This document shows positions 1 through 37,617 of a DNA stretch of 37,617 nt, piece by piece (position 1 is the first letter of the stretch; each line of letters begins with the position of its first letter). Location of the stretch: positions 1 through 37,617 of the forward strand of contig SCOE01000047.1 in NCBI GenBank assembly GCA_005503065.1, written 5' to 3'. The notes beneath the pieces are model-generated. The model did no database searches. It was given only the letters and a program-made list of their open reading frames with translations, and was not told where the DNA came from. The stretch comes from Comamonadaceae bacterium ALPHA2B. GTDB lineage: Bacteria > Pseudomonadota > Gammaproteobacteria > Burkholderiales > Burkholderiaceae_C. The position numbers and the translations under genes were made by a program.

Positions 1-22
1 CATGGGGGGCGGCAACGGCCAT
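1..22 (-). CDS. Start of a gene running off the left edge (partial)
   Basis: Only the first seven codons (MAVAAPH) are in the window. The start is supported by a good Shine-Dalgarno, AAGGAG, seven bases upstream of the ATG on the minus strand. The gene lies downstream of the minus-strand membrane-protein gene that stops at 193, with a dispersed hairpin repeat between them. Nothing can be said about function. Confidence 0.4.
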
Positions 23-133
23 GGGGGCACTCCTTGTGGTTCGTGGTTCTCCACAAAGATAGCAGGCTTCGGTGACCGGCGTGGTCGGTCAAGCCCCCGT
101 CCACGCCGGGCGAGGCGGCATCCAGGCGCTCCT

Positions 134-185
134 GAATTGATAGCTGCATGCGCCCGTCCCACGGGCGCTGCAGCCATTTTTTTCC
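134..185 (+). repeat. Dispersed GATAGC-hairpin repeat, copy A
   Basis: A short GAATTGATAGC head is followed by a strong hairpin. The arms GCTGCATGCGCCCGT and ACGGGCGCTGCAGC surround a 3-base loop with one bulged base, and a run of seven T follows. In the plus direction it looks like an intrinsic terminator, but no plus-strand gene precedes it here. It belongs to a family with five other members in this window (near 3875, 19062, 23233, 32838 and 35881). Such repeats are common between genes in Comamonadaceae. Confidence 0.7.
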
Positions 186-192
186 TTGATGG

Positions 193-612
193 TCAGGCGA
201 GCGCGGCGCGGGCGCGGCCCGCCCGGGTGGCGCGCAGGCCCATCCACTGCGCCTCGGCCAGCAGCACCACGGTCACGGCCTGCGCCGCCACCCAGGCCAT
301 GCCCAACGCGGTGACGGGGAACACGCCGCTCGCCAGCAGCGCGGCGCAGGCCGCGGCCCAGCCGAGGTTGCCGACGACGACCAGGCCGATCAGCGTGCGC
401 GGCGGCATGGCACGCATCGCCATCACGGCGGCGAGCGCCGCATAGGCCAGCAGGAAGACGCCCGTGCCCAGCAACAGGCCGGCCGGCAGCCCGGTCAGGC
501 GCGCCAGCGCGTCGGTGAGGCCGACCTGCAGCGCGCCCGTGGCGGCGCAGGAGGCGGCATCGACCCACAGGACGCGGGACAGGAAACGGGGAGAGGTGAA
601 GATCGAGGGCAT
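193..612 (-). CDS. Small integral membrane protein, unknown function
   Basis: A 139-residue, strongly hydrophobic protein beginning MPSIFTSPRFLSRVLWVDAA. It shows about four membrane segments (roughly residues 12-32, 43-65, 73-95 and 100-122) and ends in a short basic tail. Its fold resembles small four-helix membrane proteins of unknown function, and I recognise no family motif. The ATG at 612 is chosen because AGGAG lies a few bases upstream and the hydrophobic part begins directly after it. An upstream extension would be arginine-rich antisense of the neighbouring gene. It is transcribed divergently from the XRE regulator at 751, so that regulator may control it (inference from position). 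Confidence 0.7.
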   Translation of the reverse strand: MPSIFTSPRFLSRVLWVDAASCAATGALQVGLTDALARLTGLPAGLLLGTGVFLLAYAALAAVMAMRAMPPRTLIGLVVVGNLGWAAACAALLASGVFPVTALGMAWVAAQAVTVVLLAEAQWMGLRATRAGRARAALA

Positions 613-750
613 GGCTGGCTCCTGGGTTGGGGTGGTCCGCCTCGGGCGGTTCCCTCGGCGTCGGAGCCCATGATTCCGCCCGCGCCATCCACGGTCGATG
701 ACCTCGCAGGTCATGGCCGCGCGTCGGCCCGCCGCGCCAGAATCCGCCGC

Positions 751-1578
751 ATGACGACCGCCCACGACCCAGCCGCCCGCCCCGGCGTCCGTGACCCCTT
801 CGGCATGCACCTGCGGCACTGGCGCCAGCACCGCCGCATGAGCCAGCTCGACCTGGCGCAGGAAGCGGACATCTCCACCCGCCATCTGAGCTATGTGGAA
901 ACCGGCCGCGCCGCGCCCAGCCGCGAGATGGTGCTGCGCCTGGCCGAGCGCCTGGCCGTGCCGCTGCGCGAGCGCAACGCGCTGCTGGTGGCGGCCGGCT
1001 ACGCGCCGATGTATCGACAGCGCGCGCTGGACGACCCGGCCCTGGCGGCGGCGCGAGAGGCCGTGCAGCTCGTGCTCAAGGGCCACGAACCCTACCCGGC
1101 CCTGGCCGTCGACCGCCACTGGCAGCTGGTGGCGCACAACGCGCTGGTGCCGATGCTGATGGCCGGTGCGGCACCACAGCTGCTCGAAGGCCCGATCAAC
1201 GTGCTGCGCCTGAGCCTGCATCCCGAGGGCCTGGCGCCGCGCATTGCCAATCTGGCGCAATGGCGTGCCCACCTGCTGGAGCGGCTGCAGCAGCAGATCG
1301 CGGCGACGGGCGACGCGCAGCTGCAGGCCCTGCACGACGAACTGGCAGCCTACCCCGTGGCCGACCCCGGCACCGAGGCCACGGCGGGCGGTGGCGAACT
1401 CGCCAGCGTGGTGGTGCCCTTCCGCCTGCGCACCGAAGCCGGCGTGCTGAGCTTCATCAGCACCACCACCATCTTCGGCACGCCCGTGGACGTCACCCTG
1501 CAGGAACTGGCCGTGGAGTCCTTCTTTCCGGCGGATGCGCCGACGGCCCAGGCCCTGCGCTCGCTCGCTCCGCAGTGA
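751..1578 (+). CDS. XRE-family transcriptional regulator with MmyB-type ligand-binding domain
   Basis: A 275-residue regulator. Residues about 15-70 form an HTH_XRE domain (MHLRHWRQHRRMSQLDLAQE, then STRHLSYVETGRAAPS, the usual helix 2/3 and turn pattern). The rest resembles the MmyB-like ligand-binding domain, a PAS-like fold, with motifs such as ALAVDRHWQLVAHN, NVLRLSLHPEGLAPRI and TLQELAVESFFPAD near the end. Proteins of this type often repress a divergent or adjacent oxidoreductase or membrane gene. The ATG at 751 has no clear Shine-Dalgarno, but a CAGAAT hexamer 7 bases upstream could be a -10 element of a leaderless transcript. The last 86 bases overlap the 3' end of the opposing acyl-CoA dehydrogenase gene. 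Confidence 0.88.
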   Translation: MTTAHDPAARPGVRDPFGMHLRHWRQHRRMSQLDLAQEADISTRHLSYVETGRAAPSREMVLRLAERLAVPLRERNALLVAAGYAPMYRQRALDDPALAAAREAVQLVLKGHEPYPALAVDRHWQLVAHNALVPMLMAGAAPQLLEGPINVLRLSLHPEGLAPRIANLAQWRAHLLERLQQQIAATGDAQLQALHDELAAYPVADPGTEATAGGGELASVVVPFRLRTEAGVLSFISTTTIFGTPVDVTLQELAVESFFPADAPTAQALRSLAPQ

Positions 1579-3766
1579 AGCCCGCCGGCGCCTCGTTGGC
1601 CGGCTGCGACTGCAGGCGGCTGGCCGGGCCGGGCACGTCGTCGACCTGGATCACGCGGTCGGCCGCCTCGAGGTAGGCGCGCGCGAGTGCCGGGTCGCGT
1701 GCCGCGCGGGCCGCCTCGTCCAGCGAACGCGTGCGGCGCAGCGCACGGTTGAGCGTCGCGGTTTCGGGGCCCAGGCGTTGTGCCAGTTCCAGCGCCTCCA
1801 TCAGGTCGCGCAGGCCGCCGGCCGCGGGCCGGGCCAGGTCGGGCACCAGGGCCGCGACCAACGCCGGCTCGGTGCGCAGCTGCTCGGCCAGTTGCAGCAG
1901 CGGCACGTCGCGCATCGGCGCCAGGCGGCCGGTGCCGGCCATGACCAGCCCGCCCAGCGCGCGCCGGCCCGGCGTGGGCAGGTTGGCGTACAGCTCCCGC
2001 AGGATGCCCGCCGCCGCGTCGAGCTGCAGGCGGATCGCGGCGCGGGCCACCGGCAGCATCGTGGGCGAGGCCTGGTCCATCACCTGGAATCGCCACACGC
2101 AGGCGCTGGCCAGGTACAGGTGCGCCAGCACGTCGCCCAGGCGCGCCGACAGCAGCTCCATGCGCTTGAGCTTGCCGCCCAGGAGCCCCATCGCCAGGTC
2201 GGCGGTGAAGGCGTACTTGGCGCTCATGCGCGCGATCAGGCGCGCCTCCCGCGCAAGCGCCGCGGGCGGGTTGCCCCGCACGCCGAAACCGAACAGGCCG
2301 GCGAAGAAGTTGCGCGCCACATGCTGTCCGTGCGCCAGCAGCGCGCGGCCCAGCGCCTCCTCGTCCCGGGCCTGCACCGCGGCCATCTCGGCCTGCACGT
2401 GCGGGTGGCATCGCACGGCCCCCTGGCCGAACACGATCAGCGCCCGCGTCAGCAGGTTGGCGCCTTCCACCGTGATCGCGATGGGCGCCTGCCGGTAGGC
2501 GATGCCCAGCAGGTTCGACGGGCCGGCGATGATGCCCTTGCCGCCCAGGATGTCCATGCCGTGGTTGACGGCGCGGCGGCCGGCCTCGGTGAGCTGCACC
2601 TTGAGGATGGCGCTGGCCACCGAGGGCCGCTCGCCGGCGTCGAGCGCCGCTGCCGTGTAGCGCCGCGCCGCGTCGGTGGCATAGAGCTCGGCCGCCATGC
2701 CGGCCACGAGGCCCGCCACGGCGTCGAAGCGGCCAATGGGCAGGCCGAACTGCTCGCGCACCTGCCCGTAGCCGTTGGCCACGAAGAGCGCGGTCTGCTG
2801 CATCGCCGAGCCCAGGGCCGGCAGCGAGATCGCGCGGCCCGCCGCCAGGCATTCCATCAGCATGCGCCAGCCCTGGCCCACCTGCGCCTCGCCGCCGATG
2901 ACCCAGTCCATGGGCACGAAGACCTGCTCTCCGCGGATCGGGCCGTTCATGAAGGCCGAATCCATCGGCCGATGGCGCCGCCCGATGTCCATGCCGACCT
3001 GCGGCACGGGGATCAGCGCGCAGGTGATGCCGAGGTCGCGCGCCCATTCGGCCTGCGAGGGGTCGTGCGCGTGGAAGGCCAGGCCCACCACGGTGGCGAC
3101 CGGCGCGAGCGTGATGTAGCGCTTGTCGAAGTCGACCAGGAAGCCGCGCGTCATGCGGCCCTCGAACTCACGCTCCACCAGGACGCCGCGGTCCGGGATC
3201 GCCGCCGCATCGGAGCCCGCGTAGGGCGAGGTGAGCCCGAAGCACGGCAACTCGCGCCCGTCGGCCAGGCGCGGCAGGTAGTGCTGCTGCTGGGCCTCGG
3301 TGCCGTAGCGCAGCAGCAGCTCGGCCGGGCCGAGCGAGTTCGGCACCATGACCGTCACCGCGGTGGCCACGTTGACGGTGGCGATGCGCGCCACCACCGT
3401 CGCATGGGCGTGGTGGCTGAAGCCGAGGCCACCGAAGGCCTGCGGAATGATCATCCCGAAGAAGCGCTTCTCGCGCAGGAACTGCCACACCTCGGCCGGC
3501 AGGTCCTGCGCCTCGTCGATGGCGTGGTCGTCGAGCATGCGGCACAGCTGCCGCACCTCGTGGTCGAGGAAGGACTGCTCGGCGGCCGTGAGGCGGTTGG
3601 GGCCCATGCGCACGAGCGCGTCGAAGTCGGGCCGCCCGGCGAAGAGCTGGCCTTCGAAGCCGACCGTGCCGGCCTCCAGCGCCGCGCGCTCGGTCTCGCC
3701 CAGCGGCGGGAGCGCCCGGCTGAAAGGCTTCATGGCGCGGTGGCCGATCCATGTGGCAAGGCTCAT
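1493..3766 (-). CDS. fadE: FadE-type acyl-CoA dehydrogenase
   Basis: A 757-residue protein of FadE length (E. coli FadE is about 814). It would catalyse the first, FAD-dependent oxidation of acyl-CoA in fatty-acid beta-oxidation. The N-terminal half has acyl-CoA dehydrogenase features: FLREKRFFGMIIPQAFGGLG, CFGLTSPYAGSDAAAIPD and GLAFHAHDP. The middle has the helical dehydrogenase domain (GRAISLPALGSAMQ, REQFGLPIGRFDAVA, HGMDILGGKGI, TVEGANLLTRALIVFGQGA). The last ~280 residues match the FadE-specific C-terminal domain (DUF1974). The ATG at 3766 has AGGAG eight bases upstream. No beta-oxidation partners lie beside it. The 3' end runs 86 bases into the 3' end of the convergent XRE regulator gene, so the two transcripts overlap. 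Confidence 0.9.
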   Translation of the reverse strand: MSLATWIGHRAMKPFSRALPPLGETERAALEAGTVGFEGQLFAGRPDFDALVRMGPNRLTAAEQSFLDHEVRQLCRMLDDHAIDEAQDLPAEVWQFLREKRFFGMIIPQAFGGLGFSHHAHATVVARIATVNVATAVTVMVPNSLGPAELLLRYGTEAQQQHYLPRLADGRELPCFGLTSPYAGSDAAAIPDRGVLVEREFEGRMTRGFLVDFDKRYITLAPVATVVGLAFHAHDPSQAEWARDLGITCALIPVPQVGMDIGRRHRPMDSAFMNGPIRGEQVFVPMDWVIGGEAQVGQGWRMLMECLAAGRAISLPALGSAMQQTALFVANGYGQVREQFGLPIGRFDAVAGLVAGMAAELYATDAARRYTAAALDAGERPSVASAILKVQLTEAGRRAVNHGMDILGGKGIIAGPSNLLGIAYRQAPIAITVEGANLLTRALIVFGQGAVRCHPHVQAEMAAVQARDEEALGRALLAHGQHVARNFFAGLFGFGVRGNPPAALAREARLIARMSAKYAFTADLAMGLLGGKLKRMELLSARLGDVLAHLYLASACVWRFQVMDQASPTMLPVARAAIRLQLDAAAGILRELYANLPTPGRRALGGLVMAGTGRLAPMRDVPLLQLAEQLRTEPALVAALVPDLARPAAGGLRDLMEALELAQRLGPETATLNRALRRTRSLDEAARAARDPALARAYLEAADRVIQVDDVPGPASRLQSQPANEAPAGFTAERASAGPGPSAHPPERRTPRPVPAG

Positions 3767-3874
3767 CTGCAATTCTCCTGACGCGGCGCAACGCGCCTGC
3801 CGATCCTCGGCTCCGCCGGCCATGCAGCGGGACGGTGGAAGGAGGAATGCCGTGTCGGAGAAACGTGCCTCTCA

Positions 3875-3931
3875 GCTATTGAATTGATAGCATCCAGCCC
3901 AGCACCCACGGGCGCTGGACCCTGTTTTTTC
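3875..3931 (+). repeat. Dispersed GATAGC-hairpin repeat, copy B
   Basis: GCTATTGAATTGATAGC forms the typical small inverted head. It is followed by a degraded hairpin (CCAGC ... GCGCTGG around CCCACGGG) and six T. It lies between two minus-strand genes, after the LysR stop at 3964 and before the fadE start at 3766. The T run is on the wrong strand to terminate either, so this copy is probably a passive repeat. Confidence 0.65.
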
Positions 3932-3963
3932 TACTCGTTTTCGGCGATTCCCCGGCCGCCGGC

Positions 3964-4857
3964 TCAAGGGATCGACGCAATCAGCACGTCCCGGAACGCC
4001 GCCACCGCCGGCGACATGGAGTTGCCCGGCGCGCGCAGCAGCGTCATGGTGCGGGCGAACTGGGGCCGCCCCACGGTTCGCACCTCCAGCCCGTGCCACT
4101 GCGCCAGCGGCCGCAGCGCCATGGTCACCACCGCCACGCCCAGCCCCTCGCGCGCCAGGCCCATCATGGTCCACGGCAGGGCGATCTCGAAGGTGTAGTT
4201 CAGCACGATGCCGCGCTCGGCGAGCTTCTCCTCCAGCAACCGCCGGACCGGGTTGCCGGGCAGGTAGCCGATCACGTCCTCGCGCGCGACCTGCGCCCAT
4301 TCGAGGCTGCGGCGCGCTGCCACCGGGTGCGAAGGCGCCATCACGGCGATGAACTCGTCGGCATTGAGCGGCGTGGCCACCAGGTCGCTGCGCGCGTCGG
4401 TCTGGGTGGCGATGCCCAGGTCCGCGGTGCCGCTGCGCACCAGGGCATGCACCTCGTGCTCGGGCACGTCGTGCAGCTCGATGCGCACGCCCGGATGGCT
4501 GTCGCGGAACCGGCGGATCACCGGCGGCAGCAGCAGTGCGCACTGGGCGTTGGGCGCCGCGACCGCCACCCGGCCGCGCGCGAAGCGGGTGAAGTCGCGC
4601 GCGTCGGAGACCAGGTGGTCCCAGTCGGCCACCAGCCGCTGCGCCGCCGGCAGCAGCGCGATGCCGGCGTCGGTGAGGCGGCAGGCGCGCGTGTGGCGAT
4701 CGAACAGGCGCGCACCCAGCACGCGCTCGAGCTTGCCCAGCGCGGCGCTGAGCGACGACTGCGACATGCCCAGGCGCTCGGCCGCGCGCGTGAAATGCCC
4801 GCTCTCGGCCAGCGCCGTGAAGACGCGCAGCTCCGGCAGCGACGACTTGATGCTCAT
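3964..4857 (-). CDS. LysR-family transcriptional regulator
   Basis: A 297-residue LysR protein. The N-terminal winged helix-turn-helix is clear: LPELRVFTALAESGHFTRAA, then RLGMSQSSLSAALGKLERVL and GARLFDRHTRACRLTDAG. It is followed by a periplasmic-binding-like effector domain (RGRVAVAAPNAQCALLLPPV, GTADLGIATQ, MGLAREGLGVAVV). The start at 4857 gives the standard LysR N-terminus; an upstream in-frame ATG would add a non-conserved lysine-rich extension. It is divergent from the NCS2 permease gene at 4989 across 131 bases, the classic arrangement for a LysR regulator controlling its neighbour, so it is probably a purine- or pyrimidine-responsive regulator (inference). Confidence 0.88.
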   Translation of the reverse strand: MSIKSSLPELRVFTALAESGHFTRAAERLGMSQSSLSAALGKLERVLGARLFDRHTRACRLTDAGIALLPAAQRLVADWDHLVSDARDFTRFARGRVAVAAPNAQCALLLPPVIRRFRDSHPGVRIELHDVPEHEVHALVRSGTADLGIATQTDARSDLVATPLNADEFIAVMAPSHPVAARRSLEWAQVAREDVIGYLPGNPVRRLLEEKLAERGIVLNYTFEIALPWTMMGLAREGLGVAVVTMALRPLAQWHGLEVRTVGRPQFARTMTLLRAPGNSMSPAVAAFRDVLIASIP

Positions 4858-4865
4858 GACAACGC

Positions 4866-4903
4866 CGCGATTGATCGAACGATCCGATTGATTTATCGAA
4901 TTG
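4866..4903. promoter_or_regulatory. AT-rich candidate operator between LysR and NCS2 genes
   Basis: A locally AT-rich stretch in a GC-rich genome. It contains repeated ATCGAA/TTGAT half-sites (ATTGATCGAACGATC, then GATTGATTTATCGAATTG) of the T-N11-A type bound by LysR proteins. It sits in the short divergent region, adjacent to both likely promoters. No exact operator can be assigned from one sequence. Confidence 0.4.
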
Positions 4904-4988
4904 TGCTTCTTTTTCGATGCGGACCTAAAGCCTATTCTTGCGGTCGCTTCCTGCTGCATCCCGCTCCACCCCGACCAGGAGAGTCGCC

Positions 4989-6476
<1,488 letters not shown>

Positions 6477-6510
6477 AGGCGGGCGGCCCCGGCCCGCGCC
6501 GCGAGAACGG

Positions 6511-7365
6511 TCAGATGATCGCCAGCGGCGTCTTGCGCGAAGGAAGGGGGTAGCGCTCGGCGAGCATGGCCCGCGTGGCCTCGTCCAGCGTCCGCTCGAC
6601 CGCCGCCAGGTTCTCTCGCAGGTGCGCCGATCGCACCGCCTTCGGAATGGGCACCACCCCGGGCTGCGCCGCCAGCCAGGCCAGCGCCAGTTGCGCGGCG
6701 GTCAGGCCGAGTTCCGCGGCGCGCGCGGCAAGCTGGGCGTCGCGGGCGATCGCCCCCTGGTCGATCGGGCTGTAGGCCATCAGCGGCACCCCGCGGGCCT
6801 GCAGCCACGGCAGCAGGCTGTGGGCCGGGCCGCGCTCGCCGAGCGAGTAGTAGACCTGGTTCGCGGCACAGTCGGCCCCGCCCTCGAGCGCCCAGAGCTC
6901 CTCCATGTCGTCCACGTCGAAGTTGCTAACGCCCCAGCGGCCGATGTCGCCGCGCGCCTGAAGGTCCTGCAGCGCCTCGACCGTCTCCGCGAGCGGCACC
7001 GCCCCGCGCCAGTGCAGAAGGTACAGGTCGATGCGTTCGAGGCCCAGCCGCTCCAGGCTGCGGGCGCAGGCATCGGGCATGCCGCGGCGCGTGGCGTTGT
7101 GCGGGTAGACCTTGCTCACGACCACCAGTTCGTCGCGGCGCACATCGCCAGCGCGCAGTGCCTCCGCGAGCGCCGCGCCCACAACGGCTTCGGCGCCGCC
7201 CTCCCCGTACATCTCGGCCGTATCGATCAGCCGGTAGCCCAGGTCCACCGCCTCGCGCACGGCAGCAACCTCGGCCCCACGCCGGGAGACGTCCTCGCCC
7301 ATGTGCCATGTGCCCAGGCCGAGCTTGGGCATGAAGAAAGCTTCCGGTGTGTTGCTGGCAGGCAT
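6511..7365 (-). CDS. Aldo/keto reductase
   Basis: A 284-residue NADPH-dependent oxidoreductase of the aldo/keto reductase superfamily (TIM barrel). The catalytic tetrad is present: Asp48 and Tyr53 in RLIDTAEMYGEGGAE, Lys85 in VVVSKVYPHN, and His118 in DLYLLHWRG. The barrel motifs WGVSNFDVDDMEEL, ANQVYYSLGERG and VVPIPKAVRSAHLRENL are typical. The start at 7365 is preferred because GGAG lies six bases upstream; an ATG eight codons earlier (7389) is possible. It converges with the permease gene (35 bases apart) and is divergent from dctA. The substrate is unknown, and the context suggests a general aldehyde reductase. Confidence 0.88.
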   Translation of the reverse strand: MPASNTPEAFFMPKLGLGTWHMGEDVSRRGAEVAAVREAVDLGYRLIDTAEMYGEGGAEAVVGAALAEALRAGDVRRDELVVVSKVYPHNATRRGMPDACARSLERLGLERIDLYLLHWRGAVPLAETVEALQDLQARGDIGRWGVSNFDVDDMEELWALEGGADCAANQVYYSLGERGPAHSLLPWLQARGVPLMAYSPIDQGAIARDAQLAARAAELGLTAAQLALAWLAAQPGVVPIPKAVRSAHLRENLAAVERTLDEATRAMLAERYPLPSRKTPLAII

Positions 7366-7447
7366 GGGGCGCTCCAAGGCTTGGCCCATGTTAGGCCTGA
7401 CGCCGGGAAAACCCGCAAATGCCATCACCCGCGACTTGACTACATTT

Positions 7448-7482
7448 CTTGCATGCAAGATTACAAAAAACTTGCATGCAAA
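7448..7482. promoter_or_regulatory. Two tandem TTGCATGCAA operator palindromes upstream of dctA
   Basis: CTTGCATGCAAG (7448-7459) is a perfect 12-base palindrome. A second copy, CTTGCATGCAAA (7471-7482), shares the 10-base core TTGCATGCAA. Their centres are 23 bases apart, about two helical turns. They lie 21-55 bases before the dctA start, overlapping the likely promoter. The spacer is A-rich, in sharp contrast to the genome. FCD-type GntR regulators bind short palindromes of this kind, and one is encoded directly after dctA, so these are its probable sites (inference). Confidence 0.7.
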
Positions 7483-7502
7483 AGATAACCAGGAGACAAG
7501 CC

Positions 7503-8828
7503 ATGGTCCGATTCGTCAGGTCCCTGTTCGGGCAGGTCGTCATTGCCCTCGTGCTCGGGGTGGTGGCCGGGCTGTTCTTTCCCGACTTCGCGGTGAAGCT
7601 CAAGCCCTTGGGCGACGGTTTCATCAAGCTGATCAAGATGATCATCCCCGTGCTGGTCTTCTGCGTGGTGGTACACGGCATCGCCGGCGCAGGCGATCTC
7701 AAGCGCGTGGGGCGGGTCGGCGTCAAGGCGCTGATCTACTTCGAGGTGCTGACCACGGTCGCCCTGGCGCTCGGGCTGCTGCTGGGCCACGTGTTCCAGC
7801 CCGGCACCGGCATGAACGTCGATCCGCGCACGCTCGATGCCTCGGCCATGAGCGCCTATGCATCGAATGCCGACAAGCTGACCAGCGGCGGCACGGTCGA
7901 CTTCCTGATGAAGCTCATTCCGACCACGGTGGTGAACGCCTTCGCCACCGGCGACGTCCTGCAGGTGCTGCTCTTCGCGGTGCTCTTCGGCTGCGCGCTG
8001 ACCTTGCTGGGCGAGCGGGGCAGGCCGGTCGCCGCGGTGATCGACGCCACGTCGCTGGTGCTGTTCAAGATCATGGGCATCCTCATCAAGCTGGCGCCCC
8101 TGGGCGTGCTGGGCGCCATTGCCTTCACGGTCGGCCGCTACGGCGTCGGCTCGCTCAAGCAGCTCGGCATGCTGGTGGCACTGTTCTATGGCGCGGTGCT
8201 CTTCTTCGTCTTCGTGGTGCTCGGGCTGGTGATGCGCATCTCGGGCTTCTCGCTGTGGAAGCTGCTGCGCTACCTGCGCGAGGAGCTGATGGTGGTGTTC
8301 GCCACCACCTCCTCCGACAGCGTGCTGCCGCAGGTCATGGCCAAGCTGCGCCGCATGGGCGTGCGCGACTCGACCGTGGGCCTGGTGATCCCGACGGGCT
8401 ACTCCTTCAACCTCGACGCCTTCTCGATCTACATCACGCTGGCGGCGGTGTTCATCGCGCAGGCCACCAACACGCCGGTGTCGACGGCCGACCTGCTGAC
8501 GATCCTGGCCATCGCGCTGGTCACCTCCAAGGGCGCGCACGGCGTGCCGGGCTCGGCCATCGTCGTGCTCGCCGCCACGTTGCATGCCATCCCGGCCATT
8601 CCGGCGATCGGCCTGGTGCTGGTGCTGTCGGTGGACTGGTTCATGGGCATCGCGCGGGCCCTGGGCAACCTCGTCGGAAATTGCGTCGCCACCGTGGCCA
8701 TCGCCGCCTGGGAGGGTGACATCGACCGCGAGCAGGCCCATGCCGCGCTGGACGGCCGCCTCCCGCCGCTGGAGGATGCGCCGGAGGCGGAGCTGCCAGC
8801 ACCAGCCCGCGCGGCTGCGGCACACTGA
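7503..8828 (+). CDS. dctA: C4-dicarboxylate:proton/sodium symporter DctA
   Basis: A 441-residue member of the dicarboxylate/amino acid:cation symporter family, importing succinate, fumarate or malate. It has the family's hydrophobic segments, the serine-rich re-entrant loop FATTSSDSVLPQV, and the signature PTGYSFNLDAFSIY (usually LDG). The later loop TSKGAHGVPGSAIVVLAATL is also typical. AGGAG lies eight bases before the ATG. The gene is followed after four bases by an FCD-GntR regulator, making a two-gene operon, and has twin palindromic operators in its promoter region. The usual DctBD sensor pair is absent, so control here is probably by the GntR protein. With maeB nearby it could feed C4-acid metabolism. 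Confidence 0.9.
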   Translation: MVRFVRSLFGQVVIALVLGVVAGLFFPDFAVKLKPLGDGFIKLIKMIIPVLVFCVVVHGIAGAGDLKRVGRVGVKALIYFEVLTTVALALGLLLGHVFQPGTGMNVDPRTLDASAMSAYASNADKLTSGGTVDFLMKLIPTTVVNAFATGDVLQVLLFAVLFGCALTLLGERGRPVAAVIDATSLVLFKIMGILIKLAPLGVLGAIAFTVGRYGVGSLKQLGMLVALFYGAVLFFVFVVLGLVMRISGFSLWKLLRYLREELMVVFATTSSDSVLPQVMAKLRRMGVRDSTVGLVIPTGYSFNLDAFSIYITLAAVFIAQATNTPVSTADLLTILAIALVTSKGAHGVPGSAIVVLAATLHAIPAIPAIGLVLVLSVDWFMGIARALGNLVGNCVATVAIAAWEGDIDREQAHAALDGRLPPLEDAPEAELPAPARAAAAH

Positions 8829-8832
8829 GGCC

Positions 8833-9528
8833 ATGCCCGACATCAGCCCCACCTCGATCGCCGAGCGCGTGGTCGAGTCGATCCTTGCCCAGAAGCTCGC
8901 GCCCGGCGAGCGCCTGGGTGAACAGGATCTGGCCGACCTGTTCGGCGTCAGCCGCACCATGGTGCGCGAGGCGCTGATGCAGCTGCAGGCCCGGGGCTTC
9001 GTCGAGGTGCAGGCCAAGCGCGGCTGGTTCGTCGTGCAACCCTCGGCCGAGGAGGCGCGCGACGCGTTCTCTGCCCGGCGCATCGTCGAGGCCGGCATCC
9101 TGGCCGAGGCCGGCCGCCCGCTGTCCCGGGTGATCCGCGCACTGCGCGCCCACATCGCCGACGAGCAGCGGGCGATCGAAGGTGCCGATGCCGCCACCCG
9201 TGCCTTCCTGCTGGCCGACTTTCACGTCTGCCTGGCCGAGCAGATGGGCCACCGCCTCCTGTGCGATGTGCTGCGCGACCTGACCGCCCGCACGACGCTC
9301 GCTGCCACCCTCTACCAGTCGCGCCACGAGGCCGGAGCGTCCTGCGCGGAGCATGCCGCCATCGTCGGCGCCCTGGAAGCCGGCGACATGGCACGGGCGC
9401 GGACGCTGATGCTCGAACACATCGGCCATGTCGAGGAAGCCCTGCAGACCGAACTGCCGGCGCCGGAAACGGCAACACGGCTGCAGTCCACCCTCGCGCC
9501 GATTGCTCTGCCCCGGCGCGTCCGCTGA
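8833..9528 (+). CDS. GntR-family (FadR/FCD subfamily) transcriptional regulator
   Basis: A 231-residue regulator. Residues about 5-70 are a GntR winged helix (SIAERVVESILAQKLAPGER, LADLFGVSRTMVREALMQLQ, GFVEVQAKRGWFV). The rest is an FCD effector domain with the metal-binding pattern Asp/His in LLADFHVCLAEQMGH, EHAAIVGALEAGD and MLEHIGHV. FCD domains usually bind small organic acids through a metal ion. It lies four bases after dctA, so it probably senses a carboxylate and represses the operon through the two TTGCATGCAA palindromes. No strong Shine-Dalgarno is seen, consistent with translational coupling to dctA. Confidence 0.88.
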   Translation: MPDISPTSIAERVVESILAQKLAPGERLGEQDLADLFGVSRTMVREALMQLQARGFVEVQAKRGWFVVQPSAEEARDAFSARRIVEAGILAEAGRPLSRVIRALRAHIADEQRAIEGADAATRAFLLADFHVCLAEQMGHRLLCDVLRDLTARTTLAATLYQSRHEAGASCAEHAAIVGALEAGDMARARTLMLEHIGHVEEALQTELPAPETATRLQSTLAPIALPRRVR

Positions 9529-9567
9529 CGGCAAGACATCCCGGGCCTCGGCTACATTCGGCCCACC

Positions 9568-10641
9568 ATGAACTCCCCCTCGCTCCAGCGCGGCGTCTTC
9601 CTCGCCCTGCTCTTCGCCGTCACGGCGGCCTTCTGCTGGATCCTGATGCCCTTCTTCGGCGCGGTGTTCTGGGGCATGGCGCTGGCGATCCTGTTCACCC
9701 CGCTGTACCGCTGGTTCCTGGGCAAGATGGGCAAGCGGCGCACCCTGGCCGCGCTGGCCACGCTGGGGATCGTGCTGGTGATCGTGATCCTGCCGCTGAT
9801 CATGATCGCCGCCTCCCTGGTGCAGGACGTGGCCGAGGTCGCACAGCGCGTGCGCTCGGGCGACATGAATTTCGCGGCCTACTTCCAGCAGGTGGTCAAC
9901 GCCCTGCCCAGATGGCTGCTGAGCCTGCTCGACCGCTTTGGCCTGGGCAACATGGAGGCGATGCTGTCCAAGCTCTCGGCCGGCGCCGCCCAGGCCAGCC
10001 AGGCCATCGGGCAGCAGGCCCTGTCGATCGGGCAGAACACCTTCGATTTCATCGTGAGCTTCTTCGTGATGCTCTACCTGCTGTTCTTCCTGCTGCGCGA
10101 CGGCGGCGACCTGTCCAAGACCATCCGCAACGCCCTTCCGCTGGCCAAGCCGCACACGCACTACCTGCTCAACAAGTTCACCACCGTGATCCGCGCGACG
10201 ATCAAGGGCAACGTCGCCGTGGCCGCCGCCCAGGGGCTGCTCGGTGGCATGGCTTTCGCGTTCCTCGGGGTGCAGGGCGCGCTGCTGTGGGGCGTGGTGA
10301 TGGCCTTCCTGTCGCTGCTGCCGGCCGTCGGCGCCGCACTCATCTGGGCGCCGGTCGCCATCTGGTTCCTCGCCACCGGGGTGATCTGGAAGGGCCTGGT
10401 GCTGATCTTCGTCGGCGTCTTCGTGATCGGCCTGGTCGACAACCTGCTGCGCCCGCTGCTGGTGGGCAAGGACACGCAGATGCCCGACTACATCGTGCTC
10501 ATCTCCACCATCGGTGGCATGGCGATCTTCGGCATCAACGGCTTCGTCATCGGGCCGGTGATCGCGGCGCTCTTCATGGCCGTGTGGAGCCTGTACGCCG
10601 CCTCGAACGAAGAGGACGGCAACGCGCCACCCTCGCCCTGA
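9568..10641 (+). CDS. AI-2E family transporter (PerM/YdiK-like)
   Basis: A 357-residue polytopic membrane protein. Two paired helices lie near the N-terminus (residues ~8-45 and 60-85), then a polar extracytoplasmic stretch (~90-150), then a C-terminal block with VSFFVMLYLLFFLLRDGG, KGNVAVAAAQGLLGGMAFAF, FLSLLPAVGAALIWAPVAIW, DNLLRPLLVGKDTQMPDY and GINGFVIGPVIAALF. These are hallmarks of the AI-2E/PerM family, whose substrates are poorly defined. There is no Shine-Dalgarno. A TACATT hexamer ends nine bases before the ATG, suggesting a leaderless or near-leaderless transcript. It converges with the LysR gene ending at 10663. Confidence 0.88.
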   Translation: MNSPSLQRGVFLALLFAVTAAFCWILMPFFGAVFWGMALAILFTPLYRWFLGKMGKRRTLAALATLGIVLVIVILPLIMIAASLVQDVAEVAQRVRSGDMNFAAYFQQVVNALPRWLLSLLDRFGLGNMEAMLSKLSAGAAQASQAIGQQALSIGQNTFDFIVSFFVMLYLLFFLLRDGGDLSKTIRNALPLAKPHTHYLLNKFTTVIRATIKGNVAVAAAQGLLGGMAFAFLGVQGALLWGVVMAFLSLLPAVGAALIWAPVAIWFLATGVIWKGLVLIFVGVFVIGLVDNLLRPLLVGKDTQMPDYIVLISTIGGMAIFGINGFVIGPVIAALFMAVWSLYAASNEEDGNAPPSP

Positions 10642-10662
10642 CCGCGAAGGCGCCGGCCGGCC

Positions 10663-11571
10663 TCAGGCCCGCGCCTCCCACCAGCCCTCGCCGAAACGTC
10701 CCTGCAGGAAGGCCACGAAGCTGGACACCTTGCCCGGCACGAGCTTGGGCGACGGGAACACGGCATGGATCTCCTGCTCGGGCAGCGGGTGGTCCGGCAG
10801 CACCTCCACCAGCTTGCCGTGCGCCAGCGAATCGCTGGCCACGTAGCGCGGCATCAGCGCGATGCCCATGCCATCGCGCGCCGCCGCCAGCACGGCCGAC
10901 AGGTTGTTCGAGCGCAGGCGTCCGGTGACGGGCACGGTGACGGCCTCGCCCCGCGGTGTGCGCAGGCGCCACACGTCATCGCCGACCACGCTGCTGTAGA
11001 TCAACGCCGTGTGGGCGCTCAGGTCCTGCGCCCGGCGTGGTGCACTGGCGCGGCGCAGATAGGCGGGTGCGGCCACCATGACCCACGGATTGGTGCCCAG
11101 AAAGCGCGCGCCCAGCGATGAATCGGCCAGCTTGCCCATGCGGATCGCGACGTCGATGCCCTGCGCCACCAGGTCGACGTAGCGATCCTCGAAGCTGAGG
11201 TCGACCTGCACCTGCGGATGGCGCTTCATGAAGGCCAGCGCCATCGGCACCGCCACGCGCCGGCCGAAGGCCACCGAGGTGCCGATGCGCAGCAGCCCCT
11301 GTGCCTGGGTCTGCCGCAGGCGCACCACGCTGTCGGCCTCCTCCACCTCGCGCACGATCGCCTTGCACTTGTCGTAGTAGAGGGCGCCCGCCTCCGTCAG
11401 GCTCACGCCGCGCGTGTTGCGGTTGAGCAGGCGCACCTTCAGCCGGGCCTCGATGGCCGCCACCTGCTTGGTCACGGTGGGCTGGGTGGTGTTGAACTCG
11501 CGCGCGGCCTTCGAGAAGCTGCCGGTTTCCACCACGCGCACGAACATCTCCATCGCCTGCAATCGATCCAT
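10663..11571 (-). CDS. LysR-family transcriptional regulator, divergent from gcl
   Basis: A 302-residue LysR protein. The DNA-binding domain reads MDRLQAMEMFVRVVETGSFS, then AAREFNTTQPTVTKQVAAIE and RLLNRNTRGVSLTEAG. The effector domain includes GIDVAIRMGKLADSSLGAR and AAARDGMGIALMPRYVA, which resembles the large subgroup of LysR proteins that begin MDRLxAMxxFVRVVE. The ATG at 11571 has GAGGAG five bases upstream. It is divergent from gcl over 173 bases with a palindromic site between, so it most likely controls the glyoxylate genes. The effector is unknown. Confidence 0.88.
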   Translation of the reverse strand: MDRLQAMEMFVRVVETGSFSKAAREFNTTQPTVTKQVAAIEARLKVRLLNRNTRGVSLTEAGALYYDKCKAIVREVEEADSVVRLRQTQAQGLLRIGTSVAFGRRVAVPMALAFMKRHPQVQVDLSFEDRYVDLVAQGIDVAIRMGKLADSSLGARFLGTNPWVMVAAPAYLRRASAPRRAQDLSAHTALIYSSVVGDDVWRLRTPRGEAVTVPVTGRLRSNNLSAVLAAARDGMGIALMPRYVASDSLAHGKLVEVLPDHPLPEQEIHAVFPSPKLVPGKVSSFVAFLQGRFGEGWWEARA

Positions 11572-11653
11572 GGTTTCTCCTCGACCTGGTCGCCCGCCGT
11601 CCGGCAGGGGCCGTCGCGCATCGTAGCGAGGCGCGCAACACGCCGCGCTGCTC

Positions 11654-11668
11654 ATTCCATGCAGGAAT
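11654..11668. promoter_or_regulatory. ATTCC-N5-GGAAT palindrome, candidate LysR site for gcl
   Basis: A perfect 5+5 inverted repeat with a 5-base centre (ATTCCATGCAGGAAT). It fits the LysR T-N11-A rule and lies 77-91 bases before gcl and about 83 bases before the divergent LysR start. This is the usual place for an activator site. It was inferred from one sequence only. Confidence 0.5.
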
Positions 11669-11744
11669 AGGTGATATGGTGCGCGCGGCCGTTCCTGCGC
11701 GGCCCGCCCCTGCCTAGAGTCCAGCCATCCCAAGGAGACTTCAG

Positions 11745-13538
<1,794 letters not shown>

Positions 13539-13551
13539 ATACGGGATCGGG

Positions 13552-13662
13552 CAGCCGAACGCAGAGGACGCGAAGGTTGCGCAGAAGTCGCAGAAGAAAT
13601 ACCAAACTTTCTGTCTTCTTCTGCGCCTTCTGCGACGCCTCTGCGCCCTCTGCGTTCGGCTG
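13552..13662. repeat. Long intergenic palindrome of CGCAGAGG units, copy 1
   Basis: The arms 13552-13598 and 13616-13662 form a nearly complete 47-base inverted repeat with a 17-base loop and only a few mismatches. Each arm begins with CAGCCGAACGCAGAGG and is built of imperfect GCGCAGAAG/CGCAGAGG units. The element starts right after the gcl stop codon. A second copy with the same outer sequence lies at 19960-20052, also just after a stop codon. It would form a very stable hairpin in the gcl-hyi transcript and may lower hyi expression or protect gcl mRNA (inference). Confidence 0.8.
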
Positions 13663-13693
13663 TCCGTTTTGCACGCCTTGAGAAAGACACAAC

Positions 13694-14473
13694 ATGCCCA
13701 GATTTGCCGCCAACCTCACCATGCTGTTCACCGAGCTGCCCTTCATGCAGCGCTTCGAGGCCGCCGCGCGCGCCGGCTTCGAGGCGGTGGAATACCTCTT
13801 TCCCTACGCCTTCAACAAGAACGAGCTGGCCACTGCGCTGAAGGCCCATGGCCTGGTGCAGGTGCTGCACAACCTGCCCGCGGGCAACTGGGAGGCAGGC
13901 GAGCGCGGCATCGCGTGCCACCCCGACCGCGTGGCCGAGTTCCGAGAGGGTGTGGGCCGGGCCATCGAGTACGCCACGACGCTGGGCTGCCCACAGCTCA
14001 ACTGCCTGGTCGGCAAGCTGCCTGCCGGCGCCACCTACCGGGACGTGCAGCCCACGCTGGTCGACAACCTGCGCTTCGCCGCGCGCGAGCTGGAGAAGGC
14101 CGGCCTGAAGCTGCTGGTCGAACCCATCAACACCTTCGACATTCCCGGCTTCTTCCTCTCGCGCACCGACCAGGCGCTGGCGCTGCTGGACGCGGTGGGA
14201 TCGGACAACCTGCGCATCCAGTACGACATCTACCACGCGCAGCGCATGGAGGGCGAACTGGCCAACACGCTCTCGACGCACCTGGCACGCATCGGCCACA
14301 TCCAGCTCGCGGACAACCCGGGCCGCGGCGAGCCGGGCACGGGGGAGATCAACTACCCGTGGCTGTTCCGGCACATCGACGCGATCGGCTACACGGGCTG
14401 GATCGGCTGCGAATACAAGCCGCGCACCACCACCACCGAAGGCCTCGGCTGGCGCCCGGCCCTCACCGCCTGA
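13694..14473 (+). CDS. hyi: Hydroxypyruvate isomerase
   Basis: A 259-residue TIM-barrel isomerase of the AP-endonuclease-2-like fold, interconverting tartronate semialdehyde and hydroxypyruvate. It matches Hyi in length (E. coli 258) and motifs: FAANLTMLFTELPFMQRFEA at the N-terminus, then LVEPINTFDIPGFFLS, QYDIYHAQRMEGEL, HIQLADNPGRGEPGTGEINY and IGCEYKPRT. These carry the conserved Glu, Asp, His and Glu metal and catalytic residues. It lies between gcl and glxR, the standard order. The long palindrome separates it from gcl. glxR starts 15 bases after its stop. Confidence 0.93.
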   Translation: MPRFAANLTMLFTELPFMQRFEAAARAGFEAVEYLFPYAFNKNELATALKAHGLVQVLHNLPAGNWEAGERGIACHPDRVAEFREGVGRAIEYATTLGCPQLNCLVGKLPAGATYRDVQPTLVDNLRFAARELEKAGLKLLVEPINTFDIPGFFLSRTDQALALLDAVGSDNLRIQYDIYHAQRMEGELANTLSTHLARIGHIQLADNPGRGEPGTGEINYPWLFRHIDAIGYTGWIGCEYKPRTTTTEGLGWRPALTA

Positions 14474-14488
14474 AGAGAAAGAAGCACC

Positions 14489-15403
14489 ATGAGCAACGCA
14501 ACGAACACCCCCCGCCGCATCGGCTTCATCGGCCTGGGCATCATGGGCACCCCCATGGCCGGCCACCTCATCGACGCCGGGCACACCCTGTTCGTGAACA
14601 CGCGCGGTGCCGTGCCAGAACCCATCTCGGGCCGGGCCGAGGCCTGCGCCAGTGCGGCGGAGGTCGCACGCCACGCGGACGTGATCTTCGTCATGGTCCC
14701 CGACACGCCCGACGTCGAGAAGGTGCTCTTCGGCGAGAACGGCGTGGCCTCTGCCCTCACCGCGGGCAAGACCGTCGTGGACTGCAGTTCCATCGACCCG
14801 ATCGCGACCCGGGACTTCGCCGCGCGCATCGCCGCGCTGGGCTGCGGGTACGTCGACGCGCCGGTCTCCGGCGGCGAGGTCGGCGCCAAGGCGGCCAGCC
14901 TGACCATCATGTGCGGCGGCGACGAGGCCGTCTTCGAAGCCGTGCGCCCCTTGCTCGAGACGATGGGCAGGAACGTGACGCGCGTGGGCGACGTGGGCGC
15001 CGGCCAGATCACCAAGGTCGCCAACCAGATCATCGTCGCGCTGAACATCGCCGCCGTGGGCGAGGCGCTGGTGTTCGCCAGCAAGGCCGGCGCCGACCCC
15101 GCCAAGGTGCGCCAGGCGCTGATGGGCGGCTTCGCGTCCAGCCGCATCCTGGAGGTGCATGGCGAACGCATGATCAACCGCACCTTCGCCCCGGGCTTTC
15201 GCATCGCACTGCACCAGAAGGACCTGAACCTCGCGATGCAGAGCGCCCGCAGCCTGGGCGTCGCGCTGCCGCAGACGGCCGGTGCGGCCCAGCTCATGAA
15301 CGCCTGCGCCGCGCTCGGGCACGCGCAGGACGACCATTCGGCCCTCGTGCGCGCCCTGGAGGCCCTGGCGCAACATCCGGTGATGCCCGATACGCATCGG
15401 TAA
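14489..15403 (+). CDS. glxR: 2-hydroxy-3-oxopropionate (tartronate semialdehyde) reductase
   Basis: A 304-residue beta-hydroxyacid dehydrogenase that reduces tartronate semialdehyde to D-glycerate with NAD(P)H. It has the Rossmann motif GFIGLGIMGTPMAGHL (residues 12-27), the substrate-binding DAPVSGGEVGAKAASL (123-138), and the catalytic lysine region GQITKVANQ with Lys176. The C-terminal helical domain includes FRIALHQKDLNLAM. Length and motifs suit GlxR/GarR. It is co-transcribed with hyi (15-base gap) and completes the glyoxylate-to-glycerate route begun by Gcl. A terminator-like hairpin follows at 15432. Confidence 0.93.
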   Translation: MSNATNTPRRIGFIGLGIMGTPMAGHLIDAGHTLFVNTRGAVPEPISGRAEACASAAEVARHADVIFVMVPDTPDVEKVLFGENGVASALTAGKTVVDCSSIDPIATRDFAARIAALGCGYVDAPVSGGEVGAKAASLTIMCGGDEAVFEAVRPLLETMGRNVTRVGDVGAGQITKVANQIIVALNIAAVGEALVFASKAGADPAKVRQALMGGFASSRILEVHGERMINRTFAPGFRIALHQKDLNLAMQSARSLGVALPQTAGAAQLMNACAALGHAQDDHSALVRALEALAQHPVMPDTHR

Positions 15404-15431
15404 ACAGAGGCTTTCGTAGTTTCACCACCCG

Positions 15432-15461
15432 GGAGAGGTGCCGCTTTGCGGTAGCCTCTCC
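15432..15461 (+). terminator. Terminator-like hairpin after glxR
   Basis: GGAGAGG ... CCTCTCC arms enclose an inner GCCGC-TTT-GCGG stem. They are followed by TTCTGCTTTT, a weak T tract. It lies 28 bases after the glxR stop and 52 before maeB, so it probably separates the glyoxylate operon from maeB. Confidence 0.55.
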
Positions 15462-15513
15462 TTCTGCTTTTCCGCAAGCAGATGTCCCGTTCCAAGAACC
15501 TAGGAGAGTCTGG

Positions 15514-17814
15514 ATGACCCAGAAGCTGTCACCGGCCGAAGAAGCGCTGCGCGATGCCGCCCGCGAATACCACCGCACGCCCGTCAAGGGCAAGATTTCG
15601 GTGACCCCCACCAAACCGCTGATGAACCAGCGCGACCTGTCGCTGGCCTATTCGCCGGGCGTGGCCTACCCGTGCCTGGACATCCAGGCCGACCCGAGCA
15701 AGGCGGCGGAGTACACGGCCCGCGGCAACCTGGTCGGCGTGGTGACCAACGGGACCGCCGTGCTGGGCCTGGGCGACATCGGCCCGCTGGCCGGCAAACC
15801 GGTGATGGAAGGCAAGGGCTGCCTGTTCAAGAAGTTCGCCGGCATCGACGTGTTCGACATCGAACTGGCCGAGCGCGACCCCGACAAGCTGGTCGACATC
15901 ATCGCGGCGCTGGAGCCCACGCTGGGCGGCATCAACCTCGAGGACATCAAGGCGCCCGAGTGCTTCTACATCGAGAAGAAGCTGCGCGAGCGCATGAACA
16001 TCCCGGTCTTCCACGACGACCAGCACGGCACGGCCATCATCTCGGCCGCGGCGCTGCTCAACGGCCTGGAACTGGTGGGCAAGAAGATCGAGGACGTGAA
16101 GATCGCCGTCTCGGGCGCCGGCGCCGCCGCCATCGCCTGCCTGGACGTGATGGTGGGCCTGGGCGCCAAGCCCGCCAACATCCACGCCTGCGACTCCAAG
16201 GGCCTGATCTACATGGGCCGCGCCGGCGGCTTCGACGAATCGAAGGCCCGCTACGCCCAGCCCGACACTGGCGCGCGCACCCTGGCCGACGTGACGAAGA
16301 ATGCCGATGTGTTCCTGGGCTGCTCGGCGCCCGGCGTGCTCACCGCCGACATGGTCAAGACCATGGCCGACCAGCCGATCATCCTCGCGTTGGCCAACCC
16401 CGAGCCCGAGATCCGCCCCGAGCTGGCCAAGGCCGTGCGGCCGGACTGCATCATCGCGACCGGCCGCTCGGACTACCCGAACCAGGTCAACAACGTCCTG
16501 TGCTTCCCCTACATCTTCCGCGGCGCGCTCGATTGCGGCGCGACCAAGATCACCGAGGAGATGAAGCTGGCCTGCGTGCGCGAGATCGCCGACCTGACCA
16601 AGGCCGACATCTCCGAGGAAGTGGCCACCGCCTACGCGGGCCAGGAGCTGTCCTTCGGGCCCGACTACATCATCCCCAAGCCCTTCGATTCGCGGCTGAT
16701 CCTGCGCATCGCGCCGGCCGTGGCCAAGGCGGCCGAAGCCTCGGGCGTGGCCACCCGGCCGATCGAGGACATGGAGGCCTACCGCCAGCACCTGACGCGC
16801 TTCGTCTACCAGACCGGCATGTTCATGCGCCCCGTGTTCAGCGCCGCCAAGGTCGCGGCAAAGAAACGCGTGGCGTACGCCGAAGGCGAGGACGACCGGG
16901 TGCTGCGCGCCGCCCAGCTGGCCGTGGACGAGGGCCTGGCATTCCCCATCCTGATCGGCCGCCCCGACATCATCGAGATGCGCGTCAAGAAGGCGGGGTT
17001 GCGCCTGCGTCTGGGGCAGGACGCCGAGATCGTCGACCCCGAGAACGACTCGCGCTTCCGCACCTACTGGGAGGCGTACCACAAGCTCATGGGCCGCCGC
17101 GGCATCACGCCCGAAGCCTCCAAGGCGATGGTGCGACGCTCCAACACCACGATCGCCGCGCTGATGGTGCACCTGGGCGACGCCGATGCCATGCTGTGCG
17201 GGCTGGTCGGGCGCTTCGACAGCCACCTCAAGATCCTGAGCCAGCTGCTGGGCAGCAAGCGCGACGCGCCCGGCTTCGCGGCCCTCAACGCGCTGACGCT
17301 GGACCGCGGCACGCTCTTCATCGCCGACACGCACGTCAACGAAGACCCGAGCGCCGAACTGCTGGCCCACATCGCGCTGATGGCCGCCGAGGAGGTGCGC
17401 CGCTTCGGCCTGCCGCCCAAGGTGGCGTTTCTCTCGCATTCCAACTTCGGGAGCTCCGAACGCGCCTCGGCCCGCAAGATGCGCGTGGCAGCCGACCTGT
17501 TCAAGCAGATGGCGCCCGACATCGAATGCGACGGCGAGATGCATGGCGACGCCGCCCTCAGCGAAGACGTGCGTACCACGGCCATGCCCGAGACCACGCT
17601 CACCGGCGAGGCCAACCTGCTGATCTGCCCGAACATCGACTCGGCCAACATCCTCTACAACGTGCTGAAGATGACGGGGGCCAACGGCGTGACGGTCGGG
17701 CCGATCATGCTCGGCGCCTCCAAGCCGGCCCACGTGCTCACCTCCTCGGCCACCGTGCGCCGGGTACTGAACATGACGGCACTGGCCGTGGCCGACGCCA
17801 ACATCCAGAAGTAG
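15514..17814 (+). CDS. maeB: NADP-dependent malic enzyme with phosphotransacetylase-like domain
   Basis: A 766-residue multi-domain malic enzyme (E. coli MaeB is 759), oxidatively decarboxylating malate to pyruvate. Residues ~20-160 form the malic N-domain with Tyr46 ([11 protein letters not shown]) and the catalytic-lysine region [16 protein letters not shown] (Lys101). The metal site is [10 protein letters not shown] (Asp168/169), and the NADP site is [10 protein letters not shown] around 199-208. Residues ~440-766 are a phosphotransacetylase-like regulatory domain ([33 protein letters not shown]) that binds acetyl-CoA in related enzymes. The ATG at 15514 is chosen for AGGAG just upstream; the frame is open well before it but codes for nothing there. 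With DctA it could turn C4 acids into pyruvate. Confidence 0.94.
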
Positions 17815-17826
17815 TGCATCGCCTCG

Positions 17827-17865
17827 AAATACGCCCCGCGGCGGTGCACGTCGCGGGGCGTATTT
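17827..17865. terminator. Rho-independent (bidirectional-looking) terminator after maeB
   Basis: A perfect 14-base inverted repeat, AAATACGCCCCGCG (17827-17840) and CGCGGGGCGTATTT (17852-17865), with an 11-base loop. It begins 12 bases after the maeB stop. The stem is very GC-rich at the loop end and AT-rich at the base, giving short A and T tracts on both sides. It isolates maeB from the ABC transporter operon. Confidence 0.8.
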
Positions 17866-17924
17866 CATGACCAGGGGCTGACTGCGCCTGCGGGTTTGCA
17901 CCCGAAAGCCCGCATCGCCGATCC

Positions 17925-17968
17925 GCACCGCTTTGGCGCCCTGCTCCGGATTCGCACCAATGGCGTGC
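17925..17968 (+). promoter_or_regulatory. Pair of NtrC-like enhancer sites upstream of the ABC operon
   Basis: Two imperfect palindromes resemble the NtrC consensus GCACC-N5-GGTGC. They are GCACCGCTTTGGCGC at 17925-17939 and GCACCAATGGCGTGC at 17954-17968. The second keeps the exact GCAC-N7-GTGC core. Their centres are 29 bases apart, close to three helical turns. They lie immediately upstream of the sigma-54-type element at 17969, nearer than the usual -100 to -150. A similarly arranged pair precedes the second binding-protein gene at 25404. Confidence 0.5.
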
Positions 17969-17985
17969 GGGCACCCTTATTGCTT
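17969..17985 (+). promoter_or_regulatory. Sigma-54 (RpoN) promoter for the ABC transporter operon
   Basis: The sequence GGGCACCCTTATTGCTT carries GG (17970-17971) and GC (17982-17983) separated by exactly ten bases. GGCAC and TTGCT match the -24/-12 consensus TGGCAC-N5-TTGCW. Transcription would start near 17995, giving a 22-base leader before the ATG at 18017. Neither flanking gene encodes a sigma-54 activator, so a global one such as NtrC is likely. Confidence 0.65.
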
Positions 17986-18016
17986 GAATCGTGACATTCC
18001 TTATCCCGAGTCACCG

Positions 18017-19045
18017 ATGAACAAGCGACAACTCCTCCAGTCCTTCCTTGCCGCTTCCGCCCTCAGCTTCGGGCTGGGCACGGCCCAGGCGCAGACGACG
18101 CCGATCAAGTTCCAGCTCGACTGGCGCTTCGAAGGCCCGGCCGCCCTCTTCCTGCATCCGGCTGCCAAGGGCTACTTCAAGAATGCCGGCATCGACGTGA
18201 CCATCGACGCGGGCAACGGCTCCGGCGGCACGGTGACGCGCGTGGCCTCGGGCGCCTACGACATGGGCTTCGCCGACCTCGCGGCGTTGATGGAATTCCA
18301 CGCCAACAACCCCGACAGCCCGAACAAGCCGGTCGCGGTCATGATGGTCTACAACAACACGCCGGCCTCGGTCATGGCGCTCAAGAAGAGCGGCATCACG
18401 AAGCCCGGCGACCTCACCGGCAAGAAGCTGGGCGCGCCGGTGTTCGACGCCGGCCGCCGCGCCTTCCCGATCTTCGCCAAGGCCAACAACATCGGCGCCG
18501 TGAACTGGACGGCGATGGACCCGACGCTGCGCGAGACCATGCTGATGCGCGGCGACATCGACGCCATCACCGGCTTCACCTTCACTTCGCTGCTCAACCT
18601 GGAGGCGCGCGGCGCCAAGGCGGGCGACGTGGTGGTGCTGCCCTACCCCGACTACGGCGTGAAGCTGTACGGCAACGTCATCATCGCCTCGCCCAAGCTC
18701 ATCAAGGAGAAGCCCGAAGTCGTCAAGGCCTTCCTCTCGGCCTTCGCCAAGGGCGCCAAGGAAGTCATCGCCAATCCGGCGGTGGCGATCGAGTCCGTGA
18801 AGGCGCGCGACGGCATCATCGACAGCAAGCTGGAGACGCGCCGCCTGCAACTGGCGATCGACACCGTCATCAACAGCCCCGATGCCCGGGCCGAGGGCTT
18901 CGGCGTGGTGAATCCTGGCCGCCTGTCGCTGATGGCCTCGCAAGTGTCCGACGCCTTCAACACCAAGACGCGCGTGAGCTCCGACGCCGTGTGGACCAGC
19001 GCGCTGCTGCCGCCCACGCCTGAACTGGCCATTCTGAAGAAGTAA
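18017..19045 (+). CDS. ABC transporter substrate-binding protein, NMT1/THI5-like
   Basis: A 342-residue periplasmic binding protein. A Sec signal peptide (MNKRQLLQSFLAASALSFGL, cleaved near AQA|QTT at residue 25) precedes an NMT1/SsuA-like domain: KFQLDWRFEGPAALFLHPAA, GYFKNAGIDVTIDAGNGSGG, VASGAYDMGFADLAALMEF and PDYGVKLYGNVIIASPKLI. Related proteins bind taurine, sulfonates, nitrate, pyrimidine precursors or purines, and the ligand cannot be read directly. It is the first gene of an importer operon with an ATPase at 19131 and a permease at 20083. A sigma-54 promoter points to nitrogen control. A second NMT1 protein with closely similar motifs at 25627 sits under a xanthine riboswitch, so a purine ligand is plausible. 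Confidence 0.9.
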   Translation: MNKRQLLQSFLAASALSFGLGTAQAQTTPIKFQLDWRFEGPAALFLHPAAKGYFKNAGIDVTIDAGNGSGGTVTRVASGAYDMGFADLAALMEFHANNPDSPNKPVAVMMVYNNTPASVMALKKSGITKPGDLTGKKLGAPVFDAGRRAFPIFAKANNIGAVNWTAMDPTLRETMLMRGDIDAITGFTFTSLLNLEARGAKAGDVVVLPYPDYGVKLYGNVIIASPKLIKEKPEVVKAFLSAFAKGAKEVIANPAVAIESVKARDGIIDSKLETRRLQLAIDTVINSPDARAEGFGVVNPGRLSLMASQVSDAFNTKTRVSSDAVWTSALLPPTPELAILKK

Positions 19046-19061
19046 GCCCGGCCAGCGGAAT

Positions 19062-19118
19062 CGCTCTTATTTTTATAGCGGCCTGCGCCCGCCCCATGGG
19101 CGTCGCAGGCCATTTTCA
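19062..19118 (+). repeat. Dispersed GATAGC-hairpin repeat, copy C (possible attenuator)
   Basis: CGCTCTTATTTTTATAGCG forms the small inverted head. It is followed by a hairpin with the arms GGCCTGCG and CGCAGGCC around CCCG...GGGCG, then ATTTTCAT. It lies between the binding-protein stop at 19045 and the ATPase start at 19131 within one operon. It may therefore reduce read-through and keep the binding protein in excess over the membrane parts. Confidence 0.65.
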
Positions 19119-19130
19119 TATCCGAAGTTC

Positions 19131-19949
19131 ATGGCCGATCAAGACACCCCCTTCGTCGACTTCCAGGACGTCTGGCTCGCCTACAACGAGCAGCTGCTGC
19201 GCGAGAACCACTTCGCCGTCGAAGCCATCGACCTGAAGGTGAAGCAAGGCGAGTTCATCGCCATCGTCGGCCCCTCGGGCTGCGGCAAGTCCACCTTCAT
19301 GAAGCTCACCACGGGGCTGAAGATGCCCTCGATGGGCCGCATCCGCATCGACGGCCAGCCGGTGACCGGGCCGCTCAAGATCTCGGGCATGGCCTTCCAG
19401 GCGCCCTCGCTGCTGCCGTGGCGCACCACGGTCGACAACGTGCTGCTGCCGCTGGAGATCGTCGAGCCCTATCGCTCCAGCTTCAAGAGCAAGCGCAAGG
19501 AGTACGAGGAGCGCGCCCGCCGCCTGCTGCAGAAGGTGGGCCTGGGTGGCTACGAGGACAAGTTCCCCTGGCAGCTCTCGGGCGGCATGCAGCAGCGGGC
19601 CTCGATCTGCCGCGCGCTCATCCACGAGCCCAAGATGCTGCTGCTGGACGAGCCCTTCGGTGCCCTGGACGCCTTCACCCGCGAGGAGCTGTGGTGCATC
19701 CTGCGCGACCTCTGGACCGAGCAGAAATTCAACGTGATCCTGGTCACGCACGACCTGCGCGAGTCGGTGTTCCTCGCGGACACCGTGTACGTCATGAGCA
19801 AGTCGCCCGGCCGCTTCGTCGTGCGGCGAGAGATCGAACTGCCCCGCCCGCGCGACCTCGAGGTGACCTACACCAAGGAGTTCAGCGACATCGTGCACGA
19901 GCTGCGCAGCCACATCGGGGCCATGCGCAAGACGACCGCTGTCGCATGA
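19131..19949 (+). CDS. ABC transporter ATP-binding protein (SsuB/TauB-like)
   Basis: A 272-residue ATPase with all ABC motifs: Walker A GPSGCGKST (about residues 46-54), Q-loop GMAFQAPSLLPWRTT, signature LSGGMQQRASICRAL, Walker B MLLLDEPFGALD, and the switch histidine in VILVTHDLRES. The SsuB/TauB/NrtD-like class pairs with NMT1-type binding proteins. A 12-residue insertion (PYRSSFKSKRKEYEE region) follows the Q-loop. Translation starts 12 bases after the dispersed repeat without a strong Shine-Dalgarno. It energises import with the permease at 20083. Confidence 0.92.
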   Translation: MADQDTPFVDFQDVWLAYNEQLLRENHFAVEAIDLKVKQGEFIAIVGPSGCGKSTFMKLTTGLKMPSMGRIRIDGQPVTGPLKISGMAFQAPSLLPWRTTVDNVLLPLEIVEPYRSSFKSKRKEYEERARRLLQKVGLGGYEDKFPWQLSGGMQQRASICRALIHEPKMLLLDEPFGALDAFTREELWCILRDLWTEQKFNVILVTHDLRESVFLADTVYVMSKSPGRFVVRREIELPRPRDLEVTYTKEFSDIVHELRSHIGAMRKTTAVA

Positions 19950-19959
19950 ATTCGGGATC

Positions 19960-20052
19960 GGGCAGCCGAACGCAGAGGGCGCAGAGGAAAAGAAAAATGA
20001 ATTCCTTCTGCGCCCTCTGCGAAACCTCCGCGCCCTCTGCGTTCGGCTGCCC
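19960..20052. repeat. Long intergenic palindrome of CGCAGAGG units, copy 2
   Basis: The outer 28 bases (from GGGCAGCCGAACGCAGAGGG, 19960) pair with the segment ending CGGCTGCCC at 20052 with one mismatch. The inner part is less regular than in copy 1. The sequence between the upstream stop codon and the arm (TGAATTCGGGATC) is almost identical to that after gcl (TGAATACGGGATC). The element lies between the ATPase and permease genes. Confidence 0.8.
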
Positions 20053-20082
20053 GTCTTTATCGGCCTCCCAAAGAGCTCCACT

Positions 20083-20850
20083 ATGAACAACAAGCAACTC
20101 GAACGCTGGTCGCCCTGGCTGCTGCTGGTGGCGGTGATCGTGCTGTGGCAGATCGTCTGCTCGGCCTTCAACGTCTCGGACTTCATCTTTCCCAGCCCCT
20201 GGCGCATCTGGACGCAGTTCTGGGAGTTCAAGACCATCATCGCGGGCCACGCGTGGCGCACCTTCTGGGTGACGATGGCGGGCTTCGGCCTCGCGATCGT
20301 CGTGGGCGTGCTGCTGGGCTTCGTGATCGGCAGCTCGCGGCTGGCCTACGCGGCGATGTACCCGCTCATGACCGCCTTCAACGCATTGCCCAAGGCAGCC
20401 TTCGTGCCGATCCTGGTGGTGTGGTTCGGCATCGGCATCGGGCCGGCCATCCTCACGGCCTTCCTCATCAGCTTCTTCCCCATCATGGTCAACATCGCGA
20501 CCGGGCTGGCCACGCTGGAGCCGGAGCTGGAGGACGTGCTGCGCGTGCTCGGCGCCAAGCGCTGGGACGTGCTCATGAAGATCGGCCTGCCACGATCCAT
20601 GCCGTACTTCTACGCCTCGCTCAAGGTCGCGATCACTCTGGCCTTCGTCGGCACCACCGTGTCGGAGATGACGGCCGCCAACGAAGGCATCGGCTATTTG
20701 CTCATCAGCGCCGGCTCGGCGATGCAGATGGGCCTGGCCTTCGCCGGCCTGATGGTGGTGGGCGCCATGGCGATGGTCATGTACGAACTCTTCAGCGCGA
20801 TCGAGAAGCGCACCACCGGCTGGGCGCACCGCGGCTCGCAAGGAGGTTGA
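20083..20850 (+). CDS. ABC transporter permease (SsuC/TauC-like)
   Basis: A 255-residue inner-membrane permease with about six membrane segments. It has the binding-protein-dependent transport EAA loop near ATLEPELEDVLRVLGAKRWDVL (residues ~145-166), where the coupling helix contacts the ATPase. Other family features are FPSPWRIWTQFWEF at the N-terminus, MTAFNALPKAAFVPILVVWFG, and AFVGTTVSEMTAANEGIGYL. It completes the importer begun at 18017. The long palindrome in the preceding gap may weaken its expression. An A/G-rich AAGAGCTCC stretch upstream gives a poor Shine-Dalgarno. Confidence 0.92.
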   Translation: MNNKQLERWSPWLLLVAVIVLWQIVCSAFNVSDFIFPSPWRIWTQFWEFKTIIAGHAWRTFWVTMAGFGLAIVVGVLLGFVIGSSRLAYAAMYPLMTAFNALPKAAFVPILVVWFGIGIGPAILTAFLISFFPIMVNIATGLATLEPELEDVLRVLGAKRWDVLMKIGLPRSMPYFYASLKVAITLAFVGTTVSEMTAANEGIGYLLISAGSAMQMGLAFAGLMVVGAMAMVMYELFSAIEKRTTGWAHRGSQGG

Positions 20851-20904
20851 GCGACCGGGCCGGCCTCGGCCCCGGCCCGCGCGGCGGGCTATGCTCGGCC
20901 GGGC

Positions 20905-21924
20905 ATGCCTCTGCCCTTCTCCGCTTGCCGCCTGCTCGCCTGTGCCCTGCTCGGCGCCTGGCTCGTGTGGTCGACGCCCGCCGCGGCACGGCCTGCCGAC
21001 GCACGATGCGCCGCCGGCACCACCCAGACCCCGCCGCCGCGCGCACTGAAGCTGGCCGCCCTCGCCCAACGCGAGCACGCGGCCTGGGGTGGTGCCGCAC
21101 TCGACGCGCAGGGCCGCCTGCTCGACGCCGGCAGCTACGAGGCCGAGGACACGCCGCGCTCCCTGCGCGTGGCGCCGCCCTGGCAGCGCGTGATGGGCTA
21201 CTGGGAGGCGGTCGATCCCGATGGCCGCATCCCCTCGCAGGTGCGCTTCGGTGCCCTGCGTCCGGCCGACCGGCGCCTGCTGCAGCAGGCGCTGCAGCAA
21301 GCCAGCGCGTCGCGCCTGCAGGGCCTGGGCGTGGGGCCCGACCAGGGCCTGTCGTCCGCCGAACTGCGCGCCCTGCAGACCGCGATCGACCGCGTCGCCG
21401 TGGTCGACACACCCTGGTCCGCGGCCTTCATCAGCTGGTTGGCGCGCGAGGCGGGCCTGCAGGCCGCGGAGTTCGCGTTCTCCGAAGCCCATGCCGACTA
21501 CGCCGGCGCGGCCTGGGCCGCCACGCAGCGCGAGCAGGCCGGCCAGCCCACGCCGTACGCGCTGCGCGCCTGCGACCTCACGCGCGCCGCCCCGCGCGTG
21601 GGCGACCTCGTGTGCCAAGCACGCGGCACGGGGGCCGAGCTCGACACCTTCGCCAAGCTCGGCGAAGCGCTGGCGCAGCGCGATGCCGGCGGCGGCGCAC
21701 TGCCCATGCACTGCGACGTCGTCACGCAGGTCGACGCCCAGGGCTTCGACGCCATCGGCGGCAACGTGCTGCAGTCCGTCACCCTGCGCCGGCTCGACTT
21801 CGCCCCGGGCACGCGGCACCTGGACCCCAGCTACCTGCCTGCCGGATGCGTGGCCGGCACGCCCGGCTGCGTCGACCGCCACATGAGCCGCCAACCCTGG
21901 TCGCTGCTGCTGCAGTGGCGCTGA
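20905..21924 (+). CDS. DUF2272 domain protein, exported
   Basis: A 339-residue protein with a Sec signal peptide (residues 1-28, ending near PAAARPADA). The C-terminal two-thirds matches DUF2272 by its ordered motifs: VVDTPWSAAFISWLAREAG, RVGDLVCQARG, PMHCDVVTQVD and FDAIGGNVLQSVTLRR. These resemble a papain/NlpC-like fold with a histidine in MHCD, but catalysis has not been shown from sequence. There is no Shine-Dalgarno. TATGCT at 20890-20895 ends nine bases before the ATG, which looks like a -10 element and suggests a leaderless transcript. It is not obviously linked to the ABC operon, from which it is 54 bases away. Confidence 0.8.
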   Translation: MPLPFSACRLLACALLGAWLVWSTPAAARPADARCAAGTTQTPPPRALKLAALAQREHAAWGGAALDAQGRLLDAGSYEAEDTPRSLRVAPPWQRVMGYWEAVDPDGRIPSQVRFGALRPADRRLLQQALQQASASRLQGLGVGPDQGLSSAELRALQTAIDRVAVVDTPWSAAFISWLAREAGLQAAEFAFSEAHADYAGAAWAATQREQAGQPTPYALRACDLTRAAPRVGDLVCQARGTGAELDTFAKLGEALAQRDAGGGALPMHCDVVTQVDAQGFDAIGGNVLQSVTLRRLDFAPGTRHLDPSYLPAGCVAGTPGCVDRHMSRQPWSLLLQWR

Positions 21925-21929
21925 ACGCA

Positions 21930-21953
21930 CGAATCGAACGATTCGACTAAAAT
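21930..21953 (+). promoter_or_regulatory. Operator and -10 element of the toxin-antitoxin operon
   Basis: A perfect inverted repeat, CGAATCG-AA-CGATTCG (21930-21945), abuts a -10-like TAAAAT (21948-21953). The antitoxin ATG follows 20 bases later. Phd-type antitoxins bind palindromes that overlap their own promoter, so this is the likely autoregulatory site. Confidence 0.65.
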
Positions 21954-21973
21954 AGGCGCTTTTGGAGGCGGGC

Positions 21974-22225
21974 ATGCGGACCATGACGGCCAACCAGGCC
22001 AAGACCCAGTTCGGCGCCTTCGTCGACATGGCGCAGAAGGAGCCCGTGCGCGTGCTGCGGCACGACCGCGTTGTGGGCGTGCTGGTGTCGCCCAGCGACT
22101 ACGAGGCGATGCGCGCTTTCTACGCCAACCGGCTGGCGCACACGCTGGACCGCACGGCCGCCAGGGCCGAAGCAGCCGGCCTCACCCAGGAAGGCATCGA
22201 CCAGTTGCTGGCCGATGAGAGTTGA
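21974..22225 (+). CDS. Phd/YefM-family antitoxin
   Basis: An 83-residue antitoxin. MRTMTANQAKTQFGAFVDMA and EPVRVLRHDRVVGVLVSPSD make the Phd/YefM N-terminal DNA-binding fold. The C-terminal helix (AHTLDRTAARAEAAGLTQEG onward) would wrap the toxin. The start at 21974 is set by GGAGG five bases upstream. The gene overlaps the PIN toxin gene by 11 bases, the usual translational coupling. A palindromic operator lies in its promoter. Confidence 0.88.
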   Translation: MRTMTANQAKTQFGAFVDMAQKEPVRVLRHDRVVGVLVSPSDYEAMRAFYANRLAHTLDRTAARAEAAGLTQEGIDQLLADES

Positions 22226-22643
22226 CGCCGCGCTGGTGATCGACTCGAACGTGCTGATCAGCGCCGCCCTGTCGGCCACCTCGCCGCCTGCGCGCATCGT
22301 GCGGCATGCCTTGGCGCATGGGCGGCTTCTGTTTTCCGATGCCACCTTCGCCGAACTGCAGTCCCGGCTCTGGCGCCCCAAGTTCGACCGCTACCTCGAC
22401 CTGGAAGACCGCAAGGCGATCCTGCATGACCTCGGCGCTGCCGGCGTCTGGGTCGACATTCCCGCGCAGCTCGCGGCCCGCGGCTTCTCGCGCGATGCCG
22501 ATGACGACAAGTTCATCCACGTGGCGCTGGCCGCATCGGCCGACGCGATCGTGAGCGGCGACCAGGATCTGCTCGTGCTCTCGCGCATCGGGGACCTGCC
22601 AGTCCTCACGCCCGGTCAGGCCTGCGCCTTGCTCGCCTGCTGA
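22215..22643 (+). CDS. PIN-domain toxin (putative ribonuclease)
   Basis: A 142-residue PIN protein of the 'putative toxin, PIN family' type (COG1569-like). The acidic active site that binds Mg2+ is complete: Asp10 in ALVIDSNVLISA, Glu47 in DATFAELQSRL, the Asp96-98 cluster in FSRDADDDKFIHVALA, and Asp116 in AIVSGDQDLLVL. It would cleave RNA unless neutralised by the overlapping antitoxin. It is probably intact, with no truncation. Pairing of a PIN toxin with a Phd-type antitoxin is common. Confidence 0.88.
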   Translation: MRVDAALVIDSNVLISAALSATSPPARIVRHALAHGRLLFSDATFAELQSRLWRPKFDRYLDLEDRKAILHDLGAAGVWVDIPAQLAARGFSRDADDDKFIHVALAASADAIVSGDQDLLVLSRIGDLPVLTPGQACALLAC

Positions 22644-22647
22644 CGCC

Positions 22648-23145
22648 ATGCCACTTACACCCCAAGCACTCACCCCCGACCAGTGCGCCCGCCACCTGCG
22701 GCGCGCCGACGCCGTGGCGCGCCGCGCGATGGCCATGGGCCGCCATCCCTTCGGCGCGCTGCTGCTGGCGCCCGACGGCGAAACCGTGCTCGCCGAGCAG
22801 GGCAACATCGACACGGTGAACCACGCCGAGGCCACGCTGGCCCGCACGGCCGCGGCCAACTATCCCGGCGCCTATCTCGCGCAATGCACGCTGGTGACCA
22901 CCTTCGAGCCCTGCGCCATGTGCGCGGGCACGGTGTACTGGGCCGGCATCGGCCGGGTGCTGTACGGCGCGGAAGAGGCGGCGCTGCTGGCGCTGACCGG
23001 CGACCATCCCGAGAACCCGACGCTGAGCCTGCCCTGCCGCGAGGTGTTCGCGCGCGGCCAGCGTGCGGTGGAGGTGATCGGTCCGGTCGAGGCGGTGGCC
23101 GAGGAGATGGTGGCCACGCACCGGGGTTTCTGGCAGAGCCGCTGA
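22648..23145 (+). CDS. Nucleoside/guanine deaminase of the CMP/dCMP deaminase fold
   Basis: A 165-residue zinc deaminase. His59-Ala-Glu61 (TVNHAEATL) and Pro-Cys89-x-x-Cys92 (FEPCAMCAG) make the zinc and proton-shuttle site. Regular sequence around MGRHPFGALLLAPDG and VYWAGIGRVLYGAEE places it with the guanine-deaminase/TadA-like group. The genuine tRNA-editing TadA is unlikely because TadA has a different N-terminus and an RNA-binding tail. The likely reaction is guanine to xanthine plus ammonia, which would connect it to the xanthine riboswitches nearby (inference). It starts four bases after the PIN toxin stop, without a strong Shine-Dalgarno. A similar enzyme lies at 32308. Confidence 0.82.
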   Translation: MPLTPQALTPDQCARHLRRADAVARRAMAMGRHPFGALLLAPDGETVLAEQGNIDTVNHAEATLARTAAANYPGAYLAQCTLVTTFEPCAMCAGTVYWAGIGRVLYGAEEAALLALTGDHPENPTLSLPCREVFARGQRAVEVIGPVEAVAEEMVATHRGFWQSR

Positions 23146-23232
23146 GCCTCGGGCCGCAAGTCCGGCACGTTGCGGTCGGCCCACGATTGACCCTCTTTTC
23201 GGCTGCCGAGGCAAGCGGGGCGGGCGCGGGTA

Positions 23233-23249
23233 GCTATAAACTTCATAGC
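23233..23249 (+). repeat. Dispersed GCTAT...ATAGC repeat, copy D (head only)
   Basis: GCTATAAACTTCATAGC is the small inverted head of the dispersed repeat without its GC-rich hairpin. It lies 24 bases before the NlpC/P60 gene. TATAAA inside it could act as a -10 element for that gene, in which case the repeat supplies the promoter. Confidence 0.5.
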
Positions 23250-23272
23250 ATTCCAGCTCACCCAACGCCGCC

Positions 23273-23797
23273 ATGCGCCTGCTGTTGCCGCTTCGCATCG
23301 CTTCCTTGCCTTCTGCGCCGCTGCTGGTCGCGCTGCTGTGCGGCGCCCTGCTGGCCGGCTGCGCCAGCCCGCCCACCGGCGGCCGCCTGCCCGCCGCGCC
23401 GCGCACCACCTACTACCCGCCGCTCACGCCCTCGCAGTCGGACGACATCGCCATCCATGCCCTGGGCCTGGTCGGCACGCCCTACCGCTACGGTGGCAAC
23501 ACGCCCGACAGCGGCTTCGACTGCAGCGGGCTGATCGGGTATGTGTACCGCAGCCGCGCGGGCCTGGTGCCGCCGCGCACGGTGGCACAGCTCGGCGGCT
23601 TCGGCGAGCCCGTGGGCATCGACGAGATCCGCACCGGCGACCTGGTGCTCTTCGGCCGCGGCCGGCCTACGCATGCCGGCATCTACGTGGGCGAAGGGCG
23701 CTTCGTGCATGCGCCGTCGACGGGCGGCACAGTGCGGCTGGACCAACTGGCGGGGGTGTACTGGTCGAAGCAGCCGATGGAGGTTCGGCGGCCCTGA
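23273..23797 (+). CDS. NlpC/P60-family lipoprotein (peptidoglycan endopeptidase)
   Basis: A 174-residue predicted lipoprotein with signal peptide and lipobox LLAGC (lipidated Cys30). It should be anchored in the outer membrane facing the cell wall. The NlpC/P60 catalytic triad is present: Cys84 in GFDCSGLIGYVY, His134 in RPTHAGIYVG, and His146 in GRFVHAPSTGG. The YRYGG motif before the cysteine is also typical (PYRYGGNTPDSGFDCSG). It would cut peptide bonds in peptidoglycan stems. The Spr/MepS-like length and simple architecture suggest a housekeeping role. It converges with the oxygenase gene ending at 24212. Confidence 0.9.
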   Translation: MRLLLPLRIASLPSAPLLVALLCGALLAGCASPPTGGRLPAAPRTTYYPPLTPSQSDDIAIHALGLVGTPYRYGGNTPDSGFDCSGLIGYVYRSRAGLVPPRTVAQLGGFGEPVGIDEIRTGDLVLFGRGRPTHAGIYVGEGRFVHAPSTGGTVRLDQLAGVYWSKQPMEVRRP

Positions 23798-24211
23798 GGG
23801 GCCGTGGAGGTCCCCGTTCCCTGGGTTGTCTTCTTTTTTGCGAGGCCGAACCTGGGGTGAGTAACGGGTGCGGGTCTGAACCTGGCCGGCGGCGCCGGTA
23901 TGCGTTCTCCGGCGCAGGCTCGCGCTGACCGTCGTGCGGCACGACGGATGTGCTCGCCTGGCATCGACGCGCTTGAGGGACTGCACGGCGAGCACGCAGG
24001 CAGCACGACAAGCCGGTCAGCGCGAGCCAGCGCCGGAGAACGCAGGCCCGCGGCCGCCGCCAGCGCCCCGGTCCGTCGTGCCGGCCGCTCAACAGCGACG
24101 ACGGAACACGCCCCCTTCAGAGCCCAAAGCAGACCCAGAGAAAGAACGTAACGAACGTGACGATTTCGGCCGCAGCCCAGACACGGCAAGGGCCACAGCC
24201 CGATTGCACTT
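23798..24211. other. 414-base convergent gap without a convincing gene
   Basis: This stretch between the NlpC/P60 stop and the oxygenase stop contains no supported gene. It holds a C/T-rich run with six T near 23829-23836, a long inverted repeat (23901-24044), a 19-base palindrome at 23929-23947, and two tandem nine-base units, GAACGTAAC and GAACGTGAC (24144-24161). Open frames through it have no start signal or recognisable domain. Confidence 0.6.
23901..24044. repeat. 31-base inverted repeat with structured interior
   Basis: The arms 23901-23931 (beginning TGCGTTCTCCGGCGCAGGCT) and 24014-24044 are reverse complements with one mismatch. Just inside the left arm is the palindrome CCGTCGTGCGGCACGACGG (23929-23947). 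The inner flanks also pair partly (GTGCTCGCC against GGCGAGCAC). The whole 144 bases could fold as one long hairpin between two convergent genes. It is not an insertion sequence, as no transposase frame is enclosed. Confidence 0.75.
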
Positions 24212-25201
24212 TCAGTATTTCTTGGCGAAGTTCGCCGCGATGCGCTGCTTGAGGTAGTCGCCCGCCGTGATCGACGGGTACTTGCCCGAGGGCGATTCGA
24301 TCAGCGTGTCGCGGTTCGCCTGGCAGAAGAAGGCGATGCTGTAGCGCGGCCCCATGTACTCGCCCGGCTGCGGGTTGCGCACGCGGTGGAAGTTGCTGGG
24401 CAGCACGTCGTCGCTCCAGCGCATCAGCATGTCGCCGATGTTGCAGGTGATCGCGTCCTCGTCGGGCGGGATCGACGTCCATTCCTGCGCCTCGAACTCC
24501 TTGCCCGGGCACACCTGCAGCCCGCCCTGGCCCTGGCGCTGATACAGCAGCGTTAGGCAGTCGAAATCCGTGTGCGCACCGGCGCGCCACAGGTCGAGCT
24601 TGTCCTGCACCTCGGCGGGAATTGCGTAGTAGTGCAGCAGCCGCAGCGTGCTCTGGTACTCGGGGCTGGACTTGTCGTGCGCGCGGGTGAAGAAGGACTC
24701 GTCGAAGCCCATCTTCAGCGCGAAGCACGACAGCACCTTCATGCCGATCTCCCAGCTCTTCTGCTCGAAGGCCAGCATCGCCTGCTTGAAGCCGGGCAGC
24801 TCCTCTTCGGTCGGGAAGAGCCTGCCCATCAGCGGCAGCGTGATCTGGTAGCTCTCCTTCTGGTCGGCCGTGCCGGTGGACGGCCGCACCTGCGCCTTGC
24901 TCTCCCAGCCGGCGTTGTTGGCCAGCGGGTACTGCGACTTCACCGATTCGGGCAGCGCGAAGAAGCGCTCGGCCTCGGCAAAGGCCGCACGGATGTCGGC
25001 CAGCGGCACGCCATGGTCGGCCAGCTGGAAGAAGCCGACGTCGATGGCCGCATCCCAGAGCTGGTCGGCGATCTCGGCCTTGCGGTTGTCGAAGTCGGCC
25101 AGGCTGATACGGCGGACTTCGCGTGTGTTCGTTTCCGAGCCCATCGCGCCCATGCGCGATTCCTTGCTCAGTTCGTGGAGGGCGTAGGTGGCCTCGGTCA
25201 T
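24212..25201 (-). CDS. Isopenicillin N synthase-like Fe(II)/2-oxoglutarate oxygenase 1
   Basis: A 329-residue oxygenase of the IPNS/2OG-Fe(II) superfamily. The iron triad is His210 and Asp212 (AGAHTDFDCLTLLYQ) and His272 (NFHRVRNP). The co-substrate pair Arg286/Ser288 is in PRYSIAFF. The N-terminal DIOX_N-like region includes AAIDVGFFQLADHGVPLADI. Such proteins usually oxidise small molecules using 2-oxoglutarate, and the substrate here is unknown. The ATG at 25201 has AGGAG seven bases upstream. Its leader contains a xanthine (NMT1-type) riboswitch at 25240-25311, so xanthine or urate probably controls it, and the enzyme may act on a purine (inference). It is transcribed divergently from a second riboswitch-controlled unit that encodes a related oxygenase. 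Confidence 0.88.
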   Translation of the reverse strand: MTEATYALHELSKESRMGAMGSETNTREVRRISLADFDNRKAEIADQLWDAAIDVGFFQLADHGVPLADIRAAFAEAERFFALPESVKSQYPLANNAGWESKAQVRPSTGTADQKESYQITLPLMGRLFPTEEELPGFKQAMLAFEQKSWEIGMKVLSCFALKMGFDESFFTRAHDKSSPEYQSTLRLLHYYAIPAEVQDKLDLWRAGAHTDFDCLTLLYQRQGQGGLQVCPGKEFEAQEWTSIPPDEDAITCNIGDMLMRWSDDVLPSNFHRVRNPQPGEYMGPRYSIAFFCQANRDTLIESPSGKYPSITAGDYLKQRIAANFAKKY

Positions 25202-25239
25202 GTGGCTGCTCCTGAAAGTCGTGTGGGGAAGAAAGACCT

Positions 25240-25311
25240 CAAGAGCAATTCCCGGCCATTGATGCATCGCGCCGTGGCGATGCATGCAGCGGTTGAACGC
25301 TTCTACTCTTG
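25240..25311 (-). promoter_or_regulatory. Xanthine riboswitch (NMT1 motif), for oxygenase 1
   Basis: On the minus strand the leader reads CAAGAGTAGAAGCGTTCA, then a variable hairpin, then GGCCGGGAATTGCTCTTG. CAAGAG and CTCTTG pair as the closing stem. The internal-loop segments GTAGAAGCGTTCA and CCGGGAATTGCTC match the conserved core of the NMT1-motif xanthine riboswitch as I recall it. The variable part contains a 9-base perfect stem (ATGCATCGC/GCGATGCAT, 25262-25285) with a 6-base loop. The aptamer ends 26 bases before the AGGAG of the oxygenase gene. This class is known to bind xanthine, and urate more weakly, and mostly turns genes off. Confidence 0.85.
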
Positions 25312-25403
25312 CGTGCATTTTCACCTTGTCGCCCCCGCCCCCGCCAGCTTTTCACGAAGCCCGATGGCCGCGCGGGGGCATCCGCCCCGGCATGGAACGC
25401 GCC

Positions 25404-25439
25404 GCACCGTGACGGCGCAGGCAGGCACAACGCCGGTGC
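25404..25439 (+). promoter_or_regulatory. Pair of NtrC-like enhancer sites upstream of the second NMT1 gene
   Basis: GCACCGTGACGGCGC (25404-25418) and GCACAACGCCGGTGC (25425-25439) both resemble GCACC-N5-GGTGC. The second has the exact GCAC-N7-GTGC core. Their centres are 21 bases apart, two helical turns. They lie about 30-65 bases upstream of the -24 element at 25468. The same combination occurs in front of the first NMT1 gene at 17925. Confidence 0.5.
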
Positions 25440-25467
25440 CGCCGAAGCGGCGCCGGCGCCCTCGCCA

Positions 25468-25484
25468 TTGGCACGGAAGCTGCA
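25468..25484 (+). promoter_or_regulatory. Sigma-54 (RpoN) promoter for the second NMT1 operon
   Basis: TTGGCACGGAAGCTGCA matches the consensus YTGGCACG-N4-TTGCW at all but one defined position (CTGC for TTGC). GG (25470-25471) and GC (25482-25483) are ten bases apart. The predicted start, near 25495, coincides with the 5' base of the riboswitch closing stem at 25494, which independently supports both calls. Confidence 0.75.
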
Positions 25485-25493
25485 CGCCCTCGC

Positions 25494-25546
25494 CCACGGA
25501 GTAGAAGCGTTCAGCGGCCCCAAAGCCGCCCGGAAATTGCTCTTGG
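25494..25546 (+). promoter_or_regulatory. Xanthine riboswitch (NMT1 motif), for the second NMT1 operon
   Basis: The plus-strand leader has CCACGGAG and CTCTTGG as the closing stem with one bulged C. The core GAGTAGAAGCGTTCA is followed by a short hairpin GCGGC-CCCAAA-GCCGC, then CCGGAAATTGCTC. Both core segments are the same as in the divergent aptamer at 25240-25311 (15 of 15 and 12 of 13), while the stem and hairpin sequences differ but still pair, which is evidence for a conserved RNA. It matches the minimal NMT1/xanthine aptamer as I remember it. The aptamer begins at the predicted transcript 5' end, and the start codon is 80 bases further on. Confidence 0.9.
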
Positions 25547-25562
25547 ACGCGCCGACGCGTCC
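25545..25562 (+). other. Hairpin overlapping the riboswitch 3' edge (possible expression platform)
   Basis: GGACGCG-CCGA-CGCGTCC is a perfect 7-base stem. Its first two bases (25545-25546) are also the last two of the aptamer closing stem, so the two structures exclude each other at the base. There is no T run, so simple termination is unlikely. It could pass a ligand signal to the downstream leader. Confidence 0.45.
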
Positions 25563-25626
25563 GCCAGCGGCGCCGCACGGTGCGTGCCCGTTGTCCCAGG
25601 TCCTGCCCACCCGGAGAGCTTTCGCC

Positions 25627-26667
25627 ATGTCCCGTTCCGCCCTTCCCCGCCGCGCCTTCCTGCGCGCCACCGGCGCCGCCACCCTGCTGGCCGCCACGCC
25701 CTTCGTCCGCGCGCAGGGCAGCCTGCAGAAGTTCAAGTTCAACCTCGGCTGGAAGGTCGAGGCCACCGCTGCCGGCTTCCTGCTAGCGCAGCAGCGCGGC
25801 TACTACAAGGACGCCGGGCTCGACGTGACCATCGACACCGGCAACGGCTCGGCCGCGGCCATCAGCCTGGTGGGCAGCGGCGCCTACGACTGCGCCTCGG
25901 CCGACCTTGCGACCATGATCGAGTTCAACGTCAACAACCCGCAGGCGAAGCTGGCGGCGGTCGCGATCCAGTACGACCTCAACCCCAACTCGATCCTGGT
26001 GCGCAAGGACGGCCCGATCAAGAAGCCCGCCGACCTCGCCGGCAAGACCATCCTCGGCCAGCCCTTCAACGCCTCGCGCAAGCTCTTCCCCGTCTTCGCC
26101 AAGGCGCAGGGCTTCGACGCCACGGGCGTCAAGTGGGAGAACGTGGCGCCGGACATCGGCGACACGCGCTTCGTCAAGGGCGACTTCGACGCCTCGGCCT
26201 ACTTCTACTTCACCGGCCTGCTCAACCTCAAGGCCCGCGGCATGGGGCCGGAGCAGATCACGATGTTCCGCTTCTCCGACTACGGCATGAAGTCGTACGG
26301 CAACGGCCTGGTCGCCAACGCCAAGAGCATGGAGCAGGCCGAGGCGATGAAGGCCTTCGTCAAGGCCACCACGCGCGGCTGGATCGACGCCATCGCCGAC
26401 CCCAAGGCGGGCGCTGCCGCCGTCAAGACGCGCGAGCCGCTGGCCAACGAGGAGATCGAGTTCGAGCGCCTGAAGCTCATCGTCGACGGCAGCATGAAGA
26501 CCGCCGGCACGCGCAGCCACGGCTGGGGCGCGGCCACGCCCGAGCGCCTGCAGGCCACCATCGCCGAGACGGTCGATGCCTTCGGCCTCAAGAGCACGCC
26601 CGCCGTGGCCGACATCTGGACGGACCGCTTCCTGCCCGGGGCGGCCGACCGCAAGCTCAAGGCCTGA
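25627..26667 (+). CDS. NMT1/THI5-like substrate-binding protein with Tat-type signal
   Basis: A 346-residue periplasmic binding protein similar to that at 18017: KFNLGWKVEATAAGFLLAQQ, GYYKDAGLDVTIDTGNGSAA, LVGSGAYDCASADLATMIEF and FSDYGMKSYGNGLVANAKSM. The N-terminus PRRAFLRATGAATLLAATPF has a twin-arginine motif (RRAFLR), so it is probably exported folded via Tat, unlike the first protein. The ATG at 25627 has GGAGAG upstream. It has no permease or ATPase of its own and may share the importer at 19131-20850 (inference). A sigma-54 promoter and a xanthine riboswitch control it, making xanthine or a related purine the best ligand guess. Oxygenase 2 follows after 14 bases. Confidence 0.9.
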   Translation: MSRSALPRRAFLRATGAATLLAATPFVRAQGSLQKFKFNLGWKVEATAAGFLLAQQRGYYKDAGLDVTIDTGNGSAAAISLVGSGAYDCASADLATMIEFNVNNPQAKLAAVAIQYDLNPNSILVRKDGPIKKPADLAGKTILGQPFNASRKLFPVFAKAQGFDATGVKWENVAPDIGDTRFVKGDFDASAYFYFTGLLNLKARGMGPEQITMFRFSDYGMKSYGNGLVANAKSMEQAEAMKAFVKATTRGWIDAIADPKAGAAAVKTREPLANEEIEFERLKLIVDGSMKTAGTRSHGWGAATPERLQATIAETVDAFGLKSTPAVADIWTDRFLPGAADRKLKA

Positions 26668-26681
26668 ACGGCGGACGGACG

Positions 26682-27653
26682 ATGTCCATCCCCGTCATCG
26701 ACCTGCGCGACGCGCTCGTGCCCGGCGGCGCGCGCCGCGCCGAAGTCGCCGCGCAGCTGCGTGAGGCGGCCATGGCCTCGGGCTTCTTCTACGCGGCGCA
26801 CCACGGCGTACCGGCCGAGCAGGTGGCGCAGCAGTTCGCGCTCGCGCGCCGGCTGCTCGACCTGCCGCCCGGGACCCGGCAGGCGCTGGACATGCGCCGC
26901 TCGCCCACCATGCGCGGCTTCGAGAACCTGGGCGCGCAGACCCTCGACGCGGACGCCCGGCCCGACCTGAAGGAAAGCTTCTACTGCGGCATGGCCTGGC
27001 CCGAGGACCATCCCTACGTCGTCGCCGGCTACCAGACCTACGGCCACAACCAGTGGCCCGCCGAGGTGCCCGAGGCGCCCGCGCAGTGCGAGGCCTACAT
27101 CCGCACCCTGCTCACGCTCTCGCGCCAGCTCATGCAGTTGCTGGCACTGTCGCTCGACCTGCCCGAGGACTACTTCGACGCCACCAGCGACAGCCCCATG
27201 GTCACGCTGCGCATGGTGCGCTACCCGGCCCATCCCGAAGGCGCCGACGAGCGCACCTTCGGCGCCGGCGCCCACACCGACTGGGGCGCGCTCACCCTGC
27301 TCGCGCAGGATGCACACGGCGGCCTGGAGGTGCAGATGCCCGACGGCAGCTGGGTGGCCGCCACGCCGGTGCCCGACTACTTCGTCGTCAACCTCGGCGA
27401 CATGATCCCGCGCTGGACCAACGGCCTGTACCACTCCAACCCGCACCGCGTGCGCAACCTGCATTCGAGCGGCGCGCCGCGCTACTCGATCCCCTTCTTC
27501 TACGAGCCCGACTACTTCGCCCGCATCGAGGCCGTGCCCGGCACCGTGCCGCCCGGCGAGGCGCCGCGCTTTGCGCCATGCACCGCCGGCGAGCACCTGC
27601 AGGAGATGTACCGCAGGACCTATGGCCTGCCGAAGAAGACGGCGACGGCATGA
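26682..27653 (+). CDS. Isopenicillin N synthase-like Fe(II)/2-oxoglutarate oxygenase 2
   Basis: A 323-residue oxygenase of the same family as oxygenase 1 but clearly divergent. The iron ligands are His198, Asp200 (GAGAHTDWGALTLLAQD) and His255 (NPHRVRNL), with Arg267/Ser269 in PRYSIPFFYEPD. The N-terminal region MSIPVIDLRD and SGFFYAAHHGVPAEQV is the standard DIOX_N start. It lies 14 bases after the riboswitch-controlled binding-protein gene and overlaps the VOC gene by four bases (ATGA), so the three form one operon. It would be induced or repressed together with purine uptake. The substrate is unproven; a purine or a purine breakdown product is suggested by control and context. Confidence 0.88.
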   Translation: MSIPVIDLRDALVPGGARRAEVAAQLREAAMASGFFYAAHHGVPAEQVAQQFALARRLLDLPPGTRQALDMRRSPTMRGFENLGAQTLDADARPDLKESFYCGMAWPEDHPYVVAGYQTYGHNQWPAEVPEAPAQCEAYIRTLLTLSRQLMQLLALSLDLPEDYFDATSDSPMVTLRMVRYPAHPEGADERTFGAGAHTDWGALTLLAQDAHGGLEVQMPDGSWVAATPVPDYFVVNLGDMIPRWTNGLYHSNPHRVRNLHSSGAPRYSIPFFYEPDYFARIEAVPGTVPPGEAPRFAPCTAGEHLQEMYRRTYGLPKKTATA

Positions 27654-28081
27654 AGCTCTGGTTCAACCTGCTGTGCCGCGACGTGCCGGCGCAGTTCGGC
27701 TTCTACCGCGCCGTGCTCGGCCTGCCCGAGGCCGAGGCCAGCCGCTCGCCCATCTACCGAGCGCTGGAGACGCCCGACTTCCAGTTCGGCTTCAACGCCG
27801 CGCCCGCCTACGAGTTGCTGGGCCTGGCCGATCGGCAGCCCACGGACGGCGAGCGCGTGCCCGTCGTCGCCTACGCCACGCTGATGCTCGATGGCCCGGA
27901 CGCGGTGGATGCGGCGGTGCAGGCCGCGCAGGATGCCGGCGGCCGCATCGTGAAGCCGCCCTACGCCACCTACTACGGCCAATGGCAGGCCGTGCTGGCC
28001 GACCCGGAGGACAACGTCTTCCGCGTCTCGGCGATCGGCCTGCCGACCGGCGTGCAAGCACCGCCGCTGCCGCAGGCCTGA
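27650..28081 (+). CDS. VOC-family (glyoxalase-like) protein
   Basis: A 143-residue single vicinal-oxygen-chelate protein: MKLWFNLLCRDVPAQFGFYR at the start, then VLGLPEAEASRSPIYRAL and AVLADPEDNVFRVSAIGL, the paired beta-alpha-beta-beta-beta modules. Typical members bind a metal and act as lyases, isomerases or dioxygenases, or merely bind ligands. It is translationally coupled to oxygenase 2 by an ATGA overlap, so it probably acts on the same or next compound. No sequence feature identifies the substrate. Confidence 0.82.
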   Translation: MKLWFNLLCRDVPAQFGFYRAVLGLPEAEASRSPIYRALETPDFQFGFNAAPAYELLGLADRQPTDGERVPVVAYATLMLDGPDAVDAAVQAAQDAGGRIVKPPYATYYGQWQAVLADPEDNVFRVSAIGLPTGVQAPPLPQA

Positions 28082-28134
28082 GCCTGGGGTTGCGCCGCTT
28101 GCGCCGGCGCCCGCGCCTCGCCCACACTCGCGGC

Positions 28135-29103
28135 ATGCCCGCCGCCACCGCCGCCCTCGCCGCCCCGCATCCCGTGCGCCGCTGGTCGACCGATGCGGCG
28201 GCGCCCGCGCAGCGCCTGGACTACTGGGTCGGCGCCATCTGCGAGGGCTTCCTCGAGATGGCGGCCACCAGCGGCTGCGGCACCGCCTTCCATTCCTCGC
28301 TCGAGTCGGCGCCCTGCGGTCCGGTGGCGGTGAACCGCGTGCGCGGCAGCGCGCAGGACGTGTTCCGCACAGGCGCCGCCATCGCGCGCAGCCGCGAGAA
28401 CTTCTACTACCTGCTGTGCAAGGCCGACAGCGCCTGGAGCGCCGCGCAGGAGCAGCAAGCCGCCCGCCTGCTGCCCGGCGACCTGGTGCTGGTCGACTCG
28501 CGCCGGCGCTACGAATTCCACTTCACGCACAGTGCCGACACCGTCTCGCTGCAGCTCCATCCGGCCTGGGTCGAGGGCTGGCTGGCCGACGCACAGGCGG
28601 CCCTGGGCCGTCGGATCGACGGGCAATCCGGCTGGGGCGCGGCGTTGTCGGCCTTCGCGCGCCAGCTCACGCCCGAATTCGCCGCGGCGCCGCCGCTGCC
28701 GGCGCGCCTGCTCACCGACCAGCTGGGCGCGCTGATGGCGCTGGCCTTCGAGCAGGGCACGGCCGCACCCTCTGGCGCCTCGTCGCTGCGCGAGCGCGTC
28801 GAGTCGACACTGCGCGAACGGCATGCCGAGGCCGGCCTCACGGCCTCGGACGTGGCCGCCGCCGTCGGCGTGTCGGAGCGCACGCTGCACCGTGCCCTCG
28901 CCGGCAGCGGCCACACCTTCGCACAGCAGCTCATGGCCTGCCGCATGGAGAGCGCCGCGCGTCTGCTGGCCGACCCGCGCTTCGACCGCCTGACGGTGGC
29001 CGAGATCGGGCGCCGCGTGGGCCTGGCCGACGCTTCGCACTTCGTGCGCAGCTGCCGCGCCCGGCTGGGCGGCACGCCGGCCGAACTGCGTCGGCGCCGC
29101 TGA
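28135..29103 (+). CDS. AraC-family transcriptional regulator
   Basis: A 322-residue regulator. The N-terminal ~180 residues resemble the AraC-binding-like domain (PF14525): RLDYWVGAICEGFLEMAATS, RSRENFYYLLCKADSAWS and LLPGDLVLVDSRRRYEF. The C-terminal ~100 residues are two helix-turn-helix units, LTASDVAAAVGVSERTLHRA and LTVAEIGRRVGLADASHFVR, ending CRARLGGTPAELRRRR. It starts 53 bases after the VOC gene with no Shine-Dalgarno and a CACACT hexamer close upstream, so it may have its own leaderless promoter. It probably regulates the oxygenase operon or the hydrolase at 29205. Confidence 0.87.
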   Translation: MPAATAALAAPHPVRRWSTDAAAPAQRLDYWVGAICEGFLEMAATSGCGTAFHSSLESAPCGPVAVNRVRGSAQDVFRTGAAIARSRENFYYLLCKADSAWSAAQEQQAARLLPGDLVLVDSRRRYEFHFTHSADTVSLQLHPAWVEGWLADAQAALGRRIDGQSGWGAALSAFARQLTPEFAAAPPLPARLLTDQLGALMALAFEQGTAAPSGASSLRERVESTLRERHAEAGLTASDVAAAVGVSERTLHRALAGSGHTFAQQLMACRMESAARLLADPRFDRLTVAEIGRRVGLADASHFVRSCRARLGGTPAELRRRR

Positions 29104-29204
29104 AGCGGCTGTCGGGCCGCGGCCATGCGGCCGGCGCGCAGCGGCCATCCACGCGGCCGCGGCTTTCCTAGAGTGCGGTCGTCCCATCGACAGGAGCTCA
29201 CCGC

Positions 29205-29933
29205 ATGTCCGACACCTACGTCCTCGTCCATGGCGCCTGGCACACCGGCGCCGAACTCGAAGCCACCGCCGCGCACCTGCGCGCGGCCGGCCACACCGTG
29301 CACTGTCCCACGCTGGCCGGCAACCGCCCGGGCGACGACCGCGGCCGCATCGGCCTGTCGGACGCCATCGACTCGCTGGTCGGCTTCCTCGAGGCGCAGT
29401 CGCTCACGGACGTGCGCCTGGTCGGCCACAGCTACGGCGGCATGGTCATCTCGGGGGCTGCCGATCGCGCGGCCTCGCGCATCCGCCGCCTCGTGTACGT
29501 CAACGCCTTCGTGCCGCTGGACGGGCAGTGCCTCAACGACCTCGTGCCGCCGCACTACGTGGCGCTGTTCGACGCCGTGGCGGCGGCCTCCAGCCAGGCC
29601 GTGGTCTTGCCCTTCGAGATCTGGCGCGAGGCCTTCATCAACGATGCCGACATCGCGCTGGCGCGCAGCAGCTACGAGCAGCTCAACCCGCACCCGTACC
29701 GCACCTTCACCGAGCCGATCCGGCTGCAGCGCCCGCTGGCAGAGCTTCAGATCGGCAAGTCGTACGTGAACTGCCGGCAGGACACGGCCATGCCGCACGG
29801 CCTGCCCTGGCACCCGCGGCTGTCGGAGCGGCTCGGCCTGTTCCGCCTCGTCGAATGCGACGGCAGCCACGAGATGTGGTTCAGCAACCCGGCGGTGCTG
29901 GCGCGCGCCATCGAGGCGGCCGGGCGCGACTAG
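29205..29933 (+). CDS. Alpha/beta hydrolase (plant methylesterase/hydroxynitrile-lyase-like)
   Basis: A 242-residue hydrolase that begins TYVLVHGAWHTGAELEATAA, with the oxyanion HGAWH motif. It has the nucleophile elbow VGHSYGGMVISG (Ser76) and a C-terminal catalytic histidine in CDGSHEMWFSNP (His222). This layout is the SABP2/PNAE/EstC-like esterase group. An aspartate in NCRQDTAMP could complete the triad. AGGAG lies eight bases before the ATG, and CTAGAGT further upstream may be a -10 element. It is convergent with OsmC, separated by 9 bases. The substrate is unknown. Confidence 0.85.
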   Translation: MSDTYVLVHGAWHTGAELEATAAHLRAAGHTVHCPTLAGNRPGDDRGRIGLSDAIDSLVGFLEAQSLTDVRLVGHSYGGMVISGAADRAASRIRRLVYVNAFVPLDGQCLNDLVPPHYVALFDAVAAASSQAVVLPFEIWREAFINDADIALARSSYEQLNPHPYRTFTEPIRLQRPLAELQIGKSYVNCRQDTAMPHGLPWHPRLSERLGLFRLVECDGSHEMWFSNPAVLARAIEAAGRD

Positions 29934-29942
29934 GAAGCGCCG

Positions 29943-30344
29943 CTACCCGGCCCAGCCGGTCTCGATCTCGGTCTTCACCTCGGTCATGAGCTTGTGCACC
30001 GGGCACTTGCCGGCCACGCGCAGCAGCTCGTCGCGCTGCGCGTCGCTGAGCGCGCCGCCCACCTGCAGCTTCGCCGACAGGCGGTAGGTGCCCTGCCGTT
30101 CCTGGCTCGCGTCGCGGTCGACGTCGACCTGGATGTCCTCAACCGGGATGCCGCGCCGCTGTGCGTACAGCAGCATCGTGATCGCCTTGCAGGCAGCCAG
30201 CGCGGCGTCATAGAGGTCGTGCGGCTCGGGGCCGTCGTCGGTGCCGCCGCCGGCGATCGAGGCGTCGACGGTGATGGCATGGCCACGGATCTGCAGCGTG
30301 TGGGCGGTGCCGGTGGTGCCGTTGCGGCGGACGGTGACGGTCAT
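29943..30344 (-). CDS. OsmC-family protein (organic hydroperoxide reductase type)
   Basis: A 133-residue OsmC/Ohr-like protein. The two redox cysteines are Cys52 (ALAACKAITMLLYAQ) and Cys114 (GKCPVHKLMTE), the typical spacing. It would reduce organic peroxides, or act as a thiol-dependent detoxifying protein. AGGAG lies six bases before the ATG at 30344. It is the last gene of a minus-strand group with the flavin reductase (40-base gap) and the sulfite-oxidase-like enzyme. Confidence 0.88.
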   Translation of the reverse strand: MTVTVRRNGTTGTAHTLQIRGHAITVDASIAGGGTDDGPEPHDLYDAALAACKAITMLLYAQRRGIPVEDIQVDVDRDASQERQGTYRLSAKLQVGGALSDAQRDELLRVAGKCPVHKLMTEVKTEIETGWAG

Positions 30345-30384
30345 TCGGGTCTCCTGACAAGGGGCATGACAAACAGGGAAGGGG

Positions 30385-31131
30385 TCAACCGCCGTAGCGC
30401 TCGGTGCGGATGGCCGGCGCCGGCACGCCGGCGGCGAGCAGCGCCTGCGCCACCGTCTCGACGAAGGGGTTGGCGCCGCAGACGAAGGCGTGGCGGGGCA
30501 GCGTGCCCCAGCGCTGCAGTTCGGCGCCGATGCGCGCCGCGTCCCAGCGCTGGCCGATGTCCTGCGCGCGCCCGGGCTGCGCGCGGGTGATGGCGGCGAC
30601 GAAGCGCAAGCGCCCGGCGTGGCGCGCCTCCAGCGCCGCCAGCTCGTCCGCCCACGGCACGTCGTTCCACGTGCGGGCGGACGCCAGCATCAGCACCGGC
30701 ACCTCGGGCGCCGTCGCCCAGGCACGGGCCATGGCCACCAGCGGCGCCAGCCCCGAGCCGCCACCGACCAGCAGCAGCGGCCCGCCGTCGGCCGGCTGCC
30801 AGACGAAATGCCCGCCCAGCGGGCCGCGCAGCTCGATGGTGTCGCCCACCGCGGCCACGTCGTGGAAGAAGGGCGAGACCTCGCCGTCCTCGATGCGGTC
30901 GATCAGCAGCTGCAGCCCCGCGCCGGGCGCGGAACTGATCGAATAGCTGCGCTGCGCCTGGTAGCCGTCGGGCGCGGTGAGGCGCACGTCCACGTGCTGG
31001 CCGGCGCGGTGCGGCGCCATGCGCGGCGCATCGAATTCGAAGGCCCGCATGTGCGGCGTGACGCGGTCGATGCGCACGATGGCCGCGTCCTGCCAGGCCG
31101 TGGGCGCCAGCGTGTGGGGCGGCGCGCTCAC
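30385..31131 (-). CDS. FAD/NAD(P)-binding ferredoxin-reductase-like oxidoreductase
   Basis: A 248-residue flavoprotein. The FAD domain has QRSYSISSAPG (the RxYS motif), and the NAD(P) domain has LLVGGGSGLAPLVAMARAW and AFVCGANPFVETVAQALL. There is no 2Fe-2S ferredoxin domain. The start is GTG at 31131, forming a GTGA overlap with the stop of the sulfite-oxidase-like gene. Longer in-frame starts lie inside that gene. Tight coupling means the two make one electron-transfer pair, with this protein exchanging electrons between NAD(P)H and the molybdenum enzyme (inference known from similar operons). Confidence 0.85.
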   Translation of the reverse strand: MSAPPHTLAPTAWQDAAIVRIDRVTPHMRAFEFDAPRMAPHRAGQHVDVRLTAPDGYQAQRSYSISSAPGAGLQLLIDRIEDGEVSPFFHDVAAVGDTIELRGPLGGHFVWQPADGGPLLLVGGGSGLAPLVAMARAWATAPEVPVLMLASARTWNDVPWADELAALEARHAGRLRFVAAITRAQPGRAQDIGQRWDAARIGAELQRWGTLPRHAFVCGANPFVETVAQALLAAGVPAPAIRTERYGG

Positions 31132-31739
31132 GGATCGTCCGAGTAGCGCTGCTGCCGCCAGGGGTCGCCGTACATGTGGTAGCCGCGCAGCTCCCAGAAG
31201 CCGGCCTCGTCGCGCTCGGTGAAGCGCAGGCCGCGCAGCCACTTGGCGCTCTTCCACAAATAGAGGTGCGGCACCAGCAGGCGCGCCGGGCCGCCGTGCT
31301 CGGGCGTCAGCGGCGCGCCGCCGAAGTGCGTGGCGACCATGGCGCGGCCGCCCAGCAGGTCGGGCACCGGCACGTTGGTGTCGTAATCGTCGTACGAGAG
31401 CGCGAGCGCGAAGCCGGTCGGCGGAACGAGGCCGGCGGCGGCGAGCAGGTCGTCGATCCACACGCCCTGCCACTCGGTGTCGAACTTGCTCCACTGCGTC
31501 ACGCAATGGATGTCGCCGGCCCAGCGGCTGTGCGGCAGGGCCTGGAACTCCTCCCAGCTCCAGCGCGCCAGCGGACGCGGCCCATGGCTGATCGTGAAGC
31601 TCCAGTGCGCCAGGTCGATCGTCGGCGCCGGCCCCTTGCTGAGCACCGGGAAGTCGTGCGTGAGGTACTGCCCCGGGGGCAGGCGCCGGGCGCTCTCGGT
31701 GCCGATGCGCCGGCCGGTGAAGCCGCGTGTGGTGGCCAT
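31128..31739 (-). CDS. Sulfite oxidase-like molybdopterin oxidoreductase
   Basis: A 203-residue protein made of only the Mo-pterin domain of the sulfite-oxidase family (COG2041-like). The molybdenum-ligating cysteine is Cys79 in WAGDIHCVTQWSKFDTEW. Other family motifs are VWIDDLLAAAG, ALSYDDYDTNVPVPDLLGG, EHGGPARLLVPHLYLWKSAK and WLRGLRFTERDEAGFWE. No Tat signal or heme domain is present, so it is probably cytoplasmic and relies on the flavin reductase encoded next. It is not xanthine dehydrogenase. It is divergent from the hypothetical gene at 31909. The substrate is unknown. Confidence 0.88.
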   Translation of the reverse strand: MATTRGFTGRRIGTESARRLPPGQYLTHDFPVLSKGPAPTIDLAHWSFTISHGPRPLARWSWEEFQALPHSRWAGDIHCVTQWSKFDTEWQGVWIDDLLAAAGLVPPTGFALALSYDDYDTNVPVPDLLGGRAMVATHFGGAPLTPEHGGPARLLVPHLYLWKSAKWLRGLRFTERDEAGFWELRGYHMYGDPWRQQRYSDDP

Positions 31740-31908
31740 GTCGTCGCTCCTGTGAAGCGGGGACGATGGTAGCGCCGCACGCCTCGGCGCGGGCGTCGCC
31801 GGCGATGCCCCACCTTCGTTCTCACATGGCGTGCAGGGGTGTTACAGCTCGCTCATGCCACGCTCAGCTTCGATCTGCACAATGGCCCGCACGCGACCGG
31901 AGAGCCCC

Positions 31909-32178
31909 ATGTCACTCGACTACCTCGCCCGCATCGAAAAGGCCCGCTTCCCGCTGGTGGTGAGACATTCGCACGACGTGGACAGCGTGAGGTTGCTCAA
32001 GGCGGCGGAGCTCATCACCGCCTCGGTGCCGCGCGGCACCCTCAACCTGGCCTTCAGCGACGAAGGTGAAGCGGTGGTTTTCGGCCTCACCGAACTGGGC
32101 GAGCGGGTGCTGCGGCAGTCGCGCCTGCCGCCCGAGGCGCCCCTGCGCCGCGGACGGCCCGCGCTGGACGACGACTGA
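31909..32178 (+). CDS. Conserved-looking small protein, unknown
   Basis: An 89-residue soluble protein (MSLDYLARIEKARFPLVVRH ... LPPEAPLRRGRPALDDD). It shows no membrane segment and no motif that I recognise. The charged, proline-rich C-terminus looks disordered. The ATG at 31909 has GGAGAG five bases upstream, better than the upstream ATG near 31831. It is divergent from the molybdenum enzyme operon, 169 bases away. Confidence 0.65.
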   Translation: MSLDYLARIEKARFPLVVRHSHDVDSVRLLKAAELITASVPRGTLNLAFSDEGEAVVFGLTELGERVLRQSRLPPEAPLRRGRPALDDD

Positions 32179-32307
32179 AGCACCGCCCGTGCCGGGTGCC
32201 CGCGCGCGCTCGGCGCGCCGTCTGGCATGCGTCGTGCATCCGATGGCGCCATCCTGCGCCTGTGTCGCTTCTTCCCGGTCACCGCCCGCCGGCGGTGCAC
32301 CCGCACC

Positions 32308-32823
32308 ATGCTTTTCTCACCCACCCTTCCCCCCGAAACCCCGCTCGACGAGCGCGACGGCCGCTACCTGCGCAAGGCCATCGCCTGGTCGCACGCCGGC
32401 CGCCGCCGCGGCAACCGCCCCTTCGGCGCCGTGATCGTCTCGGCCGACGGCCAGGTGCTGGCCGAGGACTACTGCAACAGCACCGAGACCGGCGACGTCA
32501 CCGGCCACGCCGAGACCAACGCCGTGCGCAAGCTCGCCGGCCGCGGCTTCACCCGCGAGCAACTGGCCGGGGCGACGATCTACTCCTCGGCCGAGCCCTG
32601 CGTGATGTGCGCCGGCGCCATCTTCTGGGCCAACATCGGCCGGGTGGTCTTCGGCATCGATGCCGAGCGGCTGCGTGCCTTCCGCGGCGAGCGCGCCGAC
32701 CAGCGCGACGCCGAGCTGTCCTGCCGCGACGTCTTCCGCGCCTCGCCGCATCCGATCGAATGCATCGGCCCCGCGCTGCTGGGCGAAGCCGGCGCCGCGC
32801 ACGACGGCGCCTGGAAGACCTGA
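32308..32823 (+). CDS. Second nucleoside/guanine deaminase-like protein
   Basis: A 171-residue zinc deaminase of the same fold as that at 22648. His67-Ala-Glu69 (TGHAETNAVRKLAG) and Pro-Cys98-x-x-Cys101 (AEPCVMCAGAIFWANIGRVV) make the active site. The N-terminal GRRRGNRPFGAVIVSADGQV differs from TadA. Sequence identity to the first deaminase is limited to the catalytic regions, so the two may take different bases (guanine, cytosine or another). The ATG at 32308 is preferred over one 27 codons earlier because the latter would add a basic non-conserved segment; neither has a strong Shine-Dalgarno. Confidence 0.82.
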   Translation: MLFSPTLPPETPLDERDGRYLRKAIAWSHAGRRRGNRPFGAVIVSADGQVLAEDYCNSTETGDVTGHAETNAVRKLAGRGFTREQLAGATIYSSAEPCVMCAGAIFWANIGRVVFGIDAERLRAFRGERADQRDAELSCRDVFRASPHPIECIGPALLGEAGAAHDGAWKT

Positions 32824-32837
32824 AGGGTTTTGCAGGC

Positions 32838-32892
32838 AAAAAGTGGCTGCAGCGCCCGCCCAGCGGGCGCCAATAGCTATCTTTTCGATAGC
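32838..32892 (-). repeat. Dispersed GATAGC-hairpin repeat, copy E, terminator-like on minus
   Basis: Read on the minus strand: GCTATCGAAAAGATAGC, then the hairpin GGCGCCCGCT-GGG-CGGGCGCTGCAGCC (split here), then ACTTTTT. It follows the stop of the minus-strand hydrolase gene by 61 bases. It is in the right orientation to end the hydrolase/Bug transcript. It also separates that unit from the deaminase gene. Confidence 0.7.
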
Positions 32893-32953
32893 AAGACCGC
32901 GTGGTGCACGGCGCCGGGCCAGGGCAGGCCTGCGCCGCGCCCGCCTCGCGGCT

Positions 32954-33757
32954 TCAGCGCCGCGCACGCCGTGCGATGAAGTCCAGCACCAGCGCGTTGA
33001 ACTCCGCCGGCTTCTCGAAATAGCTCGAGTGCCCGGCGTCCTCGATCACGGCGAGCTCACAGGCCGGCACGCGCCCGGCCACCTCCTGCGCCACCGCCAC
33101 CGGCACGATCGGGTCTTCGCTGCCGACCAGCATGAGCATCGGCACCGCGACATCGCCCAGCGCATCCATCGGGACCATGCGGCCCGGCTGCATCAAGCCC
33201 ATCAGCGTGGCGCCCCACTGCGCCGGCGGCACCGAGTGCGTGCTGGGGTTGAAGTGATTGATCTGGGCGTACAGCGCAGCCTTGTCCGGGTGGTGCTCGA
33301 GGAACCAGCGGCCGAGCGAGCGCTGCTCGACCGAGGCCGCGCGCTGCGAGACCTGCCGCGTCGCCAGGATCTCGAGCAGCACGGGATGGTCGAGCGCCAG
33401 CGAGCTGTCGCAGGCCGCCAGCGCTGCCACGCGCTGCGGATGCTTCAGCGCCAGCTGCAGGCCGATCATCCCGCCCAGCGACTGGCCGACGATGCTGGCC
33501 TGCTCGATGCCCTCGCGGTCGAGGATGGCAAGCACATCGTCGACGAAGTTGGGAAGCGAGAACTCCTCCAGCGGCGCGACCGAGCGGCCGAAGCATCGGA
33601 TGTCCATCGTGAGGCAGGTGTGCCGCGGCGCGAACACCGGCAATTGCTGCCACCAGGTGGCGGCGTTGGAGCCGGCGCCGTGGCAGAAGAGCACGGCCGG
33701 ACCTTCGCCGTGGCGTTCGTAGTAGATCCGGCGACCTCGGGATTCCGCGAAAGGCAT
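32954..33757 (-). CDS. Alpha/beta hydrolase (3-oxoadipate enol-lactonase-like)
   Basis: A 267-residue hydrolase. It has the oxyanion HGAGSNAATWWQQ motif, the nucleophile elbow IVGQSLGGMIGL (Ser93), Asp215 in GSEDPIVP, and His243 in DAGHSSYFEKPAEFN. This order and spacing suit the PcaD/MhpC-like esterase and lactonase group, but the substrate is not defined. It lies 13 bases after the Bug receptor gene on the minus strand, so the two are co-transcribed under the divergent LysR regulator. It may hydrolyse the compound taken up. Confidence 0.85.
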   Translation of the reverse strand: MPFAESRGRRIYYERHGEGPAVLFCHGAGSNAATWWQQLPVFAPRHTCLTMDIRCFGRSVAPLEEFSLPNFVDDVLAILDREGIEQASIVGQSLGGMIGLQLALKHPQRVAALAACDSSLALDHPVLLEILATRQVSQRAASVEQRSLGRWFLEHHPDKAALYAQINHFNPSTHSVPPAQWGATLMGLMQPGRMVPMDALGDVAVPMLMLVGSEDPIVPVAVAQEVAGRVPACELAVIEDAGHSSYFEKPAEFNALVLDFIARRARR

Positions 33758-33770
33758 GGCGTGGCGAGTC

Positions 33771-34745
33771 CTAGTTGGCCTTGATCTGCAGGCTGCGCAC
33801 GAGCTGGCCCCAGCGCTCCGTGTCCGACCGGACGAGCCGGGCGTACTGGGCCGGCGTCATGCTCAGCGTGTCCATGCCCTCGGCCTGGAGCTGCCTGAGC
33901 AGCGCCGGGTCCTTGAGCGCCGCGCCCATCGCCGCATTGACCTTGTCGACGATGAACTTCGGCGTGCCCTTGGGCGCCGAAAGCCCGACCCACGAGGTGA
34001 CGGTGAGGGCCTTGTACCCGAGCTCCGCGAAGGTGGGCACATCGGGGGCGCTGGCCATGCGCGCGGCACTGGAAGTGGCCAGCACCCTGAGCTTGCCGGC
34101 CTGCACCGACGCGGCCACCGAGGTCGGCGGCACCACGATCACCGGCACTACGCCGGCCAGCACGTCCTGCAGTGCGGGCGCGCCGCCCTTGTAGGGCACG
34201 TGCGTGAGCTGGATCGTCGCGGCGCGCTGCAGCTGCTCCATCACGAGGTGCCCGGTGCTGCCCGCGCCCGAGCTGGCGTAGTTGACCTTGCCCGGCTCGC
34301 GGCGTGCCTGCTCGATCAGGTCCTGCAGGCTGCCGATGCCGGCATCGCTGCGCACCACCAGCCACTGCGCGCCTTCGCCGATGGCGCCGATGTGCTCGAA
34401 GCTGGTGACGATGTCGAAGGGCAGGTTGTCGTACATGCTCTGCGCGATGGTGTTGAGCATGCCGGTCATGGTGAGCGTGTAGCCGTCGGGGGCCGCACTG
34501 GCGCCGACCTGCGTGCCGACCACGTTGCCCGCGCTGGGCCGGTTGTCGACGACCACGGGCTGCTTGAGAGACTGGGACATCTGCTGGGCCAGCGGGCGGA
34601 TCGTGCGGTCGTAGGGGCCGCCCGCCGGCGCCGGCACCACGATGCGGATGGGGCGGGCGGGCCAGTCGGCGGTCTGAGCGGCGGCGGCCAGCGCAGCGGC
34701 GGCCAGCGCCGTGCCCGCCGCGAGGCGTCGGAAAAGAGCGTTCAC
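33771..34745 (-). CDS. Bug-family (tripartite tricarboxylate transporter) substrate-binding protein
   Basis: A 324-residue periplasmic protein of the Bug family, which is greatly expanded in Burkholderiales. A Sec signal peptide (residues 1-24, ending AAAAQ) precedes the domain: WPARPIRIVVPAPAGGPYDR, VVVDNRPSAGNVVGTQVGAS, YASSGAGSTGHLVMEQL, THVPYKGGAPALQDVLAG and GLSAPKGTPKFIVDKVNAAM. No TctA/TctB membrane partners are here, as is usual for orphan Bugs. It is divergent from a LysR regulator. A strong hairpin lies in its 5' leader at 34762. The ligand is probably a carboxylate or aromatic acid. Confidence 0.9.
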   Translation of the reverse strand: MNALFRRLAAGTALAAAALAAAAQTADWPARPIRIVVPAPAGGPYDRTIRPLAQQMSQSLKQPVVVDNRPSAGNVVGTQVGASAAPDGYTLTMTGMLNTIAQSMYDNLPFDIVTSFEHIGAIGEGAQWLVVRSDAGIGSLQDLIEQARREPGKVNYASSGAGSTGHLVMEQLQRAATIQLTHVPYKGGAPALQDVLAGVVPVIVVPPTSVAASVQAGKLRVLATSSAARMASAPDVPTFAELGYKALTVTSWVGLSAPKGTPKFIVDKVNAAMGAALKDPALLRQLQAEGMDTLSMTPAQYARLVRSDTERWGQLVRSLQIKAN

Positions 34746-34761
34746 GTTGTCTCCTGTTGTG

Positions 34762-34781
34762 GCCGGAGCGTCGGCTCCGGC
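34762..34781. promoter_or_regulatory. Perfect hairpin in the Bug gene leader
   Basis: GCCGGAGC-GTCG-GCTCCGGC forms an 8-base stem with a 4-base loop in the 122-base region between the Bug and LysR genes. It is 17-36 bases before the Bug start on the minus strand. It may affect translation or be an operator. The same region has an AT-rich AAATTAATT near 34830 that could be a LysR site. Confidence 0.45.
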
Positions 34782-34867
34782 GGTCTGTTCGTACGTCGAT
34801 CTTCAGGCGCGGAGCCATCGCGGACAAATTAATTCTGGCGCCCTGACATTAGACTTTGCGATAGCTC

Positions 34868-35854
34868 ATGACCACCTCGTCCGCCCTGCTCCATCGCCTG
34901 CTCGCACGCGGCAAGTTCCGGCACCTGCAGGTGCTGCTGCAACTGGCCGAACTGGGCAGCGTGCAGCGCACCGCCGAGGCCATCGGCATGACGCAGTCCT
35001 CGGTGACGCAGACGCTGGCGTATCTCGAGCAGTTGCTGGACACCCGCCTGTTCGACCGCCACGCGCGCGGTGTGCGGCCGACGCCCGCCTGCACCGACCT
35101 GCTGCCGGTGGCACGCCAGCTCATGCTGGGGCTGAACAGCGGCGCGGAGGTGCTGGCCGCGCGGCAGAACCAGGGCGCCGGCTCGGTGCGAATGATCGGT
35201 TCGGCAGCGGCCATCCACGGCCTGCTGATGGATGCACTGCCCCGCTTCAGCCAGGCACACCCGGCCATCCAGGTGCATCTGGAGGAGATGGAGGGCGAGG
35301 ACCAGTTGCTCGCCGTGTCACGCGGCGCGGTCGACCTCGCCGTGTGCCGCCAGCCGGCCGTGGTTCCGCAGGGCTGGCGCTTCGACCCCTTGCGCGAGGA
35401 TGGCCTGGTCGTCGTGGGCCGGGCCGGCCATCCGCTGGCCACGGCCCGGCGGCCGGACTGGGCCGACTTGGCCGCACAGGCGTGGCTGCTGCTACCGACC
35501 GGCCTGGCCGCACGCCGCGCCTTCGACGACCTGACGGCCCACTTCCCCACGCCGCCGCGCGCGCACCCGGTGGTCACCCGCTCGCCACCCATGCTGTGGT
35601 GGCTGCTGCTTCGGCAGGATCTGCTCGCCTTGCTGCCGTTGAACCTCGCACGGCCGATGCTGTCGACCGGGCAATTGGTGCCGGTGCCCGTGCCCGGGCC
35701 GACACCCGGCCTCGCACCCATCGGCATCCTGCGGCCCACCGATGGCCTCGGCGCGGCGGCGATGCAGCTGTGCGACTTCCTGCAGGCGGCGATGCAGGCG
35801 CCAGTGGCGGCCGCAGCCCCAGCGCGCCGCCGCGCACGTCGCGCCTCACGCTGA
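34868..35854 (+). CDS. LysR-family transcriptional regulator
   Basis: A 328-residue LysR protein. The DNA-binding domain is LLARGKFRHLQVLLQLAELG, then TAEAIGMTQSSVTQTLAYLE and LFDRHARGVRPTPA. The effector domain includes LLAVSRGAVDLAVCRQP and FDPLREDGLVVVGRAGHPLA. The wording around RHLQVLLQLAE is that of GbpR/CatM-like regulators that sit beside orphan transport proteins. The C-terminal tail is alanine/arginine-rich (RRRARRASR). It is divergent from the Bug/hydrolase unit and probably controls it. Confidence 0.86.
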   Translation: MTTSSALLHRLLARGKFRHLQVLLQLAELGSVQRTAEAIGMTQSSVTQTLAYLEQLLDTRLFDRHARGVRPTPACTDLLPVARQLMLGLNSGAEVLAARQNQGAGSVRMIGSAAAIHGLLMDALPRFSQAHPAIQVHLEEMEGEDQLLAVSRGAVDLAVCRQPAVVPQGWRFDPLREDGLVVVGRAGHPLATARRPDWADLAAQAWLLLPTGLAARRAFDDLTAHFPTPPRAHPVVTRSPPMLWWLLLRQDLLALLPLNLARPMLSTGQLVPVPVPGPTPGLAPIGILRPTDGLGAAAMQLCDFLQAAMQAPVAAAAPARRRARRASR

Positions 35855-35880
35855 ACCCGCGCGTTCGAGCTTCAAGCCAG

Positions 35881-35932
35881 AAGTGCCTGCAGCCCCCGTC
35901 CAGCGTGCGCGGTCAGCTATCGATTTCATAGC
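35881..35932 (-). repeat. Dispersed GATAGC-hairpin repeat, copy F
   Basis: On the minus strand: GCTATGAAATCGATAGC, then a decayed hairpin (GCGCACGCTGGACGGGGGCTGC), then AGGCACTTCT. It lies between the LysR stop (35854) and the hemerythrin stop (35976), so it separates convergent genes. It has no T run, so terminator function is doubtful. Confidence 0.6.
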
Positions 35933-35975
35933 AACCGCGGCGACAGGCCCGCCGCACCGATCGGCCCGCCAGCCC

Positions 35976-36557
35976 TCAGTGGGCGGCAGCCCCCAGCCCC
36001 AGCGGCGCCGGCACCTGGTTGACGATCTGCGTGAACAGCGCCTGATACGCGGTGTCGGGCACTTGGCCCGGCGGCGCGGGCTCGGCGAATGCGGCGTCGA
36101 GGTCGGCCCAATCCTCGGTCGTCAGCACGCGCTCGGCCAGGGGCAGGATGTCGCACTCCTCCATCGCCATGTGCTGCAGGTAGAAGTCGACGTAACGCTC
36201 GACCGCCTGCTCGAAGCCCTGGCGGCGCGGCTCGCCCAGCATCTCGAAGGCGGTCAGCTCGTGCTGCACCTGGCGGATCATGCGCTCGCCCCGGGCGTGC
36301 TCGCTGTCGAGTTGGTCCAGCTGGTCGCGCCACAGCGGCGTGCGCGCCCGCAGCCGGGTGAAGAGCAGCTCCGTCTCCTTGCGATGGTGCTCGCGGGCCG
36401 GAAACTCGTCGGCGTAGAACAGCATCGCGCGCAGCGCATCGAAGCGCGGCAACGTGTGCTCGCGGCGGTGCTGCGCGAGCAGCAGCAGCACGGTGCGGAG
36501 CATGGCCGCGATGGCGGCGTGCTCCCCGCGGATGACCTGGGCGGCGCGGTGTGTCAT
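35976..36557 (-). CDS. Hemerythrin-domain protein
   Basis: A 193-residue protein with a hemerythrin HHE-type four-helix bundle. Histidines and carboxylates are at the expected places: VIRGEHAAIAAMLRTVLLLL, FPAREHHRKETELLFTRL, SEHARGERMIRQVQHEL, and the final HMAMEECDILPLAERVL. It would bind a di-iron centre and may sense or store O2 or NO. The ATG at 36557 has CGGAG six bases upstream. The C-terminal 40 residues after LTTEDWADLDAAF are a proline-rich tail. It is divergent from ureD (96 bases). Confidence 0.86.
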   Translation of the reverse strand: MTHRAAQVIRGEHAAIAAMLRTVLLLLAQHRREHTLPRFDALRAMLFYADEFPAREHHRKETELLFTRLRARTPLWRDQLDQLDSEHARGERMIRQVQHELTAFEMLGEPRRQGFEQAVERYVDFYLQHMAMEECDILPLAERVLTTEDWADLDAAFAEPAPPGQVPDTAYQALFTQIVNQVPAPLGLGAAAH

Positions 36558-36653
36558 GGCGATCTCCGGAATGGCCACCGACTGTCCCACCCGCGCGCGG
36601 GCCGGGCCTTGCGCCTGGTCAATCCGCGTGCACCGGCCACGTAGACTCCCCCG

Positions 36654-37484
36654 ATGCCCTGGCACGCCCGACTCGACATCGCCTACCACCACGACCACGG
36701 CCGCAGCCTCGCGCGCTTTCGCCACGAAGGGCCGCTGCGCATCCTGCAAAGCCTCTACCCCGAGGGCGACGCCATCTGCCACAACGTGCTGGTGCACCCG
36801 CCCGGGGGCCTGGTGGGCGGCGACACGCTCGACATCGCGGTGGAGGCGGCCGCCGGCAGCCATGGCCTGATCACCACGCCGGGCGCCTCGCGCTTCTACC
36901 GCTCCGACGGCGAATTGGCCCTGCAGCGCACGCGACTGAACGTCGCCGCCGGCGCCCGGCTCGAGTGGCTGCCGCTGGAGGCGCTGTGCTACAGCGGCTG
37001 CCGCGCCGAGAACCGGCTGCAGATGCAGGTGGCGCCCGGCGGCGAACTGATCGGCTGGGACATCACGGCGCTGGGCCTGCCGCTGGCCGGCCAGCCCTTC
37101 CGGGCCGGGCGCTACCAGCAGCACATCGAACTGCCCGGCGTGTGGCTGGAGCGCGGGCGCATCGATGCCGACGACGCGCGCCTGCTGCACTCCCCGCTGG
37201 GCCTGGCCGGCCATCAGTGCCTGGCCTCGCTCTTCCACGTGGTCGGCGAGCCGATGAAGCGCACGCGCCGCGACCGGCTGCTGGAGATCGCCCGCGACGC
37301 GCTGGGCGGCCATGCGCTCGACGAGAGCGCCGGGGCCACTGCGCCCAATGCGCAGGTCGTGGTGGTGCGCGTGCTGGCGCCCCTGGTCGAACCGGCCGTG
37401 CAATTGCTGCGCACGGTGTGGGCCGGCTGGCGCAGGGACCTGTGGGGCTTGGCGGCCACCCCGCCGCGCATCTGGTCGACCTGA
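36654..37484 (+). CDS. ureD: Urease accessory protein UreD (UreH)
   Basis: A 276-residue UreD protein, the scaffold that with UreF and UreG delivers nickel to urease. Family motifs are present: LARFRHEGPLRILQSLYPEG, CHNVLVHPPGGLVGGDTLDI, HGLITTPGASRFYRSDG and LPLEALCYSGCRAENRLQMQ. The usual length is 260-290. There is no Shine-Dalgarno; TAGACT ends six bases before the ATG, which could be a leaderless promoter. The following 133 bases do not contain ureA, which usually follows, so either the operon is split here or it continues further right. Urea would come from purine breakdown. Confidence 0.92.
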   Translation: MPWHARLDIAYHHDHGRSLARFRHEGPLRILQSLYPEGDAICHNVLVHPPGGLVGGDTLDIAVEAAAGSHGLITTPGASRFYRSDGELALQRTRLNVAAGARLEWLPLEALCYSGCRAENRLQMQVAPGGELIGWDITALGLPLAGQPFRAGRYQQHIELPGVWLERGRIDADDARLLHSPLGLAGHQCLASLFHVVGEPMKRTRRDRLLEIARDALGGHALDESAGATAPNAQVVVVRVLAPLVEPAVQLLRTVWAGWRRDLWGLAATPPRIWST

Positions 37485-37525
37485 CGACCTCGACAACGCG
37501 CAAGCTGCTCAACGCGCCCCGACGT

Positions 37526-37617
37526 TCAACTGACCGGAAACTGCTCCGGCAGCGGCTCGGGCGGCGGCGACGGTGGCACCGGCGCGGCGGGCTCGGTGCC
37601 CGGCGGGGGCTCGGGGG
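37526..37617 (-). CDS. Proline-rich C-terminal fragment of a gene entering from the right
   Basis: An open minus-strand frame without its start. Its last 29 residues are a proline/glutamate-rich tail ending PLPEQFPVS before TGA. It could be the end of a secreted or membrane-anchored protein with a disordered tail. It lies between ureD and the right edge, opposite in direction to the expected urease genes. Low confidence because of the short length and GC-rich composition. Confidence 0.35.
   Translation of the reverse strand, partial: PEPPPGTEPAAPVPPSPPPEPLPEQFPVS

Follow-up and report, generated by a model that had tools for sequence, protein, structure and literature searches.

An IPNS-type oxygenase gene behind a xanthine riboswitch, its exchange with a Rieske oxygenase gene, and a possible role in purine oxidation

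Comparison of related genomes found that two unrelated oxygenase genes alternate at loci with the xanthine (NMT1) riboswitch. Thirty-nine genomes of the family carry the riboswitch; 19 of them encode an IPNS-type 2OG-Fe(II) oxygenase, here designated ox1, another 19 encode a Rieske oxygenase instead, none encodes both, and one encodes neither. This one-or-the-other pattern, together with the transporter and deaminase partners common to both genes, is what is new here. The idea of a purine substrate is not: the association of pcbC, the gene type of ox1 and of a second oxygenase gene, ox2, with this riboswitch has already been reported, and purine substrates have been predicted for the products (Yu and Breaker 2020, PMC7373994). 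We suggest, tentatively, that ox1 is a 2OG-dependent oxygenase of a free purine base, acting most likely by methyl-group oxidation, and that ox2 would carry out a different oxidation.

Gene order, motifs and leaders

The window, meaning the whole 37,617-nucleotide stretch analyzed from Comamonadaceae bacterium ALPHA2B (contig SCOE01000047.1), contains the features listed in Table 1. The initial annotation had described two IPNS-like oxygenases with intact motifs flanking a divergent riboswitch pair, the first directly behind one aptamer and the second in the operon of the other, and Pfam, motif, and Rfam matches bear this out. The start of ox1 lies 37 nt behind the minus-strand aptamer, while the plus-strand aptamer is followed by sbpA, ox2, and the VOC gene, the last two overlapping by 4 nt. 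Both aptamers exceed the RF03054 gathering score of 36, and no RF03054 aptamer beyond this pair turned up when all 6.0 Mb of the genome were searched. Both proteins show the PF14226 and PF03171 domains (59.8 and 75.5 bits for ox1, 93.2 and 84.9 bits for ox2; cut-offs 27.3 and 23) and the HxD...H and RxS motifs of IPNS-like 2OG-Fe(II) oxygenases. The motifs are H210-T-D212...H272 and R286-Y-S288 in ox1, where D212, H272, R286, and S288 are invariant and H210 nearly so across 40 aligned sequences, and H198-T-D200...H255 and R267-Y-S269 in ox2, invariant across 30. In 24 aligned VOC sequences there is no conserved His or evident metal ligand set, so a role as a metal-dependent VOC enzyme is unlikely, and the earlier proposal that the VOC protein acts next after the oxygenases is weakened to that extent.

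Table 1. Features of the locus, with positions in the window
Feature	Position	Strand	Evidence or remark
pbuX, xanthine permease (NCS2)	4989-6476	+	TIGR03173, 519.6 bits, cut-off 414.15
gcl, hyi, glxR	11745-15403	+	convert glyoxylate to glycerate, at the far end of purine breakdown
ABC transporter: second NMT1-type binding protein, with ATPase and permease	17933-20850	+	profile matches
cda1, TadA/guanine-deaminase-type deaminase	22648-23145	+	
ox1, IPNS-type 2OG-Fe(II) oxygenase	24212-25201	-	329 aa, complete ORF
xanthine (NMT1) riboswitch aptamer of ox1	25238-25313	-	RF03054, 44.2 bits
xanthine (NMT1) riboswitch aptamer, transporter-ox2-VOC operon	25494-25547	+	RF03054, 50.3 bits
sbpA, NMT1-type ABC substrate-binding protein	25627-26667	+	PF09084, 125.8 bits
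ox2, IPNS-type 2OG-Fe(II) oxygenase	26682-27653	+	323 aa, complete ORF
VOC-fold protein, no conserved metal ligands	27650-28081	+	alignment
cda2, second deaminase of TadA/guanine-deaminase type	32227-32823	+	

Counterparts of the ABC transporter genes at 17933-20850 adjoin ox1 in a number of relatives, as does a cda1-type deaminase gene, and in some relatives a cda2-type deaminase gene forms one operon with ox1 or with the Rieske gene. The system of Yu and Breaker 2020 (PMC7373994) shares with the window the aptamer and the pcbC, NMT1 binding protein, and tadA gene types. H. intermedia S1, described there, has two adjacent opposed riboswitches as the window does, with NMT1, NMT1, pcbC, and tadA.

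The 3' strand of P1 in the ox1 aptamer is predicted to be able to pair with the ox1 Shine-Dalgarno sequence. Folding without P1 gives this pairing a predicted probability of 1.0, and forcing P1 raises the predicted unpaired probability of the Shine-Dalgarno sequence from 0.00 to 0.51. The window ox1 leader is thus predicted to fold like an ON switch, which fits product repression of ox1 badly. A first count across relatives classed 29 of 41 ox1 leaders as ON-like and 3 as the opposite (threshold 0.05), by a measure that the transporter leaders, serving as control, revealed to be biased. With near-duplicates removed and a threshold of 0.1, ON-like and OFF-like folds number 13 and 4 among 28 ox1 leaders, 9 and 1 among 15 Rieske leaders, and 12 and 5 among 27 transporter leaders. 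ON-like folding in ox1 and Rieske leaders together differs from that in transporter leaders at p 0.043, one-sided; an own-versus-other duplex test gives p 0.16 for ox1, 0.02 for Rieske, and 0.42 for transporter leaders. Start codons were picked by script. This folding comparison is not decisive on the sign of control for ox1. The OFF result of Yu and Breaker 2020 (PMC7373994) concerns one H. intermedia leader.

Exchange between ox1 and the Rieske gene

The family sample comprised 200 relatives, 25 with ox1 and 24 with the Rieske gene. The riboswitch occurs in 19/25 ox1 genomes, versus 20/175 genomes without ox1 (p 3e-11), and is absent from 6/25 ox1 genomes and 5/24 Rieske genomes. It was found in seven of eight ox1 genomes in an order-wide sample, four of the eight being also in the family sample, and in 2/3 ox1 genomes outside the family. 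Homologues lying mostly apart from the riboswitch would have counted against the initial annotation; those of ox1 stand mostly alongside it, and this favors the placing of the oxygenases in purine metabolism. Whichever of the two genes is present, ox1 or Rieske, usually lies directly behind the riboswitch, and transporter and deaminase partners are common to both. ORF clustering of the neighborhoods, in which shadow frames predominated, did not enter the counts.

The displacing Rieske protein has Rieske and VanA_C domains. Its first PDB matches are SxtT, a hydroxylase and a slightly better match than NdmA/NdmB, and SxtDIOX; the methylxanthine demethylases NdmA and NdmB are among the top matches after these and are its nearest solved purine enzymes. 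Identity of the displacing protein to Rieske proteins from ndm-like clusters is 28-31%, or 29-31% for the full-length ones; its identity to one HpxD, itself named by annotation only, is 28%. Three other hpxD-like proteins are 51-54% identical to that HpxD, and we therefore reject HpxD as the identity of the displacing enzyme. Because identity is low on both sides, homology does not discriminate between demethylation and ring hydroxylation.

Since ox1 swaps with a Rieske oxygenase whose nearest purine enzymes demethylate, ox1 may trim a methylated purine. Substrate import would fall to an NMT1-type ABC transporter, and ox1 would oxidize a methylated purine (methylguanine or methylxanthine) at its methyl group, yielding guanine or xanthine plus formaldehyde; a deaminase and xanthine dehydrogenase would then receive the purine product. 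The unrelated Rieske oxygenase found in the slot of ox1 in relatives would do the same job, and ox2, which coexists with ox1 or the Rieske enzyme, would perform a different oxidation within this part of metabolism. Unlike NdmA and NdmB, ox1 is a 2OG enzyme that would need no electron-transfer partner, and the window shows no ndm genes.

Candidate substrates of ox1 and ox2

The initial annotation found neither xanthine dehydrogenase nor uricase, which holds within the window but not for the genome. Contig C5 of the same assembly encodes XdhB (TIGR02965, 1257 bits; cut-off 849.5) together with a urate oxidase domain of PuuD type (PF06181, 432 bits). A genome search for classic uricase (PF01014) gave no match. 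XdhB is encoded in 25/25 ox1 genomes among the 200 relatives. We therefore discard the suggestion that ox1 or ox2 stands in for xanthine dehydrogenase or uricase, although riboswitch co-occurrence upholds the link to purine metabolism. Xanthine, urate, and a methylated purine had been named as substrates; the last fits best, and with both enzymes present in the genome xanthine or urate becomes the weakest branch. That ox1 or ox2 oxidizes xanthine or urate itself, in place of those enzymes, is accordingly improbable. Such 2OG chemistry on xanthine has a precedent in fungal XanA, a TauD-type xanthine hydroxylase that shares with ox1 and ox2 the use of 2OG and Fe(II) and the purine context; a Pfam scan (E 0.001), however, found PF03171 and PF14226 only, and no TauD domain, in ox1 and ox2. 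The possibly ON-type ox1 riboswitch keeps this branch alive, as the ON-like fold of the window leader would suit a xanthine-consuming enzyme, but ON-like leaders are no commoner for ox1 (13/28) than for the transporter (12/27).

Less improbable, though still unlikely, is that ox1 and the Rieske enzyme hydroxylate the ring of an unmethylated purine, for example hypoxanthine to xanthine, as reported for Klebsiella HpxDE. The Klebsiella system likewise represents an oxygenase route in purine breakdown, with an enzyme of the same Rieske type as the displacing one. Yu and Breaker (2020, PMC7373994) likened the riboswitch-linked dioxygenases to hpxD and hpxE, and both P. putida pKF715A and Acinetobacter pFA319 carry IPNS-type 2OG oxygenases next to HpxO and hpxD-like genes. 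However, because XdhB is present in all 25 ox1 genomes, a second hypoxanthine or xanthine hydroxylase would probably be redundant, and the Rieske protein is no closer to the annotated HpxD than to NdmA-like proteins.

Instead of a purine, the substrate might be a pterin or another compound that resembles purines in having a 2-amino-4-oxopyrimidine half; we consider this rather improbable. An amidohydrolase is paired with ox1 in alpha- and gamma-proteobacterial loci; all five tested score above cut-off for NF009059/PRK12393, and the best PDB match is 2paj (3.4e-124), named a putative cytosine/guanine deaminase in the PDB file and taken by us to be an isoxanthopterin deaminase. Xanthine-type NCS2 permease genes nearby in several loci point instead to purines, as do the reported riboswitch ligands, namely xanthine, urate, and 8-azaxanthine (Yu and Breaker 2020, PMC7373994).

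By sequence and by model, thymine-7-hydroxylase (T7H) is the nearest solved relative of ox1 in PDB alignments, with 33-34% identity in structure alignment. Neurospora T7H, which oxidizes thymine to 5-carboxyuracil, shares with ox1 the fold, the metal and 2OG residues, and an aromatic sandwich in which Phe292 is kept and Tyr217 is replaced by Phe213 of ox1. The base-contacting Asn87 of T7H corresponds to Asn96 in ox1 and Arg190 to Arg187, whereas Glu122 becomes Gln119 and Asn294 becomes Gln294; the settings also differ, ox1 standing in a bacterial purine context. Mutation of Asn87 or of Glu122 in T7H causes no severe loss of thymine activity, and the shared Asn is therefore a weak guide to substrate. 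The fold similarity is itself weakly specific, since T7H also scores level with the best match when ox2 is compared (34.5 versus 34.8). As ox2 has Met77 for Asn87 and Tyr101 for Glu122, and the fold ranks tie, we rejected it as a T7H-type base enzyme.

Some relatives of ox2, at 43-45% identity, lie in plasmid clusters whose gene content resembles that of the ndm clusters of caffeine degraders. The closest plasmid relative (47%), in Agrobacterium, is outside any ndm-like cluster, and no 2OG gene is among those listed for the ndm-like region on pTmex of P. putida. A broader and doubtful proposal is that ox1 is a T7H-like demethylase of free methylpurines, turned on by xanthine and repeatedly exchanged with NdmA-like Rieske demethylases, in which case IPNS-type 2OG oxygenases, including the ox2 relatives in ndm-like clusters, would make up a class of purine-alkaloid enzymes that is general but has been overlooked.

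Implications for bacterial purine oxidation

Among the matches listed in open-licence PMC, we found no paper on IPNS-type purine oxygenases beyond that of Yu and Breaker. The consulted portions of the 2020 paper (PMC7373994) leave open which substrates the oxygenases linked to the xanthine riboswitch use, and report neither the mutual exclusion of 2OG and Rieske oxygenases nor the presence of xanthine dehydrogenase throughout, both of which were found here. The clean exclusion between ox1 and the Rieske gene, with their shared neighbors, leads to one testable question, namely which purine both enzymes oxidize. If the substrate is a methylated purine, ox1 would represent a simple bacterial route, using 2OG, Fe, and O2, parallel to the multi-component Ndm route.

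The oxygenase pair and its riboswitches

Two oxygenases flanking a riboswitch pair, as described in the initial annotation, were confirmed: the domains, the motifs and both aptamers are present. Two RF03054 (NMT1) xanthine riboswitches lie back to back between ox1 and ox2, and a search of the 6.0 Mb host genome (91 contigs, the window being contig C41) found no further ones. The minus-strand aptamer is followed after 37 nt by ox1; the plus-strand aptamer heads the genes for an NMT1-type ABC substrate-binding protein, ox2, and a VOC protein. Metal and 2OG motifs are intact and conserved in both oxygenases (40 aligned sequences for ox1, 30 for ox2), and an NCBIfam search found no family for either. 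Their identity to each other is just 30%, which excludes a recent duplication. The VOC protein, over 24 sequences, shows neither a conserved His nor an evident metal ligand set. The genome is close to Xenophilus aerolatus, with ox1 identity of 94-98% (loci L009-L013).

Features in the window, the host genome and related loci
Feature	Sequence	Positions	Strand	Description
ox1	window	24212-25201	minus	complete IPNS-type 2OG-Fe(II) oxygenase; PF14226 and PF03171 above cut-off
ox2	window	26682-27653	plus	complete IPNS-type 2OG-Fe(II) oxygenase; PF14226 and PF03171 above cut-off
PIN-domain protein	window	22071-22643		TIGR00305, toxin-antitoxin type; immediately before deaminase gene cda1
Malic enzyme	window	13501-17814		has phosphotransacetylase-like domain; follows gcl-hyi-glxR, within the frame of an over-long ORF
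UreD	window	36654-37484		urease accessory protein where window and contig both end, so other urease genes may be on a different contig
XdhB	host contig C5	55784-58102		1257 bits, cut-off 849.5
PuuD-type domain	host contig C5	82171-83076		urate oxidase
Rieske gene pair	G443, C14 (near L097)	271309-273367		tandem, about 1 kb behind xanthine riboswitch and binding-protein gene
Rieske gene pair	G553, C1 (near L110)	349082-351137		tandem, about 1 kb behind xanthine riboswitch and binding-protein gene
Riboswitch and amidohydrolase	L101 (G469)	3142-4414 and below		cytosine-deaminase-like, directly behind xanthine riboswitch; top NCBIfam hit PRK07583 falls short of its cut-off; further along, two matches to TadA-type deaminases
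ox1 orthologue and permease gene	L131, Streptomyces sp. NBC_01324 plasmid	8950-11311		63% identity; xanthine permease gene follows directly
ox1 and GFA-family gene	L128, record labelled Klebsiella pneumoniae strain 176 plasmid	8974-10834		annotated GFA-family gene adjoins ox1
Oxygenase cluster	L141, Acinetobacter seifertii pFA319	5114-19492		three IPNS-type 2OG oxygenases, two hpxD-like Rieske genes, xanthine-type permease, HpxO, urease subunit gene

Riboswitch association and proposed displacement of ox1

Among 54 ox1 loci in GTDB contigs, many of them closely related, a covariance model made from 20 riboswitches (E <= 0.01) found a riboswitch in 41; the core pattern with at most two mismatches found 43, the extra two being weak Acinetobacter matches. 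One unmatched locus, L043, starts at a contig edge. Co-occurrence of homologues with the riboswitch holds in a sample of 200 family genomes, where stricter filters may lose weak matches: 19 of 25 ox1 genomes carry it, against 20 of 175 others (p 3e-11). An order sample of 399 genomes contains 17 with a riboswitch match (13 above cut-off) and eight with ox1, seven of these eight bearing both; four of the eight are shared with the family sample, and outside the family the riboswitch occurs in two of three ox1 genomes. Annotated plasmid relatives (60-75% identity) have it in six of seven records examined (Cupriavidus, Rahnella, Klebsiella, Pantoea, Qingshengfaniella, and Agrobacterium), and the Streptomyces record, outside Proteobacteria, has no detectable one. 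Six loci, L120-L125 (genomes G449, G465, G473, G513, G564, and G572), have ox1 and no riboswitch match; in five, ox1 is third in an operon behind binding-protein and deaminase genes. The GFA-family gene in L128, of the glutathione-dependent formaldehyde-activating type, is a possible hint of formaldehyde in this single record.

Twenty family genomes have the riboswitch and no ox1. Immediately behind the aptamer in 16 of these stands a gene for an unrelated Rieske oxygenase; in three more it lies about 1 kb on, after a binding-protein gene, with a looser match (57-59% to the query), and G469 yielded neither ox1 nor the Rieske gene. A search of the 200 genomes with the Rieske protein found 24 at 55% identity or above (one split over contigs), 19 with the riboswitch and five without. 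The 39 riboswitch genomes comprise 19 with ox1, 19 with the Rieske gene, none with both and one with neither (p 3e-10), and at genus level 14 ox1 genera stand against 18 Rieske genera, with one common to both through different species (p 5e-7); the p-values overstate independence because the genomes are related, and the pattern covers 31 genera. Where a genome has the riboswitch, it lies no more than 300 nt upstream of the oxygenase gene in 18 of the 19 ox1 genomes (3.3 kb in the other) and in 16 of the 19 Rieske genomes. Rieske paralogues at 42-48% in ox1 genomes G449 and G497 were left out of the same-gene count, and the 34 dereplicated ox1 loci yielded no gene of the same type (>50%). We read this pattern as non-orthologous displacement, with two oxygenases serving one reaction.

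Loci L098 (G452) and L108 (G537) carry transporter-ox2-VOC and Rieske-deaminase units in tandem, each with its own xanthine riboswitch, which shows that the two divergent arms of the window are independent modules.

Relation to xanthine dehydrogenase, ox2 and the deaminases

That xanthine dehydrogenase (XDH) and urate oxidase are unseen in the window had been used to argue for oxidation of xanthine, urate or a methylated purine by ox1, ox2 or both. The argument fails for the genome, in which contig C5 encodes XdhB and a PuuD-type urate oxidase domain; a genome-wide search for classic uricase (PF01014) had no hit. The riboswitch association in that interpretation stands, but replacement of XDH and uricase does not. 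XdhB occurs in 169 of the 200 family genomes (E <= 1e-150; 167 above cut-off), including 25 of 25 with ox1 against 144 of 175 without (p 0.017). Since every sampled ox1 genome has XdhB, the oxygenase pathway is parallel to XDH rather than a replacement for it.

ox2 was found in 15 family genomes (E <= 1e-100), 13 with the riboswitch (p 7e-9). Ten also have ox1 and four the Rieske gene (three of the four riboswitch-bearing); because ox2 coexists with either, it performs a different step. Its plasmid relatives are all below 60% identity. The closest, at 47% in Agrobacterium, stands behind an ABC transporter and next to creatininase-family and RidA genes, surroundings that are not an ndm-like cluster. 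The next (43-45%) are on a Klebsiella plasmid, Paraburkholderia caffeinilytica CF1 p1 and P. putida pKF715A. They adjoin clusters of ndm-like content (Rieske oxygenase genes, a reductase, glutathione S-transferase and an NCS2 permease), a label taken from the genes present and from one species name. NCBIfam gave no name for the one reductase tested. On Acinetobacter pFA319 a relative in the same range is among three 2OG oxygenases, with a pbuX-type permease and HpxO; on P. putida pTmex, no 2OG gene is listed in the stretch that holds an ndm-like cluster.

In 22 of the 34 ox1 loci (dereplicated at <90% identity from 54 GTDB and seven plasmid loci) a deaminase lies no more than 6 kb from ox1; 17 loci have a TadA-type and six an amidohydrolase-type enzyme, one locus having both. 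A TadA-type deaminase also occurs in 13 of 19 Rieske loci, some being short contigs. The window's two TadA-type proteins best match 'CMP/dCMP deaminase, zinc-binding' entries, which we take to be the Msd type, and next the B. subtilis-type guanine deaminase. All five amidohydrolases tested fall in NF009059, above cut-off, and the nearest structures of the one compared are 2paj and 8-oxoguanine deaminase. We infer that the natural common denominator is a guanine-derived 2-aminopurine; pterins are a less likely alternative.

Proposed substrate and sign of regulation

The association of riboswitch and oxygenase and the general purine idea are already published: in Yu and Breaker 2020 (PMC7373994), riboswitch-linked dioxygenases are predicted to act on purines, precise function not being established there. 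New here are the displacement pattern, XdhB in all sampled ox1 genomes, and the finding that some relatives of ox2 have ndm-like surroundings. Tentatively, we propose ox1 as a 2OG-dependent purine-base oxygenase, its target most plausibly the methyl group of a methylated purine. Hydroxylation of the ring of an unmethylated purine by ox1 (and the Rieske enzyme) is a less probable but live rival. The mutagenesis result on Asn87 of thymine-7-hydroxylase, and the fact that the relative nearest to ox2 lies away from ndm-like clusters, slightly favor it and slightly weaken the methyl-group proposal.

The Shine-Dalgarno sequence of ox1 in the window, AGGAGC, is complementary to the P1 3' strand of the aptamer, and forcing P1 in a folding calculation frees it, which predicts an ON switch. 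By the same calculation 12 of 27 transporter leaders are ON-like, so it has no discriminating power. The published response, in the same study (PMC7373994), is OFF, the tested leader being that of H. intermedia, from an opposed riboswitch pair. The sign of ox1 regulation has a direct bearing on the place of xanthine, as product or as substrate.
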